Assembly: GCA_903933715.1 (NCBI GenBank)
Contig: CAIZLD010000067.1
Coordinates: forward strand, 1 to 64,000
Length of the DNA: 64,000 bases
Direction of reading: 5' to 3'
Source: an uncultured Spartobacteria bacterium
GTDB lineage: Bacteria > Verrucomicrobiota > Verrucomicrobiia > Chthoniobacterales > Chthoniobacteraceae
The notes beneath the pieces were generated by a model. That model was not told where the DNA came from. It worked only from the letters and a program-made list of their open reading frames with translations, and did no database searches. Numbering within the stretch: position 1 is the stretch's first letter; each line of letters starts with the position of its first letter. This document shows positions 1 through 64,000 of this stretch, one piece after another. The translations under genes and the position numbers were made by a program.

Positions 1-120
1 GGCGATGCTCTGCCACCTCTTTGGGGTGAATTCTTCCAACACCTCATCCGGTGGTGTCGCTAACGCTCAACCACCGGCTATTCGCTGGCAACCCTCCGGG
101 TTGCGGCGGGCTTTTGAATG
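1..120. repeat. REP-like cluster of short hairpins
   Basis: No gene is visible here. Three compact inverted repeats follow each other: CACCTC/GGGGTG at about 15-29 with a TTT loop (one G-T pair), an 8-bp CCGGTGGT (48-55) / ACCACCGG (70-77) pair, and GCAACCC (88-94) / GGGTTGC (98-104) with a 3-base loop. Serial GC-rich hairpins in an intergenic stretch are typical of dispersed REP-type elements. Whether this one is dispersed cannot be judged from a single copy. Confidence 0.5.
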
Positions 121-164
121 CCGATTCAGCCTAAGCCGTGTTTACGAATTTTTGAATTAAAAAA

Positions 165-271
165 CCAGGAATCCAGGAAAAGCGGAAGAGGGAGTGAGAG
201 GGATGGATCGCTATTGGGCGTTCCAAAAACAGAATCTCCAATTCCACCCCCTATTTTTCCTGGCTTCTTGG
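165..271. repeat. Long-armed imperfect inverted repeat downstream of the ABC importer operon
   Basis: The 17-base arm at 165-181 and the arm at 255-271 are reverse complements with two mismatches, separated by about 73 bases. They lie beyond the 3' end of the leftward sugar transporter operon. No gene is seen between 121 and 306. The stretch could fold as a long stem, but it lacks a clean T-run, so a terminator role is only possible. A related sequence (CAGGAATCGCAGGAAAA, about 4570-4586) occurs at the other end of the same operon. Confidence 0.4.
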
Positions 272-306
272 CTTTCTGATTACTTTTTTAACTTCGTCAA
301 CATCTC

Positions 307-1167
307 CTAATCTTTAGCTCCCGTGGAGGCAATCCCTTCAATGAACGACCTCTGGGTGAAGAAGAACAGGATGATCACCGGAAGCACGACCATCGTGGAG
401 GCGGCCATGAGTTGATGCCATGCGGTTCCGCCGCTCTGGCTTTGGAAACTTTGCAGGCCCAGGGCGAGCGTGAAATCTTTTTGCTCGGTTAGAAAGATCA
501 GGGGGCCGAGAAAATCGTTCCAGGTGGACATGAACTGGAAGAGCCCCACGACGAGGAGCGCGGGCCGGGACAACGGCAGGATGATTTTCCAAAAAATCTG
601 GAATTCGTTGCAGCCGTCGATGCGGGCCGCTTCGGAGATGTCGGTCGGGATCGTAAGGAAGAATTGGCGGAGTAGAAAAACGCTGAACGCTCCGGCAAAA
701 AACGAAGGAACCCAGAGCGGCTTGAAGGTGCCGATCCAGCCCAGATTTTTGAACAAACTATAAATGGGCACCATGATGACCGGGAAGGGGATCATCATGG
801 TGGCGAGGAGGAGGAGAAAAAGTTTGTCCCGCCCTTTCCACGGCACGCGCGAGAATCCATAGGCCGCCAGCGCGCTGCTGCTGACGGTCCCGATGACCGT
901 CATGACGCATAGGAAAAGGGAGTTGCCGGTATAACGCCAGAAGTAACCCATCGCTTCGATGGCATCGCCGTAGTTGCGCCATTGAATCGTACTGGGAATC
1001 CATTTGGGCGGCAGCGACATGGTTTCGTTCAGCGGTTTGAGCGAGGTGGAAACCATCCACACAAAAGGCGCAAGGAAGGCGATGCTGGCCAATACCACCA
1101 GCGTGAAGACGATCAATTTGAACAGAACGCGGCGAAACCGGGTGTTCATGACTTTATTTGCCGGCAT
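307..1167 (-). CDS. Carbohydrate ABC transporter permease, MalG type
   Basis: Inner-membrane permease of a CUT1 sugar importer, 286 residues, normal length for MalG-type subunits. It has an N-terminal membrane segment (about residues 15-38), five further hydrophobic segments, and the cytoplasmic EAA loop near residues 180-205 (EAARIDGCNEFQIFWKI) that docks on the ATPase. Its start overlaps the end of the upstream permease by 14 bases, so translation is probably coupled. It is the last gene of a four-gene leftward operon. The substrate cannot be read from the permease alone. The divergent secreted glycosidase-like gene suggests oligosaccharides. Confidence 0.93.
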   Translation of the reverse strand: MPANKVMNTRFRRVLFKLIVFTLVVLASIAFLAPFVWMVSTSLKPLNETMSLPPKWIPSTIQWRNYGDAIEAMGYFWRYTGNSLFLCVMTVIGTVSSSALAAYGFSRVPWKGRDKLFLLLLATMMIPFPVIMVPIYSLFKNLGWIGTFKPLWVPSFFAGAFSVFLLRQFFLTIPTDISEAARIDGCNEFQIFWKIILPLSRPALLVVGLFQFMSTWNDFLGPLIFLTEQKDFTLALGLQSFQSQSGGTAWHQLMAASTMVVLPVIILFFFTQRSFIEGIASTGAKD

Positions 1168-2071
1168 AGTAAACGTGCCGTTCGGAAAGTTTGGTGGCGA
1201 GATAGGTCAACGCCAGAATCAGGAGAAACAGGATCATCCCGATTGCACAGGCATACCCCATGTTCCAGTAATCAAAGGCGTTCTGGTAGAGGTAGGTGGC
1301 GACAAAAAGCAGGGAACGCTCCGGGCCGTCTCCGCCGCCGGTCATGACATACGGAACGGCAAAAACCTGGAATGACCCTATGAGCCCCATGATCGTATTG
1401 AAGTAGATGACCGGCGAAATCACCGGGAGCGTAATGTGGATGGTTTTGCGCCAGAAATTTGCGCCGTCGATTTCGGCCGATTCGTAGAGATGCCGTGGCA
1501 CGTCCTGCAATCCGGCAAGATAGATCACCACGGCTTGACCGACTCCCCACAGCCCGGTGAAGATGATTCCCCATTTTGCATAACGGGCATCCGCGAGCCA
1601 GTTCGGGGGGGCAAAACTGGTCCCGAAGAGGTGGTTGATTCCCCCCAGCAGCGGCCGAAGCGCATTGTTGATCAACCCCAGTTCTCCGTTGAGCATCCAT
1701 TGCCAAAGAACGGCGAGGCAGACCATTGGCACCAGCGATGGAAGAAAAAAGATGACCCGGAAAATCCCTTTACCCGGAATATCATAATTGAGCAGCAGTG
1801 CCAGTGAGAGCGAAACCAGCAATCCTAAGGGAATCGCGAAGGCGGCAAAAAATGCGGTGTTATAAAGAGCTTTCCAGAAAACGGAATCCGCGGCGAGGTT
1901 GCGGTAATTATCGAATCCAACGAACACCGCCGGGGAAAGCACGGAGTAATCGGCCAGCGAATACAAAAAAGAACTCAGCAGCGGGTAGACGCTGAGGGTG
2001 AGAAATCCGATCAGCCAGGGGCTGATGAATAGAAGCCCGACCCGGAGATGATGTTTCTCAGTTCGCGTCAT
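1154..2071 (-). CDS. Carbohydrate ABC transporter permease, MalF type
   Basis: Partner permease of the sugar importer, 305 residues. It has six predicted membrane segments and the conserved EAA loop near residues 205-230 (YESAEIDGANFWRKTIHITLP). It lacks the extra periplasmic P2 domain and long N-terminus of E. coli MalF, as is usual for this branch. It overlaps the binding-protein gene upstream by 14 bases and the MalG-type gene downstream by 14 bases. The two permeases should form the heterodimeric channel energised by the ATPase encoded at the head of the operon. Confidence 0.93.
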   Translation of the reverse strand: MTRTEKHHLRVGLLFISPWLIGFLTLSVYPLLSSFLYSLADYSVLSPAVFVGFDNYRNLAADSVFWKALYNTAFFAAFAIPLGLLVSLSLALLLNYDIPGKGIFRVIFFLPSLVPMVCLAVLWQWMLNGELGLINNALRPLLGGINHLFGTSFAPPNWLADARYAKWGIIFTGLWGVGQAVVIYLAGLQDVPRHLYESAEIDGANFWRKTIHITLPVISPVIYFNTIMGLIGSFQVFAVPYVMTGGGDGPERSLLFVATYLYQNAFDYWNMGYACAIGMILFLLILALTYLATKLSERHVYYAGK

Positions 2072-3410
2072 TTTCCGTGTTCCATTGTTTCATCAATTGG
2101 GGCGAGAGCCGGTTCCACCGGGCCAGCGCCCGATCCAAGGCTTCCTGTTGCCGCGTGGTTACGTCGCGGAGCGCCACGTCGGCGCTGGTTTTGCCGGATT
2201 GGATGCGGGTCATGGCGTTATTTAGATCGTTCCGGAATTCAGTCCAGGTGGTGACTCGTGGAAACGAGGTCGCATTGGGGCTTTTGGCAAGATCGACAAA
2301 GACACGAATGAATGGATTGGGGTGATTGGAAAAAAATTCCGGGCTGCTCTGGCGCAAGGGGCTGAATTTTCGCTGCCCCAGACAAAGCTTCTCCATGACT
2401 TTTTGCGAATGGACGTAAGCGAGAAATTCAAACGCTTCCCTGGGGTGCTTGGCTCCGGCCGGGATCACCAGCCCGTCGCACTCCACAATCGTCACGTCGC
2501 GCAGCGTTTCCGGATCGGCGGTTGGAAAGGGAGCGGCTCCCCATTCGAAATCCGGGGGCGCATAGTTTTGGATGAAATTGTGAATCCAGACTCCCTGCAG
2601 CACCATGGCGACGCGCCCCGTGAAGAACGGGTTCTGCGACGAGGCGAAGTTTCCGGATAAATCGCGGAATGCGAGGAGATGGCTCGCTCCAAACCGTTTG
2701 ATATAAGATTCGACCCATTGATACGCGGCGATCACCTTTGGGGAATCGGCGGTGATTTTGGTTTTGCCGTCCCAGAGGCTGCCGCCAAACCAGCAGCCCC
2801 ACATGCTGTCCCACCAGTTGGGTTCTCCGGGGATGAAGCCCATTAATTCAACACCTCCGCCGGGTCGGTATTTCACGAGCTTTTGGTTGTATTCGTCGAG
2901 TTCTGCAATGGACCGCGGCGGGCGCTCCGGATCAAGTCCCGCGGCCCGGAAGAGTTTTTTATTCCAGATCAACGCGGTGCTGGTGGGGGTGGATGGCAAC
3001 GCCCAGAGGTGGTCGCGGTGCGAGCAGAGTTGCCAGAAAATGTCGATGTAATCTTCGCGTTTGATTCCGGCCTGTGCGGCCAGTTTATCCAGAGGAGTGA
3101 GGGCGTTGTTTTCCGCATAAACCGGGATGTTGTAGCCCCAGACTCCGGCCAGATCGGGCGGCACTCCGCCGGCGGTGGCCAGCATGAGTTTGCGATCGAT
3201 CTGGCTGACGGTGCTGTAATCGACAAAGACGCGCTTTTGGCTGGCGTTGAAATCGTTGACGACGGCCTGCATCGCCTCCCCTTCGAAGCCGGTCCATTTT
3301 TCCCAATACTTGATCACAACCGGGCCGTTGGGGGCGGGTTGCTCGCGGCAACCGGCAAGCCCCAAGGCGCAGGCCAACGCCATCAGAATGATATAGCGGG
3401 AAAAGATCAT
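2058..3410 (-). CDS. Sugar ABC transporter substrate-binding lipoprotein
   Basis: Extracellular solute-binding protein family 1, 450 residues. The N-terminus is a lipoprotein signal with lipobox LAGC, the lipidated cysteine being residue 21, so the mature protein is membrane-anchored in the periplasm. The body has the usual features of CUT1 binding proteins: a YWEKWTGFEG-type first strand, an ALP-T-S-T-ALIWNK segment and a W-rich binding region (PNWWDSMWGCWFGG). The start overlaps the ATPase stop by 4 bases. It delivers sugar to the MalF/MalG-type permeases. The ligand is unknown. Confidence 0.93.
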   Translation of the reverse strand: MIFSRYIILMALACALGLAGCREQPAPNGPVVIKYWEKWTGFEGEAMQAVVNDFNASQKRVFVDYSTVSQIDRKLMLATAGGVPPDLAGVWGYNIPVYAENNALTPLDKLAAQAGIKREDYIDIFWQLCSHRDHLWALPSTPTSTALIWNKKLFRAAGLDPERPPRSIAELDEYNQKLVKYRPGGGVELMGFIPGEPNWWDSMWGCWFGGSLWDGKTKITADSPKVIAAYQWVESYIKRFGASHLLAFRDLSGNFASSQNPFFTGRVAMVLQGVWIHNFIQNYAPPDFEWGAAPFPTADPETLRDVTIVECDGLVIPAGAKHPREAFEFLAYVHSQKVMEKLCLGQRKFSPLRQSSPEFFSNHPNPFIRVFVDLAKSPNATSFPRVTTWTEFRNDLNNAMTRIQSGKTSADVALRDVTTRQQEALDRALARWNRLSPQLMKQWNTENDAN

Positions 3411-4525
3411 GGCGTCAGGCGCACCGTCGTGATCGGGTCGAAAAGATGAACTTTCTCCACGTTGATTGCAAATTCCCGACGGCGGCCGATTTCGCTGTGG
3501 CCAAGGGCCGCGTCGCTCCGGCAGACCAGCATGTTCGCGCCGGTCTGCAAATGGATATGGCTTTCCGCTCCCATCGCTTCGACCATATCCACGACGGCCT
3601 GGAACCGGGAACCGGAAGGCCGTTCGCCGGTGACAAGGGCGATATCTTCAGGCCGGATTCCGAGCACGATATCTTTGCCGATGTAAGGAATGGCCTCGTC
3701 CCGGGCGGACAGATTACAGGCGATGCTTCCGCCATAGGATTCTTTAAAGAGCAACCCTCCCGCGCTTTGATGCAGCGTGCCTCTGACAAAATTCATCGGC
3801 GGCGAGCCGAGGAATCCGGCGACAAACAGATTGACTGGCTCCTCGTACAAATGGAGCGGCGTGTTGACCTGCTGGATCACGCCATCCTTCATCACAACGA
3901 TCCGGTCCCCCATGGTCATCGCTTCGATCTGATCGTGGGTGACGTAGATCATCGTGGCTTGCAGGCGTTGGTGGAGTTTTGTGATTTCGCTGCGCATCTG
4001 GACCCGCATCTTGGCGTCCAGATTGGAAAGCGGTTCGTCAAAGAGGAAAACTTTTGGCTGGCGGACAATGGCCCGCCCCACGGCCACCCGCTGTTTTTGG
4101 CCGCCCGAGAGCGCTTTGGGTTTACGGTCGAGATACGATTCGATGCCGAGAATTTCCGCCGTTTGCTGCACGCGCCGTTGGATTTCGGAGCGGGAAAAAT
4201 TCCGCAGCTTCAAGGCGAACGCCAGGTTGTCATAGACGCTCATGTGCGGGTAGAGCGCGTAGTTCTGGAAAACCATGGCGATGTCGCGATCTTTCGGCGG
4301 GACGTCGTTGACGCGCAATTGATCGATGTAAACGTCTCCCTGGGAAATTTCTTCCAGGCCTGCAATCATTCTGAGCGTCGTTGATTTCCCGCAACCCGAG
4401 GGTCCCACGAACACGACGAATTCACGGTCGTTAACCTCCAGGTTGAAGTTGCGCACTGCGGTCACGTTTTTCCCATGGTCCGATTTGTAGATTTTAAAGA
4501 CGCTTTGAAGAATGACTTTCGCCAT
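3407..4525 (-). CDS. Sugar ABC transporter ATP-binding protein, MalK/UgpC type
   Basis: ATPase of 372 residues, first gene of the leftward importer operon. Walker A GPSGCGKST is at 41-49, the signature LSGGQ at 139-143 and the Walker B VFLFDEP at about 159-165. The C-terminal 130 residues form the OB-fold regulatory domain typical of MalK, UgpC and MsmX. Having its own ATPase linked by 4- to 14-base overlaps to the rest makes this a self-contained importer. Many bacteria instead share one MsmX-like ATPase between importers. The upstream gap of 141 bases to the divergent glycosidase-like gene must hold both promoters. Confidence 0.95.
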   Translation of the reverse strand: MAKVILQSVFKIYKSDHGKNVTAVRNFNLEVNDREFVVFVGPSGCGKSTTLRMIAGLEEISQGDVYIDQLRVNDVPPKDRDIAMVFQNYALYPHMSVYDNLAFALKLRNFSRSEIQRRVQQTAEILGIESYLDRKPKALSGGQKQRVAVGRAIVRQPKVFLFDEPLSNLDAKMRVQMRSEITKLHQRLQATMIYVTHDQIEAMTMGDRIVVMKDGVIQQVNTPLHLYEEPVNLFVAGFLGSPPMNFVRGTLHQSAGGLLFKESYGGSIACNLSARDEAIPYIGKDIVLGIRPEDIALVTGERPSGSRFQAVVDMVEAMGAESHIHLQTGANMLVCRSDAALGHSEIGRRREFAINVEKVHLFDPITTVRLTP

Positions 4526-4633
4526 GAGAGTTGAATGGAGTGTTGACGTGGGTAAGAGCCGGGTTCATCTACAGGAATCGCAGGAAAAGAGCGGTTAGGA
4601 GGGGTTAAACGGGCAGAATCCGCTTCCGAAAAA

Positions 4634-4661
4634 TTGACAAAACCCGGAAATCCGGTTTAGT
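4634..4661 (+). promoter_or_regulatory. Possible sigma70 promoter for the glucoamylase-family gene
   Basis: A perfect TTGACA at 4634-4639 is followed after 16 bases by TTTAGT at 4656-4661, a 4-of-6 match to the -10 consensus. The ATG of the downstream gene is at 4667, so a transcript from this promoter would be almost leaderless. No Shine-Dalgarno sequence is visible, which fits. The weak -10 keeps this tentative. Confidence 0.35.
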
Positions 4662-4666
4662 CCTCC

Positions 4667-6043
4667 ATGCGTTCACGCGTTATTCTCACCGCGATTCTTC
4701 TGCCGATCGCGTGGCTTGCGATTCCGATTCAATCGCTTCATCCTCCGGCGAGCCCGGTCGCGCAACAATCATCGGCAAGCGGCTCCGCGCCTTCATTGGC
4801 CAAGTTTTATGTCGCGCCGGATTTGGCTCGACTGGAACAATGGTCCCCCTCACCGGAGGACGAAAATTTTCTCGATGAGCTTCAATACCGCTCCTTTCTT
4901 TATTTCTGGGAAACAGCCAACCCGGAGAACGGATTGATCCCGGATCGATCCAAAGCGGATGGGAGCGCTCTGGGGGATGTGGCCAGCACGGCCTCGGTGG
5001 GATTCGGGCTGACCGCTTTATGCATCGGCGTGGAACGTCAGTGGGTGAGCCGCGAAGCCGCCTATGAAAGGGCGTTGACGACTTTGCGTTTTTTCGCCGA
5101 CAAAATTCCCAATGAGCGCGGTTTTTATTACCACTTTCTAGACATAAAAACCGGGCGACGCGTATGGGACTCGGAACTTTCATCCATCGACACCTGGATG
5201 CTTTTGTCGGGAGTCCTGACGGTGAAAAATTATTTCCATGACGCCGAGCTGGAGCGGCTCGCTGATCTCCTGTACGACCGGGTGGACTGGCAATGGATGA
5301 CGAACCAAGGGCCGACTTTGACCATGGGGTGGATGCCGGAAACCGGATTTCTAACGGCTCGCTGGAACGGGTTCAGCGAACATCTTGCCATGAATTTGAT
5401 GGCGATCGGTTCACGAACCCATCCGTTATCCCCCGATGCATGGCAGGCTTGGAACCGCTCCGAAGCGCTGACCCCTTATCAAAATTCTGTTTACCTGCAA
5501 TACCCTCCGTTGTTTGTGCACCAATTCTCGCAGGCGTGGATTGATTTCAGGGGCAAACGGGACGGCTCGGCAGACTACTGGATGAACTCGCGGGTCGCGA
5601 CGCTGGCCCACATTGATTTTTGCGATAGTCTGAAAGGACGCTTCCCGGCTTACGGCAAGATGTGGGGCATTACAGCGTCCGATGGACCCAAAGGATATGT
5701 GGATTGGGGCGGACCCCCGGTCGGGAAAAACCGTGTCCCCGATCCGCGCATCGATGGAACCGTTGTGCCGTGTGCGGCGGCCGGTTCCATCCCCTTTGCG
5801 CCGAAGGAATGTATTTCCAATCTCCGGACAATAAAAAGCGCGGCGGGGGACAAGATTTACAAAAAATATGGATTTGTCGATGCGTTCAATCCCCAGACCG
5901 GGTGGGTTGGCTCCGATGTGATCGGGATCGATCTCGGGATTACGCTGGTCATGGCGGAAAATTATCGAACCGGCTTTGTCTGGCGCACCTTCATGGCCAA
6001 TCCGGAAGTCCCGGCTGCCTTGAAAGCCGCAGGGTTCATGTGA
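4667..6043 (+). CDS. Secreted 'putative glucoamylase' family (GH144/GH162-like) protein
   Basis: 458 residues with a Sec-type signal peptide (hydrophobic residues about 5-23). The body begins FLDELQYRSFLYFWE and continues GLIPDRSK and STASVGFGLTAL, the hallmark opening of the Pfam family first called 'putative glucoamylase'. Characterised members now include endo-beta-1,2-glucanases. The fold is an (alpha/alpha)6 barrel with late signatures (TMGWMPE, GWVGSDVIGIDLGITLVMAENYRTG). It is divergent from a complete sugar importer, so it probably makes oligosaccharides for that transporter. The exact linkage cut is inference. ATG 4667 is preferred because it opens directly into the signal peptide. 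Confidence 0.8.
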   Translation: MRSRVILTAILLPIAWLAIPIQSLHPPASPVAQQSSASGSAPSLAKFYVAPDLARLEQWSPSPEDENFLDELQYRSFLYFWETANPENGLIPDRSKADGSALGDVASTASVGFGLTALCIGVERQWVSREAAYERALTTLRFFADKIPNERGFYYHFLDIKTGRRVWDSELSSIDTWMLLSGVLTVKNYFHDAELERLADLLYDRVDWQWMTNQGPTLTMGWMPETGFLTARWNGFSEHLAMNLMAIGSRTHPLSPDAWQAWNRSEALTPYQNSVYLQYPPLFVHQFSQAWIDFRGKRDGSADYWMNSRVATLAHIDFCDSLKGRFPAYGKMWGITASDGPKGYVDWGGPPVGKNRVPDPRIDGTVVPCAAAGSIPFAPKECISNLRTIKSAAGDKIYKKYGFVDAFNPQTGWVGSDVIGIDLGITLVMAENYRTGFVWRTFMANPEVPAALKAAGFM

Positions 6044-6163
6044 GCGCGTTCCGAATATCGGCGGTGTCTCCGATGGGTTCTTCAGGAACAATCTTGCTAC
6101 GCCTTCAGACGGGACGCGAAGCGAAACAATTAGGTCAAGGCGGGAACCGCTTTGTCGCCAAAC

Positions 6164-7972
6164 ATGAATCGCCTTCGCAAAACCGGCAGTACAAGAAAAC
6201 GGTCTTCCTGGATCATTCCGATATTGCTGGAGTTCACCCCCTATCTGAAGCCGCACCGGGTTAGGCTGATCGTCACGTTGGGTTTGGTGCTGTCGGTTTC
6301 CGGACTGCAAATCGTTGCCCCGTATTTGATCGGGAAAGTTGTCGATCTTCTGACCCAGCGTGGCAGTTATAGGGCGCTTATCTTACCGATATCCGCGTTC
6401 GCCACGGTGCTGGTGTTGCGGCTTTTTTTGATGCTTTGGCGCAATTGCCTGATGCAACAAATCGGCATGCGGGTCGCCTGCGACATGCGGATTCGAATCT
6501 TCGAACACCTCCAAAAGCTCTCGTTGCGGTTCTATGATAACCGTCATACCGGGAAGGTAGTCTCCCGAATCACCGAAGATGCGGGAACGCTTAATGGCCT
6601 GGTTTCGGTCGCCACGATCAATATGGTGGGGGATACGCTTGCGATTGTAGGGGTGGTGTTTGTGTTGTTGTGCATGAATGTACCGCTCGCTTTGATGTCG
6701 ATGCTGCTGCTGCCCTTTTTTGCCTTAAACTATTTATGGCATCGCCGACGCCTGCGGTTCGAAAGCCGACGCCATCGGCACAATTGGGACCGGGCGGTCG
6801 GTTTTCTTCACGAGCGAATCTCCAATGCGCGGGTGGTCAAGGCGTTCGCAGCCGAGGAGTCTGAGATCGCCTTGTTTCGAGATCGTATCGAGCGGGATTA
6901 CTCCAACTACAACCAAATCGTGTTGAGAAATTCGATGCTTGGAATCGGCGCGGAATTCATCAGCGGAGTGGGAACATTGATGATTCTGATATTCGGAGCG
7001 TATCTGGTCCATCGCGAAAACGGATTCACCATCGGAGATCTCGTGGCTTTCTATTCCTATCTTCCGCTGCTTTACGCGCCGATTGTCGGCATCGTCAATT
7101 CAAATGCCGTGTTCCAGAAAGCCGCGACGGCTCTCGAAAAAATATCCGGGCTCCTTGGAACCCAACCGCACGTTCCGGAAAATGACTCACTTCCGGCATT
7201 GCCGAGGATCGAGGGGTTGATTCAGTTTCACCATGTTTCATTTGGCTATCGCAGCGGCCAAAAAACATTGCATGATATTTCATTCCAAGTGGAACCGGGA
7301 GAAATGGTGGCGCTGATCGGCCCGAGTGGCGCGGGGAAAAGCACGATCGCCGCCTTGATCACCCGCTTTTACGATCCGAATGCCGGAGCGGTGCTGATCG
7401 ATGGAAAAGATATTCGTGATTTTAACATTCAGAGTGTGCGCCGCCAGATCGGGATTGTGATGCAAGACAGTGTCCTTTTTGCGGACACCATCGCGAACAA
7501 TATTCGCTACGGTCGCCCGGACGCCAGCGAACGCGAAGTCGTTGAGGCCGCAATCGCCGCGAATGCCCATGAGTTCATCACTCGTTTTGAGCGCGGTTAC
7601 CATTCGCAAGTCGGCGAGCGCGGAGTCCAGCTTTCCGGCGGGGAGCGGCAGCGCATTGCCATGGCCAGGATTATTTTGAAAGACCCGCGAATTCTGATTC
7701 TTGATGAGGCCACCTCGGCTCTCGATTCCCGTTCCGAACGGCTGATTCTGGAAGCTACGGAACGATTGATGATCGGACGGACTTCGATTGTCATTGCCCA
7801 TCGGTTTTCGACGGTAAAGAAAGCAAGCCGGATTTTAGTGGTCAGAGATGGGGCGATCGTGGACGAAGGGACGCATTTCCAACTCGCGAACCGGCCGGGA
7901 CTTTACCGCGAACTGCATAATTTGCAGGCGTTCGTTGATTCAGCAGATGCCGGGATTCGCACGGATCTATAG
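6164..7972 (+). CDS. ABC exporter, fused membrane and ATPase domains (MsbA-like)
   Basis: Half-transporter of 602 residues that should act as a homodimer in the inner membrane. Six membrane helices occupy about residues 18-310, followed by the nucleotide-binding domain with Walker A GPSGAGKST near 385, signature LSGGERQR near 489 and Walker B ILILDEATSALD shortly after. Family members flip lipids, lipid A precursors or drugs. Nothing here fixes the substrate. ATG 6164 is chosen. An in-frame TTG four codons earlier (6152) is possible but less likely. The 3' end overlaps the convergent membrane-protein gene by 6 bases. Confidence 0.9.
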   Translation: MNRLRKTGSTRKRSSWIIPILLEFTPYLKPHRVRLIVTLGLVLSVSGLQIVAPYLIGKVVDLLTQRGSYRALILPISAFATVLVLRLFLMLWRNCLMQQIGMRVACDMRIRIFEHLQKLSLRFYDNRHTGKVVSRITEDAGTLNGLVSVATINMVGDTLAIVGVVFVLLCMNVPLALMSMLLLPFFALNYLWHRRRLRFESRRHRHNWDRAVGFLHERISNARVVKAFAAEESEIALFRDRIERDYSNYNQIVLRNSMLGIGAEFISGVGTLMILIFGAYLVHRENGFTIGDLVAFYSYLPLLYAPIVGIVNSNAVFQKAATALEKISGLLGTQPHVPENDSLPALPRIEGLIQFHHVSFGYRSGQKTLHDISFQVEPGEMVALIGPSGAGKSTIAALITRFYDPNAGAVLIDGKDIRDFNIQSVRRQIGIVMQDSVLFADTIANNIRYGRPDASEREVVEAAIAANAHEFITRFERGYHSQVGERGVQLSGGERQRIAMARIILKDPRILILDEATSALDSRSERLILEATERLMIGRTSIVIAHRFSTVKKASRILVVRDGAIVDEGTHFQLANRPGLYRELHNLQAFVDSADAGIRTDL

Positions 7973-8500
7973 CGTCCGTGGATTGAGGTAATCCCGCGCC
8001 TGGACCAGGATGCCCACGATGACGAGCACGGCTCCAATCATCCACTCCACCATGGGCGGGAATGCCAGGCCATCGCAGACCAGCAGCGCGCCACTGAGGG
8101 TTGTAAGGACAATCAGCGCCCAATCAAACAGAAGCGAGATGATCACCGCCGCAATGACTGCGCCGATAACAAATGCGACCCAGGAGATCGTCGGGTCGGT
8201 CAAACCGAACTCGGCTGCCAATCGGCTTGCCAGGATTCCGCCCGCGGACCATCCCGCGATGGCGACCGCTACGCGTTGGAGAAGAATGGCCAAGACCGCG
8301 CCGACAATGCCGCAGACAATCCCGATCACCAGAATGACCCATTGTGGCTGGTCGGGCGCGATCATCGGGGCCAGGTGCATCCCTGCGATAAACCCGATCA
8401 TCCCGACAAAAACCCAAAAAATCCGCCGCCCGAAGAATACCAGTGAGAGCCCGGCTATGATCGACAAAACCGCCGCGATGGAAGCCTCATTCATCATCAC
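7967..8500 (-). CDS. Small polytopic membrane protein (DUF4203/TMEM198-like)
   Basis: 177 residues, almost entirely hydrophobic, with about seven membrane segments rich in Gly and Ala and a FGRRIFWVFVGMIGFIAG motif in the first hairpin. The pattern resembles the DUF4203 group, whose function is unknown. The gene begins with three consecutive ATG codons and overlaps the end of the upstream SDR gene by 14 bases, so the two are likely translated from one message. No catalytic residues are apparent. Confidence 0.7.
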   Translation of the reverse strand: MMMNEASIAAVLSIIAGLSLVFFGRRIFWVFVGMIGFIAGMHLAPMIAPDQPQWVILVIGIVCGIVGAVLAILLQRVAVAIAGWSAGGILASRLAAEFGLTDPTISWVAFVIGAVIAAVIISLLFDWALIVLTTLSGALLVCDGLAFPPMVEWMIGAVLVIVGILVQARDYLNPRTL

Positions 8501-9524
8501 GGCACCGCTTTACCGATGGCTGCGCCGCCTGGTTTTTGGAAGATCGTCTGCCGATCATTGCCCATCCCATCGCTAGCAATGTTGCGCAAACCACCCCGCG
8601 ATGAAGGCTGGTCCATAGCTGCGGGCTGAACCGGTGTTCGCGGTCGCAGAAATCCCCGTGGGTGCTGTGCTTTCCTTCAACCGGACTCCAAAGGTTATTC
8701 GGCCGATTGGGATCTTCGGGGCCGTCGTATTGCTGCGAGTCGTAACCGGTCCACGCGAGGTAGTGGTCGAGCAAGCCCGGGAATAATTTGTTGCCGAGAA
8801 TCGCCGCAAGGGTGGGCATGCCAACCCAGATTTCGCGGCGGCGGTGATGGGATGCCCAAATCACCGCGCGGGCGGCAACATCAGGAGAATAAATGGGCGG
8901 AACCGGTTGTGCCTTGCGCGCGAGTCGGCTTTTGACCCAGCCAAACTGAGGGGTGTCGAGAGCGGGCATTTGGATCATCGTCAGGCGTATGTCGCTGCCG
9001 TCGTGGATCAGTTCGCAGCGAAGCGAATCGCAAAAGCCCTGGATCGCGTGCTTGGCGGCGCAGTAGGCGCTTTGAAGGGGGATGCCCCGGTAGGCAAGGG
9101 CGCTGCCTACTTGAATGAGATGCCCGCGATTGCGCTGGCGCATCCGTCGCAGGGCCGAGAGTGTGCCGTAAACGTAACCCAGGTAAGTCACTTCGGTGAC
9201 CCGCTTGTATTCGTCGGGCGTCATCTCAGCGACGGGAGAGAAAACCGATGCCATCGCATTGTTCACCCAAACATCGATTGGCCCAAACGCTTCCTCGACC
9301 GTTGCCGCCGCAGCTTCAATCTGTTCGGGGTTGGCGACATCGGCCGGGCAAACAATGGCTTGCCCGCCATGTGCCTCCACCTCGATTTTCACCTCTTCCA
9401 AGGCGCTCTGGCTGCGGGCGATCAAACCGATCCGGGCGCCTTCTCTCGCAAAAGCATGGGCGGTGGCGCGTCCCACACCCGCCGAGGCTCCTGTAATTAC
9501 AACGACACGGGAATTTTGGGCCAT
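8487..9524 (-). CDS. SDR-family oxidoreductase with C-terminal membrane segment
   Basis: Classical short-chain dehydrogenase, 345 residues. The cofactor loop TGASAGVG is at about 11-18, NNA follows near residue 88, and the catalytic Tyr-Lys pair is in the form YCAAK near 160. The C-terminal 80 residues extend beyond the usual 250-residue core and include one hydrophobic stretch (near WTSLHRGVVCATLLAMGWAM) that could anchor the protein. Similar SDRs with C-terminal anchors are common in soil bacteria but uncharacterised. Substrate unknown. It is probably co-transcribed with the downstream small membrane protein. Confidence 0.85.
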   Translation of the reverse strand: MAQNSRVVVITGASAGVGRATAHAFAREGARIGLIARSQSALEEVKIEVEAHGGQAIVCPADVANPEQIEAAAATVEEAFGPIDVWVNNAMASVFSPVAEMTPDEYKRVTEVTYLGYVYGTLSALRRMRQRNRGHLIQVGSALAYRGIPLQSAYCAAKHAIQGFCDSLRCELIHDGSDIRLTMIQMPALDTPQFGWVKSRLARKAQPVPPIYSPDVAARAVIWASHHRRREIWVGMPTLAAILGNKLFPGLLDHYLAWTGYDSQQYDGPEDPNRPNNLWSPVEGKHSTHGDFCDREHRFSPQLWTSLHRGVVCATLLAMGWAMIGRRSSKNQAAQPSVKRCRDDE

Positions 9525-9668
9525 ACTTTTGGATCGTGCCGCATCGGTTGGCAGCGTCTCCCCTGGAAATATCGGGGATCCCCTGCGAGTTGAGAAAGAG
9601 GCGAAAGCGCCAGTTCCACAACCAATGTTTTCTCGACGCGCGAAAGGAAGGAAACAATAGGAGGATTC

Positions 9669-10196
9669 ATGGCGAATACATTATTTTTACGGCATCTAAT
9701 CACGGCGGGAACGGTTTGTTTGGCTCTCGGACCGGTCAAAGCAGAGGAGAAGGCGATGCATCTCTCGAAAGCGGACAAGGCTTTCGTGATGGAGGCTTAC
9801 GCAGGAGGTCTTGCCGAGATCAGATTCGGTCGATTGGCCAAAACAAAGGCTACAGAACCGGAAGCAAAAACGCTGGCGGAACGGTTGATCGAGGATCACC
9901 GGAAGGCGAATGAGGAATTGAAAAAAATGGCAGAAGCAAAAGGAATCGCCACGCCGACGGAACCCGGCGCTGAGGCCCAGGCGGTTTATAAAATGCTGGA
10001 GAAAAAAGAGGGCAGCCAGTTTGACAAAAATTTTGCTGAAAATGCCGTAAAGGATCACAAAAAAGACATCAGCGCTTTTGAGAAAATCGCGAAGGAAACA
10101 AAGGATGAAGATTTGAAGGCGTTTGTGGAAAAAACGGTCCCGGTTTTGAAAGAGCATCTGGCTTTGGCAAAATCAGCCGAAAATAAAAGCGAATAG
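9669..10196 (+). CDS. Secreted DUF4142 protein
   Basis: 175 residues with a signal peptide ending near VKAEE (about residue 25), then a ferritin-like helical bundle typical of DUF4142: ADKAFVMEAYAGGLAEIRFGRLA, LAERLIEDHRKANEELKKMAEAKG, FAENAVKDHKKDISAFEKIAKE. The family is periplasmic and linked by annotation to stress. No enzymatic role is established. A clear TAGGAGG ribosome-binding site lies 5 bases before the ATG. It is followed by a 57-residue hydrophilic protein gene and a strong terminator, so the two probably form a small operon. A longer paralogue lies at 20.7-21.4 kb. Confidence 0.88.
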   Translation: MANTLFLRHLITAGTVCLALGPVKAEEKAMHLSKADKAFVMEAYAGGLAEIRFGRLAKTKATEPEAKTLAERLIEDHRKANEELKKMAEAKGIATPTEPGAEAQAVYKMLEKKEGSQFDKNFAENAVKDHKKDISAFEKIAKETKDEDLKAFVEKTVPVLKEHLALAKSAENKSE

Positions 10197-10201
10197 ACAC
10201 T

Positions 10202-10375
10202 ATGGACTCCTCACAAAAAGATAAAAAAAAGCCGGAACCTCACACCGAGAAATCAACCATGACGGAACCGCAGGAGGAATTTATTGAGCAGAAGAGCCGG
10301 CCATCCAGACCGGCGAATCCGCAGGAATCCGGCCCCGGGCGCAAGACCAAGGAGAATCAAAAACCCAAAGAATAA
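10202..10375 (+). CDS. 57-residue hydrophilic, probably disordered protein
   Basis: A 57-residue frame begins 5 bases after the DUF4142 stop and ends 18 bases before a strong terminator. It is rich in Lys, Glu, Pro, Ser and Gln (starts MDSSQKDKKKPEPHTEKS, ends KTKENQKPKE), has no hydrophobic segment or cysteine, and is probably intrinsically disordered. Position and tight spacing support it as a real gene co-transcribed with the DUF4142 gene. The Shine-Dalgarno sequence is weak. A second in-frame ATG lies 19 codons in. Family not recognised. It could be a small general-stress protein, but that is only a guess from composition and neighbour. Confidence 0.55.
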   Translation: MDSSQKDKKKPEPHTEKSTMTEPQEEFIEQKSRPSRPANPQESGPGRKTKENQKPKE

Positions 10376-10393
10376 CAATCAACCCTTCCAAAG

Positions 10394-10430
10394 AAGCGTG
10401 CTGGATTCGTGCAGCACGCTTTTTGTTTTT
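10394..10430 (+). terminator. Rho-independent terminator after the DUF4142 pair
   Basis: A perfect 10-bp stem, AAGCGTGCTG (10394-10403) and CAGCACGCTT (10412-10421), with an 8-base loop, runs directly into TTTTGTTTTT. This is a textbook intrinsic terminator for the rightward DUF4142 and 57-residue protein genes. Confidence 0.9.
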
Positions 10431-10467
10431 CGGAATAAGAGAATCAGCAGATTGCGCCTCGGGTCAT

Positions 10468-10614
10468 CTACATCGCCCCTTTTCCGCGCACGAAATGGAG
10501 CACGGCGACGATCAATGCGATAACAAGAAGCACATGGATAAGCCCGCTGGCAATATGAAAAGCAATTCCAGCAATCCAAAGAAGGAAAAGAATGATTGCG
10601 ATGGTTAATAGCAT
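10468..10614 (-). CDS. 48-residue membrane peptide, lmo0937 type
   Basis: Starting at the ATG whose complement ends at 10614, the product is 48 residues: two hydrophobic helices, with LLWIAGIAFHIASGLIHVLL at the turn, ending HFVRGKGAM. This is the characteristic pattern of the lmo0937 family of tiny two-helix membrane proteins, which are widespread and of unknown function. The frame stays open upstream, but the added residues are charged and unlike the family. It lies just downstream (leftward) of the DUF6328 gene with a 47-base gap. Confidence 0.75.
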   Translation of the reverse strand: MLLTIAIILFLLWIAGIAFHIASGLIHVLLVIALIVAVLHFVRGKGAM

Positions 10615-10661
10615 ACTATTTATCCGTGTTTCCCAAGGTTTCAGGATGCCGCCGGGAGGTG

Positions 10662-11558
10662 TTATTTTCTCAAACGCAAATAGAAGGTGTATCCGAACCA
10701 AAACCCGAGAAAAAACACGAGAAGGGCCAGCGAACTTCCAAAAGCGGCCCACGGGTTTCGGCTGACTTCCGCGGCGACAACATAGAAATCCGCGGAAGTC
10801 GCGATTGCCAGCGGCACCATCGCCGCCAGGACAAAGCGATTCGCAACCTGATAAAAACGCTCGGTGTCTTCTCCTCCTTCTACGATCCGGTGAAACGCCG
10901 CGGGGCTCATGAGCAAAATGATGCTCAACGCCACAAGAAAAAGGCTGATCAGGTGCGTCATCTTCGAAAACTCAGGCAACGCCTGGAATAAATCGGTAAA
11001 AAATATGATGAATTGAAAACCCAGGAGCGCTTGGACTCCCGGAAGAACCATTCGTGCTTCCGTCAAGACGTGCTCAATTTTTAACCATAGCGGCGTTGGC
11101 TCATTCTGATCCATCGGTTCCATAAATTTCTCAGGTCTTCTAAGGGAAATGGATTCGATTCCGAACCACGAAAAAAGCGCCAAAAGAAAGCTAACGATGC
11201 CGGTCGCAAGTGCAAAACGCGGGCTGATAACCGTAAAGGAAGCCAAGAAGAGCGAGATTCCAAGCGAAGCGGCGAATGGGAATAGGGCGGCTTCCGTGAC
11301 ATGGGTCGTAAACCGGTGCATCCCCTTGGTGTCCTCTCCTCGACAGACAATGGTGTGAAAGCAGGCCGGTGCAATGAGGAGGGCTAAAACCAGCAGCATC
11401 ATAAGCAACGACGAAAGGGCCAGGTATTGGAGCATCATCGGCAACTGGTAGAATCCTTTCTCGAACACAGCCCGCCATTGGAAACCAATGATCACCTGAG
11501 AGCCGAGAATCAGAATTCGGCCTTCATTAAGCGCATCCTGGAGCTTTGTTTGTGCCAT
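10662..11558 (-). CDS. Tandemly duplicated DUF6328 membrane protein
   Basis: 298 residues from the ATG at 11558 (MAQTKLQDALNEGRILILGSQ). The frame is open to 11696, but that would overlap the lexA promoter and lexA start and adds an Arg-rich tail unlike the family. The protein contains two copies of the same four-helix unit: LNEGRILILGSQVIIGFQW...PACFHTIV..GEDT and LTEARMVLPGVQALLGFQF...PAAFHRIV..GEDT, each followed by two more helices. DUF6328 proteins normally carry one unit of about 150 residues. A conserved His-Arg/Thr-Ile plus GEDT follows helix three in both halves. Function unknown. Divergent from lexA, with 118 bases between starts. Confidence 0.8.
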   Translation of the reverse strand: MAQTKLQDALNEGRILILGSQVIIGFQWRAVFEKGFYQLPMMLQYLALSSLLMMLLVLALLIAPACFHTIVCRGEDTKGMHRFTTHVTEAALFPFAASLGISLFLASFTVISPRFALATGIVSFLLALFSWFGIESISLRRPEKFMEPMDQNEPTPLWLKIEHVLTEARMVLPGVQALLGFQFIIFFTDLFQALPEFSKMTHLISLFLVALSIILLMSPAAFHRIVEGGEDTERFYQVANRFVLAAMVPLAIATSADFYVVAAEVSRNPWAAFGSSLALLVFFLGFWFGYTFYLRLRK

Positions 11559-11639
11559 CCGCTTGCGTATCGGGAACGCGGCTGCCGCTGGCTTTGTAGA
11601 ATTGAGAGGGGCCGTGGTCACACGTTGACGCAATCTTGC

Positions 11640-11675
11640 TTGAAAACCGGAATACATCGCATATATTAACGATGT
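11640..11675 (+). promoter_or_regulatory. lexA promoter with overlapping dyad operator
   Basis: TTGAAA (11640-11645), a 16-base spacer and TATATT (11662-11667) make a good sigma70 promoter. The -10 box lies inside an inverted repeat, ACATCG (11654-11659) and CGATGT (11670-11675), which ends one base before the lexA ATG at 11677. Transcription would begin at or next to the ATG, so the message is probably leaderless. The dyad placement is what an autorepressing LexA needs. That this dyad is the LexA site is inference. The motif differs from the E. coli and Bacillus SOS boxes. Confidence 0.6.
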
Positions 11676-11676
11676 T

Positions 11677-12345
11677 ATGCCGCGACCTCTCACCACTCAA
11701 CTTTCCGCGCCTCAGCAAAAAATCGCCAAAGCAATTGCCGCCATTGAGCGTGAGGGGTTTCCCGCGACGATCAGCGGATTGATAGGCAAATTGGGCATGG
11801 CGGGGAGTTCCAGCCTGGTGCCGACGCTCCGGATTATGGAGCGCAATGGGTTTATTGCCATCCGGGGTGGAGGAGGCACGGGGCGGGATCAGTTGGTCAA
11901 ATTGACCCCCAAAGGGCGCTATGCTGTGGCGGAAGGCGGGTTGCCCGTCCTCGGCTCGATCCCGGCAGGATTGCTCGAAGAAGCCATCGCGGAATCCGAA
12001 ACCATTTTGGAAGATCATGAATTGCTGCCTTACCGGGCGGGCGACTTCTTGCTCCGGGTGAAGGGAGACTCGATGATCGGGGACGGCATTTTTTCCGGCG
12101 ATCATGTTTTGCTTCGCCCCAACGTGGAGGCCGTGCAAGGGGAGATCGCGGCGGTGATGGTGGGGGCTGAGAGCGGGGAATGCGAGGCGACGCTCAAGCG
12201 TTTCTATCTGGAAGGCCGGGGCGGGCGAACGGTCCGGCTTAAGGCGAGCAATCCAGCGTATGCCGACATACTGGTGCCCGCGGGCGAAGTCAAAATTGCA
12301 GGGGTGTTCAGGGGGTTGATCCGTTATGCAGACCATCGCGCATGA
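11677..12345 (+). CDS. lexA: LexA repressor heading a mutagenesis cassette
   Basis: SOS repressor with autoprotease activity, 222 residues. The N-terminal winged helix covers about 1-75 (APQQKIAKAI, SSLVPTLRIMERNGFI). The cleavage bond is Ala97-Gly98 in GSIPAG. Catalytic Ser132 lies in VKGDSMIGDG and Lys174 in ATLKRFY. All residues for RecA-stimulated self-cleavage are therefore present. It overlaps imuA by 20 bases and leads the operon lexA-imuA-imuB-dnaE2. In other phyla such cassette LexAs control the cassette itself. Whether it is the only LexA in the genome cannot be seen here. Confidence 0.93.
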   Translation: MPRPLTTQLSAPQQKIAKAIAAIEREGFPATISGLIGKLGMAGSSSLVPTLRIMERNGFIAIRGGGGTGRDQLVKLTPKGRYAVAEGGLPVLGSIPAGLLEEAIAESETILEDHELLPYRAGDFLLRVKGDSMIGDGIFSGDHVLLRPNVEAVQGEIAAVMVGAESGECEATLKRFYLEGRGGRTVRLKASNPAYADILVPAGEVKIAGVFRGLIRYADHRA

Positions 12346-12970
12346 GAACGGAACCAGGGAGGGTAAAATCACTGAATTACGGGCGTTGCTGGGGGAAAAA
12401 TTCCCCCAGCCGATCGTTCGCCGTGGGGGGAGCTCTGTAGCTGCCGGTTCCGGGTTTCCGGAATTGCGGGGCGGCGTGGTCACGGAAGTTACGGGGTCCA
12501 TCGGCTCCGGCGCGCTTTTTTTGGATGCGCTGATTGCATCTGCTCAATCCGGGGGGCTGCTGGTTGCTTTGGTGGACGGCTCGAGCAGCTTCGATGTCGT
12601 TCCGATGCGGGGGCAACCCGGACGGCTGCTCTGGGTTTTATGTAAAGAGGCATCTGCCGCGATCAAGGCGGCCGATCTCCTGCTGCGCGACGGCAATCTG
12701 CCGCTGGTTGTGCTCGATTTGCAGATGAACCGGGATTTGAGCCGCATCCCGGCAACGACTTGGTATCGGTTCCAGCGCATGATGGAGCTGTCGGCGGCGA
12801 CATTTGTGGTGCTTACGCCACATCCCCTGGTGAGCAGCGCGGCGGAACGCTTTGAACTGCGTGGCGGCTGGACTTTGCGCGAAATCCAGCAGCGGCGGAC
12901 GGAACTGAAACCCACGGCCACGCGTATCCACCGGCGTGCTCTCGCTGTTCTGGAGCGGCAAACGGCATAA
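12326..12970 (+). CDS. imuA: ImuA-like mutagenesis protein
   Basis: 214 residues, recognised mainly by position between lexA and imuB and by a weak RecA/SulA-like core: VVTEVTGSIGSGALFLDALIA, SGGLLVALVDGSSSFDV, LPLVVLDLQ and WYRFQRMMELSAATFVVLTPHPL. The Walker A-like loop reads GSIGSGAL with no lysine, so ATP binding is doubtful. ImuA proteins of this cassette act with ImuB and DnaE2 in damage-induced translesion synthesis and mutagenesis. The start codon lies inside the end of lexA, indicating translational coupling. The imuB Shine-Dalgarno follows the stop immediately. Confidence 0.82.
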   Translation: MQTIAHENGTREGKITELRALLGEKFPQPIVRRGGSSVAAGSGFPELRGGVVTEVTGSIGSGALFLDALIASAQSGGLLVALVDGSSSFDVVPMRGQPGRLLWVLCKEASAAIKAADLLLRDGNLPLVVLDLQMNRDLSRIPATTWYRFQRMMELSAATFVVLTPHPLVSSAAERFELRGGWTLREIQQRRTELKPTATRIHRRALAVLERQTA

Positions 12971-12982
12971 GGAGGAGTGAAG

Positions 12983-14461
12983 GTGTTTTGCGCGTTATTA
13001 ACCCCGAACTATCGCCTGGCTGCGGCGTTTCGCTATCGCGAGGAGTTCTGGAGTCGTCCCGTTGCGATGGTCGATTCCGACGGTTCTGAAACGGTGGTGG
13101 TGGAGTTAACTTCTGCTGCCGCAAAATCCGGAGTGGAGGTGGGGATGACCCCTCCGCAAGCAATGGCACGCTGCCCGGAACTCCAGATCCTAAGCCGCAC
13201 CCCTGCCGCCGAGAGAACTTTGAGCGAAACGCTTCTGGGGATCGCTTGCGGAGCGTCGGCTTATGTCGAAGCCACGGCTCCCAATCTCTGCACGCTCGAT
13301 TTGAAAAGCTGCCGGTTGCAAGGCGTGAGCTTGGAAATGTGGGGCAAAGCTTTGCTGGAAAAAGCAAAAGCGACGGGGCTTGGCATCCGGTTGGGGATTG
13401 CGCCCAATCCCGATCTCGCCCTGGTTGCCGCCGAGTGCGCCAACGCCGCGCATCCCGTGCGAGTGGTGACCAACTCGCCCAAATTTCTGGGCGGCCTTTC
13501 CCTGCGCGTGCTTGCTCCGCCCGCACCGGTTGCCGCCATTTTGCAAAGTTGGGGGATCACCACGCTGGGGGAACTGACCCGGCTGAAGCGGGATGACGTG
13601 GCGGCCCGCTTGGGGCCGGATGGGGTTCACCTTTGGGATCAAGCGAACGGGCGTTCCACCCGGCTGCTGCGGTTGGTGCGTTCGCCGGAGAGTTATGAGG
13701 AAGCATTCGATTTCGAGCGGGAACTGGATACCGCACAACCGTTGCTGTTCCTGTTGCGACGCTTTGTGGATCAACTTGCTGCCCGATTAAATGCCGCCGG
13801 GTTGGTTGCCGGAGAAATGAGGCTGTCGATGCCTCTGAGCGATGGAACCCGCTATGAACGGCTGTTTCAAATTCCGTCGCCCACGGCCAAAGCCGATCTG
13901 CTCTTTCGCATTCTCGACACGCATTTTGAAAACCTGCGGCTCGATCACGCTCCCGTTGGAGTCCGGCTCAACATGGAACCGGCCAAGGCCGAGCATCAGC
14001 AATTCCAGCTTTATGAAAATGCGCTGCGTGATCCCAACCGGTTTGCCGAAACCCTGGCCCGCATCAGCGCTGTCGTGGGAAATGGCAACGTCGGCGTTCC
14101 CGGGTTGAAAGGGACGCACAAGCCGGATCAATTCACGCTCACAATGCCCGACTTCAATGCACCCGTGCGTTCATTCGCCTCGGGCAAACCGGCCGTCGGC
14201 TTGCCGTTGCGCCGGTTCCGTCCACCGCTTCCGGCGCAGGTGCATGCGGTTGCAGCAGAGCTGCCGCGCCCGCGTTACATCGTTTCCGAACAGGCCCATG
14301 GAGCCGTGGTGGATGCGCTGGGCCCGTATCGCATCTCGGGAGACTGGTGGGAGGCTGCGTGGAGCGCCGAGGAATGGGATGTGCAGATGGAGGATGGCGG
14401 GCTTTATCGGATTTCGCGTCACGGCGAGGCCTGGACCGTGGAGGGCTGTTATGATCTCTGA
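12983..14461 (+). CDS. imuB: ImuB, Y-family polymerase-like clamp adaptor
   Basis: 492 residues from GTG 12983. An in-frame GTG at 12977 touches the GGAGG at 12971-12975, whereas 12983 is 7 bases from it and gives the usual ImuB opening (MFCALLTPNYRLAAAF). The Y-family fold is clear (GMTPPQAMARCPEL, LGIAPNPDLALVAA, LTRLKRDDVAARLGPDG). However, the acidic residues expected after the first strand and in the SxDE motif are missing (here FCALLTP and YVEATAP). ImuB proteins are catalytically dead adaptors joining DnaE2 to the sliding clamp. The C-terminal ISGDWWEAAWSAEEWDV is the ImuB-C domain. It overlaps dnaE2 by 11 bases. Confidence 0.9.
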   Translation: MFCALLTPNYRLAAAFRYREEFWSRPVAMVDSDGSETVVVELTSAAAKSGVEVGMTPPQAMARCPELQILSRTPAAERTLSETLLGIACGASAYVEATAPNLCTLDLKSCRLQGVSLEMWGKALLEKAKATGLGIRLGIAPNPDLALVAAECANAAHPVRVVTNSPKFLGGLSLRVLAPPAPVAAILQSWGITTLGELTRLKRDDVAARLGPDGVHLWDQANGRSTRLLRLVRSPESYEEAFDFERELDTAQPLLFLLRRFVDQLAARLNAAGLVAGEMRLSMPLSDGTRYERLFQIPSPTAKADLLFRILDTHFENLRLDHAPVGVRLNMEPAKAEHQQFQLYENALRDPNRFAETLARISAVVGNGNVGVPGLKGTHKPDQFTLTMPDFNAPVRSFASGKPAVGLPLRRFRPPLPAQVHAVAAELPRPRYIVSEQAHGAVVDALGPYRISGDWWEAAWSAEEWDVQMEDGGLYRISRHGEAWTVEGCYDL

Positions 14462-17400
14462 GTTTGTCGAGCTTCACGCCCGAAGCGCTTTCAGTTTTCT
14501 GCGCGGAGCCTCGTGCCCGGAGCAGCTCGCCCGGCAAGCCGCCGTGCTTGGGATGCCGGCTCTGGCGTTGTGTGATCGCGACGGCGTGTATGGCGCGCCG
14601 CGTTTATTTGCCACCGCCAAAGAACACGGGCTGCGAGCCATTGTCGGCGCGGAACTTTCAATGCTCGATGGCAGCGTGCTTCCGGTGTTGGTTGAAAACC
14701 GAACCGGATACCAAAACCTTTGCCGTTTGATTACCCAGGCAAAGTTGCGCGGCAGCAAAACCGATGCGCCGGTAATGTGGGAGGATCTCCCGGAATTTGC
14801 GGAAGGGCTTGTTTGCCTGACCGGCGACGAAGAGGGGGCTCTGCGACAGAGCCTCGAACGGGGTGACCTCGACGGGGCGGAAACCGGTGTGCGGCGATTG
14901 CGTGCTATCTTTGGCGCGGGCAACGTCTATGTGGAAATTCAACGCCACCTGGAACGCGGCGAGCAATGGGTCAACAGCTTGCTCGTTCAACTCGCCGCAT
15001 CGGAGCGGCTCCCGCTCCTCGCCAGCAACGGCGTCCTTTACGCCGAACGTGGGCAGCGCGCGACCCTGGATGTGCTCACCTGCATCCGCAACCATACCCA
15101 TCTGGATGTCGCCGGTGAGCTTTTGAGCCGGAACAGCGAGAGGGGATTGAAGCCGGCGCGCCACATGCGGAGGCTCTTTGCCGATCTCCCCGAGGCGCTC
15201 TCCAACACCGTTTATCTGGGCGATCGGCTGCAATTTTCCATGGAAAACCTCGGCTACGAATTCCCGCGCTACCCGGTGCCGCAAGGGGAAACAATGGATA
15301 GCTTTCTCCGCAAAGTCACCCTTGCCGGGGCACGAGCCCGCTACACGCACCTGGGTGCTCCGGCTCTGGCTCAGCTCAATCGGGAGCTGGCGCTTATTGA
15401 GAAGCTTGGTTTCGCCGGTTATTTTCTCATCGTCTGGGACATCGCGAATTTTTGCACCGAACACGATATCTTAATGCAAGGGCGGGGGAGCGCCGCCAAT
15501 AGCGCGGTTTGTTATTCGCTTGGCATTACCTCTTGCGACCCGATATCCAACCATCTCCTTTTTGAGCGGTTCCTGAGCGAGGGCCGCAAAGGCTGGCCCG
15601 ATATTGATCTCGACCTCCCCAGCGGCTCGCGGCGGGAAAGCGTGATCCAGGAACTCTATAGGCGCTATGGCCGCCACGGGGCCGCGATGACGGCCAACAT
15701 CATCACTTTTCGGGGGAAAAGCGCGCTGCGGGAAATCGGCAAAGCGCTCAACTTCCCGCCCGATGTTTTGAACCGGTTTTCGAGCCTTTATGCCAGCGGC
15801 GATTTTCCGCATACGCTTGATCTTCAGACGCATCTCCAGTCGGCGGGCATGCCTCTGGAACATCCCCGAGCGGCCGCATTTCTTTCCCTTTATCCGCAAC
15901 TTTATGGGCTGCCGCGCCATCTTGGCCAGCACTCCGGGGGGATGATCATCTGCCAGGGGATGCTCGATTCCATGGTGCCGCTGGAGCGTGCTTCCATGCC
16001 GGGCCGCGTCGTGGCGCAATGGGATAAAGATGATTGCGAAGACCTCGGCATCATCAAAGTCGATCTGCTGGGCCTCGGGATGATGTCTGTATTGCAGGAA
16101 AGCCTGGAACTCTGCCGCAGCCAGGGACGCCCCGTGGAAATGGCGGCGATTTCCCGCGACGACCCCGCCGTGTTCGAGTTGATGCAGCGCGCGGAAACGA
16201 TAGGCGTTTTCCAAATCGAGAGCCGGGCGCAAATGGCCACGCTCCCGCGCATGCGCCCGAAGACGTTCTATGATGTTGTCATTGAAGTCGCCATTATCCG
16301 CCCCGGCCCGATTCAGGGCGACCTCGTCCACCCGTATTTGAACCGCCGCGCCGGATGCGAGCCGGTCGATTACATTCACCCGCTGCTGGAGCCGGTGCTC
16401 AAGCGGACCTTGGGCGTGCCGCTGTTCCAAGAGCAAATCCTCAAGGTGGCCATGGTGATCGCTGATTTCCGCGGCGATGAAGCCGAAGAACTTCGGCGTG
16501 CGCTCGGTTTCCATCGTTCCGATGAGCGGATGCGCAAAGTGATTCTGAAACTTCGCGCCGCCATGGAGCGCAAAGGCATCGGCCCAGAGGCCATCGAAAA
16601 AGTGATCAAAGGGGTGGCTTCTTTCGCGCTCTACGGGTTTCCCGAAAGCCACGCTATCTCCTTTGCCAACCTCGTCTGGACAAGCGCCTGGCTGAAGGTG
16701 CATCGAACCGCCGAGTTTTTCACCGGTTTGCTCAATAACCAGCCGATGGGATTTTACTCCCCCGCCACGCTTCTGCGCGACGGCAAGCGGCACGGGCTGC
16801 GTTTCAAACCGGTCTCGGTGCTGCATTCGCAATGGAAATGCACGATCGAAGAGGAAGGCTGCATCCGGCTCGGTTTCTGCCTGGTGCGCGGCTTAAGCAC
16901 GGGGCGCGGAAAGCGGATTGCCGCGCAACGTGCGGAGCAGCCTTTCGTTTCGCTGCACGATTTCCGAACCCGCACCCAGCTCGCCAAAGATGAATTGCGC
17001 GTTTTGGCCAAGATCGGCGCGCTCAATGGGTTGGCCGAACACCGGCGCGACGCCCTCTGGCAAGTGGAAGAGGCGGTCGATCCCGGCGACCTGTTTTCGT
17101 GGGTCAACCGTAACACCAAAGAACCGGCCTCAATGGATCAGCCGCTTGCGCCAATGAGCCCCGGTGAGCGGACCGAGGCGGATTACCACGGCACCGGGCT
17201 TACGGTCGGACCGCACCCGATGCAACTCGTTCGCGCCGATTTTCCGCATCTTTGGCGGGCTGCGGATCTGCCTGAAGCGCGGAACGGAGATTGGGTCGCC
17301 ATCGCGGGAAACGTGATCTGCCGTCAACGCCCCGGTACGGCCAAGGGATTCGTTTTTGTGAGCGTGGAAGACGAGACGGGGATCGCCAATGCAGTCATCG

Positions 17401-17567
17401 CGCCCGCGCTTTTTGAAAAGCTGCGGCTCTTGATTACGCAGGAAAATTTCCTCGTCATCACGGGCCGTCTTCAGAACGCCGACAAGGTCATTCACATCCG
17501 CGCTTCCAGCGTGGAGCGTTTGGGCGAGACCTTGCTCCACGGCTCGGGCTCACATGATTTCCACTGA
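14451..17567 (+). CDS. dnaE2: Error-prone DNA polymerase III alpha subunit DnaE2/ImuC
   Basis: 1038 residues from ATG 14451, which overlaps the imuB stop. The open frame extends far upstream through imuB but has no family similarity there. The N-terminal PHP domain begins FVELHARSAFSFLRGAS, with the second metal His replaced by Arg, a degeneration usual in DnaE2. The polymerase catalytic Asps lie in PDIDLDLPSG near 383 and KVDLLGLG near 537. An OB fold covers about 940-1030. DnaE2 is the translesion polymerase of the cassette, recruited through ImuB after LexA derepression. It lacks the long C-terminal tau-binding tail of replicative DnaE. Confidence 0.95.
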   Translation: MISEFVELHARSAFSFLRGASCPEQLARQAAVLGMPALALCDRDGVYGAPRLFATAKEHGLRAIVGAELSMLDGSVLPVLVENRTGYQNLCRLITQAKLRGSKTDAPVMWEDLPEFAEGLVCLTGDEEGALRQSLERGDLDGAETGVRRLRAIFGAGNVYVEIQRHLERGEQWVNSLLVQLAASERLPLLASNGVLYAERGQRATLDVLTCIRNHTHLDVAGELLSRNSERGLKPARHMRRLFADLPEALSNTVYLGDRLQFSMENLGYEFPRYPVPQGETMDSFLRKVTLAGARARYTHLGAPALAQLNRELALIEKLGFAGYFLIVWDIANFCTEHDILMQGRGSAANSAVCYSLGITSCDPISNHLLFERFLSEGRKGWPDIDLDLPSGSRRESVIQELYRRYGRHGAAMTANIITFRGKSALREIGKALNFPPDVLNRFSSLYASGDFPHTLDLQTHLQSAGMPLEHPRAAAFLSLYPQLYGLPRHLGQHSGGMIICQGMLDSMVPLERASMPGRVVAQWDKDDCEDLGIIKVDLLGLGMMSVLQESLELCRSQGRPVEMAAISRDDPAVFELMQRAETIGVFQIESRAQMATLPRMRPKTFYDVVIEVAIIRPGPIQGDLVHPYLNRRAGCEPVDYIHPLLEPVLKRTLGVPLFQEQILKVAMVIADFRGDEAEELRRALGFHRSDERMRKVILKLRAAMERKGIGPEAIEKVIKGVASFALYGFPESHAISFANLVWTSAWLKVHRTAEFFTGLLNNQPMGFYSPATLLRDGKRHGLRFKPVSVLHSQWKCTIEEEGCIRLGFCLVRGLSTGRGKRIAAQRAEQPFVSLHDFRTRTQLAKDELRVLAKIGALNGLAEHRRDALWQVEEAVDPGDLFSWVNRNTKEPASMDQPLAPMSPGERTEADYHGTGLTVGPHPMQLVRADFPHLWRAADLPEARNGDWVAIAGNVICRQRPGTAKGFVFVSVEDETGIANAVIAPALFEKLRLLITQENFLVITGRLQNADKVIHIRASSVERLGETLLHGSGSHDFH

Positions 17568-17658
17568 GTATTTAAAATTCGCTAAGCAGCTCCCGGCGCA
17601 AATTTGTCCGAATTTGCGCTTTTGATTTGCCGGTTTTCGTGAGTTTCTTTCGCTTACG

Positions 17659-18543
17659 ATGAATCCAAGTCTGATACGCGCCCTCAAATTGCTCGGGGCG
17701 ATGCTGCTGGGGCTGGCCATTCCGGGGGCGCACGAGTTCCGGTTCTTGATCCCGTATGCGATTACGGCCACCCTGGGATTTGCTTTTCTCGATATTCGCC
17801 CGGTGGGCTTTCGCCGGGAACACTTTTTTGTGCTTCTCCTCAATTGGGCAATCGGTCTCGTGGCCTGGGCTGTTTTGATCCCTTTCAACCGGGAACTTGC
17901 GTTTGTCGCGCTCCTGATTGGCCTCACGCCGACGGCCACGGCTTCACCGGTCGTCATGGGAATGTTGGGAGGGAGCGTTGAGTTTGTAGCCGGGTCGGTG
18001 CTGCTGACCAATGTCGTTGCCGGGCTTTTGTTTCCCGTGGTTCTTCCGTTTCTGCTCGGGGCCGATTTATCGATTTCGACGGCTCCGTTTCTCAAAGAAA
18101 CCGCCTGCATTATTTTGGGGCCGTTGCTGGCTGCGCAAGCCGTTCGGATGACGGCTCCGGTCGTAACAAAACGCCTGCTGCAATACAGGCACCTGTCGTT
18201 TTATATCTGGTTGGGCATCCTGTTTTTGGTCACTTCCAATGCGGGCTATTTCCTGCGCAGCCAATGGGGCCACGGGGGCAGCCTCCTGCAACTCACGCAA
18301 ATTGGAGCGGTGGCGGTGGTGCTTTGCGCCTTGAATTTTGGTCTGGGGTGGAAAGTGGGCGGGGCCGGAGTTCCGCGCGAAACCAGCCAAAGCCTGGGGC
18401 AGAAAAATACGATTCTGACGATTTGGATCGCGCTGACGTATGTGAACCCGCTCGTGGCTCTCGGGCCGACGGTTTATATCCTTTGCCATAACAGCTACAA
18501 CGCATGGCAACTGGCTCGCCACCGGTCCGAAGCCCCCGGCTAG
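17659..18543 (+). CDS. Sodium/bile-acid symporter superfamily transporter
   Basis: 294 residues, nine to ten membrane helices, consistent with the SBF/BASS fold. Visible features are the GLTPTATASPVVMGMLGGSVEF crossing region in the first repeat and the late NTILTIWIALTYVNPLVALGPTVYILCHN segment in the second. BASS members co-transport organic anions with sodium. The substrate here is unknown. It follows dnaE2 after 91 bases with no obvious terminator, but is unlikely to be functionally linked to the mutagenesis genes. It is convergent with the helicase gene, 17 bases apart. Confidence 0.75.
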   Translation: MNPSLIRALKLLGAMLLGLAIPGAHEFRFLIPYAITATLGFAFLDIRPVGFRREHFFVLLLNWAIGLVAWAVLIPFNRELAFVALLIGLTPTATASPVVMGMLGGSVEFVAGSVLLTNVVAGLLFPVVLPFLLGADLSISTAPFLKETACIILGPLLAAQAVRMTAPVVTKRLLQYRHLSFYIWLGILFLVTSNAGYFLRSQWGHGGSLLQLTQIGAVAVVLCALNFGLGWKVGGAGVPRETSQSLGQKNTILTIWIALTYVNPLVALGPTVYILCHNSYNAWQLARHRSEAPG

Positions 18544-18560
18544 TTCCAATCCACTTCAGG

Positions 18561-20579
18561 TTACATCACCTGCCATTCTTCCAGGCGTTCCTTGGGGATT
18601 TCCGTCAAAAACCGGGAGGGGCGCTGGATCATTTCCCCGTATCCGGCATTGAGCCGCAACAGCGGGTAGGTCAAGTAAAGCTCGTCCTCGGCACGGGTCA
18701 CGGCGACGTAGAAAAGACGCCGCTCTTCCTCGATGGCATCCTCGTCCTCCAGCGAACGGGTCGTGGGGAACATCCCGTCGGTCATCCAGATGACGAACAC
18801 CACGCGCCATTCCAGACCCTTGGCTTGGTGGACGCTCGAAAGCGTCACCACTTCCTGATCCCGATCAGGCTCCGACTCCTCGGAATCGAGCCCCGTCATG
18901 AGCGCGAGCTGATCGAGGAACTCGGCCGGTTCCCGGTATTGCCGGGCGTAGTTGGCCAAGGTGTTCAGGTCTTCGCGCCGCGCTTCGTAGTTGGGGAACT
19001 TGGCTTTAAGATAATCGTCATAAACCGCCTCGATCACCGCTGCAATCATCTCCGCGGGCGGCAGCGGCGCGCCTCCGGGGGCGATCTCCTCCAGCGTATG
19101 CGCGAGTTGTTTCCATTCCTTTTGCGCTTTGGCGGGGATTTTGAGCGGTTTTTCGGGCAGGAGCAGCGCGGCAAACGAGTCGGGGGAATGAGAGCCGCCA
19201 AGCGCCTTCTCCACCGCCATCCAGAGTTGAGCTGCGGAGCGTTCTCCCACGCCGTCCAGCAGGCGGACCATCCGTTTGAAAGCGACTTCGTCATGCGGGT
19301 TCACCACGAATTTCAAAAACGCCGCGACATCCTTTACGTGAGCCTGCTCAAAAAAGCGCAGCCCGCTGGTGATGGAAAAGGGAATGCCTGCGCGCGTGAG
19401 TTCCATCTGCAACTCCATCGAGTGATAATGCGCCCGGTAAAGGACGGCCATTTGGTCGAGGCCGACCCCGTTTTCATGGAGTTCGGCGATGCGCTGCGCG
19501 ATAAACCGGGCCTGGTCGTTGGAGTTTTCCAATGCGACGAGCGCCGGTTTGACCCCGGAAGAGCCGCGTGCCGGTTGGAGGTGTTTTTCAAACTGCCGGG
19601 CATTGGCGGCGATCGCGGCGTTCGCCACTTCCAATACTTCCGGGATGCTCCGGTAATTGGTCTCGATTTTGTAGACCACCGCGCCGGGGTAGCGCGTTGG
19701 AAATTGCAGGATGTTTTGGAAATTCGCACCGCGCCAGGAGTAGATCGATTGCGCGTCGTCGCCCACCACCATCACGTTTTTGTGATCGCGGGCCAACACG
19801 TCAATGAACTCGGCCTGGAGGCGGTTGGTGTCCTGGTATTCATCGACCAGGATGAACTGGAACTGCGAACGAAAAAACTTGGCGATTTCCTCGTCGCGTT
19901 CCAAAAGCCGCAACGGCTGGACGAGAAGATCGTCGAAATCGAGAGCGTTGGCTGACTTTTTCCGCTGGGCATACTCGCGTTCGACCGCCTCGATCTGTTC
20001 CTGGTATTCAATAAAGTGCGGGTATTTCTGCGCGAGCACCTCATCCAGCAGCAGCCCCGTGTTGATCGAAAAACTCAAAATGTCCGCGACGACCTCCGCT
20101 TTTGGAAAACGCTTTTCCTTTGGAATCTTCTTCGATGTTTTAGCGTCGATCCCCATCGAAGCAAGCACCGCCGTGAGCATATCGGCCTGGTCCTCGCGAT
20201 CCATGATGGAGAAACCGCTGCGGTATCCGGCGTCCTCGGCGTGGCGGCGCAGGATGCGGTTGCCGATGGAATGGAAGGTGCCGCTCCAAAGCCCGGCAGT
20301 GCGGTCGGGCAGCAAGGTTTCCACGCGCTCCAACATCTCCCGGGCGGCTTTGTTGGTGAAGGTCAGCAACAAAATGTTGGATGGGGAGATGCCGTTTTCC
20401 AGCAGGTAGGCGACCCGGTAGGTGAGGGTGCGCGTCTTGCCGCTCCCCGCGCCCGCGATCACCAGGGCCGGCCCGGGCGGCGCTTGGACTGCGGCTAGCT
20501 GCTGCGGGTTGAGCTCCGCAGCGTAATCGATGCGGACCTCGGCTTGCGGCTTGCGGTGGAGAGCGTATTGGCGGGCCAT
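18561..20579 (-). CDS. UvrD/PcrA-type DNA helicase
   Basis: Superfamily 1A 3'-5' helicase, 672 residues from ATG 20579. An upstream in-frame ATG at 20705 would add a Cys-containing hydrophobic stretch unlike the family. The Q-motif and Walker A read LNPQQLAAV and GAGSGKT. Motif II is VDEYQDTN, motif III GDDAQSIYSWRGA, motif IV region YRSIPEVLEVAN, motif V SSVHQAKGLEW and motif VI FYVAVTRAEDELYL. Length is like E. coli Rep (673). Roles are nucleotide excision repair, replication restart or removal of RecA. Which of UvrD, PcrA or Rep it matches best needs a tree. Confidence 0.93.
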   Translation of the reverse strand: MARQYALHRKPQAEVRIDYAAELNPQQLAAVQAPPGPALVIAGAGSGKTRTLTYRVAYLLENGISPSNILLLTFTNKAAREMLERVETLLPDRTAGLWSGTFHSIGNRILRRHAEDAGYRSGFSIMDREDQADMLTAVLASMGIDAKTSKKIPKEKRFPKAEVVADILSFSINTGLLLDEVLAQKYPHFIEYQEQIEAVEREYAQRKKSANALDFDDLLVQPLRLLERDEEIAKFFRSQFQFILVDEYQDTNRLQAEFIDVLARDHKNVMVVGDDAQSIYSWRGANFQNILQFPTRYPGAVVYKIETNYRSIPEVLEVANAAIAANARQFEKHLQPARGSSGVKPALVALENSNDQARFIAQRIAELHENGVGLDQMAVLYRAHYHSMELQMELTRAGIPFSITSGLRFFEQAHVKDVAAFLKFVVNPHDEVAFKRMVRLLDGVGERSAAQLWMAVEKALGGSHSPDSFAALLLPEKPLKIPAKAQKEWKQLAHTLEEIAPGGAPLPPAEMIAAVIEAVYDDYLKAKFPNYEARREDLNTLANYARQYREPAEFLDQLALMTGLDSEESEPDRDQEVVTLSSVHQAKGLEWRVVFVIWMTDGMFPTTRSLEDEDAIEEERRLFYVAVTRAEDELYLTYPLLRLNAGYGEMIQRPSRFLTEIPKERLEEWQVM

Positions 20580-20723
20580 GGCGGTCCATTGATCACAGCG
20601 GGAAAACGCCGCGACGCCAAGAGCAAAGAGCACGAAAAAGCGCAGCCCGCCATCCATGCAGACTGCGCTTGTGCCTCGCGCCCCGCGGGTTTGCCGCGGC
20701 GGCAAGACAAAGTAACGATTTGA

Positions 20724-21428
20724 TTAGAAACCGGGCGTATTCTGCTTCTTCTGCTGCTGCTGGGATTGCGGCTGCTGATGCTGCATTTGCTGATGCTGTT
20801 GCATCTGTTGTTGCGATTGGAGCTGCTGATGCTGTTGGGGTTGTTGCTGCATTTGTTGATGCTTTTCAGCGACGGCTTCGGGCTTGCCGGTTTGAGCCAT
20901 AGCCTTGTGCCCCTTGAGTGCGGGAATCATTTTTTGCGCCCACGCTTTGATATCCGGGTCTTGGGTGCGGGACGCCTCTTTTTCGAATAGGCTCACGGCT
21001 TTTTCGTGTCCCTTCACGTTGAGCGAGAGAAACTCTTTGTTGAACTTGTCGCCCTGCTCCTTTTCCAGCGAGCGGATCGAGCGCCGCTCCCATAGGCTCG
21101 GTTCGGACGGGAGCGTTACGCCTTTGCTGGCGGCAAGGCGTTCCAGGTTCCGGTTGGCTTCCTCATGATCTTTCACGAGATTGGTCCCCATTTTTTTGAT
21201 ATTCGGATCGCTTGAACGCTGTTCTGCCATTTTACCGAGTTGGATTTCGGTCAAATTGAGAGTGGCCGCTTTTTTTAAAAAAGAGTGATCGTGCCGGTCC
21301 AGCTTGCCTTGTTCCTTCATGGATGTGGCGGGTGAAGCGGAAGGTTTGGAGGCCGCCTGGGTCGCCCCGACCAAGCTGAGCGTGACGAGTGCGGTTGCGC
21401 AAAGAGTTTTCAGATAAATAGGTTTCAT
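20724..21428 (-). CDS. Secreted DUF4142 protein with Gln/His-rich tail
   Basis: 234 residues from ATG 21428, which opens directly into a signal peptide (MKPIYLKTLCATALVTLSLVG, cleavage near ATQAA). The DUF4142 helical bundle spans about 40-180 (HDHSFLKKAATLNLTEIQLGKMAE, NLVKDHEEANRNLERLAASKG, SLNVKGHEKAVSLFEKEA). The last 50 residues are a low-complexity Gln, His, Met and Pro tail with repeated QQMQQHQQ-type blocks. A tail of that kind could bind metal, but that is inference. The continued open frame to 22982 runs antisense through cstA and is not believed. It is a paralogue of the gene at 9.7 kb. Confidence 0.82.
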   Translation of the reverse strand: MKPIYLKTLCATALVTLSLVGATQAASKPSASPATSMKEQGKLDRHDHSFLKKAATLNLTEIQLGKMAEQRSSDPNIKKMGTNLVKDHEEANRNLERLAASKGVTLPSEPSLWERRSIRSLEKEQGDKFNKEFLSLNVKGHEKAVSLFEKEASRTQDPDIKAWAQKMIPALKGHKAMAQTGKPEAVAEKHQQMQQQPQQHQQLQSQQQMQQHQQMQHQQPQSQQQQKKQNTPGF

Positions 21429-21572
21429 GATAAGTGGGTTTGTTCTGTCTCGGAATCGGCCGGTCCAGCCTGGGCCCGCCATGTGCAACAGGAATCGCGG
21501 CAACCCGGCGGCGCGGTCTTGCCCTGGATAAAACGCTGGGAATTGTGCCCGGAGGTGAATAGGAATTATCAG

Positions 21573-23639
21573 ATGAAGAAACTGCTCAGCCTGCTGCTTT
21601 GGGCGCTCGTGGGATTGACGGGGGCCGCCGCTATTGGGGTTCTGGCCTGTTACCGGGGAGAAACAATTAACGCGCTTTGGCTCGTGACTGCGGCGTTCTG
21701 CACGGCAGCGATTTCCTACCGTTTTTACGGCAAATGGCTGGAGACAAAAATCTTCATGATCAACGCCCGGAGGGTCACTCCGGCGGTGCGTCATCAGGAT
21801 GGAAAAGATTACGTGCCGACCCATCGATGGATGGTCTTTGGGCATCACTTTGCCGCCATTGCCGGGCCGGGACCGCTGGTGGGACCGGTGCTCGCGGCAC
21901 AGTTTGGCTATCTTCCGGGAACGCTCTGGTTGCTGGTTGGCGGTGCGTTGGGGGGAGCGGTGCATGATTCGCTGATCCTCTTCTCGTCGGTGCGCCGGGG
22001 CGGCAAATCGCTCGGGGAAATGGTAAAGGAGGAGGTCGGAACCGGGGTCGGTTTGATTGCCATGGGGAGTATTCTCGCCATCCTGGTGATCCTCCTGGCG
22101 GTTTTGGCGCTGGTCGTCGTGCAAGCGCTGGCGCAAAGCCCCTGGGGGCTTTTTACGATCGCGATGACCATCCCGCTGGCGCTGATCATGGGGTTGGCGC
22201 ATCGCTTCCTGGGCGTGGGGGTCGGCGGCGTGACACTCTTTGGCGTGGCCGGGTTGCTCGCCTCGGTTTGGGCGGGCCAATACTTGCACATTTATCCGGT
22301 TGTGGAGTCCTGGTTTGTGCATGACAAAACCTGGATTGCCCTGGCAGTCATCGGGTATGGATTTGTCGCCTCGGCATTGCCGATGTGGCTTTTGCTGACG
22401 CCGCGCGATTATCTTTCCACGTTTCTCAAGCTCGGTGCCGTGGGGGCGCTCGCGGCAGCCATCGTGATCATTCAGCCGACCCTCCATATGCCGGCGATCA
22501 CGCGGTTCATTGACGGCTCCGGGCTCGTTTTTGCCGGCCCCGTTTTCCCTTTTGTTTGCATTACTATCGCTTGCGGCGCGATTTCGGGATTTCACGCGCT
22601 CATCTCTTCGGGAACCACGCCCAAGATCATTGATAACGAAAGATATATTCGTCCGGTCGCTTTCGGAGGGATGGTCACCGAAATGGTGGTGGCCGTGATG
22701 GCTGTCATCGCCGCCTGCGCAATGCAACCGGGAGAATATTTTGCGATCAACACCCCGATCGTTCATCCGCTCAACCTTACCGAGCAGGCCGCCGTCATTG
22801 CCAGGGTGACCTCGGCGGCCCAGTTCCCGATCACGCAGGAAAGCATGGAGCAGCTTGCGGCGACCCTGGGGGAAAAGACGATGTTCGGCCGGGCGGGCGG
22901 CGCGCCGACGTTTGCCGTCGGAATGGCGAGCATTCTTTCCAAAGCCTTCACCACCTCCAAGGCGCAGGCGTTGTGGTATCACTTCGCCATTATGTTCGAG
23001 GCGCTCTTCATTTTGACCACCATCGATGCCGGGACGCGGGTGGGGCGCTTTATGCTCCAGGAGTTGCTCGGGCTGGCGTGGAAACCGCTTGGCGTCACTA
23101 CCTCCTGGGTTTCCAACACCTTCTCAAGCGGTTTGTTCGTGGCCGCCTGGGGCTGGTTCTTATACAACGGCGTCATCGATCCCAATGGGGGGATCAATTC
23201 GCTATGGCCGATCTTCGGCATTGCCAACCAGCTCCTTGCCGTCATTGCGTTGTGTTTGGGAACCACGGTGCTGCTCAAGATGGGTCACCGGCGCGTGCTC
23301 ATCCCGGTGACGCTCGCGCCGCTCTTTTTCCTGACGGCAGTGACATTCGCGGCCGGCTGGATGAAAATCGCCTCTCCCAATGTGCGCATCGGTTTCCTGG
23401 CCGCCGCCGCCGATCTTCAGGCGAAAGCCACTGCGGGAGCCCTTTCGCCCGAGAAATTGCAGCAACTCCCGGCGCTTCTTTTCAACAGCCGTCTTGATGC
23501 GATTGTGACGGGTGTTTTCCTCGTTCTTGTGGCGGTGATTTTGCTCGGTTCCCTGCGTGTCTGGTGGCAACTGCTGCGGGGCAGCCGGGCGATGGCGCTC
23601 AAGGAAGAACCGGCGGTGATGGCGCCGCTGACGGAATAA
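21573..23639 (+). CDS. cstA: Carbon starvation protein CstA
   Basis: 688 residues, standard length, with roughly 16-18 membrane helices. ATG 21573 has AGGA 8 bases upstream; an earlier in-frame ATG (21483) would add a polar leader. Family motifs include YRFYGKWLETKIF, GKDYVPTHRWMVFGHHFAAIAGPGPLVGPVLAAQFGY and HALISSGTTPKIIDNE. CstA is a peptide and pyruvate uptake system induced on carbon limitation in enterobacteria. No partner small DUF466 protein is encoded next to it. It is divergent from the DUF4142 gene and ends 2 bases from the convergent rodA. Confidence 0.95.
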   Translation: MKKLLSLLLWALVGLTGAAAIGVLACYRGETINALWLVTAAFCTAAISYRFYGKWLETKIFMINARRVTPAVRHQDGKDYVPTHRWMVFGHHFAAIAGPGPLVGPVLAAQFGYLPGTLWLLVGGALGGAVHDSLILFSSVRRGGKSLGEMVKEEVGTGVGLIAMGSILAILVILLAVLALVVVQALAQSPWGLFTIAMTIPLALIMGLAHRFLGVGVGGVTLFGVAGLLASVWAGQYLHIYPVVESWFVHDKTWIALAVIGYGFVASALPMWLLLTPRDYLSTFLKLGAVGALAAAIVIIQPTLHMPAITRFIDGSGLVFAGPVFPFVCITIACGAISGFHALISSGTTPKIIDNERYIRPVAFGGMVTEMVVAVMAVIAACAMQPGEYFAINTPIVHPLNLTEQAAVIARVTSAAQFPITQESMEQLAATLGEKTMFGRAGGAPTFAVGMASILSKAFTTSKAQALWYHFAIMFEALFILTTIDAGTRVGRFMLQELLGLAWKPLGVTTSWVSNTFSSGLFVAAWGWFLYNGVIDPNGGINSLWPIFGIANQLLAVIALCLGTTVLLKMGHRRVLIPVTLAPLFFLTAVTFAAGWMKIASPNVRIGFLAAAADLQAKATAGALSPEKLQQLPALLFNSRLDAIVTGVFLVLVAVILLGSLRVWWQLLRGSRAMALKEEPAVMAPLTE

Positions 23640-23641
23640 AA

Positions 23642-24763
23642 TTACGGCACTTCCGGCAATTCGCGGCGGTGAATCCAGACACTGTTCACCAACCCGAGGC
23701 TGAACATAATGACGGCGACAAACGAGCCGCTATAGCTGACGAGAGGCAATGGGACGCCGGTTACGGGCATCATCGATACGCACATGCCGATATTCTGAAA
23801 CGTATGCGTGAAAATGAGGGCCGTGGTGCCGACGGTGAGGATGAGCCCGCATTCGTCCGCGGAGGTGAATGCCACCGAAAAACAACCGCCCAAAAGAATG
23901 CCAAAAGCGATGATCAGCGCCGTGCCGCCCAGGAATCCCCACTGTTCGCCAATGGCGGCAAAAATGTAGTCATTCGGGACGGTCGTCTGCGGGACATAGC
24001 CCAGTTCCACCTGCGTATTGGGAGCCTTGAATCCTTTGCCCGACCAGCCGCCCGAGCCAATGGCGATCATGGTCTGGTTGACGGCCCAGGCCGCGCCTTT
24101 GGCGTCGATCTCGGGATCGATGAATGCGATGATGCGCGATTGCTGGTAAGGTTTGAGCTTAAAGTAATAGGCGATCGGAAGGCAGCAGACGATGAGCAGC
24201 GTGAGGACAATGAGATAACGCTTGGGAATGCGGGCGATGAATAGCATCGAGAACAGGACCGGCCCCCAGACAATCGTCGAACCCAAGTCGGGCTGCATCA
24301 GGATCAGCAAGGCGGGGGCTCCGGCGATCATGCCGCAAGCGGCGAGCTTGAGCATCGGGTGCAGGGTTCGGAACTGGCTCAGGAACAAGGCGATCACGAG
24401 AATGCCGGAGATGACCGCGAGTTGGGCGGGCTGGAACTGAATCGGCCCGAGATGAAGCCAACTGCGTGCGCCGTCGAGTTTTTTCCCGATCGCGAGCGTC
24501 AACACCAGGAAAACGAGCGAGGAGAGATAAAGCGGCAGCGCGCCCCAGCGAATCCAGCGGTAATCGGTCAGGCTGACGATCATGAACAGGATCGAACTGA
24601 TCCCGATCCAGATCATCTGTTTGCGCCACATATCGTGGTAGGCCGCCGCTTCCCGCATATAGGTGCAGCTATAGATGGCGATGACGCCGAAAGTCGCCAA
24701 CGCCAGCATGGTCGCCAGGATGACCCAGTTCATGCCAAGTAGTTTGCGGAGCAGGGGAGTCAT
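23642..24763 (-). CDS. rodA: Rod-shape-determining glycosyltransferase RodA
   Basis: SEDS-family peptidoglycan glycosyltransferase, 373 residues with about ten membrane helices. The hallmark segments are GAPALLILMQPDLGSTIVWGPVLFS and QSRIIAFIDPEIDAKGAAWAVNQTMIAIGSGGWSGKGF, then VPNDYIFAAIGEQWGFLGG and GVPLPLVSYSGSF. RodA elongates side-wall glycan with a class B penicillin-binding protein, so the cell is probably rod-shaped at some stage. No mreBCD or mrdA gene is adjacent. The gene lies 30 bases downstream of the oppF-like gene on the same strand. Confidence 0.94.
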   Translation of the reverse strand: MTPLLRKLLGMNWVILATMLALATFGVIAIYSCTYMREAAAYHDMWRKQMIWIGISSILFMIVSLTDYRWIRWGALPLYLSSLVFLVLTLAIGKKLDGARSWLHLGPIQFQPAQLAVISGILVIALFLSQFRTLHPMLKLAACGMIAGAPALLILMQPDLGSTIVWGPVLFSMLFIARIPKRYLIVLTLLIVCCLPIAYYFKLKPYQQSRIIAFIDPEIDAKGAAWAVNQTMIAIGSGGWSGKGFKAPNTQVELGYVPQTTVPNDYIFAAIGEQWGFLGGTALIIAFGILLGGCFSVAFTSADECGLILTVGTTALIFTHTFQNIGMCVSMMPVTGVPLPLVSYSGSFVAVIMFSLGLVNSVWIHRRELPEVP

Positions 24764-24793
24764 CGGGATTGCGGAAGAAAGGAGTTCATGACG

Positions 24794-25582
24794 TTACGCC
24801 AGCTTGGGAACGGCGCTAAGCAGCTTTTTGGTGTATTCGTGTTGCGGATCGGCGTAGATGGCTTCGGCGGAAGCGGATTCGACGATTTTCCCCCGATACA
24901 TCACCAGAACGTGATTGCTGATGTGTTGAACCACGGCGAGGTCGTGGGCGATGAAGAGGTAGGTCAGCTTGAGTTCTTCCTGGAGATCCTGGAGCAGGTT
25001 GACGATCTGCGCCTGCACGCTGACGTCGAGGGCGCTGACCGGTTCGTCGCATACGATGAAACGCGGTTTGACCGCCAACGCCCGGGCAATCCCGATCCGT
25101 TGCCGCTGGCCGCCGCTGAACTCGTGCGGGTAACGGGTCATCATCTCCGGCTTGAGTCCCACTTGTTTGAGCAATTGCGCCACCCGGTCCCGACGGTCGG
25201 AGCGGGTCATTGCCGGAAAATGGATTTCCAGCGGTTCGGCAATAATCGACTGGATCGAGAGGCGCGGATTGAGGGAGCCAAACGGGTCCTGGAAGATCAT
25301 CTGCATTTCCCGGCGCAAAGGCCGGAATTGCCGTTCGGTTAAGGGAAGAATATCGCGGCCATCAAATCGGATCTCTCCTCCGGTGGCCGGGGTCAGTTTC
25401 AGAAGAGTTCGCCCGATGGTCGTTTTGCCCGAACCGCTTTCCCCGACAAGCCCCACGGTTGTGCCCTCTTCAACGGCAAAGCTGACGTCATCCACGGCTT
25501 TAATATCGCCGGTGTGCTGGCGCAAAAGCCCGCTGGTGACGGGGAACCAGGTTCGCAGGTTTTGGACTTCGAGCAGCGACAT
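24794..25582 (-). CDS. Dipeptide/oligopeptide ABC transporter ATPase, OppF type
   Basis: 262 residues with Walker [10 protein letters not shown] near 49-57, signature [15 protein letters not shown] and Walker [13 protein letters not shown]. The sequence [25 protein letters not shown] is typical of OppF and DppF. It is shorter than most OppF proteins and lacks the C-terminal oligo-HPY domain. No cognate permease, binding protein or OppD lies nearby, so it is an orphan ATPase here and its partners must be elsewhere. It sits 4 bases after the thiG stop on the same strand, suggesting co-transcription without functional relation. Confidence 0.88.
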
Positions 25583-25586
25583 CGTT

Positions 25587-26387
25587 TTAGTTTGCCGAGC
25601 TGAGGAAGGCTGTCAATGGGCTGGTGGCGGATGCGAACGATTGGCGTCCGGCCAGCCCGGTTTCAAAGGCTTCCCGCCCTGCCTCGACCGCCTTGCGGAA
25701 GGCGCGCGCCATGCGGCTCGGGTCCGGGGCGATGGCGATCGCGGTGTTCACGAGAACGGCGTCCGCCCCCATCTCCAAAGCTTCGGCTGCCTGGCTGGGG
25801 GCTCCCAAACCGGCATCGACGATCACGGGGACGGTGGCTTGCTCGATGATGATCTCGATCTGCGCCCGCGTTTCGATTCCCCGGTTGCTGCCGATCGGCG
25901 AGCCCAGCGGCATCACCGTGGCGGTTCCGGCTTCTTCAAGCCGCTTTGCCAGGATCGGATCGGCGTTGATGTAGGGAAACACGGTGAACCCTTCCTTTAC
26001 GAGGATCTCGGCGGCTTTGAGGGTCTCAATCGGGTCCGGGAGGAGATAGCGCGGGTCGGGGTGAATCTCCAGTTTGATCCAGGTCGGCAAACCGGCAGCC
26101 GCCGCCAGCCTTGCCAGCCGGACGGCTTCCTCCGCGTTCATTGCGCCGCTGGTATTGGGCAGAATGAGATAACGCTTCGGATCAATGAAATCGAGAATGT
26201 TGGCGTAGGGATCGGCCTGGCCGGTGAGGTCGGCCCGGCGCAGGGCCACGGTGACGATTTCCGTGCCGCTGGCGTCAAGGGCGGCAGCCATCGCGGGGTT
26301 GGAGGAAAATTTGCCCGTGCCGAGCAGCAGCCGCGATTGGAATTCGCGTCCGGCAATGACGAGCTTTTGGGTGAGGTCCGTAATCAT
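25587..26387 (-). CDS. thiG: Thiazole synthase ThiG
   Basis: 266 residues from ATG 26387 ([27 protein letters not shown]). The longer open frame adds a basic leader unlike the family. ThiG forms the thiazole phosphate ring of thiamin from deoxyxylulose phosphate, ThiS thiocarboxylate and dehydroglycine. The Schiff-base lysine is in the TWIKLE motif, and later signatures [39 protein letters not shown]-like are intact (here [18 protein letters not shown]). No thiS, thiF, thiH or thiO is adjacent, which is unusual for a gene that is generally clustered. Confidence 0.95.
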
Positions 26388-26483
26388 GAAAGTCGGATAG
26401 GCTAACCGAAAGAGGGTTCGGATTCCATTCAATATGCGATGTTTCTGCCTTGCGCGGTTTGCCGGGGCTCTTAATTTAATATT

Positions 26484-27044
26484 GTGCGTGAGTTTCATCC
26501 ATCTTCAACAGGCCTGGAAGGGGCGCTCTTGATTGCGCATCCCAATTTGCTGGACCCTAATTTTCGTCGCACGGTGCTTTATTTGGTGTCTTATGAGGCG
26601 AACGAGGGGGCATTGGGAGTCGTGCTTAACCGGCCTTCCGGGAAAACGGTCGCGGAGTTGCTCACCGTGCCGGGTTTGGGATTACTGGGCCAAATTCCGG
26701 TTTTCTTTGGAGGCCCGGTGAGCCGGGATCGCCTTTCGTTTGCCGTTTTCGAGTGGGAACGCGAGTCGAAGAGCGTGGCGTGCCGCCTCAATTTGGAATT
26801 GAACGAAGCCAAGGCTTTAGCCGCCGAGGGGGAGGGGACCGTTTGGGCCTTTGTCGGGTATGCGGGTTGGACTGGCGGGCAACTCGAACGGGAGTTGGAA
26901 GAAAAAGCATGGCTGGTGCAAAAGCCGGGCCGGGAGATGCTCGACCCGGAATTGTGCAAGACGATGTGGCGCAATTTCATGCGCAGCCACGGCCCGTGGT
27001 TCCGTTTGCTTGCAGACGCCCCGGACGATCCGTCGCTCAATTAG
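26484..27044 (+). CDS. UPF0301 (AlgH/YqgE) family protein
   Basis: 186 residues from GTG 26484. Family pattern is clear: [45 protein letters not shown] and [21 protein letters not shown]. AlgH/YqgE proteins are cytoplasmic and widespread in Gram-negative bacteria. Their biochemical role is unsettled, although Pseudomonas AlgH was linked to alginate regulation. The upstream gap is shared with divergent thiG. It is convergent with the FIST gene, 7 bases apart. Confidence 0.9.
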
Positions 27045-27051
27045 TTTTTCC

Positions 27052-28215
27052 TCAACAAAAGAGCGCCATCGCGACGGTGTAGCCGTGAACGAAGCTCTTG
27101 GCCCCGATGGGACCGATCTCGCCGTTGCAGAAGAGTCCCGAGCTGGGGTGGCTCCCGATGATCTGGCTCAGCGCATGGGCGTCGTGATTGGGGGCTCCAA
27201 AAAGGTCTTTGCCTCGGCCGTTGCAGGCGAAAACCAGGGAAGCAAACGGCGGCGGCCGGTGCCCACGTTCCCTTAAGAGCGTTTCCCGAAGAGCTGCATC
27301 GGCTGTCACTCGGTCGCGCACCTGCCACTGGAGCGTCTGGCCGACGCGCGGGTAAGCCCCCAACGCCACCGCTCCCGAATTGGCATCCGCCCCAAGGATT
27401 GCCCGGATGAGAAAATCGCCCTGCTTAAACTCCTCGATGTATTCGGAACTGGCCAGCCCCGCGAAGAGATTGCCCTGGGCGCGGTCTTTTTCACGATCAT
27501 TGAGGGTCTCGAACGCTTCGGAAAGGGCGGTGTAAGCCGGTTTGCCACCCAAGCCGAGAACCAGATTGCCGTTACTGCCCGTGACGGTAAGCGGTTCGCC
27601 AATCGGTCGGCAGCCTTGCGAAAGCAGCGGCCGGATCGTCACGCCGCCCTTGAACCCCACCACCAATCCACTGCCAGGCTTGAGCACGGTGCGGTCGCGG
27701 AAGATAAACACGTTTTCACTCCCTTCGCCTCCGCCGCTGCACAAGCCGCCGATGACGGGAACGCCCGGATACGCTTCATCCCAATGGGCGAGCCACGGCT
27801 CGACGGGAAAGCCGAACGGGTCGCACAGGGCGATCCAGCTCTCGACCTCTCCCGGGCCGACGCCGGTGATCCGATGCCAATCCTCGGGCGAATCGGCGGT
27901 GTCGTTGAGTTCGCAAACATGGATTTTTGTTTCAGGCAAATGGAGCAAAAGGAGAGAAAACCCGGTGGCTCCTTCGGCTTCCCGATCAATACCGACCACC
28001 CCCGAACCGCTGCATCCAATCAGCAGCGGAATATGGGCATGAAGTTGCAGCAACTCCAAAAAATCCGGCAATGCATCGCGGTAATCCGCCGAGGCAAACA
28101 CAAAACCGATACTGACCTGCCCGCCCACTTCCGACAACGCGGCGCGCGCGGTCTGGATCACCATCGCCTCATCAAAAGGCTTCAGGGTAAGCCGGGCGGC
28201 GGCGGTATTGGGCAT
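27052..28215 (-). CDS. FIST-domain sensor protein
   Basis: 387 residues from ATG 28215, chosen because GGAGGA lies about 9 bases upstream, whereas the first possible start at 28263 has none. FIST-N covers about 25-215 (VGFVFASADYRDALPDFLELL-like opening, HIPLLIGCSGSGVVG, PVIGGLCSGGGE) and FIST-C about 220-370 (CRPIGEPLTVTGSNGNLVLGLGGKPAY, LLRERGHRPPPFASLVFACNGRG, GLFCNGEIGPIG). FIST domains are thought to sense small ligands, perhaps amino acids. No transmembrane or output domain is fused, so it may act through a partner not encoded nearby. Confidence 0.88.
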   Translation of the reverse strand: MPNTAAARLTLKPFDEAMVIQTARAALSEVGGQVSIGFVFASADYRDALPDFLELLQLHAHIPLLIGCSGSGVVGIDREAEGATGFSLLLLHLPETKIHVCELNDTADSPEDWHRITGVGPGEVESWIALCDPFGFPVEPWLAHWDEAYPGVPVIGGLCSGGGEGSENVFIFRDRTVLKPGSGLVVGFKGGVTIRPLLSQGCRPIGEPLTVTGSNGNLVLGLGGKPAYTALSEAFETLNDREKDRAQGNLFAGLASSEYIEEFKQGDFLIRAILGADANSGAVALGAYPRVGQTLQWQVRDRVTADAALRETLLRERGHRPPPFASLVFACNGRGKDLFGAPNHDAHALSQIIGSHPSSGLFCNGEIGPIGAKSFVHGYTVAMALFC

Positions 28216-28356
28216 AACGCTTATTCCTCCAGGGTGACGGGCCAGTTTTGCCAACGATTCCAATGGAACCCCCTCCTATATTTGCATCGGAGCCCTGCTT
28301 CCAAATGCGCGGGGAAGGGGAGCGATTTGGAGGTAGGGGATGCGGCTCACCTCCAC

Positions 28357-29748
28357 TCAACGGGCAAGGGCCGCAAACCGATCGAGCGTGATTTCCCGTT
28401 CCCGGGCGTGATCGACCATCGGGAGCGGGTAGCCGGGCGCGAGCGCAGACGACGGCGCTTTCGTCAGCAATCCCGGGGGAACGTCCGCGAGTTCCGGCAC
28501 CCATCGTTTAATATAGCTGCCGTCGGGATCGTACCGGGCGGTTTGGGTCCACGGATTTTGGATGCGAAAATACGGGGCGGCATCCGCGCCGACCCCCGCG
28601 CTCCATTGCCAACCGCCGTTGTTGGAGGCGATCTCTCCATCGGCGAGACTCCGCATGAAAAACGCTTCGCCGTGCCGCCAATCCATATGCAGATCTTTGG
28701 TGAGGAACATCGAGACAACCATGCGCACCCGGTTGTGCATCCAGCCGGTGGCGGCCAGTTGCCGCATCCCGGCATCGACCAGGGGAAACCCGGTGGTCCC
28801 TTCGCACCAGCGTTGAAAGGCGGTTCCGGGAGCGTCCCATTTCAAACCCCGGAAACGGGGCTGGAATTCCCAATCCAAAACGTCCGGCCAATGCCACAGC
28901 ACCGCCATGTAAAATTCGCGCCAGATCAATTCACCCAGGAATTTGCGCGCCCCTTCGCGTCGGGCTGCGGTGCCCGCGTGGGCCAGGGCGTCGCGGGTGC
29001 GCTGAACGAGAAGGCGCGGCGAAAGCGTCCCCCAGCGCAAATCGGCGGAGAGATGAGAGGTGGCATCGAGTGCCGGGAGATCGCGCTCCCCGGCGTAGTG
29101 GAAGACCGGGTCGCCCAAAAAGGTTTCCATCCGGCGGTGCGCCGCCGGTTCCCCCGGTTCCAGAATCGCGGGAGCGGAGCCGAGCCCCCAATCGGCCAAG
29201 GTTGGCAACGGGAGAGAGGGCAGGGGGATCGGGGCGGGGGCAAACGGTTTGAGAGGCGGCAACGGCGCGGGCGGTTCGCGCTGCAACCAGGCACGGGAAA
29301 AGGGAGTGAACACCCGAAATGGATGACCGGTTTTCGTGAGCACCCGGTCCGGCTCAAACACCGTGACCTCGTGGAAACCTCGGACCCGGACCCCGCACGT
29401 CCGGGCCATCGCCTCAACCCGTTGTTCCAGGGCGCGGCCCGCCGGATCGGGGCTGCGGTTGAAATAAAGCGCCTCCGCGTTGGTCTCGCGGAGCAGGCGT
29501 TCGAGTTCGGGAAGAACGTCGCCCCGGCGCAGCACCAACCGGGTGCCGAGAGATTCCAGTTGTCCATTGAGCGACCGCAGAGCGCCGCAAAGCGTGGCTT
29601 GCCGGGCCGGGCCGCTCCAACGGTGAGACCCTTGCCAATCGCTCAGGATATAGACCGGGATTACCCGGCCGTTACCGTCTGTATGGGCAGCATGCAGGGC
29701 CGGGTTGTCCCTCAACCGAAAATCCCGCCTAAACCAGTGGATCAACAT
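28357..29748 (-). CDS. phrB: Deoxyribodipyrimidine photolyase
   Basis: Class I cyclobutane pyrimidine dimer photolyase, 463 residues, normal length. The N-terminal Rossmann antenna domain begins LIHWFRRDFRLRDNPAL. The FAD domain shows TGFPLVDAGMRQLAATGWMHNRVRM, FLTKDLHMDWRHGE and NNGGWQWSAGVGADAAPYFRI, with the tryptophan-rich electron-transfer region intact. It repairs UV dimers using blue light, implying an illuminated surface or soil-crust habitat at least some of the time. It is divergent from the P-type ATPase gene across 145 bases. Confidence 0.95.
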   Translation of the reverse strand: MLIHWFRRDFRLRDNPALHAAHTDGNGRVIPVYILSDWQGSHRWSGPARQATLCGALRSLNGQLESLGTRLVLRRGDVLPELERLLRETNAEALYFNRSPDPAGRALEQRVEAMARTCGVRVRGFHEVTVFEPDRVLTKTGHPFRVFTPFSRAWLQREPPAPLPPLKPFAPAPIPLPSLPLPTLADWGLGSAPAILEPGEPAAHRRMETFLGDPVFHYAGERDLPALDATSHLSADLRWGTLSPRLLVQRTRDALAHAGTAARREGARKFLGELIWREFYMAVLWHWPDVLDWEFQPRFRGLKWDAPGTAFQRWCEGTTGFPLVDAGMRQLAATGWMHNRVRMVVSMFLTKDLHMDWRHGEAFFMRSLADGEIASNNGGWQWSAGVGADAAPYFRIQNPWTQTARYDPDGSYIKRWVPELADVPPGLLTKAPSSALAPGYPLPMVDHAREREITLDRFAALAR

Positions 29749-29893
29749 GAGAATGATTATAAATTACAGGGACGCAATATATTCGGATCTGATTTTTAGC
29801 TTCTCCGGACGTCTTTACCATCTAAATGGCACGAATCGGGACGAAGCATTTTCGGTTTTCACAAAATCCAAGTGCTGAGATAGTGTCTCAATT

Positions 29894-32248
29894 ATGAACC
29901 ACGACGACTCCAAATCGGCGACCGGCTCCGGGGATCGCGAGAAGACTTTTCCCGCCGTGAACCGCACTTCGGTGGGGGTCGAAAAACACGAGGTGACGAT
30001 CGAGTTCGATCCTTCGATCATCACCGAGGAATCGTTGCGTGAAGAAGTGGCCCATTTTGCTCCGAAGCTGGACGGGCATTTTGAAAAATGCCTGATGCGC
30101 CTCAAAGGGCGGGCTTGCGAAGCCTGCGCCCTTCACCTGGAACGCAAGGCGGAGGCGATTCCCGGCGTGTTGCGTGCCCGGGCAACCTTCATTGGCGGAA
30201 CGATGGCGGTGACATATGACGAGGCACTCCTGACGTCCGAGCAGGTGGTCGAGAAAGTTCACGCCACGGGGGCGCCGGTGAAGGCGGCCTCGCTGGTGAA
30301 GCCGGAGGAATGGGTGCGCAACGAACGGCTCGAAGCCGCCGCCACGATATCGTGCCTCCTTTTCGCCGTGGCGGGCTGGGCTGCGGGAACCGGCACGTCG
30401 GCTTCTATTTTCTTCTATATCCTGGCCTATTTTTGCGGCGGGGTTTACGGAGTCCAAGCCAGCATCCAGTCGTTGAGGCAGTGGACCATCGACGTCGATT
30501 TGCTCATGGTGCTCGCTGCTCTCGGGGCTGCGTATGTCGGCGCGCCATTTGAAGGAGCCACGCTGCTTTTCCTCTTTTCACTTTCCAACGTCCTTCAGGA
30601 TTACGCCATCGACCGCACCCGCAAGGCGATCAGTTCGCTCATGAAATTGCGGCCCGAAAAAGCGCTCACGCGGCGCGGCGCTCACACGATTTGCCTGCCA
30701 GTCGGGGAATTGGTGATCGGCGACATCGTGCTCGTGCGGCCCGGCGAGGCGATCCCGCTCGACAGCGAAATTGTCGAAGGCTCCAGCGCCATCGATCAAT
30801 CGTCAGTTACCGGCGAGTCGATGCCGGTTCACAAAAAAGTGGGCGACACGGTGTTTGCGGGAACCTTGAACCAGAGCGGCGGGCTGGAAATCCGCGTTCT
30901 TAAGCTGGCGAAGGATTCCACGATTGAAAAATTGATCCTCATGGTGGAGGAAGCGCAGACTGAAAAAGCCGGGACTCAACGTTTCCTCGATCGCGCCGAA
31001 CAATGGTATGCCTGCGGGGTGATCGCCTTCACGCTGTCACTGATTTTTGGGCCGTCTGCGCTGCCTCATTTGTTCCCCGGATTTATCGAGCACCTCCCGT
31101 TTGACCAGATTTTCTATCGCGCCATGACGGTGATGGTGGTGGCATCTCCCTGCGCGCTCATTATCAGCACCCCCGCTTCCATTCTTTCCGCAATCGGGGG
31201 GGCGGCACGTCGCGGCGTACTCTTCAAAGGCGGCGCTTATCTGGAACAAGCCGCCAAGGTGGAAGTCGTCGCTTTCGATAAAACCGGCACCCTCACTGAG
31301 GGCAAACCGCACATCACCGACACCATCGTAGACGGAGTGTCCGCCCGTTTCGTGGAGAATCCCCAAAGCGAGGCTCTCGAACTGCTGACGCTCGCCGCCG
31401 CAGTGGAAGCCAAATCGGAGCATCCGCTGGCCTGCGCCATTGTTGACGAAGCCGAGCGGCGCGGCCTGGAACTGCCCAACTGCACCGCGTTTCAATCGGT
31501 TTCCGGCCACGGCGCCCATGGCATCGTCAATGGACGCGACCTGGTCGTGGGCAGCCCTCGTTATTTCAAAGATTTGAGCATCCGGAACTGCGAAGAGACC
31601 GTGCGTGCCATGGAGCTTCTCCAAAACGAAGGCAAAACGTGCGTGTTGCTGGGGGAACTCGATCGAACCGGCAACGGGGTGGTTTTGGGTGCGCTGGCGG
31701 TGGCGGATATTCCGCGTGTGAGTGCTTCCCGCGTGGTCGCGCATCTCAAAAAAATGGGGATCAAACGGGTTGTCATGCTCACCGGCGATAATCACCTGGT
31801 TGCGTCAGCGATTGGCGCGCAGGCAGGGGTGGATGCCGTTTACGCCGACTTGCTGCCGGAGGACAAGGTGCGCGTGATCCGCGAGCTCAAGCAGATCGGG
31901 CCGGTCGCGATGGTCGGCGACGGCGTCAACGACGCTCCGGCGCTGGCGCTGGCGGATATCGGGATTGCTATGGGAGCCGCCGGGACCGATGTGGCGATGG
32001 AAACGGCCGATATTGTGCTGATGAGCAACGATCTGCAAAACGTCCCGTTTGCCATTGCCGTAGCGCGCCAGGCGAAGCGCGTGATTTGGCAAAACCTGAC
32101 CTTCGCGCTTGCGGTCATCTTCGTGCTGCTGATTTCGGCGCTCGGTTTTAACCTGGCGCTTCCTCTGGGCGTGATCGGGCACGAGGGGAGTACGGTGCTG
32201 GTATGCCTTAACGGCCTGCGGTTGCTGGGGTTCCGGGGAAAAAGTTAA
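29894..32248 (+). CDS. Heavy-metal-translocating P-type ATPase, P1B-4 type
   Basis: 784 residues. The N-terminal 120 residues contain a degenerate heavy-metal-associated domain (GRACEACALHLERKAEAIPGVLRAR, cysteines four apart). Core motifs follow: GDIVLVRPGEAIPLDS and SSVTGES in the actuator domain, SPC in the membrane metal site near 418, phosphorylated Asp in DKTGTLTEG near 462, and MVGDGVNDAPALALADIGIAMG. The SPC triplet, together with HEGST in the last helix near 762, points to subgroup P1B-4, whose members export cobalt, iron or zinc, rather than to copper pumps (CPC). No metal-responsive regulator is adjacent. Confidence 0.9.
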   Translation: MNHDDSKSATGSGDREKTFPAVNRTSVGVEKHEVTIEFDPSIITEESLREEVAHFAPKLDGHFEKCLMRLKGRACEACALHLERKAEAIPGVLRARATFIGGTMAVTYDEALLTSEQVVEKVHATGAPVKAASLVKPEEWVRNERLEAAATISCLLFAVAGWAAGTGTSASIFFYILAYFCGGVYGVQASIQSLRQWTIDVDLLMVLAALGAAYVGAPFEGATLLFLFSLSNVLQDYAIDRTRKAISSLMKLRPEKALTRRGAHTICLPVGELVIGDIVLVRPGEAIPLDSEIVEGSSAIDQSSVTGESMPVHKKVGDTVFAGTLNQSGGLEIRVLKLAKDSTIEKLILMVEEAQTEKAGTQRFLDRAEQWYACGVIAFTLSLIFGPSALPHLFPGFIEHLPFDQIFYRAMTVMVVASPCALIISTPASILSAIGGAARRGVLFKGGAYLEQAAKVEVVAFDKTGTLTEGKPHITDTIVDGVSARFVENPQSEALELLTLAAAVEAKSEHPLACAIVDEAERRGLELPNCTAFQSVSGHGAHGIVNGRDLVVGSPRYFKDLSIRNCEETVRAMELLQNEGKTCVLLGELDRTGNGVVLGALAVADIPRVSASRVVAHLKKMGIKRVVMLTGDNHLVASAIGAQAGVDAVYADLLPEDKVRVIRELKQIGPVAMVGDGVNDAPALALADIGIAMGAAGTDVAMETADIVLMSNDLQNVPFAIAVARQAKRVIWQNLTFALAVIFVLLISALGFNLALPLGVIGHEGSTVLVCLNGLRLLGFRGKS

Positions 32249-32341
32249 CGGCGTTCAATTGAGTCGCGTAAAGAGCCATTACCGACACCCACTCGGACTT
32301 CCCGCAGCGTGTAAAAACAAAGTCAAAACCGCTCTAAGAAG

Positions 32342-32414
<73 letters not shown>

Positions 32415-32833
32415 AAATAGCCAATAAAATGGCTGAGTGCAAAAAACGACAACGTGGAAAAAACAAGCTTCAGAGTTTAGTCCACAATCAATCAGGTCGC
32501 TACTATGCCAGAGCATTCGGAGATGGCAAAGAAATCTGGAAATCTTTGAAAAGTTCCAGCTTTTCGTTGGGTCGAGGTCGATAGGAGAGGCTCGGCTCAC
32601 CCGCCAAAATATAAATGCGTCAATGAAAAGGACTGACCCCTTTATTCTTTTTACCTCTCTTTACCGTTTCCTTCGGAGCGGTTGCCTTTGAGCCCGGGCA
32701 AACGGCGCCTTCAACAAATCGGATGCACGGCCCCGGCCAGCTTGTTGTAATTGGCCGAACACGAAATTTTCCGGTGCGGCGTTTACCGCCTACAACCCAT
32801 TGTCCATTTCTATTCGATAAATCCTGCAAGACT
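32415..32833. other. Non-coding interval between tRNA and cfa
   Basis: About 420 bases without a convincing gene. It begins with a short stem, AGCCA/TGGCT around 32419-32434, directly upstream of the leftward tRNA. The remainder has no clear promoter consensus or repeat that I can identify. An in-frame extension of the cfa gene to 32723 exists but is rejected in favour of ATG 32834. Confidence 0.5.
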
Positions 32834-34186
32834 ATGGCTTCGACTTCGAAATCTGTGGCTCTGGCTAGGGAATTTACCGTTCGGATCCTGAATGAACTCG
32901 TTGGTTCCGTACCATTGAGACGTCTCCGCATTCGACTGTGGGACGGTTCGTATTGGCCCGATAATGCCGCCGAATCCTTTGTGACGACACTTGTCCTCAA
33001 TCACCCCGGATCGTTGAGGGCAATGCTTCTGGGTAACTCAGAATTGGCTCTCGGGGAAGCCTATCTGCAAAACGACTTCGACGTTTTAGGCGATATGGAG
33101 GCCGCCTTTGAACTTGGTGACATCATTCGCACCCAAACCGAAGGATGGTCAAAAAAACTCAAAGTGGCGCACCTCCTGCGGCAGTTGCCATCCCTGCCCG
33201 CCGACGTGGAAGCGGTCAGGGAACGCCGGGCTGCTCTCGATCACGAACAACATTCCCCTTCGCGCGACCAAGCTGCCATTCAGTTTCACTATGACCTCTC
33301 CAACGATTTCTACGCCCTGTGGTTAGACTCCAGGAAAATCTATTCGTGCGCATATTTTCAGAATCCGGCCGACGACTTGGAAAGCGCCCAGCTTCACAAA
33401 CTGGATACCATCGCTCGCAAACTCGATCTCCGACCCGGCCAGCGGTTGCTAGATATCGGGTGCGGCTGGGGCGGGTTGATCCTTCACGCGGCCTCCCGCT
33501 ATGGGGTTCAAGCCAAGGGCGTTACGCTGAGCGAACGACAGGCGGAATATGTACAGAAGCGCGTGTGCGAATTAGGCTTGCAGGACCGCGTGGAGGTTTT
33601 GCTTCAGGATTATCGGGCGATTGAGGGGCGGGAAGAATATGACGCCGTCGTAAGCGTCGGCATGGTGGAGCATGTCGGGCGCAAGAATCTGCCCCTCTAC
33701 TTCGGTGCCGTGCACCGGCTGCTCAAGCCGGGAGGCGTTTTCTTAAACCACGGCATCGGCACGGGAGCCGTGCCAGATCTCAATCAAGGGGCTTCCTTCA
33801 TCGACGAATATGTTTTCCCGGATGGCGATCTCTTCCCGCTGCCGGAGATGCTCACCCCAGCCGAGGCCGCGGGTTTTGAAATCAGGGATGTCGAAAACCT
33901 CCGGGAGCACTACGCGCTGACGCTCCGGCATTGGGTCTCGCGACTGGAAACGCAGCATGATGAGGCGCTGAAGTTTGTGAGCGAGCCGGTTTATCGCACA
34001 TGGCGGCTGTACATGGCGGGTTCGGTCCACAAATTCAATCTCGGGTGCCTGGCAGTTTACCAGATGCTGCTGGCCAAACTTGACCGGGGTGGCGCGGCCA
34101 AGGTGCCGCTGAGCCGCGCCGCGTGGTACACGCGGAAGGAGGGTGCGGCTAACGACGGGGCGGACGCCTCCGAACACCCCGGATAA
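32834..34186 (+). CDS. cfa: Cyclopropane-fatty-acyl-phospholipid synthase
   Basis: 450 residues from ATG 32834. It methylates cis double bonds of membrane phospholipid acyl chains using S-adenosylmethionine. The SAM-binding motif LLDIGCGWGGLILHAA lies near 205-220, preceded by IQFHYDLSNDFYALWLD and the YSCAYF segment with the active-site cysteine, and followed by VSVGMVEHVG. The N-terminal 120 residues form the lipid-binding extension seen in longer homologues. The product protects membranes in stationary phase or under acid and oxidative stress, which fits the neighbouring rubrerythrin. Confidence 0.92.
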   Translation: MASTSKSVALAREFTVRILNELVGSVPLRRLRIRLWDGSYWPDNAAESFVTTLVLNHPGSLRAMLLGNSELALGEAYLQNDFDVLGDMEAAFELGDIIRTQTEGWSKKLKVAHLLRQLPSLPADVEAVRERRAALDHEQHSPSRDQAAIQFHYDLSNDFYALWLDSRKIYSCAYFQNPADDLESAQLHKLDTIARKLDLRPGQRLLDIGCGWGGLILHAASRYGVQAKGVTLSERQAEYVQKRVCELGLQDRVEVLLQDYRAIEGREEYDAVVSVGMVEHVGRKNLPLYFGAVHRLLKPGGVFLNHGIGTGAVPDLNQGASFIDEYVFPDGDLFPLPEMLTPAEAAGFEIRDVENLREHYALTLRHWVSRLETQHDEALKFVSEPVYRTWRLYMAGSVHKFNLGCLAVYQMLLAKLDRGGAAKVPLSRAAWYTRKEGAANDGADASEHPG

Positions 34187-34315
34187 AGGGTGCAATGCAC
34201 CACACCAAATACAAAGGCCACCGCCAAAGAGGAAATCTCAAAACCGGAGCGATACGGATAAGCCGGGTGCCATCCACAGGGGGTCACCGTCATTGGCTTT
34301 TTCGAATTTTATAAT

Positions 34316-34921
34316 GTGAAAGCCTATCTTTTGATCGCCGTGCTGGGATGTTTAGCGCTGGTTAACGCGCAGGGGACCACGAAGCCCACGGAAACCCTCA
34401 AGAATCTCAATGAGGCCTATCAAGATGAGGCGAATGCGCACAAACGCTACGCGATTTTTGCAAAGAAAGCCGACGAAGAGGGGTTCGCACAAATTGGCAA
34501 GCTCTTCCGTGCCGCATCCCGCTCGGAGCAGGCTCATCGGGATGCCCATAAAGAAGCCATCGAAAAACTCGGCGGTAAAGCGCCTGCATTCACGCCCGAG
34601 AAGGTGAAGGTTGGCACGACGCGGCAGAATCTCGAAGCCTCGCTAAAAGGAGAGACTTACGAAAGTGTTACGATGTATCCGGAATTCATTAAAAAGGCGA
34701 AGGAAGCCAACGCCGAAGCTGCGGTGCGTTCGTTTAACTTTGCCAGACTTGCCGAAGCCGAGCATGCAAAACTTTACAAAAACGCTCTGAACAATCTCGG
34801 CAAAAACGCCAAGATCGGCTACTTCGTATGCCCGGTTTGCGGGAACACGGATACAAAGCTTCCAGCCAAGAAATGCCCGGTCTGCGGAAATCCGCGCGAT
34901 AATTGGTTAAAAATTGAATGA
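34316..34921 (+). CDS. Rubrerythrin with an N-terminal signal peptide
   Basis: 201 residues from GTG 34316. Residues 1-19 (MKAYLLIAVLGCLALVNA) look like a cleavable Sec signal, unusual because rubrerythrins are normally cytoplasmic. The ferritin-like diiron bundle follows, with ligand helices LNEAYQDEANAHKRY, RAASRSEQAHRDAH and FNFARLAEAEHAKLY. The C-terminal rubredoxin site has two CPVCG knuckles (about 172-176 and 187-191). The family reduces hydrogen peroxide with electrons from rubredoxin-like carriers. A cysteine inside the hydrophobic stretch (VLGC) could alternatively form a weak lipobox. An ATG overlaps the GTG out of frame. Confidence 0.85.
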   Translation: MKAYLLIAVLGCLALVNAQGTTKPTETLKNLNEAYQDEANAHKRYAIFAKKADEEGFAQIGKLFRAASRSEQAHRDAHKEAIEKLGGKAPAFTPEKVKVGTTRQNLEASLKGETYESVTMYPEFIKKAKEANAEAAVRSFNFARLAEAEHAKLYKNALNNLGKNAKIGYFVCPVCGNTDTKLPAKKCPVCGNPRDNWLKIE

Positions 34922-34951
34922 CCTCGTCTCACTCGTAACGGGAAATGCGAT

Positions 34952-35467
34952 ATGGTTATCTTCTCAATGCCTGACCCGCTACATCCTGCCGTAGTCCATT
35001 TCCCCATTGTTCTGCTGCTGATGGGAGCGGGCGTTGCCGTCGCCTCCGCATTTGTGAACCGCTGGAATCTGGTATGGATATCCGCGGCTTTGCTTATTAT
35101 GGGGGCCGCGGGGGCATTTGTCGCAGGCGAAACCGGAGAGGACTCCCGGGAGGCACTTGGCAAGCTTGTGGGCAATATTAACCAACTGGTCGAGGATCAT
35201 CAAGAGTGGGCGGAGCAAACCGAAATTGCCGCTGCCATTACGGCGATGCTTGCCGTAATGGCAGCGGTCGGGAACACCTCCGCTCACCCCACAGCCCGCA
35301 AAAGAAAGCCCTTCGCCTGGCTCTGCCGCCCAAGAATTCATTATACGTTGCGGTCGTTTACCGCGGCAGCAGCGCTTCTCTTGTGTTTCTTTGTTTATCA
35401 AACCGCCCGCCTTGGCGGCGAATTGGTCTATGATCACGGTGTTGGCGTGAATGTGGCGGAGCCTTGA
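34952..35467 (+). CDS. DUF2231-type membrane protein
   Basis: 171 residues with four hydrophobic segments. The opening DPLHPAVVHFPIVLLLMGAGVAVAS and the GAFVAGETGEDS turn with later EDHQEWAEQTEIAA are hallmarks of DUF2231, a four-helix membrane family. The conserved histidines (HPAVVHF and DHQEW) could ligate haem or metal in the membrane. It starts 31 bases after the rubrerythrin gene and is probably co-transcribed, hinting at a redox role for the pair. A later start at the MPDPLHP codon (34967) is equally possible. Confidence 0.78.
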   Translation: MVIFSMPDPLHPAVVHFPIVLLLMGAGVAVASAFVNRWNLVWISAALLIMGAAGAFVAGETGEDSREALGKLVGNINQLVEDHQEWAEQTEIAAAITAMLAVMAAVGNTSAHPTARKRKPFAWLCRPRIHYTLRSFTAAAALLLCFFVYQTARLGGELVYDHGVGVNVAEP

Positions 35468-35852
35468 GACAAGAGGCGAAAAGGGAAGGGGATTCTCGCC
35501 ACCATGCTCCATTGGCGATTTTAGGGGAGAGCGAGGCGGGGTGCCCGTTTTTACTACGAAACGGCCACTGAAACAGAAACATAATTGGAAGAAACAACTT
35601 CGCACCATAAAGTGGGTGCAAACCAAGGCGTTTGAAGGGAAGCTGCCTATCCTGAATTTCCCCCATTTCCCCTGTTTAATGATTCATGCTCACAATTCCG
35701 AGTGTTCTCTCCTCTTTTGACATCCGTTCCGATGTGGTTTCCCCTCAATAAGGGGGACTTCGAAAAAATGAAACGGAAACTGGAAAAGGCGGCTTGAACC
35801 CTCCAGCACCGAGAACGAAGCGGCAGTGTAAAATTTTCTAAAAAATATTAAT
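35468..35852. other. Intergenic leader of the carbohydrate locus
   Basis: 385 bases with no credible gene. A short hairpin with CCCCT/AGGGG arms lies around 35740-35755. The last 40 bases are A/T-rich and run into TATTAATATGA (35846-35856), which contains the start codon of the GH94-type gene. No Shine-Dalgarno sequence is present. Promoter elements are probably here, but none stands out clearly. Confidence 0.45.
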
Positions 35853-38222
35853 ATGAGTAAATACGGTTACTTTGACGAAACTAATAAAGAATACGTAATT
35901 GAACGGCCAGACACGCCGATGTCGTGGATCAATTATCTGGGGACATCCAAATATTGCGCCATTATTTCGAATAATGCTGCCGGTTACAGCTTCTATCAAT
36001 CCCCCAAAAGTGGACGGCTGCTTCGTTTCCGGTTCAATGGTGTGCCGATGGACCGGCCGGGCCGGTACATTTATTTACGGGATGAGGCGGATGGGGACTA
36101 TTGGTCCGCAAGCTGGCAGCCCGTCGGCAAAAAACTCGACCAATACAAGTCGGTTTGCCGCCACGGATTGGGCTACAGCACGTTTCAGAGTGAATACCGT
36201 TCCATCCGCACAGACCTGAAAGTGTTTGTGCCGATCGACAAGGCAATGGAATTCTGGCAGATGGACATCACGAACTGTGGCGATCAGCCGCGGGAGTTAT
36301 CCCTCTTTGGCTATGCCGAGTGGTGTTTTTGGGAATCATTTCGTGATACGCTCGATTTCCAGTACATTCTTTACACATGCCGCATGGGGTGTGTGGACGG
36401 GATCGTTGATTATTCGATCCGGCTTTGGGATATGCGTGAACCGAAGGCGTTTTTCGCGAGCACCCTGCCCGTCGAGGGGTTTGAGACAGATCGCGATGCC
36501 TTTGTGGGACCTTATCGCGACGAAGGCAATCCGCTGGCAGTAGAGCGGGGAGCGTGCAACGGCTCGATTGCCGTCGGGGGAAATCCCTGTGCTGCCCTGC
36601 ATAACCGGATAAAGCTTCAGCCCGGTGAGAAGGTGCGGGTGGTGTATATGGTGGGAATCGGAGATGCCGCCAAAGAGGGGCGCGACTGCCGCGAACGCTA
36701 CAGCAATCCCGAAGAGGTCGGGAAAGAGTTCGCAAAAGTTCAGGATTACTGGAACGCCCGTCTTGGCGCCTGGCAATGCAGCGTGCCGGATGCTCAAACC
36801 AACGCCATGATGCAGGTGTGGACTCAATACCAATGCCACACAACTTTTAACTGGTCGCGGGCTGCTTCATTTATTGAGGCGGGAGGGCGCGACGGCTTGG
36901 GCTTCCGTGATTCCAATCAGGATCTCCTGGCCGTCATCCATGTGCTGCCTGACCAGGTGCGGACGCGGCTGGTGGAACTCATCCGGGGCCAGCTTTCCGA
37001 CGGCTCGGCGATGCATCAAATCCAGCCTCTTTCATGGAAGCAGGGAGCGCATAACATTCCGGCAGATTCTGCGGTCTGGTCCGACGACCATTTGTGGCTC
37101 CTGCTGTCTGTTCCCGCCTACATCCGTGAAACCGGCGACATGGCTTTTCTTGATGAAATCCTCGAGTTTGCCGACAGCGGGAAAGCCAGCGTCTATGATC
37201 ACCTTAAGAAAACCCTGGAGTTTTCGTGGTCCAAGCGCGGCCCCCATGGTCTGCTGCTTGGGATGATGGCGGATTGGAACGACACGATCAATCTGCGGGG
37301 TCAGGGGGAAAGTGTATGGAGCACCATGCTCTTTCATTTGGCCCTCAGCGAAATGATCACGCTTTGCCGGAAGTTGGAGCGCGGGGAGGATGAGGCTATT
37401 TTCTGCGAATGGCGCGCGGTGATTGCAAACGCTCTGGCCACCCAGGCCTGGGATGGGGAATGGTTTTTGCGGGGCTATCTTGACAGCGGCCGCAAGCTGG
37501 GCGGAGCCGAGAGCGCCCAGACAAAAATCTTCATCAACACCCAAAGCTGGGCTGTGCTGTCCGGAGTCGCCACACCGGAACAGGGAATCCGTGCCATGGA
37601 CAGTTTGCATGAGCATCTTGCCACCGAGCACGGGATCGTCAAAAGCGCCCCCGCATTCCGCGATGCAGACGACGAGATTGGGGCCATTACGACGTTCCCG
37701 GCAGGGTTGAAGGAAAACGGGGGCATTTTCTGCCATGCCAATACTTGGGCCATTGTTGCCGAAGCGATGCTCGGCCGAGGCGACCGCGCATTCAAGTATT
37801 ACAAATCATTTTTGCCAGCCGCCAAAAACGACTCGGCGGAAGTCTATACGATGGAACCGTACGTGTATGCCCAGTTCATCACCGGACGGGAGCATCCATC
37901 CAAGTTCGGGCGGGCGCGCAATTCCTGGCTCACGGGGACAGCGGCGTGGGCATTCGTAGCGATGAGCCAATATATCCTTGGGGTACGGCCGGACTATGAC
38001 GGGCTGATCATCGATCCCGTAATCCCGCCCGAATGGGATGGATTCACGGTGACCCGGCGCTTCCGGGGGACCGAAGTGCAGATCAAAGTAAGCAATCCCA
38101 ACCATGTAAGCCGTGGCGTGAGCAGGTTGGTTCTCAATGGGAAACAAATCGAAGGAAATACGATTCCTGCAGCCAGCCTGCAGCCCTGCAACAACGTGGA
38201 AGTGGAGTTGGGCGAGCCTTAA
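35853..38222 (+). CDS. GH94-family disaccharide phosphorylase
   Basis: 789 residues, cytoplasmic (no signal peptide), usual length for the family. The N-terminal beta-sandwich (about 1-290) precedes a linker and an (alpha/alpha)6 barrel holding FIEAGGRDGLGFRDSNQDLL, the general-acid region MMADWNDTINLRGQGES near 475-490, and a late NSWLTGTAAWAF. GH94 enzymes phosphorolyse beta-linked disaccharides or oligosaccharides to a sugar 1-phosphate, saving ATP. Known members act on cellobiose, cellodextrin, chitobiose, beta-1,2-glucans and cellobionate. Acceptor specificity cannot be read here. It is the first gene of the locus, so it probably processes an imported oligosaccharide. Confidence 0.87.
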   Translation: MSKYGYFDETNKEYVIERPDTPMSWINYLGTSKYCAIISNNAAGYSFYQSPKSGRLLRFRFNGVPMDRPGRYIYLRDEADGDYWSASWQPVGKKLDQYKSVCRHGLGYSTFQSEYRSIRTDLKVFVPIDKAMEFWQMDITNCGDQPRELSLFGYAEWCFWESFRDTLDFQYILYTCRMGCVDGIVDYSIRLWDMREPKAFFASTLPVEGFETDRDAFVGPYRDEGNPLAVERGACNGSIAVGGNPCAALHNRIKLQPGEKVRVVYMVGIGDAAKEGRDCRERYSNPEEVGKEFAKVQDYWNARLGAWQCSVPDAQTNAMMQVWTQYQCHTTFNWSRAASFIEAGGRDGLGFRDSNQDLLAVIHVLPDQVRTRLVELIRGQLSDGSAMHQIQPLSWKQGAHNIPADSAVWSDDHLWLLLSVPAYIRETGDMAFLDEILEFADSGKASVYDHLKKTLEFSWSKRGPHGLLLGMMADWNDTINLRGQGESVWSTMLFHLALSEMITLCRKLERGEDEAIFCEWRAVIANALATQAWDGEWFLRGYLDSGRKLGGAESAQTKIFINTQSWAVLSGVATPEQGIRAMDSLHEHLATEHGIVKSAPAFRDADDEIGAITTFPAGLKENGGIFCHANTWAIVAEAMLGRGDRAFKYYKSFLPAAKNDSAEVYTMEPYVYAQFITGREHPSKFGRARNSWLTGTAAWAFVAMSQYILGVRPDYDGLIIDPVIPPEWDGFTVTRRFRGTEVQIKVSNPNHVSRGVSRLVLNGKQIEGNTIPAASLQPCNNVEVELGEP

Positions 38223-38250
38223 TTCAAGTAACTATTAAATAAGTATTAAT

Positions 38251-41200
38251 ATGAATCCAAATCTCATTTTATTGGCCTGCGCGGGATTACTTTTCGCTTC
38301 GCATCCCGCGTCCGCAGGCTCCGCCGGGAATCCGGATCAGCCAATCACAAAAGATTCTCCCGCCGTGGTCCGGGATTTTAGCGGCGGTGCTTCCGCCGAC
38401 CGCACGATGACCATCGATTTTTATGTCTACGGGAGCGATGGCCTGTGTGTCCCGGCGTCTGTTTGTGGCGGCGGATTGGGCGTCACCTATAAGCTCCCGG
38501 GGGAGGATAAAGAGCGGCATTGCGGGGTCAAAGAAGATGGCACTTACCAGGGAAGGACTTTCCAGTATGTGCTCAATCCCGTGAACCTTCTAGACACCGT
38601 GGAATCTGCGCGCGGCTTTCAGCCCGGGGAAGACTATGATCCCGATCCGAATGTCACCCGTCCCGCCACCCGCCTTGCAAACCGGCTGCTGATTAACCCG
38701 GAGAGCTTGTTCAAGCGCTTCATGGATACCTTCGAAGCCGTGGAAGGCGTTCGGCCGATACCGGTTGATATTTCGACGGGGCTTGAAGTGTACCCACGCG
38801 GCCCCGGCGCCGTTAAAAAGCACATTATCAATCATGTCACGGATACAAGATACTACTCCCGTGGCTCCAGCCCGCACGTCAAGGTTCTCCTATATAAAGA
38901 CGGAAAAGCGGTGATGCCCTATGGCAGCCATGTCGCGCTGAGTTGTATGATGTGGCGACGCACGGAGCACACCGATTTTGCCGCGGGCGAGGTTCTGGAT
39001 TTGATGGGGAACCGCCTGCCTGCATCCGGCTTTGCGGCATGGGGATGGCAAAACGGCTACGGCGGATTGCAATACGGCGATTACGTGCCCGGAATGGGAA
39101 TGTATTTCGTCCCGGCATTGGCTTTCGGCGAGTCTTGGGATTTCCGTTACAATGGGAATATTCACATCCGCACCAATTATCAGCAAGACCCGCCCTGCTG
39201 GACCAAAGCGGTTGTGAGCAACAGCTATATTTATCCCGGCAAAGCATACGCCAGCGAATTCGCTCCCGTGGTTTTTGGACGCGTAGAGCCCCGGTTGACC
39301 ACCGATCCGGATAGGCCAACCCAGCAAGTCCGCGTGTTTGACGACCCCAGCACCTCTTATGCACCGCAGGATGCGTTCAATTATGAAGACGACAAGCTGG
39401 CAGTGATGAAATGGGAGCGGGGAGGCAAACGGACGGCACAGATCGTGCGCGGCCGCCATTTCCTTCAGGGCGGCGCCTCCATGCTTTTCCCCGGAAAAGA
39501 TGTTCCTAATTCGTTGCGGAAAGTGATCGCTTCGGAAGGGCTCAAGGGGGTGACTCTAACCACCCACTGGTTCCATCTGCCCGGCGAGGGTTACGATTCG
39601 AGTGGCGCTTTCCTTGCCATAGAATTTGCCAATGCGCCGAAGCTGACCCTTACCGCCACCAAGAATGGCACACTGAGTATTTCGCGTCCCGGTGAGAAGC
39701 CGGTCCAAACCTCCCTTAAGCTCAAGCAGGCGTGGAATGCCGTGCAAATTGTATACGGCGAGGACTCCCAATTTGTTTATGTGCGACTAGGCAAAGAATT
39801 TGCAGCCGCGGACGGAAAACGGCTGACGTTCCCGGCTGGAGGCGGGTTGACGGCATTGGAAATCGGAAAGGCTGGAGCCCGCTCGGAGAGGGGGAACGTT
39901 CTTTTTGATGCCATTTGGATCAATCCCAATGACAAGCTGGCCGAAAACTTCGAGTATGCCTCCCTGGGAGAAATGCGGGATACGTGGAAAGGCGATGGGG
40001 AAGCATTGAGCCTGGACGCGCAAATTTCCTATAGCGGCAAGCAAAGTCTAAAATTACCATCCTCAGAAAAACCTGCGGCTATCACCCGGACTTTGGACCG
40101 CCAATCCCTTCGCGGCCAGACCGTTCAGTTGGCCTGGTACATGGAAGCGAAAGGGGGAGGGGATTCGTTTGCTGAACTGCGCTCAGCGGATGGCAAATCA
40201 TTTCTCCGGTTGCGGGGAGACGAAGAAGGCAAATTGCTCTATCAGACCGAGAAGGGCGATTGGGTCCCCACCAATACCAAATTCCGCCCGGAATTTCTTG
40301 AAAAATGGAATGAACTTGCGGTGTTGTTCGATTCCGAAGGGAACGCCTATCTGCGGTTTAATATGGACTGGGTTGCTCAAGCGGACGGCTCGCCGCTGGT
40401 GATCCCGAAACGCGAGGCGCTCTCGGAGCTTTCGATCGGCCGCACCGGCGCCGCCGGGGGAACCGCGGTTTATTTCGATGATTTACGGCTCATCCGGAAT
40501 TATACCCTCATTGCTGACGCTACTCTCTATAGCGCCACGTTTGAATACCCGCTCGACCCCAAAGCCTGCATCGAGCAACTTGGCTGGGCGAATTTGGACG
40601 CCGCTGGAGCATCTCTGGAAACCGGCAAAGGGGCCACGGGAGGCCAGCGCTATCTCGTGCTGCCCAATAATGCACCGGCCGAAGTCTCCGTGACACGCAC
40701 ATTCCCGACAGAAATGCAGGATGTAACCACAGAGTTCTCCTGGTTCCATGATCCCGAAGCGGGCAAGCGCGCCGATGCCGGTTATGTGCAACTGGTAGAT
40801 GCCAAGGGGAACAAGCTGGCGCTCTCCGTGGATGGCGAGGGAAAAGCTCGTTACAAAATAAACGAACTGGAATGGAAGGCCACCGACTACAAACTCGTCA
40901 AAGGTTGGAATAAGACGCGGGTGGTTTTTCCTGAAAACAAACCGGCGGAATTCTGGATGGCCCCCCAAAGGCCGGGGTGTCATCCTAAGGGGCAATGGAT
41001 GCTGATTGCCCAGGACACTTATACGACCAGAAAACTGAAGACCGATTTCAAACAGAATATTGAGCAGATATTCTCGGGCCTCAAACGTATTGAAGTCGGC
41101 CGAAACAAATCCGCTGAGGGGGCGTTCCTTTTCGATGACGTGTTCGTGTTGACGAACAAGCCTTCAAAGCGCGACGTCATGCAGCCGGACTTCGGCAACA

Positions 41201-43122
41201 ACCGAATGACCTTCGCCAACGAAGTCGATAACCGGCTCGCCAACCGGGATTGGCCGCAGATTGAGAAAGTCCTTATGGAAAAGAATCTCCTTAAAAAGCA
41301 AAACGACAAGGCCGACCCCGCGCCGGTAAAAAAACCATCAACGGCAGTTCCGCCATTGGCGCCCAATTGCACAGCCATTGACGTCTTGCGCAACGGCGTG
41401 CTCAGCCACGAGCCGAATTTGCAGGCTTCCGGAGAGATGTTTGACTCCATCTATGGGGAATCAGCCCAATATGGCACGCCTTATCACGCTTATAGCCAGG
41501 CCGTCCTGGCATTGCGCAGCACGGGCGAGGAGCGCGAGCGTCATTTTGCCAATGCCTATCGTGGACTGGATGCCGCGTTAACCCATGTGGCCGATCCGGA
41601 ATTGAAACCCAACCTGAGTGGCATTACCCGCGCTGTCGGCACGTGCAACTTCGTAAATCACCGCGACTTCTTTTGGTCTGCCATCCTCAAGACCTACAGA
41701 ATACTAAAGCAGGCGGGATACCCGGGAATGGATTCGATGGCAACCCGAATTTCTGCCATCCGCGTCCCAAGCCCGTTTCTTTCCGCGCCTCCGGGAAACT
41801 GGTCTGCTTTCTGGCTCAACGGCGAATGGATCCGCATGAAAGAGGGGCTTTCGGATACATCGCGGGAGCGCTTCGACCAGTGGCTGGGGGAATTTTTCAA
41901 GCTGCTCTGCCAAGTGGATCGCGGGTTCTATGCCGAACCCGGACTTCCCAACTCCTATGACCTTTTTACCCGCTATCAATTGGCGGAGATTCTCGCCGAA
42001 GGATACGACGGTCCCTGGCGCGAATCCCTCCAGAAGCTGCTGGTAAACGGGCTTCGGCGCAGTCTGAACGTGCAGTTGTCAGACGGTTCACAGGGATCGG
42101 CCTATCGCAGCACCGCGCAGAGCTGGACCGTCAGCAACGAGATTTGCTTTTTCACATTGGCTGCGGATTATTTCCGCAAGAGTGACCCGGCCTTGACCGC
42201 GGCTGCCGAAAAGGCGTCGCGCCTTGCCCTCGCTTCGTTTATTCGCTGGTTTCCAAAGGATCGCCCCTATTCCGCAGTCGAAAACCTCCTGCCGCCGGAA
42301 TGGCGTGTTGGATTTGAAACCTACTCCCTTGAGGGTTGTTACGCGAACATGGCCTTGGGCTTCCTGGCAAATGCGGTCGAACGAGGCTTTTCCGGAACCC
42401 CGCTAACCGATGCATCTGATAGGAAACCCGCCGTTTTCGTCGAAAACGATCCAGTATATCGGGCATTTACCCATTATGGGCGTTACAGTGCACAGGTCAA
42501 CGCATGGCCGGCTCAGGGGTATGATGCCTTTGGCCTTGTCGATTTGAGTTTCGGTCCCGGGCGCTATCTTCAGGCGGTTTCCAGCGTCAAACACTTGCAG
42601 GAAAACAAGCTGTTCAATATTGGCATGGCGTTGCGCAAGCTGCCGGGCCGCTCGGATATCCGGGTTATAGGGCAGCAGGATCTTCGGCTGGACGGGCCTA
42701 TCGAATCGATCCCGGGCCGCAATGGAATCTCGCTTCGGGCTCGTGCGCACGGCGACGTGACGGACCTCGTTGCGCGTGACGCGTGGCTTTACCGCCTTTC
42801 GGTGACCACCGATAAGGAAGGCATTCACGTCGAGGAATCCACCCCTGGTCTTAACGGCTATAAAACACTTCTCATTCCCTATCTTCTCGACGCGGGCACG
42901 GGCAGCCGCACCCGCGTCAGCGTGGAAAAAGAGGGGAAGGAAACCAAAATACTTCTCACTCTTGGGAAAGAGCAGATCGTCATCCGCATCGCCGCTACGA
43001 TGGATAAATGGCTGGATATTCCCTACGGTTTTGAAAACCGCCGCGGCCTCTGCGGGTTGCTCCGCATCGATCTGGTCGAGCCGACCGAAACGATTCGCTA
43101 TTCACTGGCCGTGGATCAGTAA
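38251..43122 (+). CDS. 1623-residue secreted multi-domain protein, putative polysaccharide-active
   Basis: Signal peptide at 1-22 (ending near ASAGSAG). The N-terminal region (about 35-400) is unfamiliar. Three tandem beta-rich modules of 150-170 residues follow at about 406-557, 594-748 and 796-967. Each goes from a LAWYM/TTHWFH-type strand through WNAVQIVY, WNELAVLF or WNKTRVVF to GNVLFDAIWI, TAVYFDDLRL or GAFLFDDVFV, a concanavalin/LamG-like pattern. Residues 1033-1420 are helical (FVNHRDFFWSAILKTYRIL, SYDLFTRYQLAEILAEGYDG), like an (alpha/alpha)6 toroid, and the last 200 are beta-rich, as in several polysaccharide lyase families. No family is assigned with confidence. It is 28 bases after the phosphorylase gene with a matching A/T leader. 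Confidence 0.65.
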   Translation: MNPNLILLACAGLLFASHPASAGSAGNPDQPITKDSPAVVRDFSGGASADRTMTIDFYVYGSDGLCVPASVCGGGLGVTYKLPGEDKERHCGVKEDGTYQGRTFQYVLNPVNLLDTVESARGFQPGEDYDPDPNVTRPATRLANRLLINPESLFKRFMDTFEAVEGVRPIPVDISTGLEVYPRGPGAVKKHIINHVTDTRYYSRGSSPHVKVLLYKDGKAVMPYGSHVALSCMMWRRTEHTDFAAGEVLDLMGNRLPASGFAAWGWQNGYGGLQYGDYVPGMGMYFVPALAFGESWDFRYNGNIHIRTNYQQDPPCWTKAVVSNSYIYPGKAYASEFAPVVFGRVEPRLTTDPDRPTQQVRVFDDPSTSYAPQDAFNYEDDKLAVMKWERGGKRTAQIVRGRHFLQGGASMLFPGKDVPNSLRKVIASEGLKGVTLTTHWFHLPGEGYDSSGAFLAIEFANAPKLTLTATKNGTLSISRPGEKPVQTSLKLKQAWNAVQIVYGEDSQFVYVRLGKEFAAADGKRLTFPAGGGLTALEIGKAGARSERGNVLFDAIWINPNDKLAENFEYASLGEMRDTWKGDGEALSLDAQISYSGKQSLKLPSSEKPAAITRTLDRQSLRGQTVQLAWYMEAKGGGDSFAELRSADGKSFLRLRGDEEGKLLYQTEKGDWVPTNTKFRPEFLEKWNELAVLFDSEGNAYLRFNMDWVAQADGSPLVIPKREALSELSIGRTGAAGGTAVYFDDLRLIRNYTLIADATLYSATFEYPLDPKACIEQLGWANLDAAGASLETGKGATGGQRYLVLPNNAPAEVSVTRTFPTEMQDVTTEFSWFHDPEAGKRADAGYVQLVDAKGNKLALSVDGEGKARYKINELEWKATDYKLVKGWNKTRVVFPENKPAEFWMAPQRPGCHPKGQWMLIAQDTYTTRKLKTDFKQNIEQIFSGLKRIEVGRNKSAEGAFLFDDVFVLTNKPSKRDVMQPDFGNNRMTFANEVDNRLANRDWPQIEKVLMEKNLLKKQNDKADPAPVKKPSTAVPPLAPNCTAIDVLRNGVLSHEPNLQASGEMFDSIYGESAQYGTPYHAYSQAVLALRSTGEERERHFANAYRGLDAALTHVADPELKPNLSGITRAVGTCNFVNHRDFFWSAILKTYRILKQAGYPGMDSMATRISAIRVPSPFLSAPPGNWSAFWLNGEWIRMKEGLSDTSRERFDQWLGEFFKLLCQVDRGFYAEPGLPNSYDLFTRYQLAEILAEGYDGPWRESLQKLLVNGLRRSLNVQLSDGSQGSAYRSTAQSWTVSNEICFFTLAADYFRKSDPALTAAAEKASRLALASFIRWFPKDRPYSAVENLLPPEWRVGFETYSLEGCYANMALGFLANAVERGFSGTPLTDASDRKPAVFVENDPVYRAFTHYGRYSAQVNAWPAQGYDAFGLVDLSFGPGRYLQAVSSVKHLQENKLFNIGMALRKLPGRSDIRVIGQQDLRLDGPIESIPGRNGISLRARAHGDVTDLVARDAWLYRLSVTTDKEGIHVEESTPGLNGYKTLLIPYLLDAGTGSRTRVSVEKEGKETKILLTLGKEQIVIRIAATMDKWLDIPYGFENRRGLCGLLRIDLVEPTETIRYSLAVDQ

Positions 43123-43134
43123 AAGGGTCTGTCA

Positions 43135-44115
43135 ATGCGCGTTTCACCTGCAATCTACGAATACGCAGCCCGGCTGATTGGAGTCACCCCGTGGGAAGCT
43201 TCGCGCAGCAAGGAATTGATGATCGAAGCGCATGCCGAGGCATACCGCCGTTATGCGCATTCCCCCATTTTGGTCGGGATCGATGTGTATAATGTCGAAG
43301 CGGAGGCATACGGCGCGATCATCCCCCAACCGGCAGGAGCGGGCATCCCTTCCATCACCGTGCATCCCTGCTCCGCAACATCGGACATTCCGGAGCTCAA
43401 TCCGCTCAATCCGGCAGCAGACGGGCGAATTCCCCTCGTCATCAAAGCGGCGCGCGCATTAACCGCCTTGTTGCCGGGCGCCAATGTGAAAATCCCGGTG
43501 AGTGGACCGTTTTCGCTGGCGAGCAACCTGGTGGGTTTCGAAAACCTGTTGTGCGATTGCATGACCGCGCCGGACGACGTGGCCGCCGCGCTCTCATTCC
43601 TTGTCGAAGGTCAGGTCGCTTTTGTGAAAGCGATCCACGCGGCTGGAATCGGCGTCACCACCTTTGAATCCGCCGCCACGCCGCCGTTGCTTTCGCCGGA
43701 AATGTTCCGGGATATTGCGCTGCCTGCACTCAAGCGGCTTTTACAGGAAGCCGGGGAGATTTTGGGTGAAAACATTTCCTGCATCATTGGCGGCAACACC
43801 CTCCCGATCCTGGATTATCTGATGGAGACCCGGCCGGGATACGTCATCTGTCCTTCCGAGACCGACCAGAATGCCTTCATGCACCGGATGGCACAATGGC
43901 CGGAAGTGATGGTTCGGGTGAACATGGTTCCGGGCATTATCGCTCGTGGCGACCCCAAAGAAATCCGCCAGGAAGCGGACCGTGTTTGGGCCTTGGCCGC
44001 CGGACGGGAGAACGCTTGCATCGGAACGGGTGTAATACCTTATGAAACCGATCCTGAAACGGTGCTGGATCTATTGCAATACGTGAAACAGAAGTCCCGC
44101 ACTTCCTCCTGTTAA
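43135..44115 (+). CDS. Uroporphyrinogen-decarboxylase-like protein, short form
   Basis: 326-residue TIM barrel of the URO-D/MtaA superfamily: SRSKELMIEAHAEAYRRYAHSPILVGIDVYNVEAEAYGA, NVKIPVSGPFSLASNLVGFENLL and YVICPSETDQNAFM. In methyltransferase members such as MtaA a His-x-Cys motif binds zinc; here the matching strand reads SCIIGGNTLPILDYL, without that motif. True uroporphyrinogen decarboxylation is unlikely because no haem gene is near. The gene lies 12 bases after the giant secreted protein gene and 1 base before a rhamnose mutarotase gene, so a role in sugar metabolism is inferred. Two other superfamily members occur in the same locus. Confidence 0.72.
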   Translation: MRVSPAIYEYAARLIGVTPWEASRSKELMIEAHAEAYRRYAHSPILVGIDVYNVEAEAYGAIIPQPAGAGIPSITVHPCSATSDIPELNPLNPAADGRIPLVIKAARALTALLPGANVKIPVSGPFSLASNLVGFENLLCDCMTAPDDVAAALSFLVEGQVAFVKAIHAAGIGVTTFESAATPPLLSPEMFRDIALPALKRLLQEAGEILGENISCIIGGNTLPILDYLMETRPGYVICPSETDQNAFMHRMAQWPEVMVRVNMVPGIIARGDPKEIRQEADRVWALAAGRENACIGTGVIPYETDPETVLDLLQYVKQKSRTSSC

Positions 44116-44116
44116 A

Positions 44117-44428
44117 ATGCGCAAAGGTTTTTGCATGCAAGTCCATCCAGGGTTTGAGCTCGAATACGAGCGCAGGCACAACCCCATTTGGCCGCAACTG
44201 GCCCGAACCCTTTCGGAACACGGAGTTTCCAACTACTCCATTTTCCTCCATCCGCAAACGCGTCAACTCTTTGGCTACGCGGAGATCGCATCGGAGGAGC
44301 AATGGGCGGCCATTGCCGAAACGGAAGTATGCCGGGAATGGTGGAAATATATGGCCGAGCTGATGCCTTCCCATGCCGATGGAAGCCCGGTAAGCGCCCC
44401 GTTACGCGAGGTGTTCCACCTTGCCTAG
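44117..44428 (+). CDS. rhaM: L-rhamnose mutarotase
   Basis: 103 residues, closely matching the RhaM family throughout: an N-terminal KGFCMQV strand, EYERRHNPIWPQL, NYSIFLHPQT, WWKYMAELMPSHADGSPVSAPLREVFHL. The enzyme interconverts alpha and beta anomers of L-rhamnose before isomerisation or oxidation. The catalytic His of RRHNP, the Tyr of NYSI and the WW pair are present. The start codon follows the upstream stop after one base, so expression is coupled to the URO-D-like gene. No rhamnose isomerase, kinase or aldolase gene is found in the window. Confidence 0.93.
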   Translation: MRKGFCMQVHPGFELEYERRHNPIWPQLARTLSEHGVSNYSIFLHPQTRQLFGYAEIASEEQWAAIAETEVCREWWKYMAELMPSHADGSPVSAPLREVFHLA

Positions 44429-44453
44429 ATTTTCGCCGATTATATCAGCATAA

Positions 44454-44479
44454 ATCTGCGTTCATCTGCGCAATCTGCG
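44454..44479. repeat. Three phased ATCTGCG heptamers
   Basis: ATCTGCG occurs at 44454-44460, 44464-44470 and 44473-44479, starts spaced 10 and 9 bases apart, in the gap between the convergent rhaM and AraC-type genes. The helical-turn phasing may be chance, or mark a dispersed intergenic repeat. There is no T-run to support a terminator. Confidence 0.4.
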
Positions 44480-44516
44480 GATTATCTTCTTCCGAAAAAA
44501 ACCGAGATACAGGACA

Positions 44517-45353
44517 TTAGGTAGTGTCGTCACGGGATTTGCACGCCATCCTCTTCGGCGGCGCATGCCTGTATTTCTGCCGCCATTTCCCCGGGGACTC
44601 CCCCAAAAACCGGCGGAACTGGCGGCAGAAAAAATAGACATCGCTGTAGCCGCAGGCTTCGGCTATCGAGGCGAGCTTGAGATCGGTCTCGCGCAGCAAC
44701 CACTCGGCTCGGGCAAGGCGGCAGCGGATGATCCATGCAGCGGGAGAATACCCTGTTCGAGCCCGGAATGCCTCGTTCAGCCGTGTGGCTCCCAAGCCGA
44801 CACGCCGCGCAAGAGTTGCAACATCCCACGGCTTTTCAGGTTGATGCCGGATTTCCCGCAGCAATGTCTCCAGCCGGTCGGCATGTGGCGCTTCCGTCGG
44901 AGCCTCCGCACGCCGCCAGACGGCATGGAGGAGCGCCAATGCCAGCGTTTCCGCGGCCTGATTTCCCACTTCGTCCGCGCGGGCGTATTCAGCAACAAGC
45001 CGCTGGCATGCCATCCGGAAAAATTCCGCCTCCACGCCAAGCGGTATCGCTTGGAGGTGGGTGTGCCACGAGGGGTCTTTCACTCTTCGGAAAGGTGTAA
45101 AGTGCAATGCGAAAACTTCGAGTGGCATTGCCGGATCATGGCGCCCCAGAACATGGTTGCCGGGGCGCAGGAGGATGGCTTGCGGGGCGCAGACCGGCAA
45201 CGGTGTTCCATCGATCCGGATTTCCCCGCGCCCAGATAAAACAACCCATAGATCGTGATCTGGAATGCGCAGGTCACAGCTCCAATCGCGGGGGCATAAG
45301 TAATATCTTGGTGGGGCGTTCAGGACCAGCCGATCGAAAGGGAATGAATTCAT
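44517..45353 (-). CDS. AraC-family regulator, first of three in the locus
   Basis: 278 residues from ATG 45353 (MNSFPFDRLVLNAPPRYYLCPRDW). Upstream extension to 45614 would cross the divergent gene's promoter. The N-terminal cupin-like sensor domain (about 30-130, DHDLWVVLSGRGEIRIDG, ILLRPGNHVLG) should bind a sugar ligand. The C-terminal double helix-turn-helix covers about 180-270 (WDVATLARRVGLGATRLNEAFRARTGYSPAAWI, IAEACGYSDVYFFCRQFRRFLGESPG). It is divergent from the hydrolase-isomerase fusion gene, the likely target, across 87 bases that contain a direct repeat. Confidence 0.92.
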   Translation of the reverse strand: MNSFPFDRLVLNAPPRYYLCPRDWSCDLRIPDHDLWVVLSGRGEIRIDGTPLPVCAPQAILLRPGNHVLGRHDPAMPLEVFALHFTPFRRVKDPSWHTHLQAIPLGVEAEFFRMACQRLVAEYARADEVGNQAAETLALALLHAVWRRAEAPTEAPHADRLETLLREIRHQPEKPWDVATLARRVGLGATRLNEAFRARTGYSPAAWIIRCRLARAEWLLRETDLKLASIAEACGYSDVYFFCRQFRRFLGESPGKWRQKYRHAPPKRMACKSRDDTT

Positions 45354-45380
45354 GTCGAAATGACCAACGCGGTGGATAGT

Positions 45381-45399
45381 GCAAATAATTTGGCAAATA
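45381..45399 (+). promoter_or_regulatory. Candidate AraC-type operator half-sites
   Basis: GCAAATA at 45381-45387 is repeated at 45393-45399, spaced 12 bases start to start, in the 87-base gap between the AraC regulator gene and the GH105-IolB fusion gene. AraC proteins bind direct repeats about one to two helical turns apart. Binding is inferred, not shown. Confidence 0.4.
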
Positions 45400-45440
45400 G
45401 TCCATTTATTTTCCCCTCGGTTTCGGGGAGGCTGCTTAGT

Positions 45441-47315
45441 ATGAATAATCGATCCCTTCAGGCTTTTCGTCGGCGGTCTCTCAACTCTGACCCACATTCT
45501 TTTAATACCGGTTGGGAGGATGTGATCGTGCCTTATGGTATGGCGCGCGCAGGCCAGGCGTTCGGAGACGAGAATTTGATCGACTGGGCGCAGCGCTGGT
45601 TTGAACATCACCACTGCGGCGGGTATCTGGAGCAGTCAGAGGAAGGGTATATTCATACCAGGGACGGCACAGTGGGGCACGTTATCGGCACGTATTGCGG
45701 TAACTGGGGTGGTCCCCTCGCTTTTGCGGCTCTCCATCGCGCCCGGCCCGATGCCCGGTTGATTGAAGCCACCCGTTCCGTGTGCGACGGGCTTCTGCGT
45801 CAGGCACTCCGGCTTCACGGCGGCGCATTTGCCCACGGATCAGGCGAGTATACACGGCGAACCGCGTGGGTGGATACGCTCTTTTACAGTTCCAGCGTGC
45901 TGGCCGAGGGTTATGCAATTACGGGCGAGGTTCGCTATGCCGAAGCCGCCATTGAGCAAGCTCTGGCGCACGCACGGTTGCTTCAAGACCCCACGACCGG
46001 AGCTTTCTTCCACGATGGCGATCCCTGCACCGGAGAGCGCTCGATGGCGTTCTGGGCTCGCGGGAACGGGTGGGTGATACTTGCAATGGCTGATGTACTC
46101 CGGCTCTGCCCGCGATCATTGCCGGGATGGGAAGAGGTATTCACCTCGTTTCGCATGCTTGCAGCCTGCCTGTTGCGTTACCAGCATTCCTCGGGGCTGT
46201 GGCGCATTGTACCGGAAAACCCGGATGCGCACCTTGAAACGAGCGGGACAACCATGATCCTTGCGGGTCTGGCCTCCGGACTGGCTCATGGGTTGCTCGA
46301 TAAAGGAGTGTTGGGCCCCATTGTGCGGGGTTGGAACGAGCTCCAGACATGGATTGACAAAGACGGCGTGCTCCAGGGTTCCCAGCTTCCTGCCGGTTGC
46401 GGCAGCTGGGAAACGCACAAACTCTCGGCAATGGGCGAGCGAACCTATTCCCAGGGGATGCTCTGGCGTCTGCTGGCCGATCTCCATTCCATCGGGGTGT
46501 TTGAACCCAGTCAGCTTTCAGCTCCCGCGAGTGATTATTTCCAGCCCGTGCCTCTTGCGCACGGGATCAACCGCCCTGCGCGGAACTCCTGCGAGATTAT
46601 TGATTTCTCGATGCTTGTTCTCGAGGCCGGGGAGACCCACACCTTCTCCACAGGGGACCGGGAATACGGCATGGATATCCTCTCCGGCACGGCTTCAATC
46701 CGTATCGGGGACGCCGAATTTGCGAATCTTGGCGGACGAAAGAGTGTTTTTGACGCGCCACCCTCCGGCGCGTATGCCGGATGCGGATCGAACGTTGTCA
46801 TCACCGCCCATACCCGGATGGAAATGGCCATCGGATCCTGCCCGAGCGCCACGCCGATTGAACCCTACGCGATCACTCCCGAGACCGTCACCAACGGGCA
46901 ATGGGGGGAAGGCAATACGGAGCGCCATTATCACCATCTCATTACCGACAAGCAGCCAAGCGAGCGTCTTTGGTTCGCCGAAGTGACTGTTGCCGATGGG
47001 TCCTGGGCTACCTATCCTCCGCACAAACACGAGGATGTGCCGGGCAATCTCTTCCAGGAGGAAATGTATTACTACCGGACCGAGCCCGCCCATGGCTTCG
47101 GTTTCTGCGCATCTTTCGGCGGCGAAGTCGGCGGCGATCACGCGTTCATGATTCGCGACAGCAGCCTGCACTTGATGCCCAATGGCTATCATACCGTGAC
47201 AGCCGCCCCGGGCTATCGTGTCTGTTATGTCGCCGTCTATGCGGGCCGCGACAAAGGCCACAGCCCCTCGCCCCACCCTGTTCACGTAAACTTTCAAAAG
47301 AACCTCGCCAAATGA
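45441..47315 (+). CDS. Fusion of GH105-type unsaturated uronyl hydrolase and IolB-type isomerase
   Basis: 624 residues from ATG 45441, which has GGGGAGG 9 bases upstream; an in-frame ATG at 45360 would abut the divergent regulator start. Residues about 10-360 are a GH105/GH88 (alpha/alpha)6 barrel: [16 protein letters not shown] carries the catalytic Asp at about 145, then [33 protein letters not shown]. Residues about 375-615 are a complete IolB bicupin: [51 protein letters not shown], with metal-binding His-x-His and late His. GH105 releases 4-deoxy-5-keto-uronate from lyase products. IolB-like isomerases act on 5-deoxy-glucuronate, so the fused domain plausibly isomerises the released keto-uronate. 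No signal peptide. Confidence 0.88.
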
Positions 47316-47989
47316 CAAACACTGCAACGGAATGGAACAACGATGCGGAACTTTTTGAACTGCTGCGCCGTGATCTCTACACGCCGGTCGTGGGAGACAT
47401 TCTGGACTCCCTCGGGCGCTATCACCAAATCCTGCCCGCGGAAATCCAGCCCGCCCGCGAGTCGATGGTGGTAACCGGCCGCGCCATGCCAGCGCTGATG
47501 ATCGATGTTTACGGCCCGCAGAAAAAGCCGTTCGGTCTTCTTACCGAGGCTCTGGATGACCTCAGGCCCGGAGAAGTCTACATTGCCTCAGGGGGAGAGA
47601 TGCGTTGCGCCTATTGGGGGGAATTGCTAACCGCTGCCGCACGCACGCGCGGAGCTGCCGGAGCTGTTATCAACGGATATCACCGTGATACCCCTAAAAT
47701 GCTGGAGCAAAACTGGCCTGTCTTCTCGCGCGGCCGATTCTGCCAGGATTCTGCGGTGCGCACCCAGGTTGCGGACTTCCGCTGTGCGATCGAGGTGGGC
47801 GGCGTCTGGATCGAGCCAGGAGACCTCGTCTTCGGGGATCTCGATGGCATAGTCATCATCCCTCGCGCGCTCGAAACCGAGGTGATCACCAAGGCGCTGG
47901 AAAAAGCGCGCGGTGAGAAAGTCGTACGCAAGGCGATTGAGGGTGGAATGAGCGCAACGGAAGCCTTCTGCAAATTTGGAATATTATGA
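47312..47989 (+). CDS. RraA/HMG-aldolase family protein
   Basis: 225 residues from ATG 47312, sharing ATGA with the stop of the fusion gene. Family features are [18 protein letters not shown] near the start, [28 protein letters not shown] in the middle, and [24 protein letters not shown] near 165-190, the metal-binding and active-site segment of RraA-like aldolases. Characterised relatives cleave pyruvate from 4-hydroxy-4-methyl-2-oxoglutarate or act as RNase E inhibitors. Directly downstream of a deoxy-uronate pathway, an aldolase role on a 2-keto-3-deoxy acid is more plausible, but this is inference. It is coupled by another ATGA overlap to the next gene. Confidence 0.85.
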
Positions 47990-48756
47990 GCAACACCGAA
48001 ACACCTTTTCACCTGCGCGGCCAGACCGCACTCATCACCGGAGGGAGCTCCGGTATCGGCTTTGCCATCGCAAAAGCGTTTGTAAACCATGGCGCCCGCG
48101 TCGTGCTCGTCGGCCGCAGAGCCAATGAACTGACCGAAGCCGCTACCGCGCTTGGTCCTGCCGCATTTGCATTACCAGCCGATATCACCAGAACGGAGGA
48201 GGCACCCTCAATCGTGACCCGAGCCGAAGAGTTGGCTGGGCCTATCACCACTCTTGTCAACAACGCGGGCAAGCACCTCAAGCGTCCAACGATCGATGTG
48301 ACCGAGGCGGATTTTATCGAGATTATAAATGTACACGTGACCGCAGCACATGCCCTCAGCCGGCATGTCGCCGCAAGGATGATTGCAAGCGGCCGCGGTG
48401 GGCACATCCTGTTTATGGCATCCATGGGTTCCATTATGGGGCTGCCCCAAGCCTCGGCGTATTCGGCTGCGAAATCTGCGCTTCTGGGGCTGACCCGCTC
48501 GTTAGCGGCGGAATGGTCGCCGAAGGGTATCCGCGTCAATGCCATCGCCCCGGGGTGGATCGAAACTCCGATGTTAAAACAGGCCATGGCTGCCGATCCC
48601 CAACGGCAGGCGAAGGTTTTGGGACGTACGCCGCTTAACTGCTTCGGAGCCCCCGAAGACATTGCATATGCTTCGGTATATCTTTCCTCCCCGGCAGCCC
48701 GGTTCGTAACCGGAAGCTGCCTCGTCGTGGACGGCGGAGCCAGCATTGGGCTGTGA
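47986..48756 (+). CDS. SDR dehydrogenase, KduD-like
   Basis: 256 residues, classical [15 protein letters not shown] cofactor loop at about 18-29, NNAG near 90, catalytic Ser in MASMGS, and [19 protein letters not shown]. The C-terminal [29 protein letters not shown] is standard for the gluconate/KduD/FabG branch. KduD reduces 2,5-diketo-3-deoxygluconate to 2-keto-3-deoxygluconate after the isomerase step. The gene follows a uronyl hydrolase-isomerase fusion and an aldolase-like gene with ATGA overlaps, so this assignment suits the operon. Other sugar-alcohol dehydrogenases cannot be excluded by sequence alone. Confidence 0.83.
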
Positions 48757-48773
48757 AGTCCAATAGGAGATCT

Positions 48774-48900
48774 CCGGGGTTGCCTCGGGGAGCCCAGAGT
48801 TTGAAGATCTTCCTGTTCGGTGTCTGCGAGCCGCTCAAATGAGTAGTCGCACGTAACGAACAATAAGCCGCTTTGAGCGGCTCACCCCGGGGTTGCTCTC
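48774..48900. repeat. Nested inverted repeats between convergent genes
   Basis: A 12-bp perfect inverted repeat, GAGCCGCTCAAA (48828-48839) and TTTGAGCGGCTC (48872-48883), encloses 32 bases. Its right half also forms a tight 7-bp hairpin, AGCCGCT-TTG-AGCGGCT (48866-48882), so the two folds are mutually exclusive. Outside them CCGGGGTTGC occurs twice (48774-48783 and 48887-48896). The element lies between the convergent SDR and isomerase genes and may end transcription in both directions, or be a REP-like dispersed repeat. Confidence 0.55.
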
Positions 48901-48916
48901 CCTTTACCGCCTGGGT

Positions 48917-49681
48917 TTACCCCTCAGATTGCGTGCAAAGAGTACGAAGCGTTTGCGCATCCGCTTGGAGAGACGCAAGGGCATCCTCTTTGACAAACTC
49001 CAGAGTCAATGGGCAGTTTTTTTCGTTGCGGCGCAACTCGGCCACATATGCGCTCCAACGCTCCCATCCGTCTGCCAGCGGGAAACGAGCGGCGGGCTCG
49101 CCGCACCAGTGAAACACATGCACATGCTCCAAACGGGGCATTAGCAATTTCAGGCCCGAAAGGCACTCATCCAAGGACAGGCCGTGCGACGGCTGCCAGA
49201 GCGTTTTGATGAATGGGTGAGCGGTCGCTTCGAGAAGCTCCATTGCCGATTGAGCGGTATCCGTAAGGGTGCCCCCGTGGAATTCGTAAGCGATCCGGAT
49301 ATTCCTTGCTCCCGCGAGGTCGGCGCAATGGAGGGCGTCCGCAGCAACGGCCGCCTTTTGGGAAGCAGAGCATTGTGCGGAACCGAGGGTTCCCGCCCAG
49401 ACGCGGATCACCGGAGCGCCTAGTTCCGCAGCGGTTTCCACAATGTTGGAGAAATCCAGTCCATCATCTGTTGCAAGGCGATAGTAGGAACCGTATGCGG
49501 CCACGGAAAGACCGGCATCGCGGGTCATCGCGCCGACTTTTTCCGCAGCGTTCAAATTGCCATGGGGGACATGGACATCTCCCCCCCATTCGATACAGCG
49601 CAGCCCCGTTTGCAGGCAGGCTGCAATAATTTCCTGCGGAGAAAGCTTTCTGAACGTGATGGAAACGAGGCCGGGGATCAT
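48917..49681 (-). CDS. TIM-barrel sugar isomerase/epimerase (AP-endonuclease-2 fold)
   Basis: 254 residues, matching the xylose-isomerase-like TIM barrel family. Visible metal-site candidates on successive strands are RCIEWGGDVHVPHG, IAYEFHGGTL (Glu and His), LWQPSHG (His), VHVFHW (His) and LTLEFV (Glu). Substrate unknown; relatives isomerise or epimerise keto-sugars and inositols. It is the last gene of a leftward operon, 3 bases after the dehydrogenase stop. It may interconvert keto-sugars from the rhamnose or uronate branch, which is inference from position. Confidence 0.83.
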   Translation of the reverse strand: MIPGLVSITFRKLSPQEIIAACLQTGLRCIEWGGDVHVPHGNLNAAEKVGAMTRDAGLSVAAYGSYYRLATDDGLDFSNIVETAAELGAPVIRVWAGTLGSAQCSASQKAAVAADALHCADLAGARNIRIAYEFHGGTLTDTAQSAMELLEATAHPFIKTLWQPSHGLSLDECLSGLKLLMPRLEHVHVFHWCGEPAARFPLADGWERWSAYVAELRRNEKNCPLTLEFVKEDALASLQADAQTLRTLCTQSEG

Positions 49682-49684
49682 AAA

Positions 49685-50680
49685 TCAGGCCTTTCTCGCG
49701 AGCGTCTCCTTTTTGACAAGATACTGGAGCGGCGCCCCTTCCAGGTATCGGCGCAATTCATCCACCATCCACTTGCCCATGCGCGCACATTCGGCATCCG
49801 TGCTGCCGGCGATGTGCGGTGTCAAAATCACGTTGGGCAGGGTTCGCAACGGGGAGTCGGCGGCCGGGGGCTCGGGATGGGTGACGTCCAGAATCGCGGA
49901 AAGATCCGGGCGGGATGAAAGAACCTCGATCATTTCCTCCTCCGCAATGATTGCACCCCGTGCTGTGTTGATCAGGGTGGCCCCCTCTTTCATCGAAGCA
50001 ATGAGCTTGCCGTTAATCATTCCTTCGGTCTCCGGCAGCCACGGTGTGTGCAAGCTGATCACATCACATTCCCGGAACAGCTCTTCGAGGCTGACGAGCT
50101 TGACATTTAACTCGGCCGCCTGCTCGGGCGTGAGCGATGGATGATGTGCCAGAACAGTCAAATCCAACGGAGCCAGAAGTTTTAACGTCGAGCGGCCGAT
50201 GGCGCCCAGGGTCACCAGCCCGATTTTGCTGCGATAGGCTCCGGGGGTTTTCTCCATGACTCTTTGCTCCTGCGGCAAACGCATCGCCCTTGAACAATGC
50301 CAGAACCGCTTGAGACTTAAAAGGATGGTGCCCAAAGTGTATTCGGCAACCGGGATGCTATTTGCCACCCATGCGCTCGATACGAGAATGCCGCGCTCCC
50401 ATCCCGCATCGGTTACAAAGCCTTTTACACTGCCTGCCGCGTAAAAGACCGCTTTGAGATTGGGTGCTGCCGCGAGAAATTCCTCATCCAGCAACGGCAT
50501 GCCCCATGTGCTGAAAATGAAATCCGCTGATTGTAATTCACATTTGGCCTCCCGCCACTGACTGGGGTCGAAAACCGGCCAAGGGGTATCAACCAACTGA
50601 CCAAGTTCCGTCAGGACTTCCCGCGGAAAAACATTTTGTTGCAGATTGGGCGGACAGAAGACAAGCGCGCGTAATGTCAT
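49685..50680 (-). CDS. D-isomer-specific 2-hydroxyacid dehydrogenase family protein
   Basis: 331 residues. The NAD-binding fingerprint reads VTLGAIGRSTLKLL (usual form GxGxxG, here TLGAIG, so the first Gly is changed). Catalytic residues are in place: Arg in INTARGA, Glu in LDVTHPEPP and His in LTPHIAGS. Family members reduce 2-keto acids or oxidise 2-hydroxy acids, including glyoxylate, hydroxypyruvate and phosphoglycerate. The substrate here is unknown. The neighbouring sugar genes suggest a sugar acid. It is preceded by an A/T-rich gap of 35 bases after the secreted glycosidase gene. Confidence 0.87.
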   Translation of the reverse strand: MTLRALVFCPPNLQQNVFPREVLTELGQLVDTPWPVFDPSQWREAKCELQSADFIFSTWGMPLLDEEFLAAAPNLKAVFYAAGSVKGFVTDAGWERGILVSSAWVANSIPVAEYTLGTILLSLKRFWHCSRAMRLPQEQRVMEKTPGAYRSKIGLVTLGAIGRSTLKLLAPLDLTVLAHHPSLTPEQAAELNVKLVSLEELFRECDVISLHTPWLPETEGMINGKLIASMKEGATLINTARGAIIAEEEMIEVLSSRPDLSAILDVTHPEPPAADSPLRTLPNVILTPHIAGSTDAECARMGKWMVDELRRYLEGAPLQYLVKKETLARKA

Positions 50681-50715
50681 TATTTACTTATGAGAATAGG
50701 ATTATTAAATAGTTT

Positions 50716-52488
50716 TCATTTCCCGTCTTCGTACGGACTGACCGAAAAATCATCCCAATAAAGGCCGGTGCCGAGGTTCCAATACATGCCGACAGTCATT
50801 TCCCGAACCTTCGCCATACCCGGATCCGTGGCGAACAATTTGCCATCGACAAAAATTTTGGCCTCTTTGCCATCGAAAACGCTGCGCACCTGGTGCCAGC
50901 CCTTCTCGAGCTTGAGTATGGTTTGTGTTTTCGCTCCCACATTTTGGCATTTAATGAAACCGCCCTCCATATTCAGGCGTATCCGGGGGTCGCCGTCCCC
51001 ACGGAAGTCAGCCAAGCCGCTTGCGCCAGGCTCCAATGAATTGAGGAAGTAATATTCCACGATTGCTGGGCGCGGCTCGTCAAAAAAGACCAAATCGCCA
51101 GCACAATTCGGCCCGGTAAACAGGCTCCACGTTCCTTTGCAGGCGACTTTGTTGGATCGCTGGATAGGCCACTTCTCAGAGCATCCAGTCCATCCTTTGA
51201 GGTCGGCCTCAAACCCGTTGGTATAGGGCAGGGTGAGGGGATCGTTGCCTTTTTCCGGATAACCCAGCCATTGCCTCACCGTGCGGTTGTTGATCGCGGC
51301 CCGATGGGCGTCTCTGTGGTAAAGGTTGATAACTTTGCATCCGTGCCGGTAATAATTTTCAAGTCGATCAATGGCCATGATGCCGCCAAATTCGATTGCG
51401 TTCCACCCTTGGTCGCCTCGCGAATCGATGATGTAGTCAAAAGTCAACGGCTGGGCATTATAAGTGGACCAGCCGGGAATCGCCTCGGGGTGTTTCTTAA
51501 GCAATGTGCCATGATTTTTGATCCCCGACCCCACCCCGTGCAGCATGATTTTGTGCGGGGGGATGCCATGCGCAACGGCGATATCCGCCAGGGAATCGAA
51601 ATAATAGCGCATGATTGAGGCCACAGTGTCGTCCCGTAGTGTTGCGCCTTTGCCACCCTGCAGCCCCAGTGTGGTGGCCGCGGCGAACCCGAGTTGGAGC
51701 GGCGCTCCTATCGTCTCGGGGCGGTCTGTTTCGGGCCGTTTTTTCCATGAAAAGATATCCTCCGTCTCATGCCCGGCGTAGAAAGCACCGAGGTGATCCG
51801 CCTGCATCTCCCAGCCGAATACCAATCCTCCAAAAAGATATTTGCGGTTTTCCGGCAGGTTCCGATACCACTTCACGATAATCGGCACCAATACATCGAG
51901 CTCCTTTTTGTTGGATGCGATGAAGGCGGGGGATGCCAGATTGGGCCCCGGCGTGAGTGGAATCCAGCGTGTGGGCCCCCATTTCACCCATGTCATCTTT
52001 ACTGCCTTCTCCTTGCCCCATCCATACCACTCAACATTGTTGATGTTCTCCGGGTTATATCCTGGCTGATCCGGCGCCCACCAGTTCCAGAGTTCGGGCC
52101 GATTATCCCAAAAACGATCTCCCATTAACCGAATAACGACAGGCGCACCCGTTTCATCAGCCGCGCGCAAAGCATCATTGACATATTCAACCGTTTTTTC
52201 GGTTGCCTGCTGCAAAATACAAATTTGAGTGCTGAAGCCGAAACGACGATGGCCGTCCTTGCTGGCCGTTACCCCCAAGCGATTCACGCAATTAGCCGCC
52301 AAGCCGGGCGTCAAGTCAGGTCCGAAACAGTAAGCGAAAATGAGGGGATCCTCATTATTTCTGGAGTCCTGCGCGGCCCTGCTGCTGATCAACGACACGG
52401 AGCAGAGGATAACAAATAGAAGAGAAAATTTCGAGACCAGCTTGGTTTGGAGGCTGCTCCATTTTGTTTGATAGGTCGATGTGTTCAT
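50716..52488 (-). CDS. Secreted putative glycoside hydrolase with C-terminal LamG-like module
   Basis: 590 residues. A long N-terminus with a hydrophobic stretch at about 20-36 (FSLLFVILCSVSLIS) looks like a signal peptide. Residues about 45-410 resemble a TIM-barrel glycosidase: APVVIRLMGDRFWDNRPELWNWW, GGLVFGWEMQADHLGAF with a candidate acid Glu, and WNAIEFGGIMAIDRL with a candidate nucleophile Glu. Residues about 420-585 form a beta module (GFEADLKGWTG, VYYFLNSLEPG-like, GWHQVRSVFDGKEAKIFVDGKLF, GLYWDDFSVSP) of the same type as the three repeats in the 1623-residue protein of this locus. Exact family not recognised. Confidence 0.68.
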   Translation of the reverse strand: MNTSTYQTKWSSLQTKLVSKFSLLFVILCSVSLISSRAAQDSRNNEDPLIFAYCFGPDLTPGLAANCVNRLGVTASKDGHRRFGFSTQICILQQATEKTVEYVNDALRAADETGAPVVIRLMGDRFWDNRPELWNWWAPDQPGYNPENINNVEWYGWGKEKAVKMTWVKWGPTRWIPLTPGPNLASPAFIASNKKELDVLVPIIVKWYRNLPENRKYLFGGLVFGWEMQADHLGAFYAGHETEDIFSWKKRPETDRPETIGAPLQLGFAAATTLGLQGGKGATLRDDTVASIMRYYFDSLADIAVAHGIPPHKIMLHGVGSGIKNHGTLLKKHPEAIPGWSTYNAQPLTFDYIIDSRGDQGWNAIEFGGIMAIDRLENYYRHGCKVINLYHRDAHRAAINNRTVRQWLGYPEKGNDPLTLPYTNGFEADLKGWTGCSEKWPIQRSNKVACKGTWSLFTGPNCAGDLVFFDEPRPAIVEYYFLNSLEPGASGLADFRGDGDPRIRLNMEGGFIKCQNVGAKTQTILKLEKGWHQVRSVFDGKEAKIFVDGKLFATDPGMAKVREMTVGMYWNLGTGLYWDDFSVSPYEDGK

Positions 52489-52500
52489 AGGGGTATGGCC

Positions 52501-53724
52501 TTACTTCACCGCGTTCATGTTGCCGTTGGCGTCTCCGAAAAAAATCGTGCCGTCATCAAAGACTGGCGATGAGAAAATCTCCTTGCGCGGCCCGATCGTC
52601 ACTTTCCACAGCTCCTGGCCGGAATGGCGGTCCAACGCGCGCATTCCCACGGTGTCGGCAACCAGCAGAAGCTCCCCAATCACAATAGGCGACGCTTCAA
52701 TCTGCCCTTTTTCGACACGCATCTGCCACATCGGTTTTCCTGCCTTTCTATCCAGGGCGAAAAATATCGCGCCGCTCCCCCGCGGATCTCCCATGCAGCC
52801 AATATAGACGGCCTCTTTGGTTGCCGTTGGAGATGCGCTGATGACACGTCCGGTCATCTCAGGCATGGCAAAATCCCATTGTTTTTTTCCGGTCGCCGCG
52901 TCCAAGGCATAGAGATTTCCATCCCAACTGGGTATATAGACGGTGCCGTCCAAAATCGCCGGAGTAGCCGTGACCCAATAGCCTGTTTTGAAGCGCCACT
53001 TTTCTTTTCCAGTGCCGATGTCCACCGCATAGACGTTCCCGTCAAGACTCCCAAAATAGACAGTATCCGCCGAGACAGTCGGGGACGAGAAGACAGGGCC
53101 TTCGGTCTTAAAACGCCATTTCAGCTGTCCTTTGGATGGTTCCAAAGCATAGAGAAAGCCGTCCTGGCTTCCGACCAGCAGCCATCTGCTGTAGACCTCA
53201 TGATAATCTTCCTTTTCCCACACCGCAGGCGATGAACGGACGAGGCCTCCCGTCTGGTAAGCCCATTTCTTTTCCCCAGTCCAAGCGTCCAAGGCATAAA
53301 TATTTTTGTCATGGCAGCCGAAGTAGACCGTGCCGTTGACCACCGCAGGGGAAGAACGCATGGGCGCTCCGGTTTTAAACGTCCACCGCTCCTCGCCCGT
53401 TTTGGAATCGAGCGCATAGAAGATCCCTTTCTGGTTACCGAAATAGACCATTCCCTCGGCCACTGCCGGAGTCGACAGGATCAAGTCGCCATAGACAGAA
53501 TTGACTTTGGGATCTCCGACCCTGTGCTTCCAGAAACTCTGACCTTTGAGCGCGGTGTTTTCGGCTGAATACACCCCCGTGCGTTGGAGGTTCCCCCGAA
53601 AAAGGGCATCAGCCTGCGCGGAAAATGGAATCGCCCAGCTTGCAACAAGAGATAATGCCAGCAAACGCGAAAAAGGATAAAAGCGGGAATCCGTGGAAGG
53701 CCGTCGGGGGGGCAATATATTCAT
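52501..53724 (-). CDS. Secreted PQQ-type beta-propeller protein
   Basis: 407 residues, with a signal peptide ending near SAQADALF (about residue 40). The remainder consists of about seven repeats of the PQQ-like or BamB blade, e.g. VYFGCHDKNIYALDAWTGEKKW and VYFGSLDGNVYAVDIGTGKEKW, with the usual SSPAV between them. No PQQ-dependent dehydrogenase catalytic domain is seen, so this is more likely a binding or scaffold protein in the periplasm or on the surface. It is first in a leftward operon with the secreted putative glycosidase, 12 bases upstream of it. Confidence 0.85.
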   Translation of the reverse strand: MNILPPRRPSTDSRFYPFSRLLALSLVASWAIPFSAQADALFRGNLQRTGVYSAENTALKGQSFWKHRVGDPKVNSVYGDLILSTPAVAEGMVYFGNQKGIFYALDSKTGEERWTFKTGAPMRSSPAVVNGTVYFGCHDKNIYALDAWTGEKKWAYQTGGLVRSSPAVWEKEDYHEVYSRWLLVGSQDGFLYALEPSKGQLKWRFKTEGPVFSSPTVSADTVYFGSLDGNVYAVDIGTGKEKWRFKTGYWVTATPAILDGTVYIPSWDGNLYALDAATGKKQWDFAMPEMTGRVISASPTATKEAVYIGCMGDPRGSGAIFFALDRKAGKPMWQMRVEKGQIEASPIVIGELLLVADTVGMRALDRHSGQELWKVTIGPRKEIFSSPVFDDGTIFFGDANGNMNAVK

Positions 53725-54026
53725 CCCGTAATTCTGCTTCTTTTAAGAAAGCTCGTTAAGCCCGAATGCTTGTGAATTGGTTAATGAAAGATGTTTCTGG
53801 TTTCAGATGTTACATTCAATGAATCTGGACCAAGCCGGGTCGGAAGGCTCCTCGCGCCGCAGTCGCCGCATTAAACCACACGGGGGCTGCCTCCACGGCA
53901 AGGGTGATCTGGTGCGGCGGATTCGGCTAAGATGCCGGGTGGACGAGCGCTCCTTGTGGTGGGGCGGCCGATCTTGGGTCCGCGACCAGACCTTCTGGCC
54001 TCACCAATCCTTCGATGTTAGGCTTT
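53725..54026. other. Intergenic stretch upstream of the beta-propeller operon
   Basis: 302 bases without a credible gene. It should hold the promoter for the leftward beta-propeller operon and follows the end of the leftward URO-D/RhaT/RhaM operon. I see no clear terminator, operator or promoter consensus. A rightward open frame from 53777 is antisense to the mutarotase gene and lacks any family pattern. Confidence 0.4.
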
Positions 54027-54362
54027 TTAGTCCTGATGGAATACTTCTTCCATGGTGGACCACCACTCTCCCTCGGCGTGGTTTTCAAGGGGGGCTTGGC
54101 AGGGCATGCAATGGTCCCACCACTGCTGGGTGGTGGGGTCGGCCGCCATTTTGGCGGTATCGGCCGCAAAATCGCTGCCGGTATATTCAAAGTAGCTAAA
54201 GAGATACGGTTTGCCGTCAATTTCGCGAAGGTAAATCGAGTAGTTTTGAATATTGCACGCCTTGATCATTTTCAGAACGTCAGGCCAGACAGCAGCGTGC
54301 AGCTTCTTGTATTCGTCGATTTTTTCCGGTTTGAGGCCGATCACCATTCCGTAGCGTTTCAT
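54027..54362 (-). CDS. Second L-rhamnose mutarotase family protein
   Basis: 111 residues from ATG 54362 (MKRYGMVIGLKPEKIDEYKK). The longer open frame to 54455 overlaps the transporter gene and adds unrelated sequence. RhaM-type motifs are KLHAAVWPDVL, NYSIYLREIDGK, FSYFEYTG, QQWWDHCMP and EEVFH, but identity to the first mutarotase is low and the WW-following region differs (WWDHC, not WWKYM). This branch (DUF718) also includes L-fucose mutarotases, so the sugar may not be rhamnose. It is last in the operon URO-D, RhaT, RhaM, with a 22-base gap. Confidence 0.87.
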   Translation of the reverse strand: MKRYGMVIGLKPEKIDEYKKLHAAVWPDVLKMIKACNIQNYSIYLREIDGKPYLFSYFEYTGSDFAADTAKMAADPTTQQWWDHCMPCQAPLENHAEGEWWSTMEEVFHQD

Positions 54363-54384
54363 AAAGTTATTGGGGTAAAAATGA

Positions 54385-55476
54385 CTAATGCCTGTTTTGA
54401 GCTGCGGCGGCGAGGGAAATATCGGCCCGTGTTCCGATATAATTGCCGTACGCAATCGCCATTACGGCCCCGGAGAGTACCAATAATGCCATGAAAATCA
54501 CCACCTGTGCTTTACGGCCCACTCCGGCCCACTCGCGCAACATGATGGCAATGGCATTGCTAAAGAGCACCAACATAATCATGTGGAGCGCCCAACTGGT
54601 GAATTGGTAAGTCCCCATCCGCACATGGGCCAGGTTATACAGAAAGAACTGCCCATACCAGAGCATGCCGGTGAGTCCAGCCATGAGAAAATTCACGGGC
54701 AACTTCGCCTCTTCCGAGCCGGCGGGCAGCTCCACTAACTCGCCGAGTGTGCGATGCTTGGCATGCAAATACAGGCAGTAGATTGCTGTGGAAATAAACG
54801 CACCCAGATTGGCGAAGATGAATACCACGTTGCCCCGGAATACGCCCGCCCCATACTTTTCCGCCAACTCGGCAACCGGTTCACCGACCTCCAGCGCGAA
54901 TCCATATACGGCGGATAGCACACCCGCGAGGATCGAAAGTGTAAGCCCCTTGCCCATCGAGAACTCCGATACGGGATTTGCGGCATGAAGTCGGAGTTCC
55001 TTAATTCGACCCGCTAGTCCGCACAAGCCGACTCCCGATGATCCGATCACGATCCCGATAAGCACCCAGCCCGAACCCGGCTTGGCCAGCATCGCCGGTA
55101 TCGTCCCCTTGACGATTTGAGGAACGAGCGTCCCCATGATGCTGGAGAGACCGACAGCAAGGGCGTAGGTCAATGAAAAGCCGATATAGCGAATGGAGAT
55201 ATTGAAGGCTGTGCCCCCAATCCCATAAGCCATCCCCAAGACGAGCGAAAGGGTCATCGCGGCGTGGTTCCCTTCCTGGAGAACCCGCCACAGATTGGGG
55301 ACCGTCAGCCAGGCTCCCAGGATCGGCAGCAAAAACCAGCAGAAGGCGGCTTGCACCATCCAGTAGCTCTGCCACGACCATCCTTTGACTCGTTTTTGCG
55401 GCGTATAGCAAGCGGATGAAGAGAGGGCTCCAAGCGCGTGCAAAGCCGTTCCAAGCAAAGGATTCGAGGCGATCAT
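54385..55476 (-). CDS. RhaT-type L-rhamnose/H+ symporter family transporter
   Basis: 363 residues, ten hydrophobic helices. Motifs of the RhaT family are visible: QKRVKGWSWQSYWMVQAAFCWFLLPILGAW, GMAYGIGGTAFNISIRYIGFSLTYALAVGLSSIMGTLVP, GVLSAVYGFALEVGEPVAE and WYGQFFLYNLAHVRMG. E. coli RhaT imports L-rhamnose with a proton. The gene lies 8 bases after a URO-D-like gene and 22 before a mutarotase, giving a compact import-and-anomerise unit. The RhaT family also contains transporters of other deoxysugars. Confidence 0.9.
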   Translation of the reverse strand: MIASNPLLGTALHALGALSSSACYTPQKRVKGWSWQSYWMVQAAFCWFLLPILGAWLTVPNLWRVLQEGNHAAMTLSLVLGMAYGIGGTAFNISIRYIGFSLTYALAVGLSSIMGTLVPQIVKGTIPAMLAKPGSGWVLIGIVIGSSGVGLCGLAGRIKELRLHAANPVSEFSMGKGLTLSILAGVLSAVYGFALEVGEPVAELAEKYGAGVFRGNVVFIFANLGAFISTAIYCLYLHAKHRTLGELVELPAGSEEAKLPVNFLMAGLTGMLWYGQFFLYNLAHVRMGTYQFTSWALHMIMLVLFSNAIAIMLREWAGVGRKAQVVIFMALLVLSGAVMAIAYGNYIGTRADISLAAAAQNRH

Positions 55477-55484
55477 GAGTTGAT

Positions 55485-56687
55485 TTAATTGATCTCGTTG
55501 AATTCGCCCAGATTCAACGGGTAATTTCCGTATTCCCGCACGAGCTTGACGATGTAGTCATAGGTGAACCCGGAGACATCGGTGGCCACGGAATGATCCG
55601 ACTGGAAGATATAGCCTCCGCCGCGCGCGGCATTGAGCTTTCGCAGCACCTCCTTGCGAATGCGCTCGCGATCTCCGCTTTCCCAGGCGCGCATGTCGCT
55701 GTTGCCGCAGAATCCGATTTTGTGGCCATATTGCTTCCGCAATTCAACCACATCCATATCGGCTTTCGCTTCCAGCGGATTATAGGCATTCACCCCGATT
55801 TCGATGTAATCGGGAAAGATCGACTGCACATTGCCGCAGCCGTGGTAAATCACGGGCAGGTTGTGGCTGTGGCAGATTTCGACCATTTTTGCCACCGTTG
55901 GTTTGAAGTACTTGCGCCAGTAGTCGGGCGAAAAGAACATCCCGTTGCGGTAGGCGACGTCGCCCCAGATCACCATGCCGTCCAGCAACCCATCGGCTGC
56001 CTCGATTTGCGCCTGGCAGCATTTCACGTAAAATTCGCCAATACGCTGAATCTGCTCGCCTAAGCGCTCCGGTTCCTCTCCCATCCAGATCATCGCCTCC
56101 ATCTGCCCGACGAGCCGGGTGAGGCACTCCGAGACTTCAATGATGCTTCCATAGACGGGGAAATCAGCCCAGAGGGACCGCACCGTCTCAATCCATGGCG
56201 GAGAGTTGCGCGAAAACCCGTCGCCCACACCGGCAATTTGGTTGTCTCCCGCGCAGAAGTAACGGCGGCGATCGAACGGGTCGTCAAATTCGAAAGCCTC
56301 GAGCTTTTCGAGGGTGTCCGTCTCCCAGCCAGCCATTTCCGGCATCGGGAGATCAAAGCGTTTGCGCATGATCGAACCAAACCCTGTGCGCACAACCACC
56401 TCCTCGGCATCTTCTTTGATGGTTTCAAAGCTCCTGATGTGCGGGTCCATGTTGGGAACCGTCGCAATCCAATCCAGATCGTAGTAGTAATAAGGATTGG
56501 CATCGTCCGGAAGTTGAAGATCTTTGCGCCAGCGCTCGATAAAGCTGCCCCAGAAAAAGTCGCTGATCGGAACGCGATCCGGCTCCTCATGCCGCAGAGC
56601 CTTGTTCATGCGTTCAAGTTTGCGCAGGGTATTTGGTTTGCGTTCGGTGGATTCGATGGATTTGCCAGCGTGGTCAAACATGCTCAT
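55485..56687 (-). CDS. Uroporphyrinogen-decarboxylase-like protein, 400 residues
   Basis: TIM barrel of the URO-D/MtaA superfamily: MNKALRHEEPDRVPISDFFWGS, WIATVPNMDPHIRSFETI, VYGSIIEVSECLTRLVGQMEAM, MVIWGDVAYRNGMFFSPDYWRKYF, LPVIYHGCGNVQSIFPDYIEIGVNAYNPLE. The YHGCG motif gives the His-x-Cys zinc pair of corrinoid or CoM methyltransferases such as MtaA. A third ligand is not obvious. No corrinoid protein or activase is nearby. The gene heads a leftward operon with RhaT and a mutarotase and is divergent from an AraC regulator, so it is linked by organisation to deoxysugar use. Demethylation of O-methyl sugars is one hypothesis. Confidence 0.8.
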   Translation of the reverse strand: MSMFDHAGKSIESTERKPNTLRKLERMNKALRHEEPDRVPISDFFWGSFIERWRKDLQLPDDANPYYYYDLDWIATVPNMDPHIRSFETIKEDAEEVVVRTGFGSIMRKRFDLPMPEMAGWETDTLEKLEAFEFDDPFDRRRYFCAGDNQIAGVGDGFSRNSPPWIETVRSLWADFPVYGSIIEVSECLTRLVGQMEAMIWMGEEPERLGEQIQRIGEFYVKCCQAQIEAADGLLDGMVIWGDVAYRNGMFFSPDYWRKYFKPTVAKMVEICHSHNLPVIYHGCGNVQSIFPDYIEIGVNAYNPLEAKADMDVVELRKQYGHKIGFCGNSDMRAWESGDRERIRKEVLRKLNAARGGGYIFQSDHSVATDVSGFTYDYIVKLVREYGNYPLNLGEFNEIN

Positions 56688-56808
56688 TTTGAAAAGAAAA
56701 AGACCTCCCGTTCAGGAGGGGTTTTGGAATAATGTGGAGGGGTCGGGTTTCCAGGGGGTGGGGGTAATCGCCGATTGCGTTGAGTTAAATGGATCCCGCC
56801 TTTTCTGT

Positions 56809-56828
56809 AAATGTCAGTTTTGACATTT
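56809..56828. promoter_or_regulatory. Perfect 8-bp inverted repeat between URO-D and AraC genes
   Basis: AAATGTCA (56809-56816) and TGACATTT (56821-56828) are separated by GTTT in the 208-base gap between the divergent URO-D-like and AraC genes. A symmetric site in a divergent promoter region is a likely regulator-binding site, although AraC proteins usually prefer direct repeats. Confidence 0.45.
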
Positions 56829-56895
56829 GTTGTGTCTTTTTCGACTATGTATCCCAAAGATTGACTTTATTCACAGGTTCTTATGAACTGGGTGC

Positions 56896-57780
56896 ATGTC
56901 TCTTTCGAAAGATGACTGGGCCAAAATGGGCGCTTATTCCAGCCCCTTCTCATCCAATGGGATGGAGTTCTTTCCGCTCGGGGTATTACCGGATCATTCT
57001 GGGTTTGTGCTGCACGAATCCGGTTTTATGTCCAAAAGACCTCATTGGAATTACCCCAATGTAATGAGCCCTTTTTGGCGGCTCTATTATGATCCGCAAC
57101 GCGGTCATAAAGTGGTATTCCCCGATAAAAAAGTGGCGCTCGGGCCCGATAAGATCGTGATCATTCCCGATAACTTGCTCTTCCACGCCGTCGGGACACG
57201 GCCGATTGCGAAATTCTGGCTCGCTTTTAATTGCAACCGCCGTCCCGCCCCATGCCAGCCAATCCCGATCCAGTTGGAGCCTTCCAGTATGGAACTCGGC
57301 ATTATCCAGGAATTGCAGGCGCTTTTTTTGTCAGAGAATCCTGAAAAGCACCGGACGCGGATTTTCAACTACAGCATGGCACTGCTGAATGTGACATTCA
57401 GCCGGCCCGAAATCGAATGGCACTCCGGAAAGCCGGTCATGATTTCCCAGGCAATCGAGCACATCCAGACTCATTACGACAAGCCGCTCTACAATCGCGA
57501 TCTCGCCCGCTTGAGTTCCTTGAGCGAAACAGCGTTTAACCGTCTTTTCCGCGCCTACCAGGGGATCTCTCCAGCGCAGTTCATCATGCAGATTCGTGTT
57601 CGCGAAGCGGCGATCCTGTTGCTCAATACGGGACTCTCTCTCGAAGAAATCGCCGAGAAATGCGGATTCCCCAACCGGGCCTATTTCAGCCGGGTTTTCA
57701 GGCAAATCACGGGAGAATCCCCCGCCAGGGTGCGCTGCCTTTTGGGGGGCAAATCGGCCAAGTTTTCCGGCGCGTCTTGA
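56896..57780 (+). CDS. AraC-family regulator, second in the locus
   Basis: 294 residues. The N-terminal 170 residues form a sensor domain with a cupin-like pattern (PHWNYPNVMSPFWRLYYDPQRGHKVVFPDK, IVIIPDNLLFHAVG). The C-terminal double helix-turn-helix covers about 190-280: PLYNRDLARLSSLSETAFNRLFRAYQGISPAQF and LSLEEIAEKCGFPNRAYFSRVFRQITGESPA. It is divergent from the 400-residue URO-D-like gene that heads the RhaT operon and is the likely regulator of it. The ligand is unknown. Confidence 0.92.
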   Translation: MSLSKDDWAKMGAYSSPFSSNGMEFFPLGVLPDHSGFVLHESGFMSKRPHWNYPNVMSPFWRLYYDPQRGHKVVFPDKKVALGPDKIVIIPDNLLFHAVGTRPIAKFWLAFNCNRRPAPCQPIPIQLEPSSMELGIIQELQALFLSENPEKHRTRIFNYSMALLNVTFSRPEIEWHSGKPVMISQAIEHIQTHYDKPLYNRDLARLSSLSETAFNRLFRAYQGISPAQFIMQIRVREAAILLLNTGLSLEEIAEKCGFPNRAYFSRVFRQITGESPARVRCLLGGKSAKFSGAS

Positions 57781-57806
57781 CGCGTTTTCCGGGCATGGCC
57801 GAGTTT

Positions 57807-58715
57807 TTACCGGTGGTGGCCATCAATATTTTTTCGGCGGCTGGAGCGCGGGTTTTCCCCGTACGTCTCCACGTAGATTTTGTAAAACTGTGCGTAGCTG
57901 CCAAAGCCCGCCGAATACGCCGCCTCCATGATGGTGGGCCGGACGGGCTTGCGGCAGTATTCCCAAAACCGCGCAAGCCGCAGGGAATTGCGATAGCGGT
58001 TCAAAGGCACACCGACTTGCCGGGTAAAAATCCGGCTCAAATGCGCTTCGCTCAGCCCGCATTTAACGCCCAGCTCGCCGAGGGTGCCGTTCCATGCGCC
58101 GTCGCTCAGAAGCGCGAGGGCTTTGCAGACGGAGGGATGCAGGGGGACGGATGGATGTTGCGCTTGTCCACGCTGCTGGAGACGCCAGCAGAGAAGCAGC
58201 AGGTAATGCAGCCCCGCATTGAGACCACTGGGGTCGGCATGCCGGTAGCGGAAGTCGGAGTAGACACCAAAACCCGCTTCGCGGTTCAGGGTATCCGGGT
58301 CGAGCGAACCGTCCATCATCCGATCCATCATCTGGCGCAAAAAATCGAAACTCTCGGCGTCGAGCACCGTATGCAAAACCTGCCCTTTCCCGGCCCGTTT
58401 GCGTTTGAGTCCCTTGTAAGCGGCTCCCCGGCAAGAGCGTGCGATCAGTTCCGGCTTGAACACTGCCACATAATAACGGGCATCGTTGGTACGGTCCACC
58501 AGTTGGTGTTCCTGGGCCGGGAACATCCAGAATAACACGCGCGGCCCGAAGGTGAAGCGCTCACCGCCCACTACGTAGGTGACCGTTCCGTTGGCCACCA
58601 GGTTGAGTTCGAGTTCAATGTGATGATGGCTGTGGAGCAATGGCGGGTTGCGCGCGGATTCCGCCAGCAACAGAAATCCGTCGTAGATGGAGTCGATCTT
58701 TAAATTGTCCAGCAC
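57807..58715 (-). CDS. AraC-family regulator, third in the locus
   Basis: 302 residues from GTG 58715. The N-terminal cupin sensor includes HSHHHIELELNLVANGTVTYVVGGERF and VLFWMFPAQEHQLVDRT, with a His cluster suited to metal-free sugar sensing. The C-terminal HTH pair is GTLGELGVKCGLSEAHLSRIFTRQVGVPLNRYR and IMEAAYSAGFGSYAQFYKIYVETYGENPR. It is divergent from the 420-residue URO-D-like gene across 113 bases. The end is 26 bases from the convergent second regulator. Confidence 0.92.
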   Translation of the reverse strand: MLDNLKIDSIYDGFLLLAESARNPPLLHSHHHIELELNLVANGTVTYVVGGERFTFGPRVLFWMFPAQEHQLVDRTNDARYYVAVFKPELIARSCRGAAYKGLKRKRAGKGQVLHTVLDAESFDFLRQMMDRMMDGSLDPDTLNREAGFGVYSDFRYRHADPSGLNAGLHYLLLLCWRLQQRGQAQHPSVPLHPSVCKALALLSDGAWNGTLGELGVKCGLSEAHLSRIFTRQVGVPLNRYRNSLRLARFWEYCRKPVRPTIMEAAYSAGFGSYAQFYKIYVETYGENPRSSRRKNIDGHHR

Positions 58716-58828
58716 TCCGACAAACTACGATAACTTTTTGTCTCTTGCCGAGAAGAAATCTCCAGTGCGGTAAGGTAGATTGCAGCTTCCTTATTCCCCA
58801 TCTTCACCTCCCAATCTTCTCTAGTGCC

Positions 58829-60091
58829 ATGACTTCTAAAGAACGCATCCGCGCCGCCATTGAACACCGCCAGCCAGACCGCCTCCCCTTGGACTTTGGC
58901 GCTTCCTTCATCACCGGAATCCACTGTAGCGTGGTCGAAAACCTGCGCCGCCATTACGGGCTCGAACCCCGCCCCGTGAAGGTCTGCGATCCCTTCCAGA
59001 TGCTCGGCCTGGTTGAAGACGATCTCAAAGAGGCAATGGGCGTGGACACGACGCCCATCTTCCCCAATCGGACGATCTTCGGCTTTGTCAACGAGAACTG
59101 GAAACCGTATCGGACGCACTGGGGGCAGGACTTGCTCGTCTCCGAGCATTTCGAGGTGGATGAGAAGCCGGACGGAACCTTTATTTATCCACAGGGAGAC
59201 CGCTCCGTGCCTCCCAGCGGGCATATGCCAAAGACGGGCTACTTTTTCGACTCGATCATCCGGCAGGAGGAGATTGACGAGGACAATCTGATCGTGGAGG
59301 ACAACATGGAGGAATTCGGGCCGATGAAGCCCGCCGAGGAGGCATATTGGCGTGAGCAGGCTGAGTTATTCCGCGGATCAGACCGCGCCATCGTCACCCA
59401 CCTCAACGGCACCGCGCTGGGCGACATCGCCCTTGTGCCGGCCCCGTTCCTGAAAGCCCCCAAAGGCGTGCGCGATGTGGCCCAGTGGTATATGACCGTG
59501 GCGAGCGACCCGGATTTTGTGATGAATCTCTTTGACCGGCAGGTGGAGGTCGCCCTCGAGAACCTGCATCGACTCAACGCGATTGCCGGGGACGTGATTG
59601 ATGTTGTGGTGGTCTGCGGGACCGATTTTGGCACTCAGGAGTCCACCTTCTGCTCGCGCGAAACCTTCGACATCGTCTGGAAGCCGCGTTACAAGCTTAT
59701 CAACGATTGGATCCACGCGAACACCTCGTGGAAAACCTTCAAGCATTCCTGCGGAGCCATCGAAAGCTTCCTGCCCAACATCATTGAAGCCGGTTTCGAC
59801 ATCATCAACCCGGTGCAATGCTCTGCCAAGGGAATGGATGCCAAGCTGATCAAAGAACGCTATGGCGACCGCATCACCTTCTGGGGCGGCGGGGTCAACA
59901 CGCAAAAGACCCTCCCCTTTGGCACGCCGGAGGAAGTCCGCGCCGAGGTTCTCGAGCGGTGCGAAACGTTTGCGCCGGCCGGCGGGTTTGTTTTCAATGC
60001 GATTCACAACGTTCAGGCCTGCACTCCCACAGAGAACGTTGTCGCCATGCTTGAAGCCGTCCGCACTTTTAACAGCCTCACACGATGCTGA
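58829..60091 (+). CDS. Uroporphyrinogen-decarboxylase-like protein, 420 residues
   Basis: Third superfamily member of the locus, from ATG 58829 (MTSKERIRAAIEHRQPDRLPLDFGAS). The upstream in-frame extension crosses the divergent promoter and is unrelated. The opening motif, DVVVVCGTDFGTQESTFCS, FKHSCGAIESFLPNIIEAGFDIINPVQ and GGFVFNAIHNVQACTP are typical of the sugar-locus-associated branch. His-x-Cys of HSCG could bind zinc as in MtaA. It stands alone, divergent from an AraC gene, with no mutarotase beside it. Function not established. A haem role is unlikely in this setting. Confidence 0.8.
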   Translation: MTSKERIRAAIEHRQPDRLPLDFGASFITGIHCSVVENLRRHYGLEPRPVKVCDPFQMLGLVEDDLKEAMGVDTTPIFPNRTIFGFVNENWKPYRTHWGQDLLVSEHFEVDEKPDGTFIYPQGDRSVPPSGHMPKTGYFFDSIIRQEEIDEDNLIVEDNMEEFGPMKPAEEAYWREQAELFRGSDRAIVTHLNGTALGDIALVPAPFLKAPKGVRDVAQWYMTVASDPDFVMNLFDRQVEVALENLHRLNAIAGDVIDVVVVCGTDFGTQESTFCSRETFDIVWKPRYKLINDWIHANTSWKTFKHSCGAIESFLPNIIEAGFDIINPVQCSAKGMDAKLIKERYGDRITFWGGGVNTQKTLPFGTPEEVRAEVLERCETFAPAGGFVFNAIHNVQACTPTENVVAMLEAVRTFNSLTRC

Positions 60092-60094
60092 AGA

Positions 60095-60259
60095 TTAGTA
60101 ATCGTTCTCGCCCGGTTCGGGAACGGCTTCCAGGAGTCTTTGCACGATTTGATCGGTGTTGATCCCCTCGGAATCGGCGGTGAAGTTGGTAAACATGCGG
60201 TGGCGCAGGACGGATCGGGCAGAGCCGCGTACATCGGCGGCGGTTTCGGTGGGCGCAAT
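60095..60259 (-). pseudogene. C-terminal remnant of a MoxR-type AAA ATPase
   Basis: Reading leftward from 60259, a frame ending at TAA 60095-60097 encodes about 54 residues. SVLRHRMFTNFTADSEGI and QIVQRLLEAVPEP are the last helical region of MoxR-family AAA ATPases. The codon before this segment is TGA, and Walker motifs and all upstream parts are missing, so only the tail of a former gene remains. It lies exactly at the right border of the sugar locus, downstream of the divIC-like gene, suggesting deletion or replacement of the rest. No start codon near the first residues supports translation. Confidence 0.7.
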
Positions 60260-60385
60260 TCAGCGCAAGCGACGGAAACCAAAGCGATGACGGGAAGACT
60301 GACGTAAGAGAGGGAGAGCTAAATGAAGCTCGACTCATCAATTCAACCCCGGATTGCTCCGCAGGTTGCATAGAATAGCGCCCCT

Positions 60386-60748
60386 CTAATTTTTGGCTGG
60401 AGCAGGGGAACCGGATCCGCGGGGCGGGTCCAAGTGAATGATTGTCTCGCCCGGTTTCATTACGCTAAGTCGGTCCCGCGCGATGATTTCGAGGTAATTG
60501 GGGTCGTTTTTGAGCAATTGCTCTTCCCGGGTGCGGCGGGTGTGAATTGCTTTTTGCCGTGCAATCTCATTCTGCAACCGGTCGATGGTCTCGTTCTGCT
60601 CCCGATATTGCTTAAAAAGCGGGATGGACGTGATGATCCCTCCAATACAAAGCGCCAGGATAATGATGACAATCAGGAGCCGATTGAGAAAATGGAAACC
60701 GCTTTCGTTGCGCCTGCGATCGTAATCGCCATAAGAGGTTTCGTTCAC
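60386..60748 (-). CDS. Septum formation initiator family protein (DivIC/FtsB-like)
   Basis: 120 residues: a short cytoplasmic N-terminus, one membrane helix (about 22-44), a coiled coil (about 46-78, YREQNETIDRLQNEIARQKAI) and the family tail DPNYLEIIARDRLSVMKPGETIIHL. DivIC/FtsB proteins bridge FtsL and FtsQ in the divisome. The gene follows enolase on the same strand, the same eno-ftsB order as in many Gram-negative bacteria. A proline-rich tail ends the protein. It is separated from enolase by a strong terminator, so it probably has its own promoter. Confidence 0.87.
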   Translation of the reverse strand: MNETSYGDYDRRRNESGFHFLNRLLIVIIILALCIGGIITSIPLFKQYREQNETIDRLQNEIARQKAIHTRRTREEQLLKNDPNYLEIIARDRLSVMKPGETIIHLDPPRGSGSPAPAKN

Positions 60749-60837
60749 GTTAAGGCTGGGCGGAAGTTAAAGAAAGGGCGCAAAATGAAGCGCCGCCGGG
60801 CCGCACTCTAAAGGCAGCGGCCGGGCCTTGCCAAGGG

Positions 60838-60875
60838 TAAAAAAACGGGCGGCACCCGTCGGATGCCGCCCGTTT
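60838..60875 (-). terminator. Rho-independent terminator of enolase
   Basis: A perfect 12-bp stem, AAACGGGCGGCA (60843-60854) with TGCCGCCCGTTT (60864-60875), and a 9-base loop. On the minus strand it is followed by a run of seven or more T. It lies 17 bases beyond the enolase stop. Confidence 0.92.
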
Positions 60876-60892
60876 GGAATCGTGGCTAATGC

Positions 60893-62224
<1,332 letters not shown>

Positions 62225-62282
62225 TTAAATGCCGAATCACATGCCAATCCACATCCCGTATCCCCGAATCCGCAATTTCTTC

Positions 62283-63812
62283 TTACTCCGCGGTCACTTC
62301 GCGGGCGAAAATATTGATCTGCCCATTGGGTTCTCGGCGCACGCCGGTGATTTCAAATGGGCGCATTTCATCGCGGGTAAACGTGGCGCTCTTTAACGGA
62401 GCTGCAGTCCCGTTGGGATACTCGACGATCACCCGGGGCGGCAGTGAACTGGTCATCGAGGCCAAAGCATTCCCCAGGGAACTGGCGGGACGGAGTACGG
62501 CCCGGTTGTCGCTGCTGAAGGAGACGACGAAATTGCCGCGCAAATAGAGCCGTTCGCCGCCGGTGCCGCGGTCGGCCAGTTCATTGGCATCAGAAAGGGT
62601 CACCAGCCGGCCCCGGGGCATTTTGCCTGGAGCGTAGGTCCGCCACGATCCGCCGCTGATCACGGTTCCCGGGGTGGGGGTGGGAGCCGAGACGAGGAAC
62701 GGCTGGAGCGGCACTTTCGTAGCTGCCGCGACCGGGGGGACTGTGGCGCTTGGTTTGGGTGAAGGCGGGGCGACCGCAACGGCCGGGGCCGGTTTGGGCG
62801 TTTCGACCGGTTTGGCGGGCGAGGGGGATACGGAAGGGGAAGGGGCGCTTTGGGCAACCAGCGGAGTCGGCAAAGGCTGCGCTGGGGCTGGCGTTGGGCT
62901 TGCCGCCGCTGGGGTGGGCGACGGTTCGGGAGTGTCCACGCGCACGATGGTGGTCTGCGCAACCGGCTGGGCCACGGCGATGGCCGGAGTGGCTCCGGGG
63001 GTGCTGGGAGCGGGGGCTCCGGAGCGCCGCCGGGTGTAATCGGCGAACGCTTTCAGGGCGTCGCCGTAGAGTTGACCACGGATGATCGGCAAACCGGCTT
63101 CGGGGTTGAGTTGAGCCGGGGGTTCCAGGCTGAAGCTGCCGCTGCCTTGTTTAAGGGCGTAAGTGCCATACAAGAGCGGGACGACCGTCAGTTGAAGGCG
63201 TCCATCCGGGGTTCGGGCAACGTGGATCAGGGCGGAAAGATCGAGCGATTTTTCGAGCTTGAGATCGAGGCCGGTCCGGAGCATCTGCTCAAGGGAGGGC
63301 AATGTCTGCGGCGTGGCCGGGTAGACGTGTTCAATGATTACCTGCGGGTTTTCCTCGGCCTGGGCAAGGGCCACGAGCCCCACGCCAAAGAAGTCGCTCG
63401 GCTTGAGCTCATAGGAACTCATAATGCTGTAGCGGCCGGTGATGTAGGGGACCAGATTTTTCGTGTTCTGGTAATTCCGGATGTAGTCGCGCAGCAGTTC
63501 CTCGTTCTTGCGGTCCAGATCGTAACGCGAAAGGCTTCCATACCGCTCAAACACCTTCTGGGGGGTGAGAAAGTCGCCCGGAGGAGCCTGGGTCAGGACA
63601 AACCGCTTGGGAGCCTCGATCTTGTTGATTTTTTGAAGGAACCGGTAGCTTTCCGGCTTCTCGGGGTGACCGAAAATGTAATAGCTCCCGAGCCAGCACG
63701 CCAGGGCCAGCCCGATCAGCAAAATGATCACGACGGTCCAGACAAAGAGGTTGTCGTGCTTGGGCCCGTCGGGGACGGTGCGGAATTCCCGCCTGAAAAG
63801 ATCTTCGTTCAT
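62283..63812 (-). CDS. Membrane-anchored protein with Pro/Ala-rich linker
   Basis: 509 residues. A short cytoplasmic part (with DGPKHDNLFVW) precedes one membrane helix (about 24-46), so most of the protein lies in the periplasm. Residues about 50-270 form a mixed domain (SYYIFGHPEKPESYRFLQKINKIEAPKRF, YQNTKNLVPYITGRYSIMSSYEL, PLLYGTYALKQGSGSFSLEPPAQLNPEAGLPI). Residues about 275-370 are a low-complexity Pro, Ala, Ser and Thr linker with many TPxPxP blocks. The last 110 residues are compact (YAPGKMPRGRLVTLSDANELADRG). I do not recognise the family. Position between eno and mutL suggests a conserved lineage-specific gene. It is divergent from mutL. Confidence 0.75.
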   Translation of the reverse strand: MNEDLFRREFRTVPDGPKHDNLFVWTVVIILLIGLALACWLGSYYIFGHPEKPESYRFLQKINKIEAPKRFVLTQAPPGDFLTPQKVFERYGSLSRYDLDRKNEELLRDYIRNYQNTKNLVPYITGRYSIMSSYELKPSDFFGVGLVALAQAEENPQVIIEHVYPATPQTLPSLEQMLRTGLDLKLEKSLDLSALIHVARTPDGRLQLTVVPLLYGTYALKQGSGSFSLEPPAQLNPEAGLPIIRGQLYGDALKAFADYTRRRSGAPAPSTPGATPAIAVAQPVAQTTIVRVDTPEPSPTPAAASPTPAPAQPLPTPLVAQSAPSPSVSPSPAKPVETPKPAPAVAVAPPSPKPSATVPPVAAATKVPLQPFLVSAPTPTPGTVISGGSWRTYAPGKMPRGRLVTLSDANELADRGTGGERLYLRGNFVVSFSSDNRAVLRPASSLGNALASMTSSLPPRVIVEYPNGTAAPLKSATFTRDEMRPFEITGVRREPNGQINIFAREVTAE

Positions 63813-63925
63813 AGCGTGCGAACGTGAAGTTGTTTGACGGCGCTGGCGGTGCGGTTAATCATTTCGGGCAGTTCCGCGAAAATAACGACTCGCGGGAGTG
63901 AAGTCAAACCAGCCTCCTCAATTCC

Positions 63926-64000
63926 ATGAGTCGCATCCAACTTTTATCCGAAGAGGTGGCCAGCCAGGTGGCGGCCGGGGAAGTCGTCGAACGCCCTGCC
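63926..64000 (+). CDS. mutL: DNA mismatch repair protein MutL, N-terminal fragment cut by window end
   Basis: 25 codons are visible from ATG 63926, reading MSRIQLLSEEVASQVAAGEV then VERPA. This is the invariant opening of MutL, including the Ile-Gln-x-Leu and AAGEVVERPA segment of the GHKL ATPase site. The rest lies beyond the window. MutL couples mismatch recognition by MutS to strand excision. Confidence 0.93.
   Translation, partial: MSRIQLLSEEVASQVAAGEVVERPA

Follow-up and report, generated by a model that had tools for sequence, protein, structure and literature searches.

A predicted LexA operator over the promoter of a lexA–imuA–imuB–dnaE2 operon in an uncultured Spartobacteria bacterium

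The sequence immediately upstream of lexA in the window (the whole 64,000-nucleotide stretch of DNA that was analysed) contains an inverted repeat that we assign as the autoregulatory operator of a subfamily of verrucomicrobial LexA proteins. The repeat lies over the −10 element of what is predicted to be the leaderless promoter of the repressor's own mutagenesis operon, and we put the probability of this assignment at roughly 0.8. All of the features described below are on the forward strand.

The promoter, the dyad and the operon

The preliminary description had proposed a promoter of the form TTGAAA-N16-TATATT, and this is borne out both by the sequence (11640–11667) and by a promoter scan. 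The −35 element TTGAAA (11640–11645) and the −10 element TATATT (11662–11667) are separated by a 16-nt spacer and form the single sigma-70-type promoter in the scan of 11540–11740, with ten of the 12 consensus bases (0.1 expected from shuffled sequences). The dyad ACATCG-N10-CGATGT, which had been claimed to cover the −10 box and to abut the lexA start, is present and does so: it is perfect over 11654–11675, with arms ACATCG (11654–11659) and CGATGT (11670–11675), and a single T separates it from the ATG of lexA (11677–11679). The unit that is conserved is slightly unlike the dyad first reported; it is ATCG-N10-CGAT (11656–11673), a relaxed form of the family consensus ATCGTG-N6-CACGAT. The family does not share the outermost AC/GT seen in the window dyad. 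The predicted operator core, ATCGCATATATTAACGAT (11656–11673), corresponds to ATCGCA-N6-AACGAT, from which the inner TG/CA of the consensus is gone. Since nearly all of the other sites keep this inner TG/CA, the affinity of the window operator may be reduced or shifted.

Within one genome the evidence for the dyad is modest, because a perfect 6+6 dyad is found within 40 nt before the ATG in 6.5% of shuffles (P ≃ 0.07). A match to ATCGTG-N6-CACGAT with three or fewer mismatches is found in the same 40 nt in 0.8% of shuffles. Across the window ACATCG-N10-CGATGT has eight matches with two or fewer mismatches against 2.55 expected, a number reached in none of 100 shuffles, and the lexA dyad is the only exact match among the eight. 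A search of the whole genome for this motif, as had been suggested, returned the lexA copy and one other exact match, C76:8846, which has a GC-rich centre, lies within an open frame with CorA-like sequence (from a reading of the translation) and was judged to be due to chance.

The lexA gene (11677–12345) encodes a 222-residue S24-type repressor (Pfam PF00717, 73 bits, above the cut-off). The match to the LexA DNA-binding domain (PF01726) has a score of 19.5 bits (E = 8e-4), below the cut-off of 23.7, and that to the NCBIfam lexA family (TIGR00498) has a score of 98.2 bits, below the cut-off of 110.95; the full-length profile match to LexA structures has E values of 1e-20 to 1e-26. The cleavage site A97-G98 and residues Ser132 and Lys174 are kept and invariant, and they align with solved LexA chains. 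These matches suggest a divergent LexA. The end of lexA is overlapped by a gene that we take to be imuA (12326–12970); it has no Pfam or NCBIfam match, and it was placed, and is named, from its position in the cassette and from relatives. It is followed by imuB (12977–14461), a Y-family polymerase-like gene identified by matches to IMS domains, and by dnaE2 (14451–17567), which encodes an error-prone DNA polymerase (NF004225, 1172 bits; cut-off 939) and overlaps the end of imuB. The genes between 11677 and 17567 overlap or stand 6 nt apart.

Conservation of the dyad and the LexA clade that carries it

The comparison set consisted of 24 loci, from 23 genomes, at which a close relative of the window LexA is encoded (G037 contributes two loci; L046 is the same as G340 and L051 the same as G201, judged by contig position or sequence identity, and each was counted once). 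Failure of the dyad to be conserved in relatives had been named beforehand as grounds for rejecting it. A dyad within three mismatches of ATCGTG-N6-CACGAT is present at 23 of the 24 loci, with the start codon 0, 2 or 3 nt downstream; the sole exception is the lexA of G041, a member of the same LexA clade. From the outermost pair inwards, the bases are complementary at 16, 22, 23, 21, 22 and 18 of the 23 loci. The outermost pair is A-T in 13 of them and G-C in three, and the second pair is C-G at three loci and T-A in the remainder (one mixed). The AT-rich core of the dyad is kept across the loci, and at 19 of the 23 a TTG (−35) precedes the dyad by 14–17 nt, a distance that places the −10 element in the AT-rich centre. 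The site of the genus-mate G002, ATCGCGGATATTAGCGAT, is like that of the window in being without the inner TG/CA. A further type of dyad at the lexA promoter, CATATACCGAACAAATGAACGGTATATG, is seen at L034 and L035, with a similar one at L033 (three genomes of one family).

In a tree of 45 LexA proteins, in which 18 dyad-bearing rows were used, all 18 dyad-bearing LexAs and that of G041 form one clade (support 99/96). Nine other verrucomicrobial LexAs form a separate clade (100/99), and several of these have TGTTC-N4-GAACA or a similar box near the start codon; the LexA box of Verrucomicrobia, described by Erill and coworkers in 2016 for Verrucomicrobium spinosum, is reportedly TGTTC-N4-GAACA. 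No dyad of the ATCGTG type was found in this canonical verrucomicrobial clade, nor, by eye, at the start codons of four loci from other phyla that fall just outside the dyad-bearing clade (L059, L061, L063 and L070); the Pseudomonas LexAs in the tree are placed elsewhere. Because the other verrucomicrobial LexAs have TGTTC-N4-GAACA-like boxes, the operator belongs to one LexA subfamily and not to the phylum. Of the earlier suggestion of a phylum- or cassette-specific operator, the cassette-specific part is thus favoured and the phylum-wide part falls, the dyad being tied to one LexA clade. At the window lexA promoter TGTTC-N4-GAACA is absent from 11600–11680, and the E. coli-type CTGT-N8-ACAG is also absent, the half-sites in that frame being TCGC and ACGA. 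The window genome has two exact matches to TGTTC-N4-GAACA, neither of which is on the lexA contig.

Chthoniobacter flavus has a canonical LexA and, on another contig, a LexA of the dyad-bearing clade, and its imuA–imuB genes are apart from lexA. The imuA promoter (L257, about 705 nt before imuB) has TGTTCGTGTGAACA at the expected −10 position with the ATG right after it; the order is TTGACG, 9 nt and TATATGTTCGTGTGAACATATATG, which is a canonical box in the position of the clade operator. The predicted promoter layout is therefore common to both LexA lineages and the operator code is different. The clade lexA genes at L048 (C. flavus ctg40) and L051 have operators of the ACCGTG type, and the frames near them read as replication-, relaxase- and recombinase-like. 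Among viral contigs, a single weak relative was the only candidate for a phage-borne copy.

As a general rule, a −10 element at 11662–11667 puts the start of transcription at about 11673–11677. The pairing of the 20 nt before lexA with the anti-Shine–Dalgarno sequence is between +0.6 and −3.3 kcal/mol at the 24 loci, so that strong pairing is found at none of them, and for imuA, imuB, dnaE2 and one upstream gene of the window it is −9.8 to −12.2 kcal/mol (for dnaE2 the stretch used lay 6 nt beyond the ATG). A start codon 0–3 nt after the dyad and the lack of a Shine–Dalgarno sequence fit, and support, the predicted leaderless lexA message.

From the sequences we infer the following course of events. 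A LexA dimer on ATCGTG-N6-CACGAT (here ATCGCA-N6-AACGAT) would span the −10 box and the predicted start site and would thereby block RNA polymerase at the sigma-70-type promoter. Upon DNA damage, LexA would cleave itself at A97-G98 under stimulation by RecA, so freeing the promoter, and the whole lexA–imuA–imuB–dnaE2 operon would be made. With transcription beginning at the ATG or a few bases from it, lexA would be translated leaderless and the downstream genes by way of their Shine–Dalgarno sequences.

Half-site geometry, helix III and alternative readings

The SOS box of E. coli is CTGT-N8-ACAG. Set by eye in the same frame, the clade motif is TCGT-N8-ACGA, with an identical spacing of the half-sites, so that the same dimer spacing can serve. 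The claim that the operator is unlike the known SOS boxes thus holds for its bases, which differ from those of both the CTGT and TGTTC boxes, but not for its geometry, which is that of the E. coli box. PMC3091678 gives the E. coli SOS box as a 16-bp palindrome and the base-contacting residues of helix III as 39, 41, 42, 44 and 45. The window LexA aligns without gaps to the E. coli LexA structures across helix III, residues 43–51 (GSSSLVPTL; codons at 11803–11829) being equivalent to 39–47 of E. coli, and its residues 44 (Val) and 40 (Ser) in E. coli numbering are unlike those of the family. We compared residues with operators at 16 loci, collapsed from near-copies and non-independent, over 150 alignment columns. 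A change at residue 45 accompanies the outer T-to-C change (4/6 versus 0/10, p = 0.008, second of the 150 columns) and a change at residue 44 accompanies an inner change (5/7 versus 1/9, p = 0.035, tied second to third), associations that do not survive correction over the 150 columns. The comparison is suggestive of variation of helix III residues 44 and 45 with the half-site.

The same differences could mean that the operator in the window has decayed and that tight control has been lost in the genus, which we consider unlikely. The inner TG/CA is gone in both the window genome (G000) and G002, and residues 44 and 40 depart from the family, as noted; however, despite a 19% difference between their proteins, the two genomes keep ATCG-N10-CGAT and the −35/−10/ATG spacing, and the change in the site is shared and accompanied by one in helix III, a pattern that resembles drift of the code and not loss. 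There is also rather little probability that the dyad is the site of an unrelated regulator of the operon, with LexA acting elsewhere or not at all. The dissimilarity from the E. coli CTGT and TGTTC boxes would suit such a regulator, but the operator and the LexA clade go together, the site accompanies lexA also at loci with no imu gene found alongside (L046, L047, L048 and L051), the half-sites are spaced as in the E. coli LexA box and, more weakly, helix III varies with the site. Control of lexA translation by an RNA hairpin before the start codon is very improbable: the arms could pair around a 6–10-nt loop, but the predicted −10 element is within the dyad and the −35 element is at a kept distance, so that the 5′ arm would stay untranscribed, and no terminator-like site was found in 11540–11740. 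A chance palindrome, for all that shuffling of the 40 nt produces 6+6 dyads, is scarcely credible because the dyad is kept at a fixed place at 23 of the 24 loci.

Extent of the regulon and relation to known systems

The assembly (2.80 Mb, 97% complete) has one S24 protein above the cut-off, the window LexA, and no second LexA was found in it. A scan of this genome allowing one mismatch or fewer to ATCGNNWWWWWWNNCGAT gave 36 sites, i.e. lexA and 35 others, of which 30 are intragenic by a script that took open frames of 100 amino acids or more. Of the remaining five, one coincides with the beginning of a nuoH-like frame, one falls within a cobalt-transport-like frame missed by the script, one precedes an aminotransferase-like frame and two are in unclear surroundings. 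From a reading of the translations, no recognised SOS gene is beside any of the 35. The recA promoter of this genome has neither a box of the ATCGTG type (best match with five mismatches) nor TGTTC-N4-GAACA. With one S24 protein, no operator at recA and no SOS gene at the other sites, the regulon in the window genome is likely to be the lexA operon only.

A search of 21 genomes with YCGTGWWNNWWCACGR gave 53 sites, 13 of them at lexA; 19 of the other 40 were inspected, and 16 of these are in open frames. Of the three outside frames, one precedes an ilvD-like frame of G002 by 86 nt and two are intergenic dyads, in G076 and G082; no shared regulon target was seen among the 19. RYCGTG-N6-CACGRY was rejected as a regulon query because it is too loose. 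A recA gene was found in 22 of the 23 genomes, and the best match to the consensus at these 22 loci has three to five mismatches, except in G076 (two). The assigned recA start is probably too far upstream in G015, G037, G082 and G019; the last two were re-read by eye, and G082 then showed a dyad with two mismatches. In G076 (L215) and G082 (L214) the dyad is ATCGSG-N6-CCCGAT (ATCGSG-AAATAT-CCCGAT), 17–34 nt before recA, and it may represent a variant LexA site through which recA is controlled there. The genus that includes G082, G076 and G340 has a solitary lexA with the operator and a separate imuA region without it; the cassette is therefore not always under the clade LexA, and, with the recA dyad of G076 and G082, this suggests that membership of the regulon may differ between lineages.

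In a wider draw of 384 genomes from the class, 13 encode a clade LexA with an E value no higher than 1e-40. The cassette is patchy even within the genus of the window genome, since G001, G003 and G004 have no LexA of the clade type and no imuB; the SOS repressor may be absent from these altogether (in G004 there is just a weak S24 match).

We give about even odds to a broader interpretation, in which this is a second verrucomicrobial LexA lineage with its own code, the sole LexA in several genomes, controlling only its own mutagenic operon with recA outside, and in which this code continues to change by coupled substitutions in helix III (residues 44/45) and in the half-site. If so, the SOS response would here be stripped to damage-induced mutagenesis. 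If LexA binds the dyad, one phylum would have at least two LexA codes. LexA is the standard case of a repressor and its DNA code changing together, and here two lineages in one phylum would have the same layout (operator over the −10 element, start codon immediately after) with unrelated codes. The loci offer about twenty natural protein–operator pairs with graded changes at base-contacting residues, so that the order of events (helix or operator first) could be tested by swapping parts. The promoter rule could also serve as a simple finder for damage-induced mutagenesis operons in uncultured Verrucomicrobiota.

No earlier description of ATCGTG-N6-CACGAT was found in the literature listings and openings of abstracts searched, which leave out most subscription papers. 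The TGTTC-N4-GAACA box of Verrucomicrobia is from the same phylum and is also near the start codon at several loci, but it has other bases, another half-site spacing and a separate LexA clade. The E. coli SOS box shares the 16-bp frame, the spacing xxGT-N8-ACxx and the AT-rich centre, and differs in its half-sites (CTGT versus TCGT) and in the base-contacting residues of helix III. In Pseudomonas putida, LexA2 has a divergent operator and a regulon that is not known to extend beyond its own cassette, and a second, canonical LexA is present, whereas the window assembly holds one. The two systems are alike in having a LexA that heads imuA–imuB–dnaE2, a divergent operator and, as predicted here, a self-limited regulon. 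PMC8072749 names the P. putida lexA2-imuA-imuB-dnaE2 operon in a figure legend and describes the lexA-imuY-imuB-C-dnaE2 operon of Deinococcus deserti, the latter being lexA-headed and induced by damage, with an SOS-independent recA response. The D. deserti operon resembles that of the window as a lexA-headed mutagenesis operon with recA outside the SOS response, and differs in that the window has an imuA-like gene and in its LexA and operator. Set beside these systems, the predicted site apparently represents a new class of operator in a known kind of repressor and cassette, and not a new kind of system.

Follow-up and report, generated by a model that had tools for sequence, protein, structure and literature searches.

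Enzymes of family GH154 were shown only recently to be dehydratases, not hydrolases, and they dehydrate terminal glucuronate to give the substrate of GH88 (PMC12269599). The catalytic residues of BcGDH, a GH154 enzyme, are N177-W178, Y229 as the proposed base, R285, and Y289 as the proposed acid, and Ala mutants at each of these positions are inactive (PMC12269599). Canonical toroid lyases use a His of the β-sandwich, and the spacing between the Asn and Tyr of the toroid is 53 in PL33 and PL39 and near 53 in PL12, PL15, and PL35 (PMC12088678, PMC11848413). The protein described here, of 1623 residues, is encoded in a 64,000-nucleotide stretch of DNA from an uncultured Spartobacteria bacterium (the window) and is predicted to end in a toroid plus β-sandwich of this general kind.

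Layout and the orphan N-terminal unit

The gene lies at 38251-43122 (+) and is a single uninterrupted frame with an ATG start in the ORF list. Searches with the whole protein gave no Pfam or NCBIfam match and no meaningful PDB match, and a whole-protein scan of genome contigs returned no relatives. The PDB search with the whole sequence also returned ribosomal L25, which was dismissed as a chance match. The N-terminus, MNPNLILLACAGLLFASHPASA, has a strong hydrophobic stretch of the signal-peptide type. Residues 1-22 (38251-38316, +) form a probable Sec signal peptide in which the hydrophobic stretch LILLACAGLLFA is followed by ASA, and the n-region carries no Lys or Arg. Secretion of the protein through this Sec-type signal is probable as judged from the sequence.

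The domain that follows, residues 23-370 (38317-39360, +), has no match in Pfam, NCBIfam, PHROG (searched piecewise), or the PDB, and no relatives of it were found in the viral contigs scanned. It is 73% identical to the same domain of a paralogue in this genome (L023 on contig C47, 130-3243), which matches the window protein at 66% identity over residues 21-1017. The paralogue lacks the C-terminal toroid domain, as it stops (EKGLLKPK-stop) just before a Pro-rich linker, PAPVKKPSTAVPPLAP, which in the window protein is encoded together with a helical tail at 41152-41379 (+). This end point indicates that residues 1-1035 are a free-standing unit to which the C-terminal half has been joined as a second. 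No relatives of the N-terminal unit were found in the 40 family, 384 class, and 388 phylum genomes sampled, so within the samples searched residues 1-1035 are an orphan unit of one genome only. A protein unit of this size with such a confined distribution is an unusual case. A model of the first 1022 residues, predicted from a two-sequence alignment, reached a pLDDT of 30 and was not used. The paralogue adjoins a GH120-like β-helix gene (3404-5236), which is again a carbohydrate setting.

Three tandem modules of ~190 aa fill most of the rest of the N-terminal unit, at about residues 371-560 (39361-39930, +), 561-755 (39931-40515, +), and 756-967 (40516-41151, +), as bounded by module comparison and HMM. 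Their WN motifs fall at residues 495, 686, and 886 and their FD[DA] endings at residues 552, 742, and 961. The first-pass annotation had proposed three diverged modules with this signature and ending, and the comparison bears it out: module pairs score 10-16 standard deviations above shuffled sequences, none of 300 shuffles matches any of the three pairs, and by HMM the three act as a single family. The label LamG-like, also proposed there, fares less evenly. One of the six module copies in the window protein and its paralogue reaches Laminin_G_3 (PF13385) at 1.1e-5, and it is not module 1 of the window protein; however, the other five fall below and have no Pfam match. As one copy does reach Laminin_G_3, LamG-like is a fair name, and the identity is supported, if weakly, at the sequence level. 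The modules probably bind glycan. The module set has no meaningful match in the PDB, where the designed TIM barrels and nanobodies returned for the module profile are chance matches.

A 590-aa protein encoded elsewhere in the window (50716-52488, -), itself without a Pfam or PDB assignment, has a C-terminal LamG/pentraxin-like module behind an unassigned N-terminal domain. This module weakly resembles those of the window protein, with a match to the module HMM at E 4e-4 among window ORFs and E 0.014 genome-wide.

Fold and kinship of the C-terminal half

An AlphaFold2 model of residues 1044-1623, built on an alignment of ten distant relatives, has a pLDDT of 75 and a pTM of 0.80. It is helical from 1044 to 1378, with β strands after. 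Together with Foldseek and a family HMM, the model delimits an (α/α) toroid of lyase/dehydratase-like type at residues 1044 to about 1383 (41380-42400, +), and it places a C-terminal antiparallel β-sandwich at residues about 1384-1623 (42401-43119, +). The first 16 Foldseek matches in the PDB are all polysaccharide (glycosaminoglycan or alginate) lyases of PL35, PL33, PL15, PL12, PL39, and PL17, at E 4e-10 to 3e-6, with the best matches at a TM of about 0.5. As modelled, the C-terminal half has the toroid plus antiparallel β-sandwich fold of the lyase class, which agrees with the lyase-like architecture suspected for this end from the letters alone. The first reading of the locus, a 1623-residue ORF with three modules and a helical-then-β C-terminal half, is likewise confirmed by the ORF list, the shuffles, and the model. 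Fold matches in a viral library include baculovirus ODV-E66, a PL23-type chondroitin lyase; this match backs the modelled fold and implies no closer kinship.

Further down the Foldseek list are structures of GH146, GH9, and GH105. The domain could on this basis be a glycoside hydrolase, or a β-L-arabinofuranosidase-like enzyme, with the same barrel. This is highly improbable, as these matches lie at about 1e-2 to 1e-5 against 1e-10 for the lyases, those to GH146 have an rmsd above 16 Å, and by profile GH105 is matched weakly (E 0.012).

The domain belongs to a family of ~600-aa proteins, termed here the toroid family, which was assembled from family and class genome searches and a scan led by three of the relatives so found. 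Its 65 loci span at least seven phyla (Verrucomicrobiota, Lentisphaerota, Armatimonadota, Planctomycetota, Bacteroidota, Cyanobacteriota, and Bacillota), and the scan also returned one record titled Dehalococcoidia. The members tested have no Pfam assignment to the domain and no PDB relative. The family is thus apparently unnamed with respect to Pfam, NCBIfam, and the PDB, and CAZy may already name it. A family HMM built from the 46 other members, with the window sequence left out, matches the window protein at E 7.1e-48 over residues 1043-1381 and picks out none of the other window ORFs and none of the reversed ORFs. The β-sandwich contributes only 1.6 bits. By this profile the window C-terminal domain is a very divergent member of the toroid family.

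The same 46 members were compared by hhalign with sets collected for this analysis. Against the GH154/DUF2264 profile the family scores E 3.6e-6 over 234 columns, at about 15% identity over aligned columns. The PL8-type set scores 0.014 and the heparinase II/III-type set 0.15, and nine controls, shuffled or reversed, give 0.17-0.83; each of these E-values refers to a single pairwise comparison and not to a database search. The family motifs NW, GxYxD...AYD, and G[GY]RS align to NNW, GxYxD...DYY, and GRS of DUF2264. PF10022 itself has no match in the window protein (Pfam up to E 1) or in its relatives. The nearest relatives by profile are the GH154/DUF2264 uronate dehydratases. Membership of PL8 or heparinase II/III was rejected, as neither Lyase_8 nor Hepar_II_III is matched. 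An earlier suggestion to look among PL8, PL12, and PL21 holds for the type of fold, with PL12 among the top matches, but the specific comparison is not borne out, as no profile clearly ties the domain to PL8-type or heparinase-type proteins, and GH154-type dehydratases are the better comparison. Judged by sequence, the β-sandwich His of canonical lyases is not conserved in the family.

The motif register shared with GH154 makes it most likely that the toroid family performs C4-C5 elimination as GH154 does, acting as a dehydratase or as a lyase. An endo- or exo-acting polysaccharide lyase, cleaving chains by β-elimination and forming a lineage apart from PL8, PL12, and PL21, would fit several observations. 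Lyases usually act ahead of GH105. The top Foldseek matches are chain-cleaving enzymes and rank ahead of the dehydratase structure 9nwf (E 1.1e-3), and the Asn-to-Tyr spacing in the window copy is 53, as in PL33 and PL39, and comes close to the values of PL12, PL15, and PL35 (PMC12088678, PMC11848413). The low rank of 9nwf, however, is partly due to BcGDH having no sandwich domain, and there is no clear profile link to the PL8 or heparinase sets. As the nearest profile is that of a dehydratase family, the domain may remove water from a terminal uronate rather than cleave the chain, and the lyase reading is considered unlikely, although it keeps appreciable weight.

Gene neighbourhood and the association with GH105

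A GH94 phosphorylase gene (35853-38222, +; Pfam E 2.6e-150) ends 28 nt upstream of the 1623-residue ORF and is likely to be on the same transcript. Its nearest PDB structure is chitobiose phosphorylase, which might hint at a hexosamine-containing substrate. A URO-D/MtaA-type corrinoid methyltransferase-like gene (43135-44115, +) begins 12 nt downstream; with those at 55485-56687 and 58640-60091, three genes of this type are found in the uronate-catabolism neighbourhood. The presumed consumer of Δ4,5-uronates, encoded at 45360-47315 (+), carries a GH88/105 domain and a KduI/IolB-type isomerase domain in a single chain. It lies 2.2 kb downstream of the ORF, beyond an AraC-type gene on the opposite strand (44517-45614, -), and RraA-like and KduD-like genes are also found near it on the far side of this regulator. 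The AraC-type ORF overlaps the GH105-KduI ORF by about 250 nt, so one of the listed start codons is probably wrong. The identity of the immediate neighbours, GH94 and URO-D/MtaA-like, and the 2.2 kb to GH105 count against the reading preferred below.

Apart from the GH105-KduI protein the genome has no clear GH88/105, with one further match below the Pfam cut-off, and the window protein is its only member of the toroid family. DUF2264, Hepar_II_III_C, and Lyase_8_N have no match in the genome. Among the families tested, the toroid domain is therefore the sole candidate source of Δ4,5-uronates; other lyase families, such as PL1, PL9, PL11, and PL22, including lyases of β-helix type, are another possible source.

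Elsewhere in the family the association with GH105 is closer. The toroid domain is fused behind GH88/105 in four loci (L017, also listed as L093; L090; L091; and L095), and a GH105 gene adjoins the family member in L018 and L089. In two Bacteroides-type clusters (L094 and L097) GH105 and the toroid family member are accompanied by SusD and by one or two DUF2264 proteins, and these clusters are a good system for finding the substrate. Genes for SusD, DUF2264, Hepar_II_III_C, Lyase_8, UxaE (tagaturonate epimerase), rhamnosidase, and sulfatase are among the neighbours of the family. The link does not hold throughout the family, as most loci, those of Paenibacillus above all, lack a GH105 gene within 6 kb. 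A Lentisphaerae member (L086, 4960-7656, +) has a ~300-aa N-terminal extension without a GH105 match. As the tree group of GH105-fused members took in this protein, the group is not evidence of a single fusion event.

Active-site state, proposed role, and comparison with known systems

The window copy keeps Asn1183, Trp1184, Gly1191-Glu1192, Arg1195, Tyr1227, Tyr1236, Arg1241, Arg1286, Trp1292, and Glu1356-x-Tyr1358, and with them all of the near-invariant residues of the family (N, G-E, R, Y, Y, and R). By motif alignment Asn1183-Trp1184 (41797-41802, +) corresponds to N177-W178 of BcGDH, Tyr1236 (41956-41958, +) to Y229, and Arg1286 with Gln1290 (42106-42120, +) to R285 and Tyr289 (PMC12269599). 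Gln1290 stands where the family has His in 44 of 47 members. The family motif R-[STAG]-x-x-H-x-W-N-E reads R-S-T-A-Q-S-W-T-V in the window copy, with His, Asn, and Glu lost. In the family tree no other branch comes close in length to that of the window copy, at about 4 changes per column versus a median of 0.25, which fits a domain whose function is relaxed or new. Gln1290 and this fast evolution suggest that the window copy may be altered or inactive.

The C-terminal domain could then be a degenerate or non-catalytic copy that serves binding or structure in a binding or scaffolding protein. The His/Tyr at Arg+4 and the N-E next to it are gone, the branch is very long, the paralogue does without the domain, and no other catalytic domain is recognised in the 1623 residues, all of which is consistent with this. 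On the other hand, the near-invariant Asn, Gly-Glu, Arg, two Tyr, and Arg are retained along with the later Glu-x-Tyr, and two other members from Verrucomicrobiia (P0003 and P0007) are likewise without the His. If the copy were inactive, the GH105 substrate would have no source in this genome among the families tested. A non-catalytic domain is accordingly judged improbable.

The reading preferred here, to which about an even chance is given, is a modular secreted protein with a GH154-like uronate-eliminating domain that feeds GH105. One secreted protein would combine the orphan N-terminal domain, three putative glycan-binding LamG-like modules, and the toroid/sandwich domain, the last of which would catalyse β-elimination at C4-C5 of a uronic acid. 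With residue roles transferred by analogy from BcGDH, Tyr1236 would take the C5 proton while Arg1286 and Asn1183 would steady the carboxylate. The O4 leaving group would be water in a dehydratase and the remainder of the chain in a lyase. The resulting Δ4,5-uronate end would be the substrate of GH105, whose product would pass to the fused KduI-type isomerase and then to the KduD-like dehydrogenase encoded nearby. The window domain probably supplies Δ4,5-uronates to the GH105-KduI protein. The idea that this end completes a pathway with GH105 had been put forward by the first-pass annotation; the fold and the GH105 genes fused or adjacent in other bacteria speak for it, but Gln1290 leaves the activity of the window copy uncertain.

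A broader and more tentative proposal, rated somewhat below an even chance, is that the toroid family constitutes a new uronate dehydratase/lyase class, sister to GH154 and found in one polypeptide with GH105 in several phyla, of which the window protein would be the Verrucomicrobiota version mounted on an orphan secreted glycan-binding unit. If so, the GH105-fused members would perform both elimination and hydrolysis of terminal uronates within one enzyme. A second widespread family that carries the GH154 signature and recurs in fusions with GH105 would broaden the 'dehydrate then hydrolyse' route of uronic acid removal. Proteins of Verrucomicrobiota, Armatimonadota, Bacteroides, and Paenibacillus that now lack a family name could then also be annotated.

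Comparison with known systems places each part of the protein differently. The tandem ~190-aa modules with their WN...FDD pattern resemble the concanavalin-A-like lectin modules of Laminin_G_3 (PF13385), although those of the window protein and its paralogue form a subfamily of their own, found in this genome only. PL8 hyaluronate/chondroitin lyases (Lyase_8_N) also have a toroid, with Asn and Tyr at a corresponding place in it; however, the profile comparison is weak, the motifs are out of register, and there is no family match. PL35, PL33, PL15, PL17, PL39, and PL12 share the two-domain fold and a similar spacing of the toroid Asn and Tyr, but have no sequence match to the window domain, and the Arg of the GRS-like motif, invariant in the toroid family, is not among their listed catalytic residues. 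GH154/DUF2264 (PF10022; BcGDH and BT_3677) differs in the residue at Arg+4, which is Tyr in GH154, His in the toroid family, and Gln in the window copy, and counterparts of E74 and R78 of BcGDH were not recognised in the window copy. It shares with the window domain the toroid itself, the NNW, Tyr, and Arg motif, and an N-to-R spacing that is 103 in the window copy and about 96-112 in the toroid family and GH154. Two-domain members also exist in GH154, and a gene partnership with GH88/105 is common to both.
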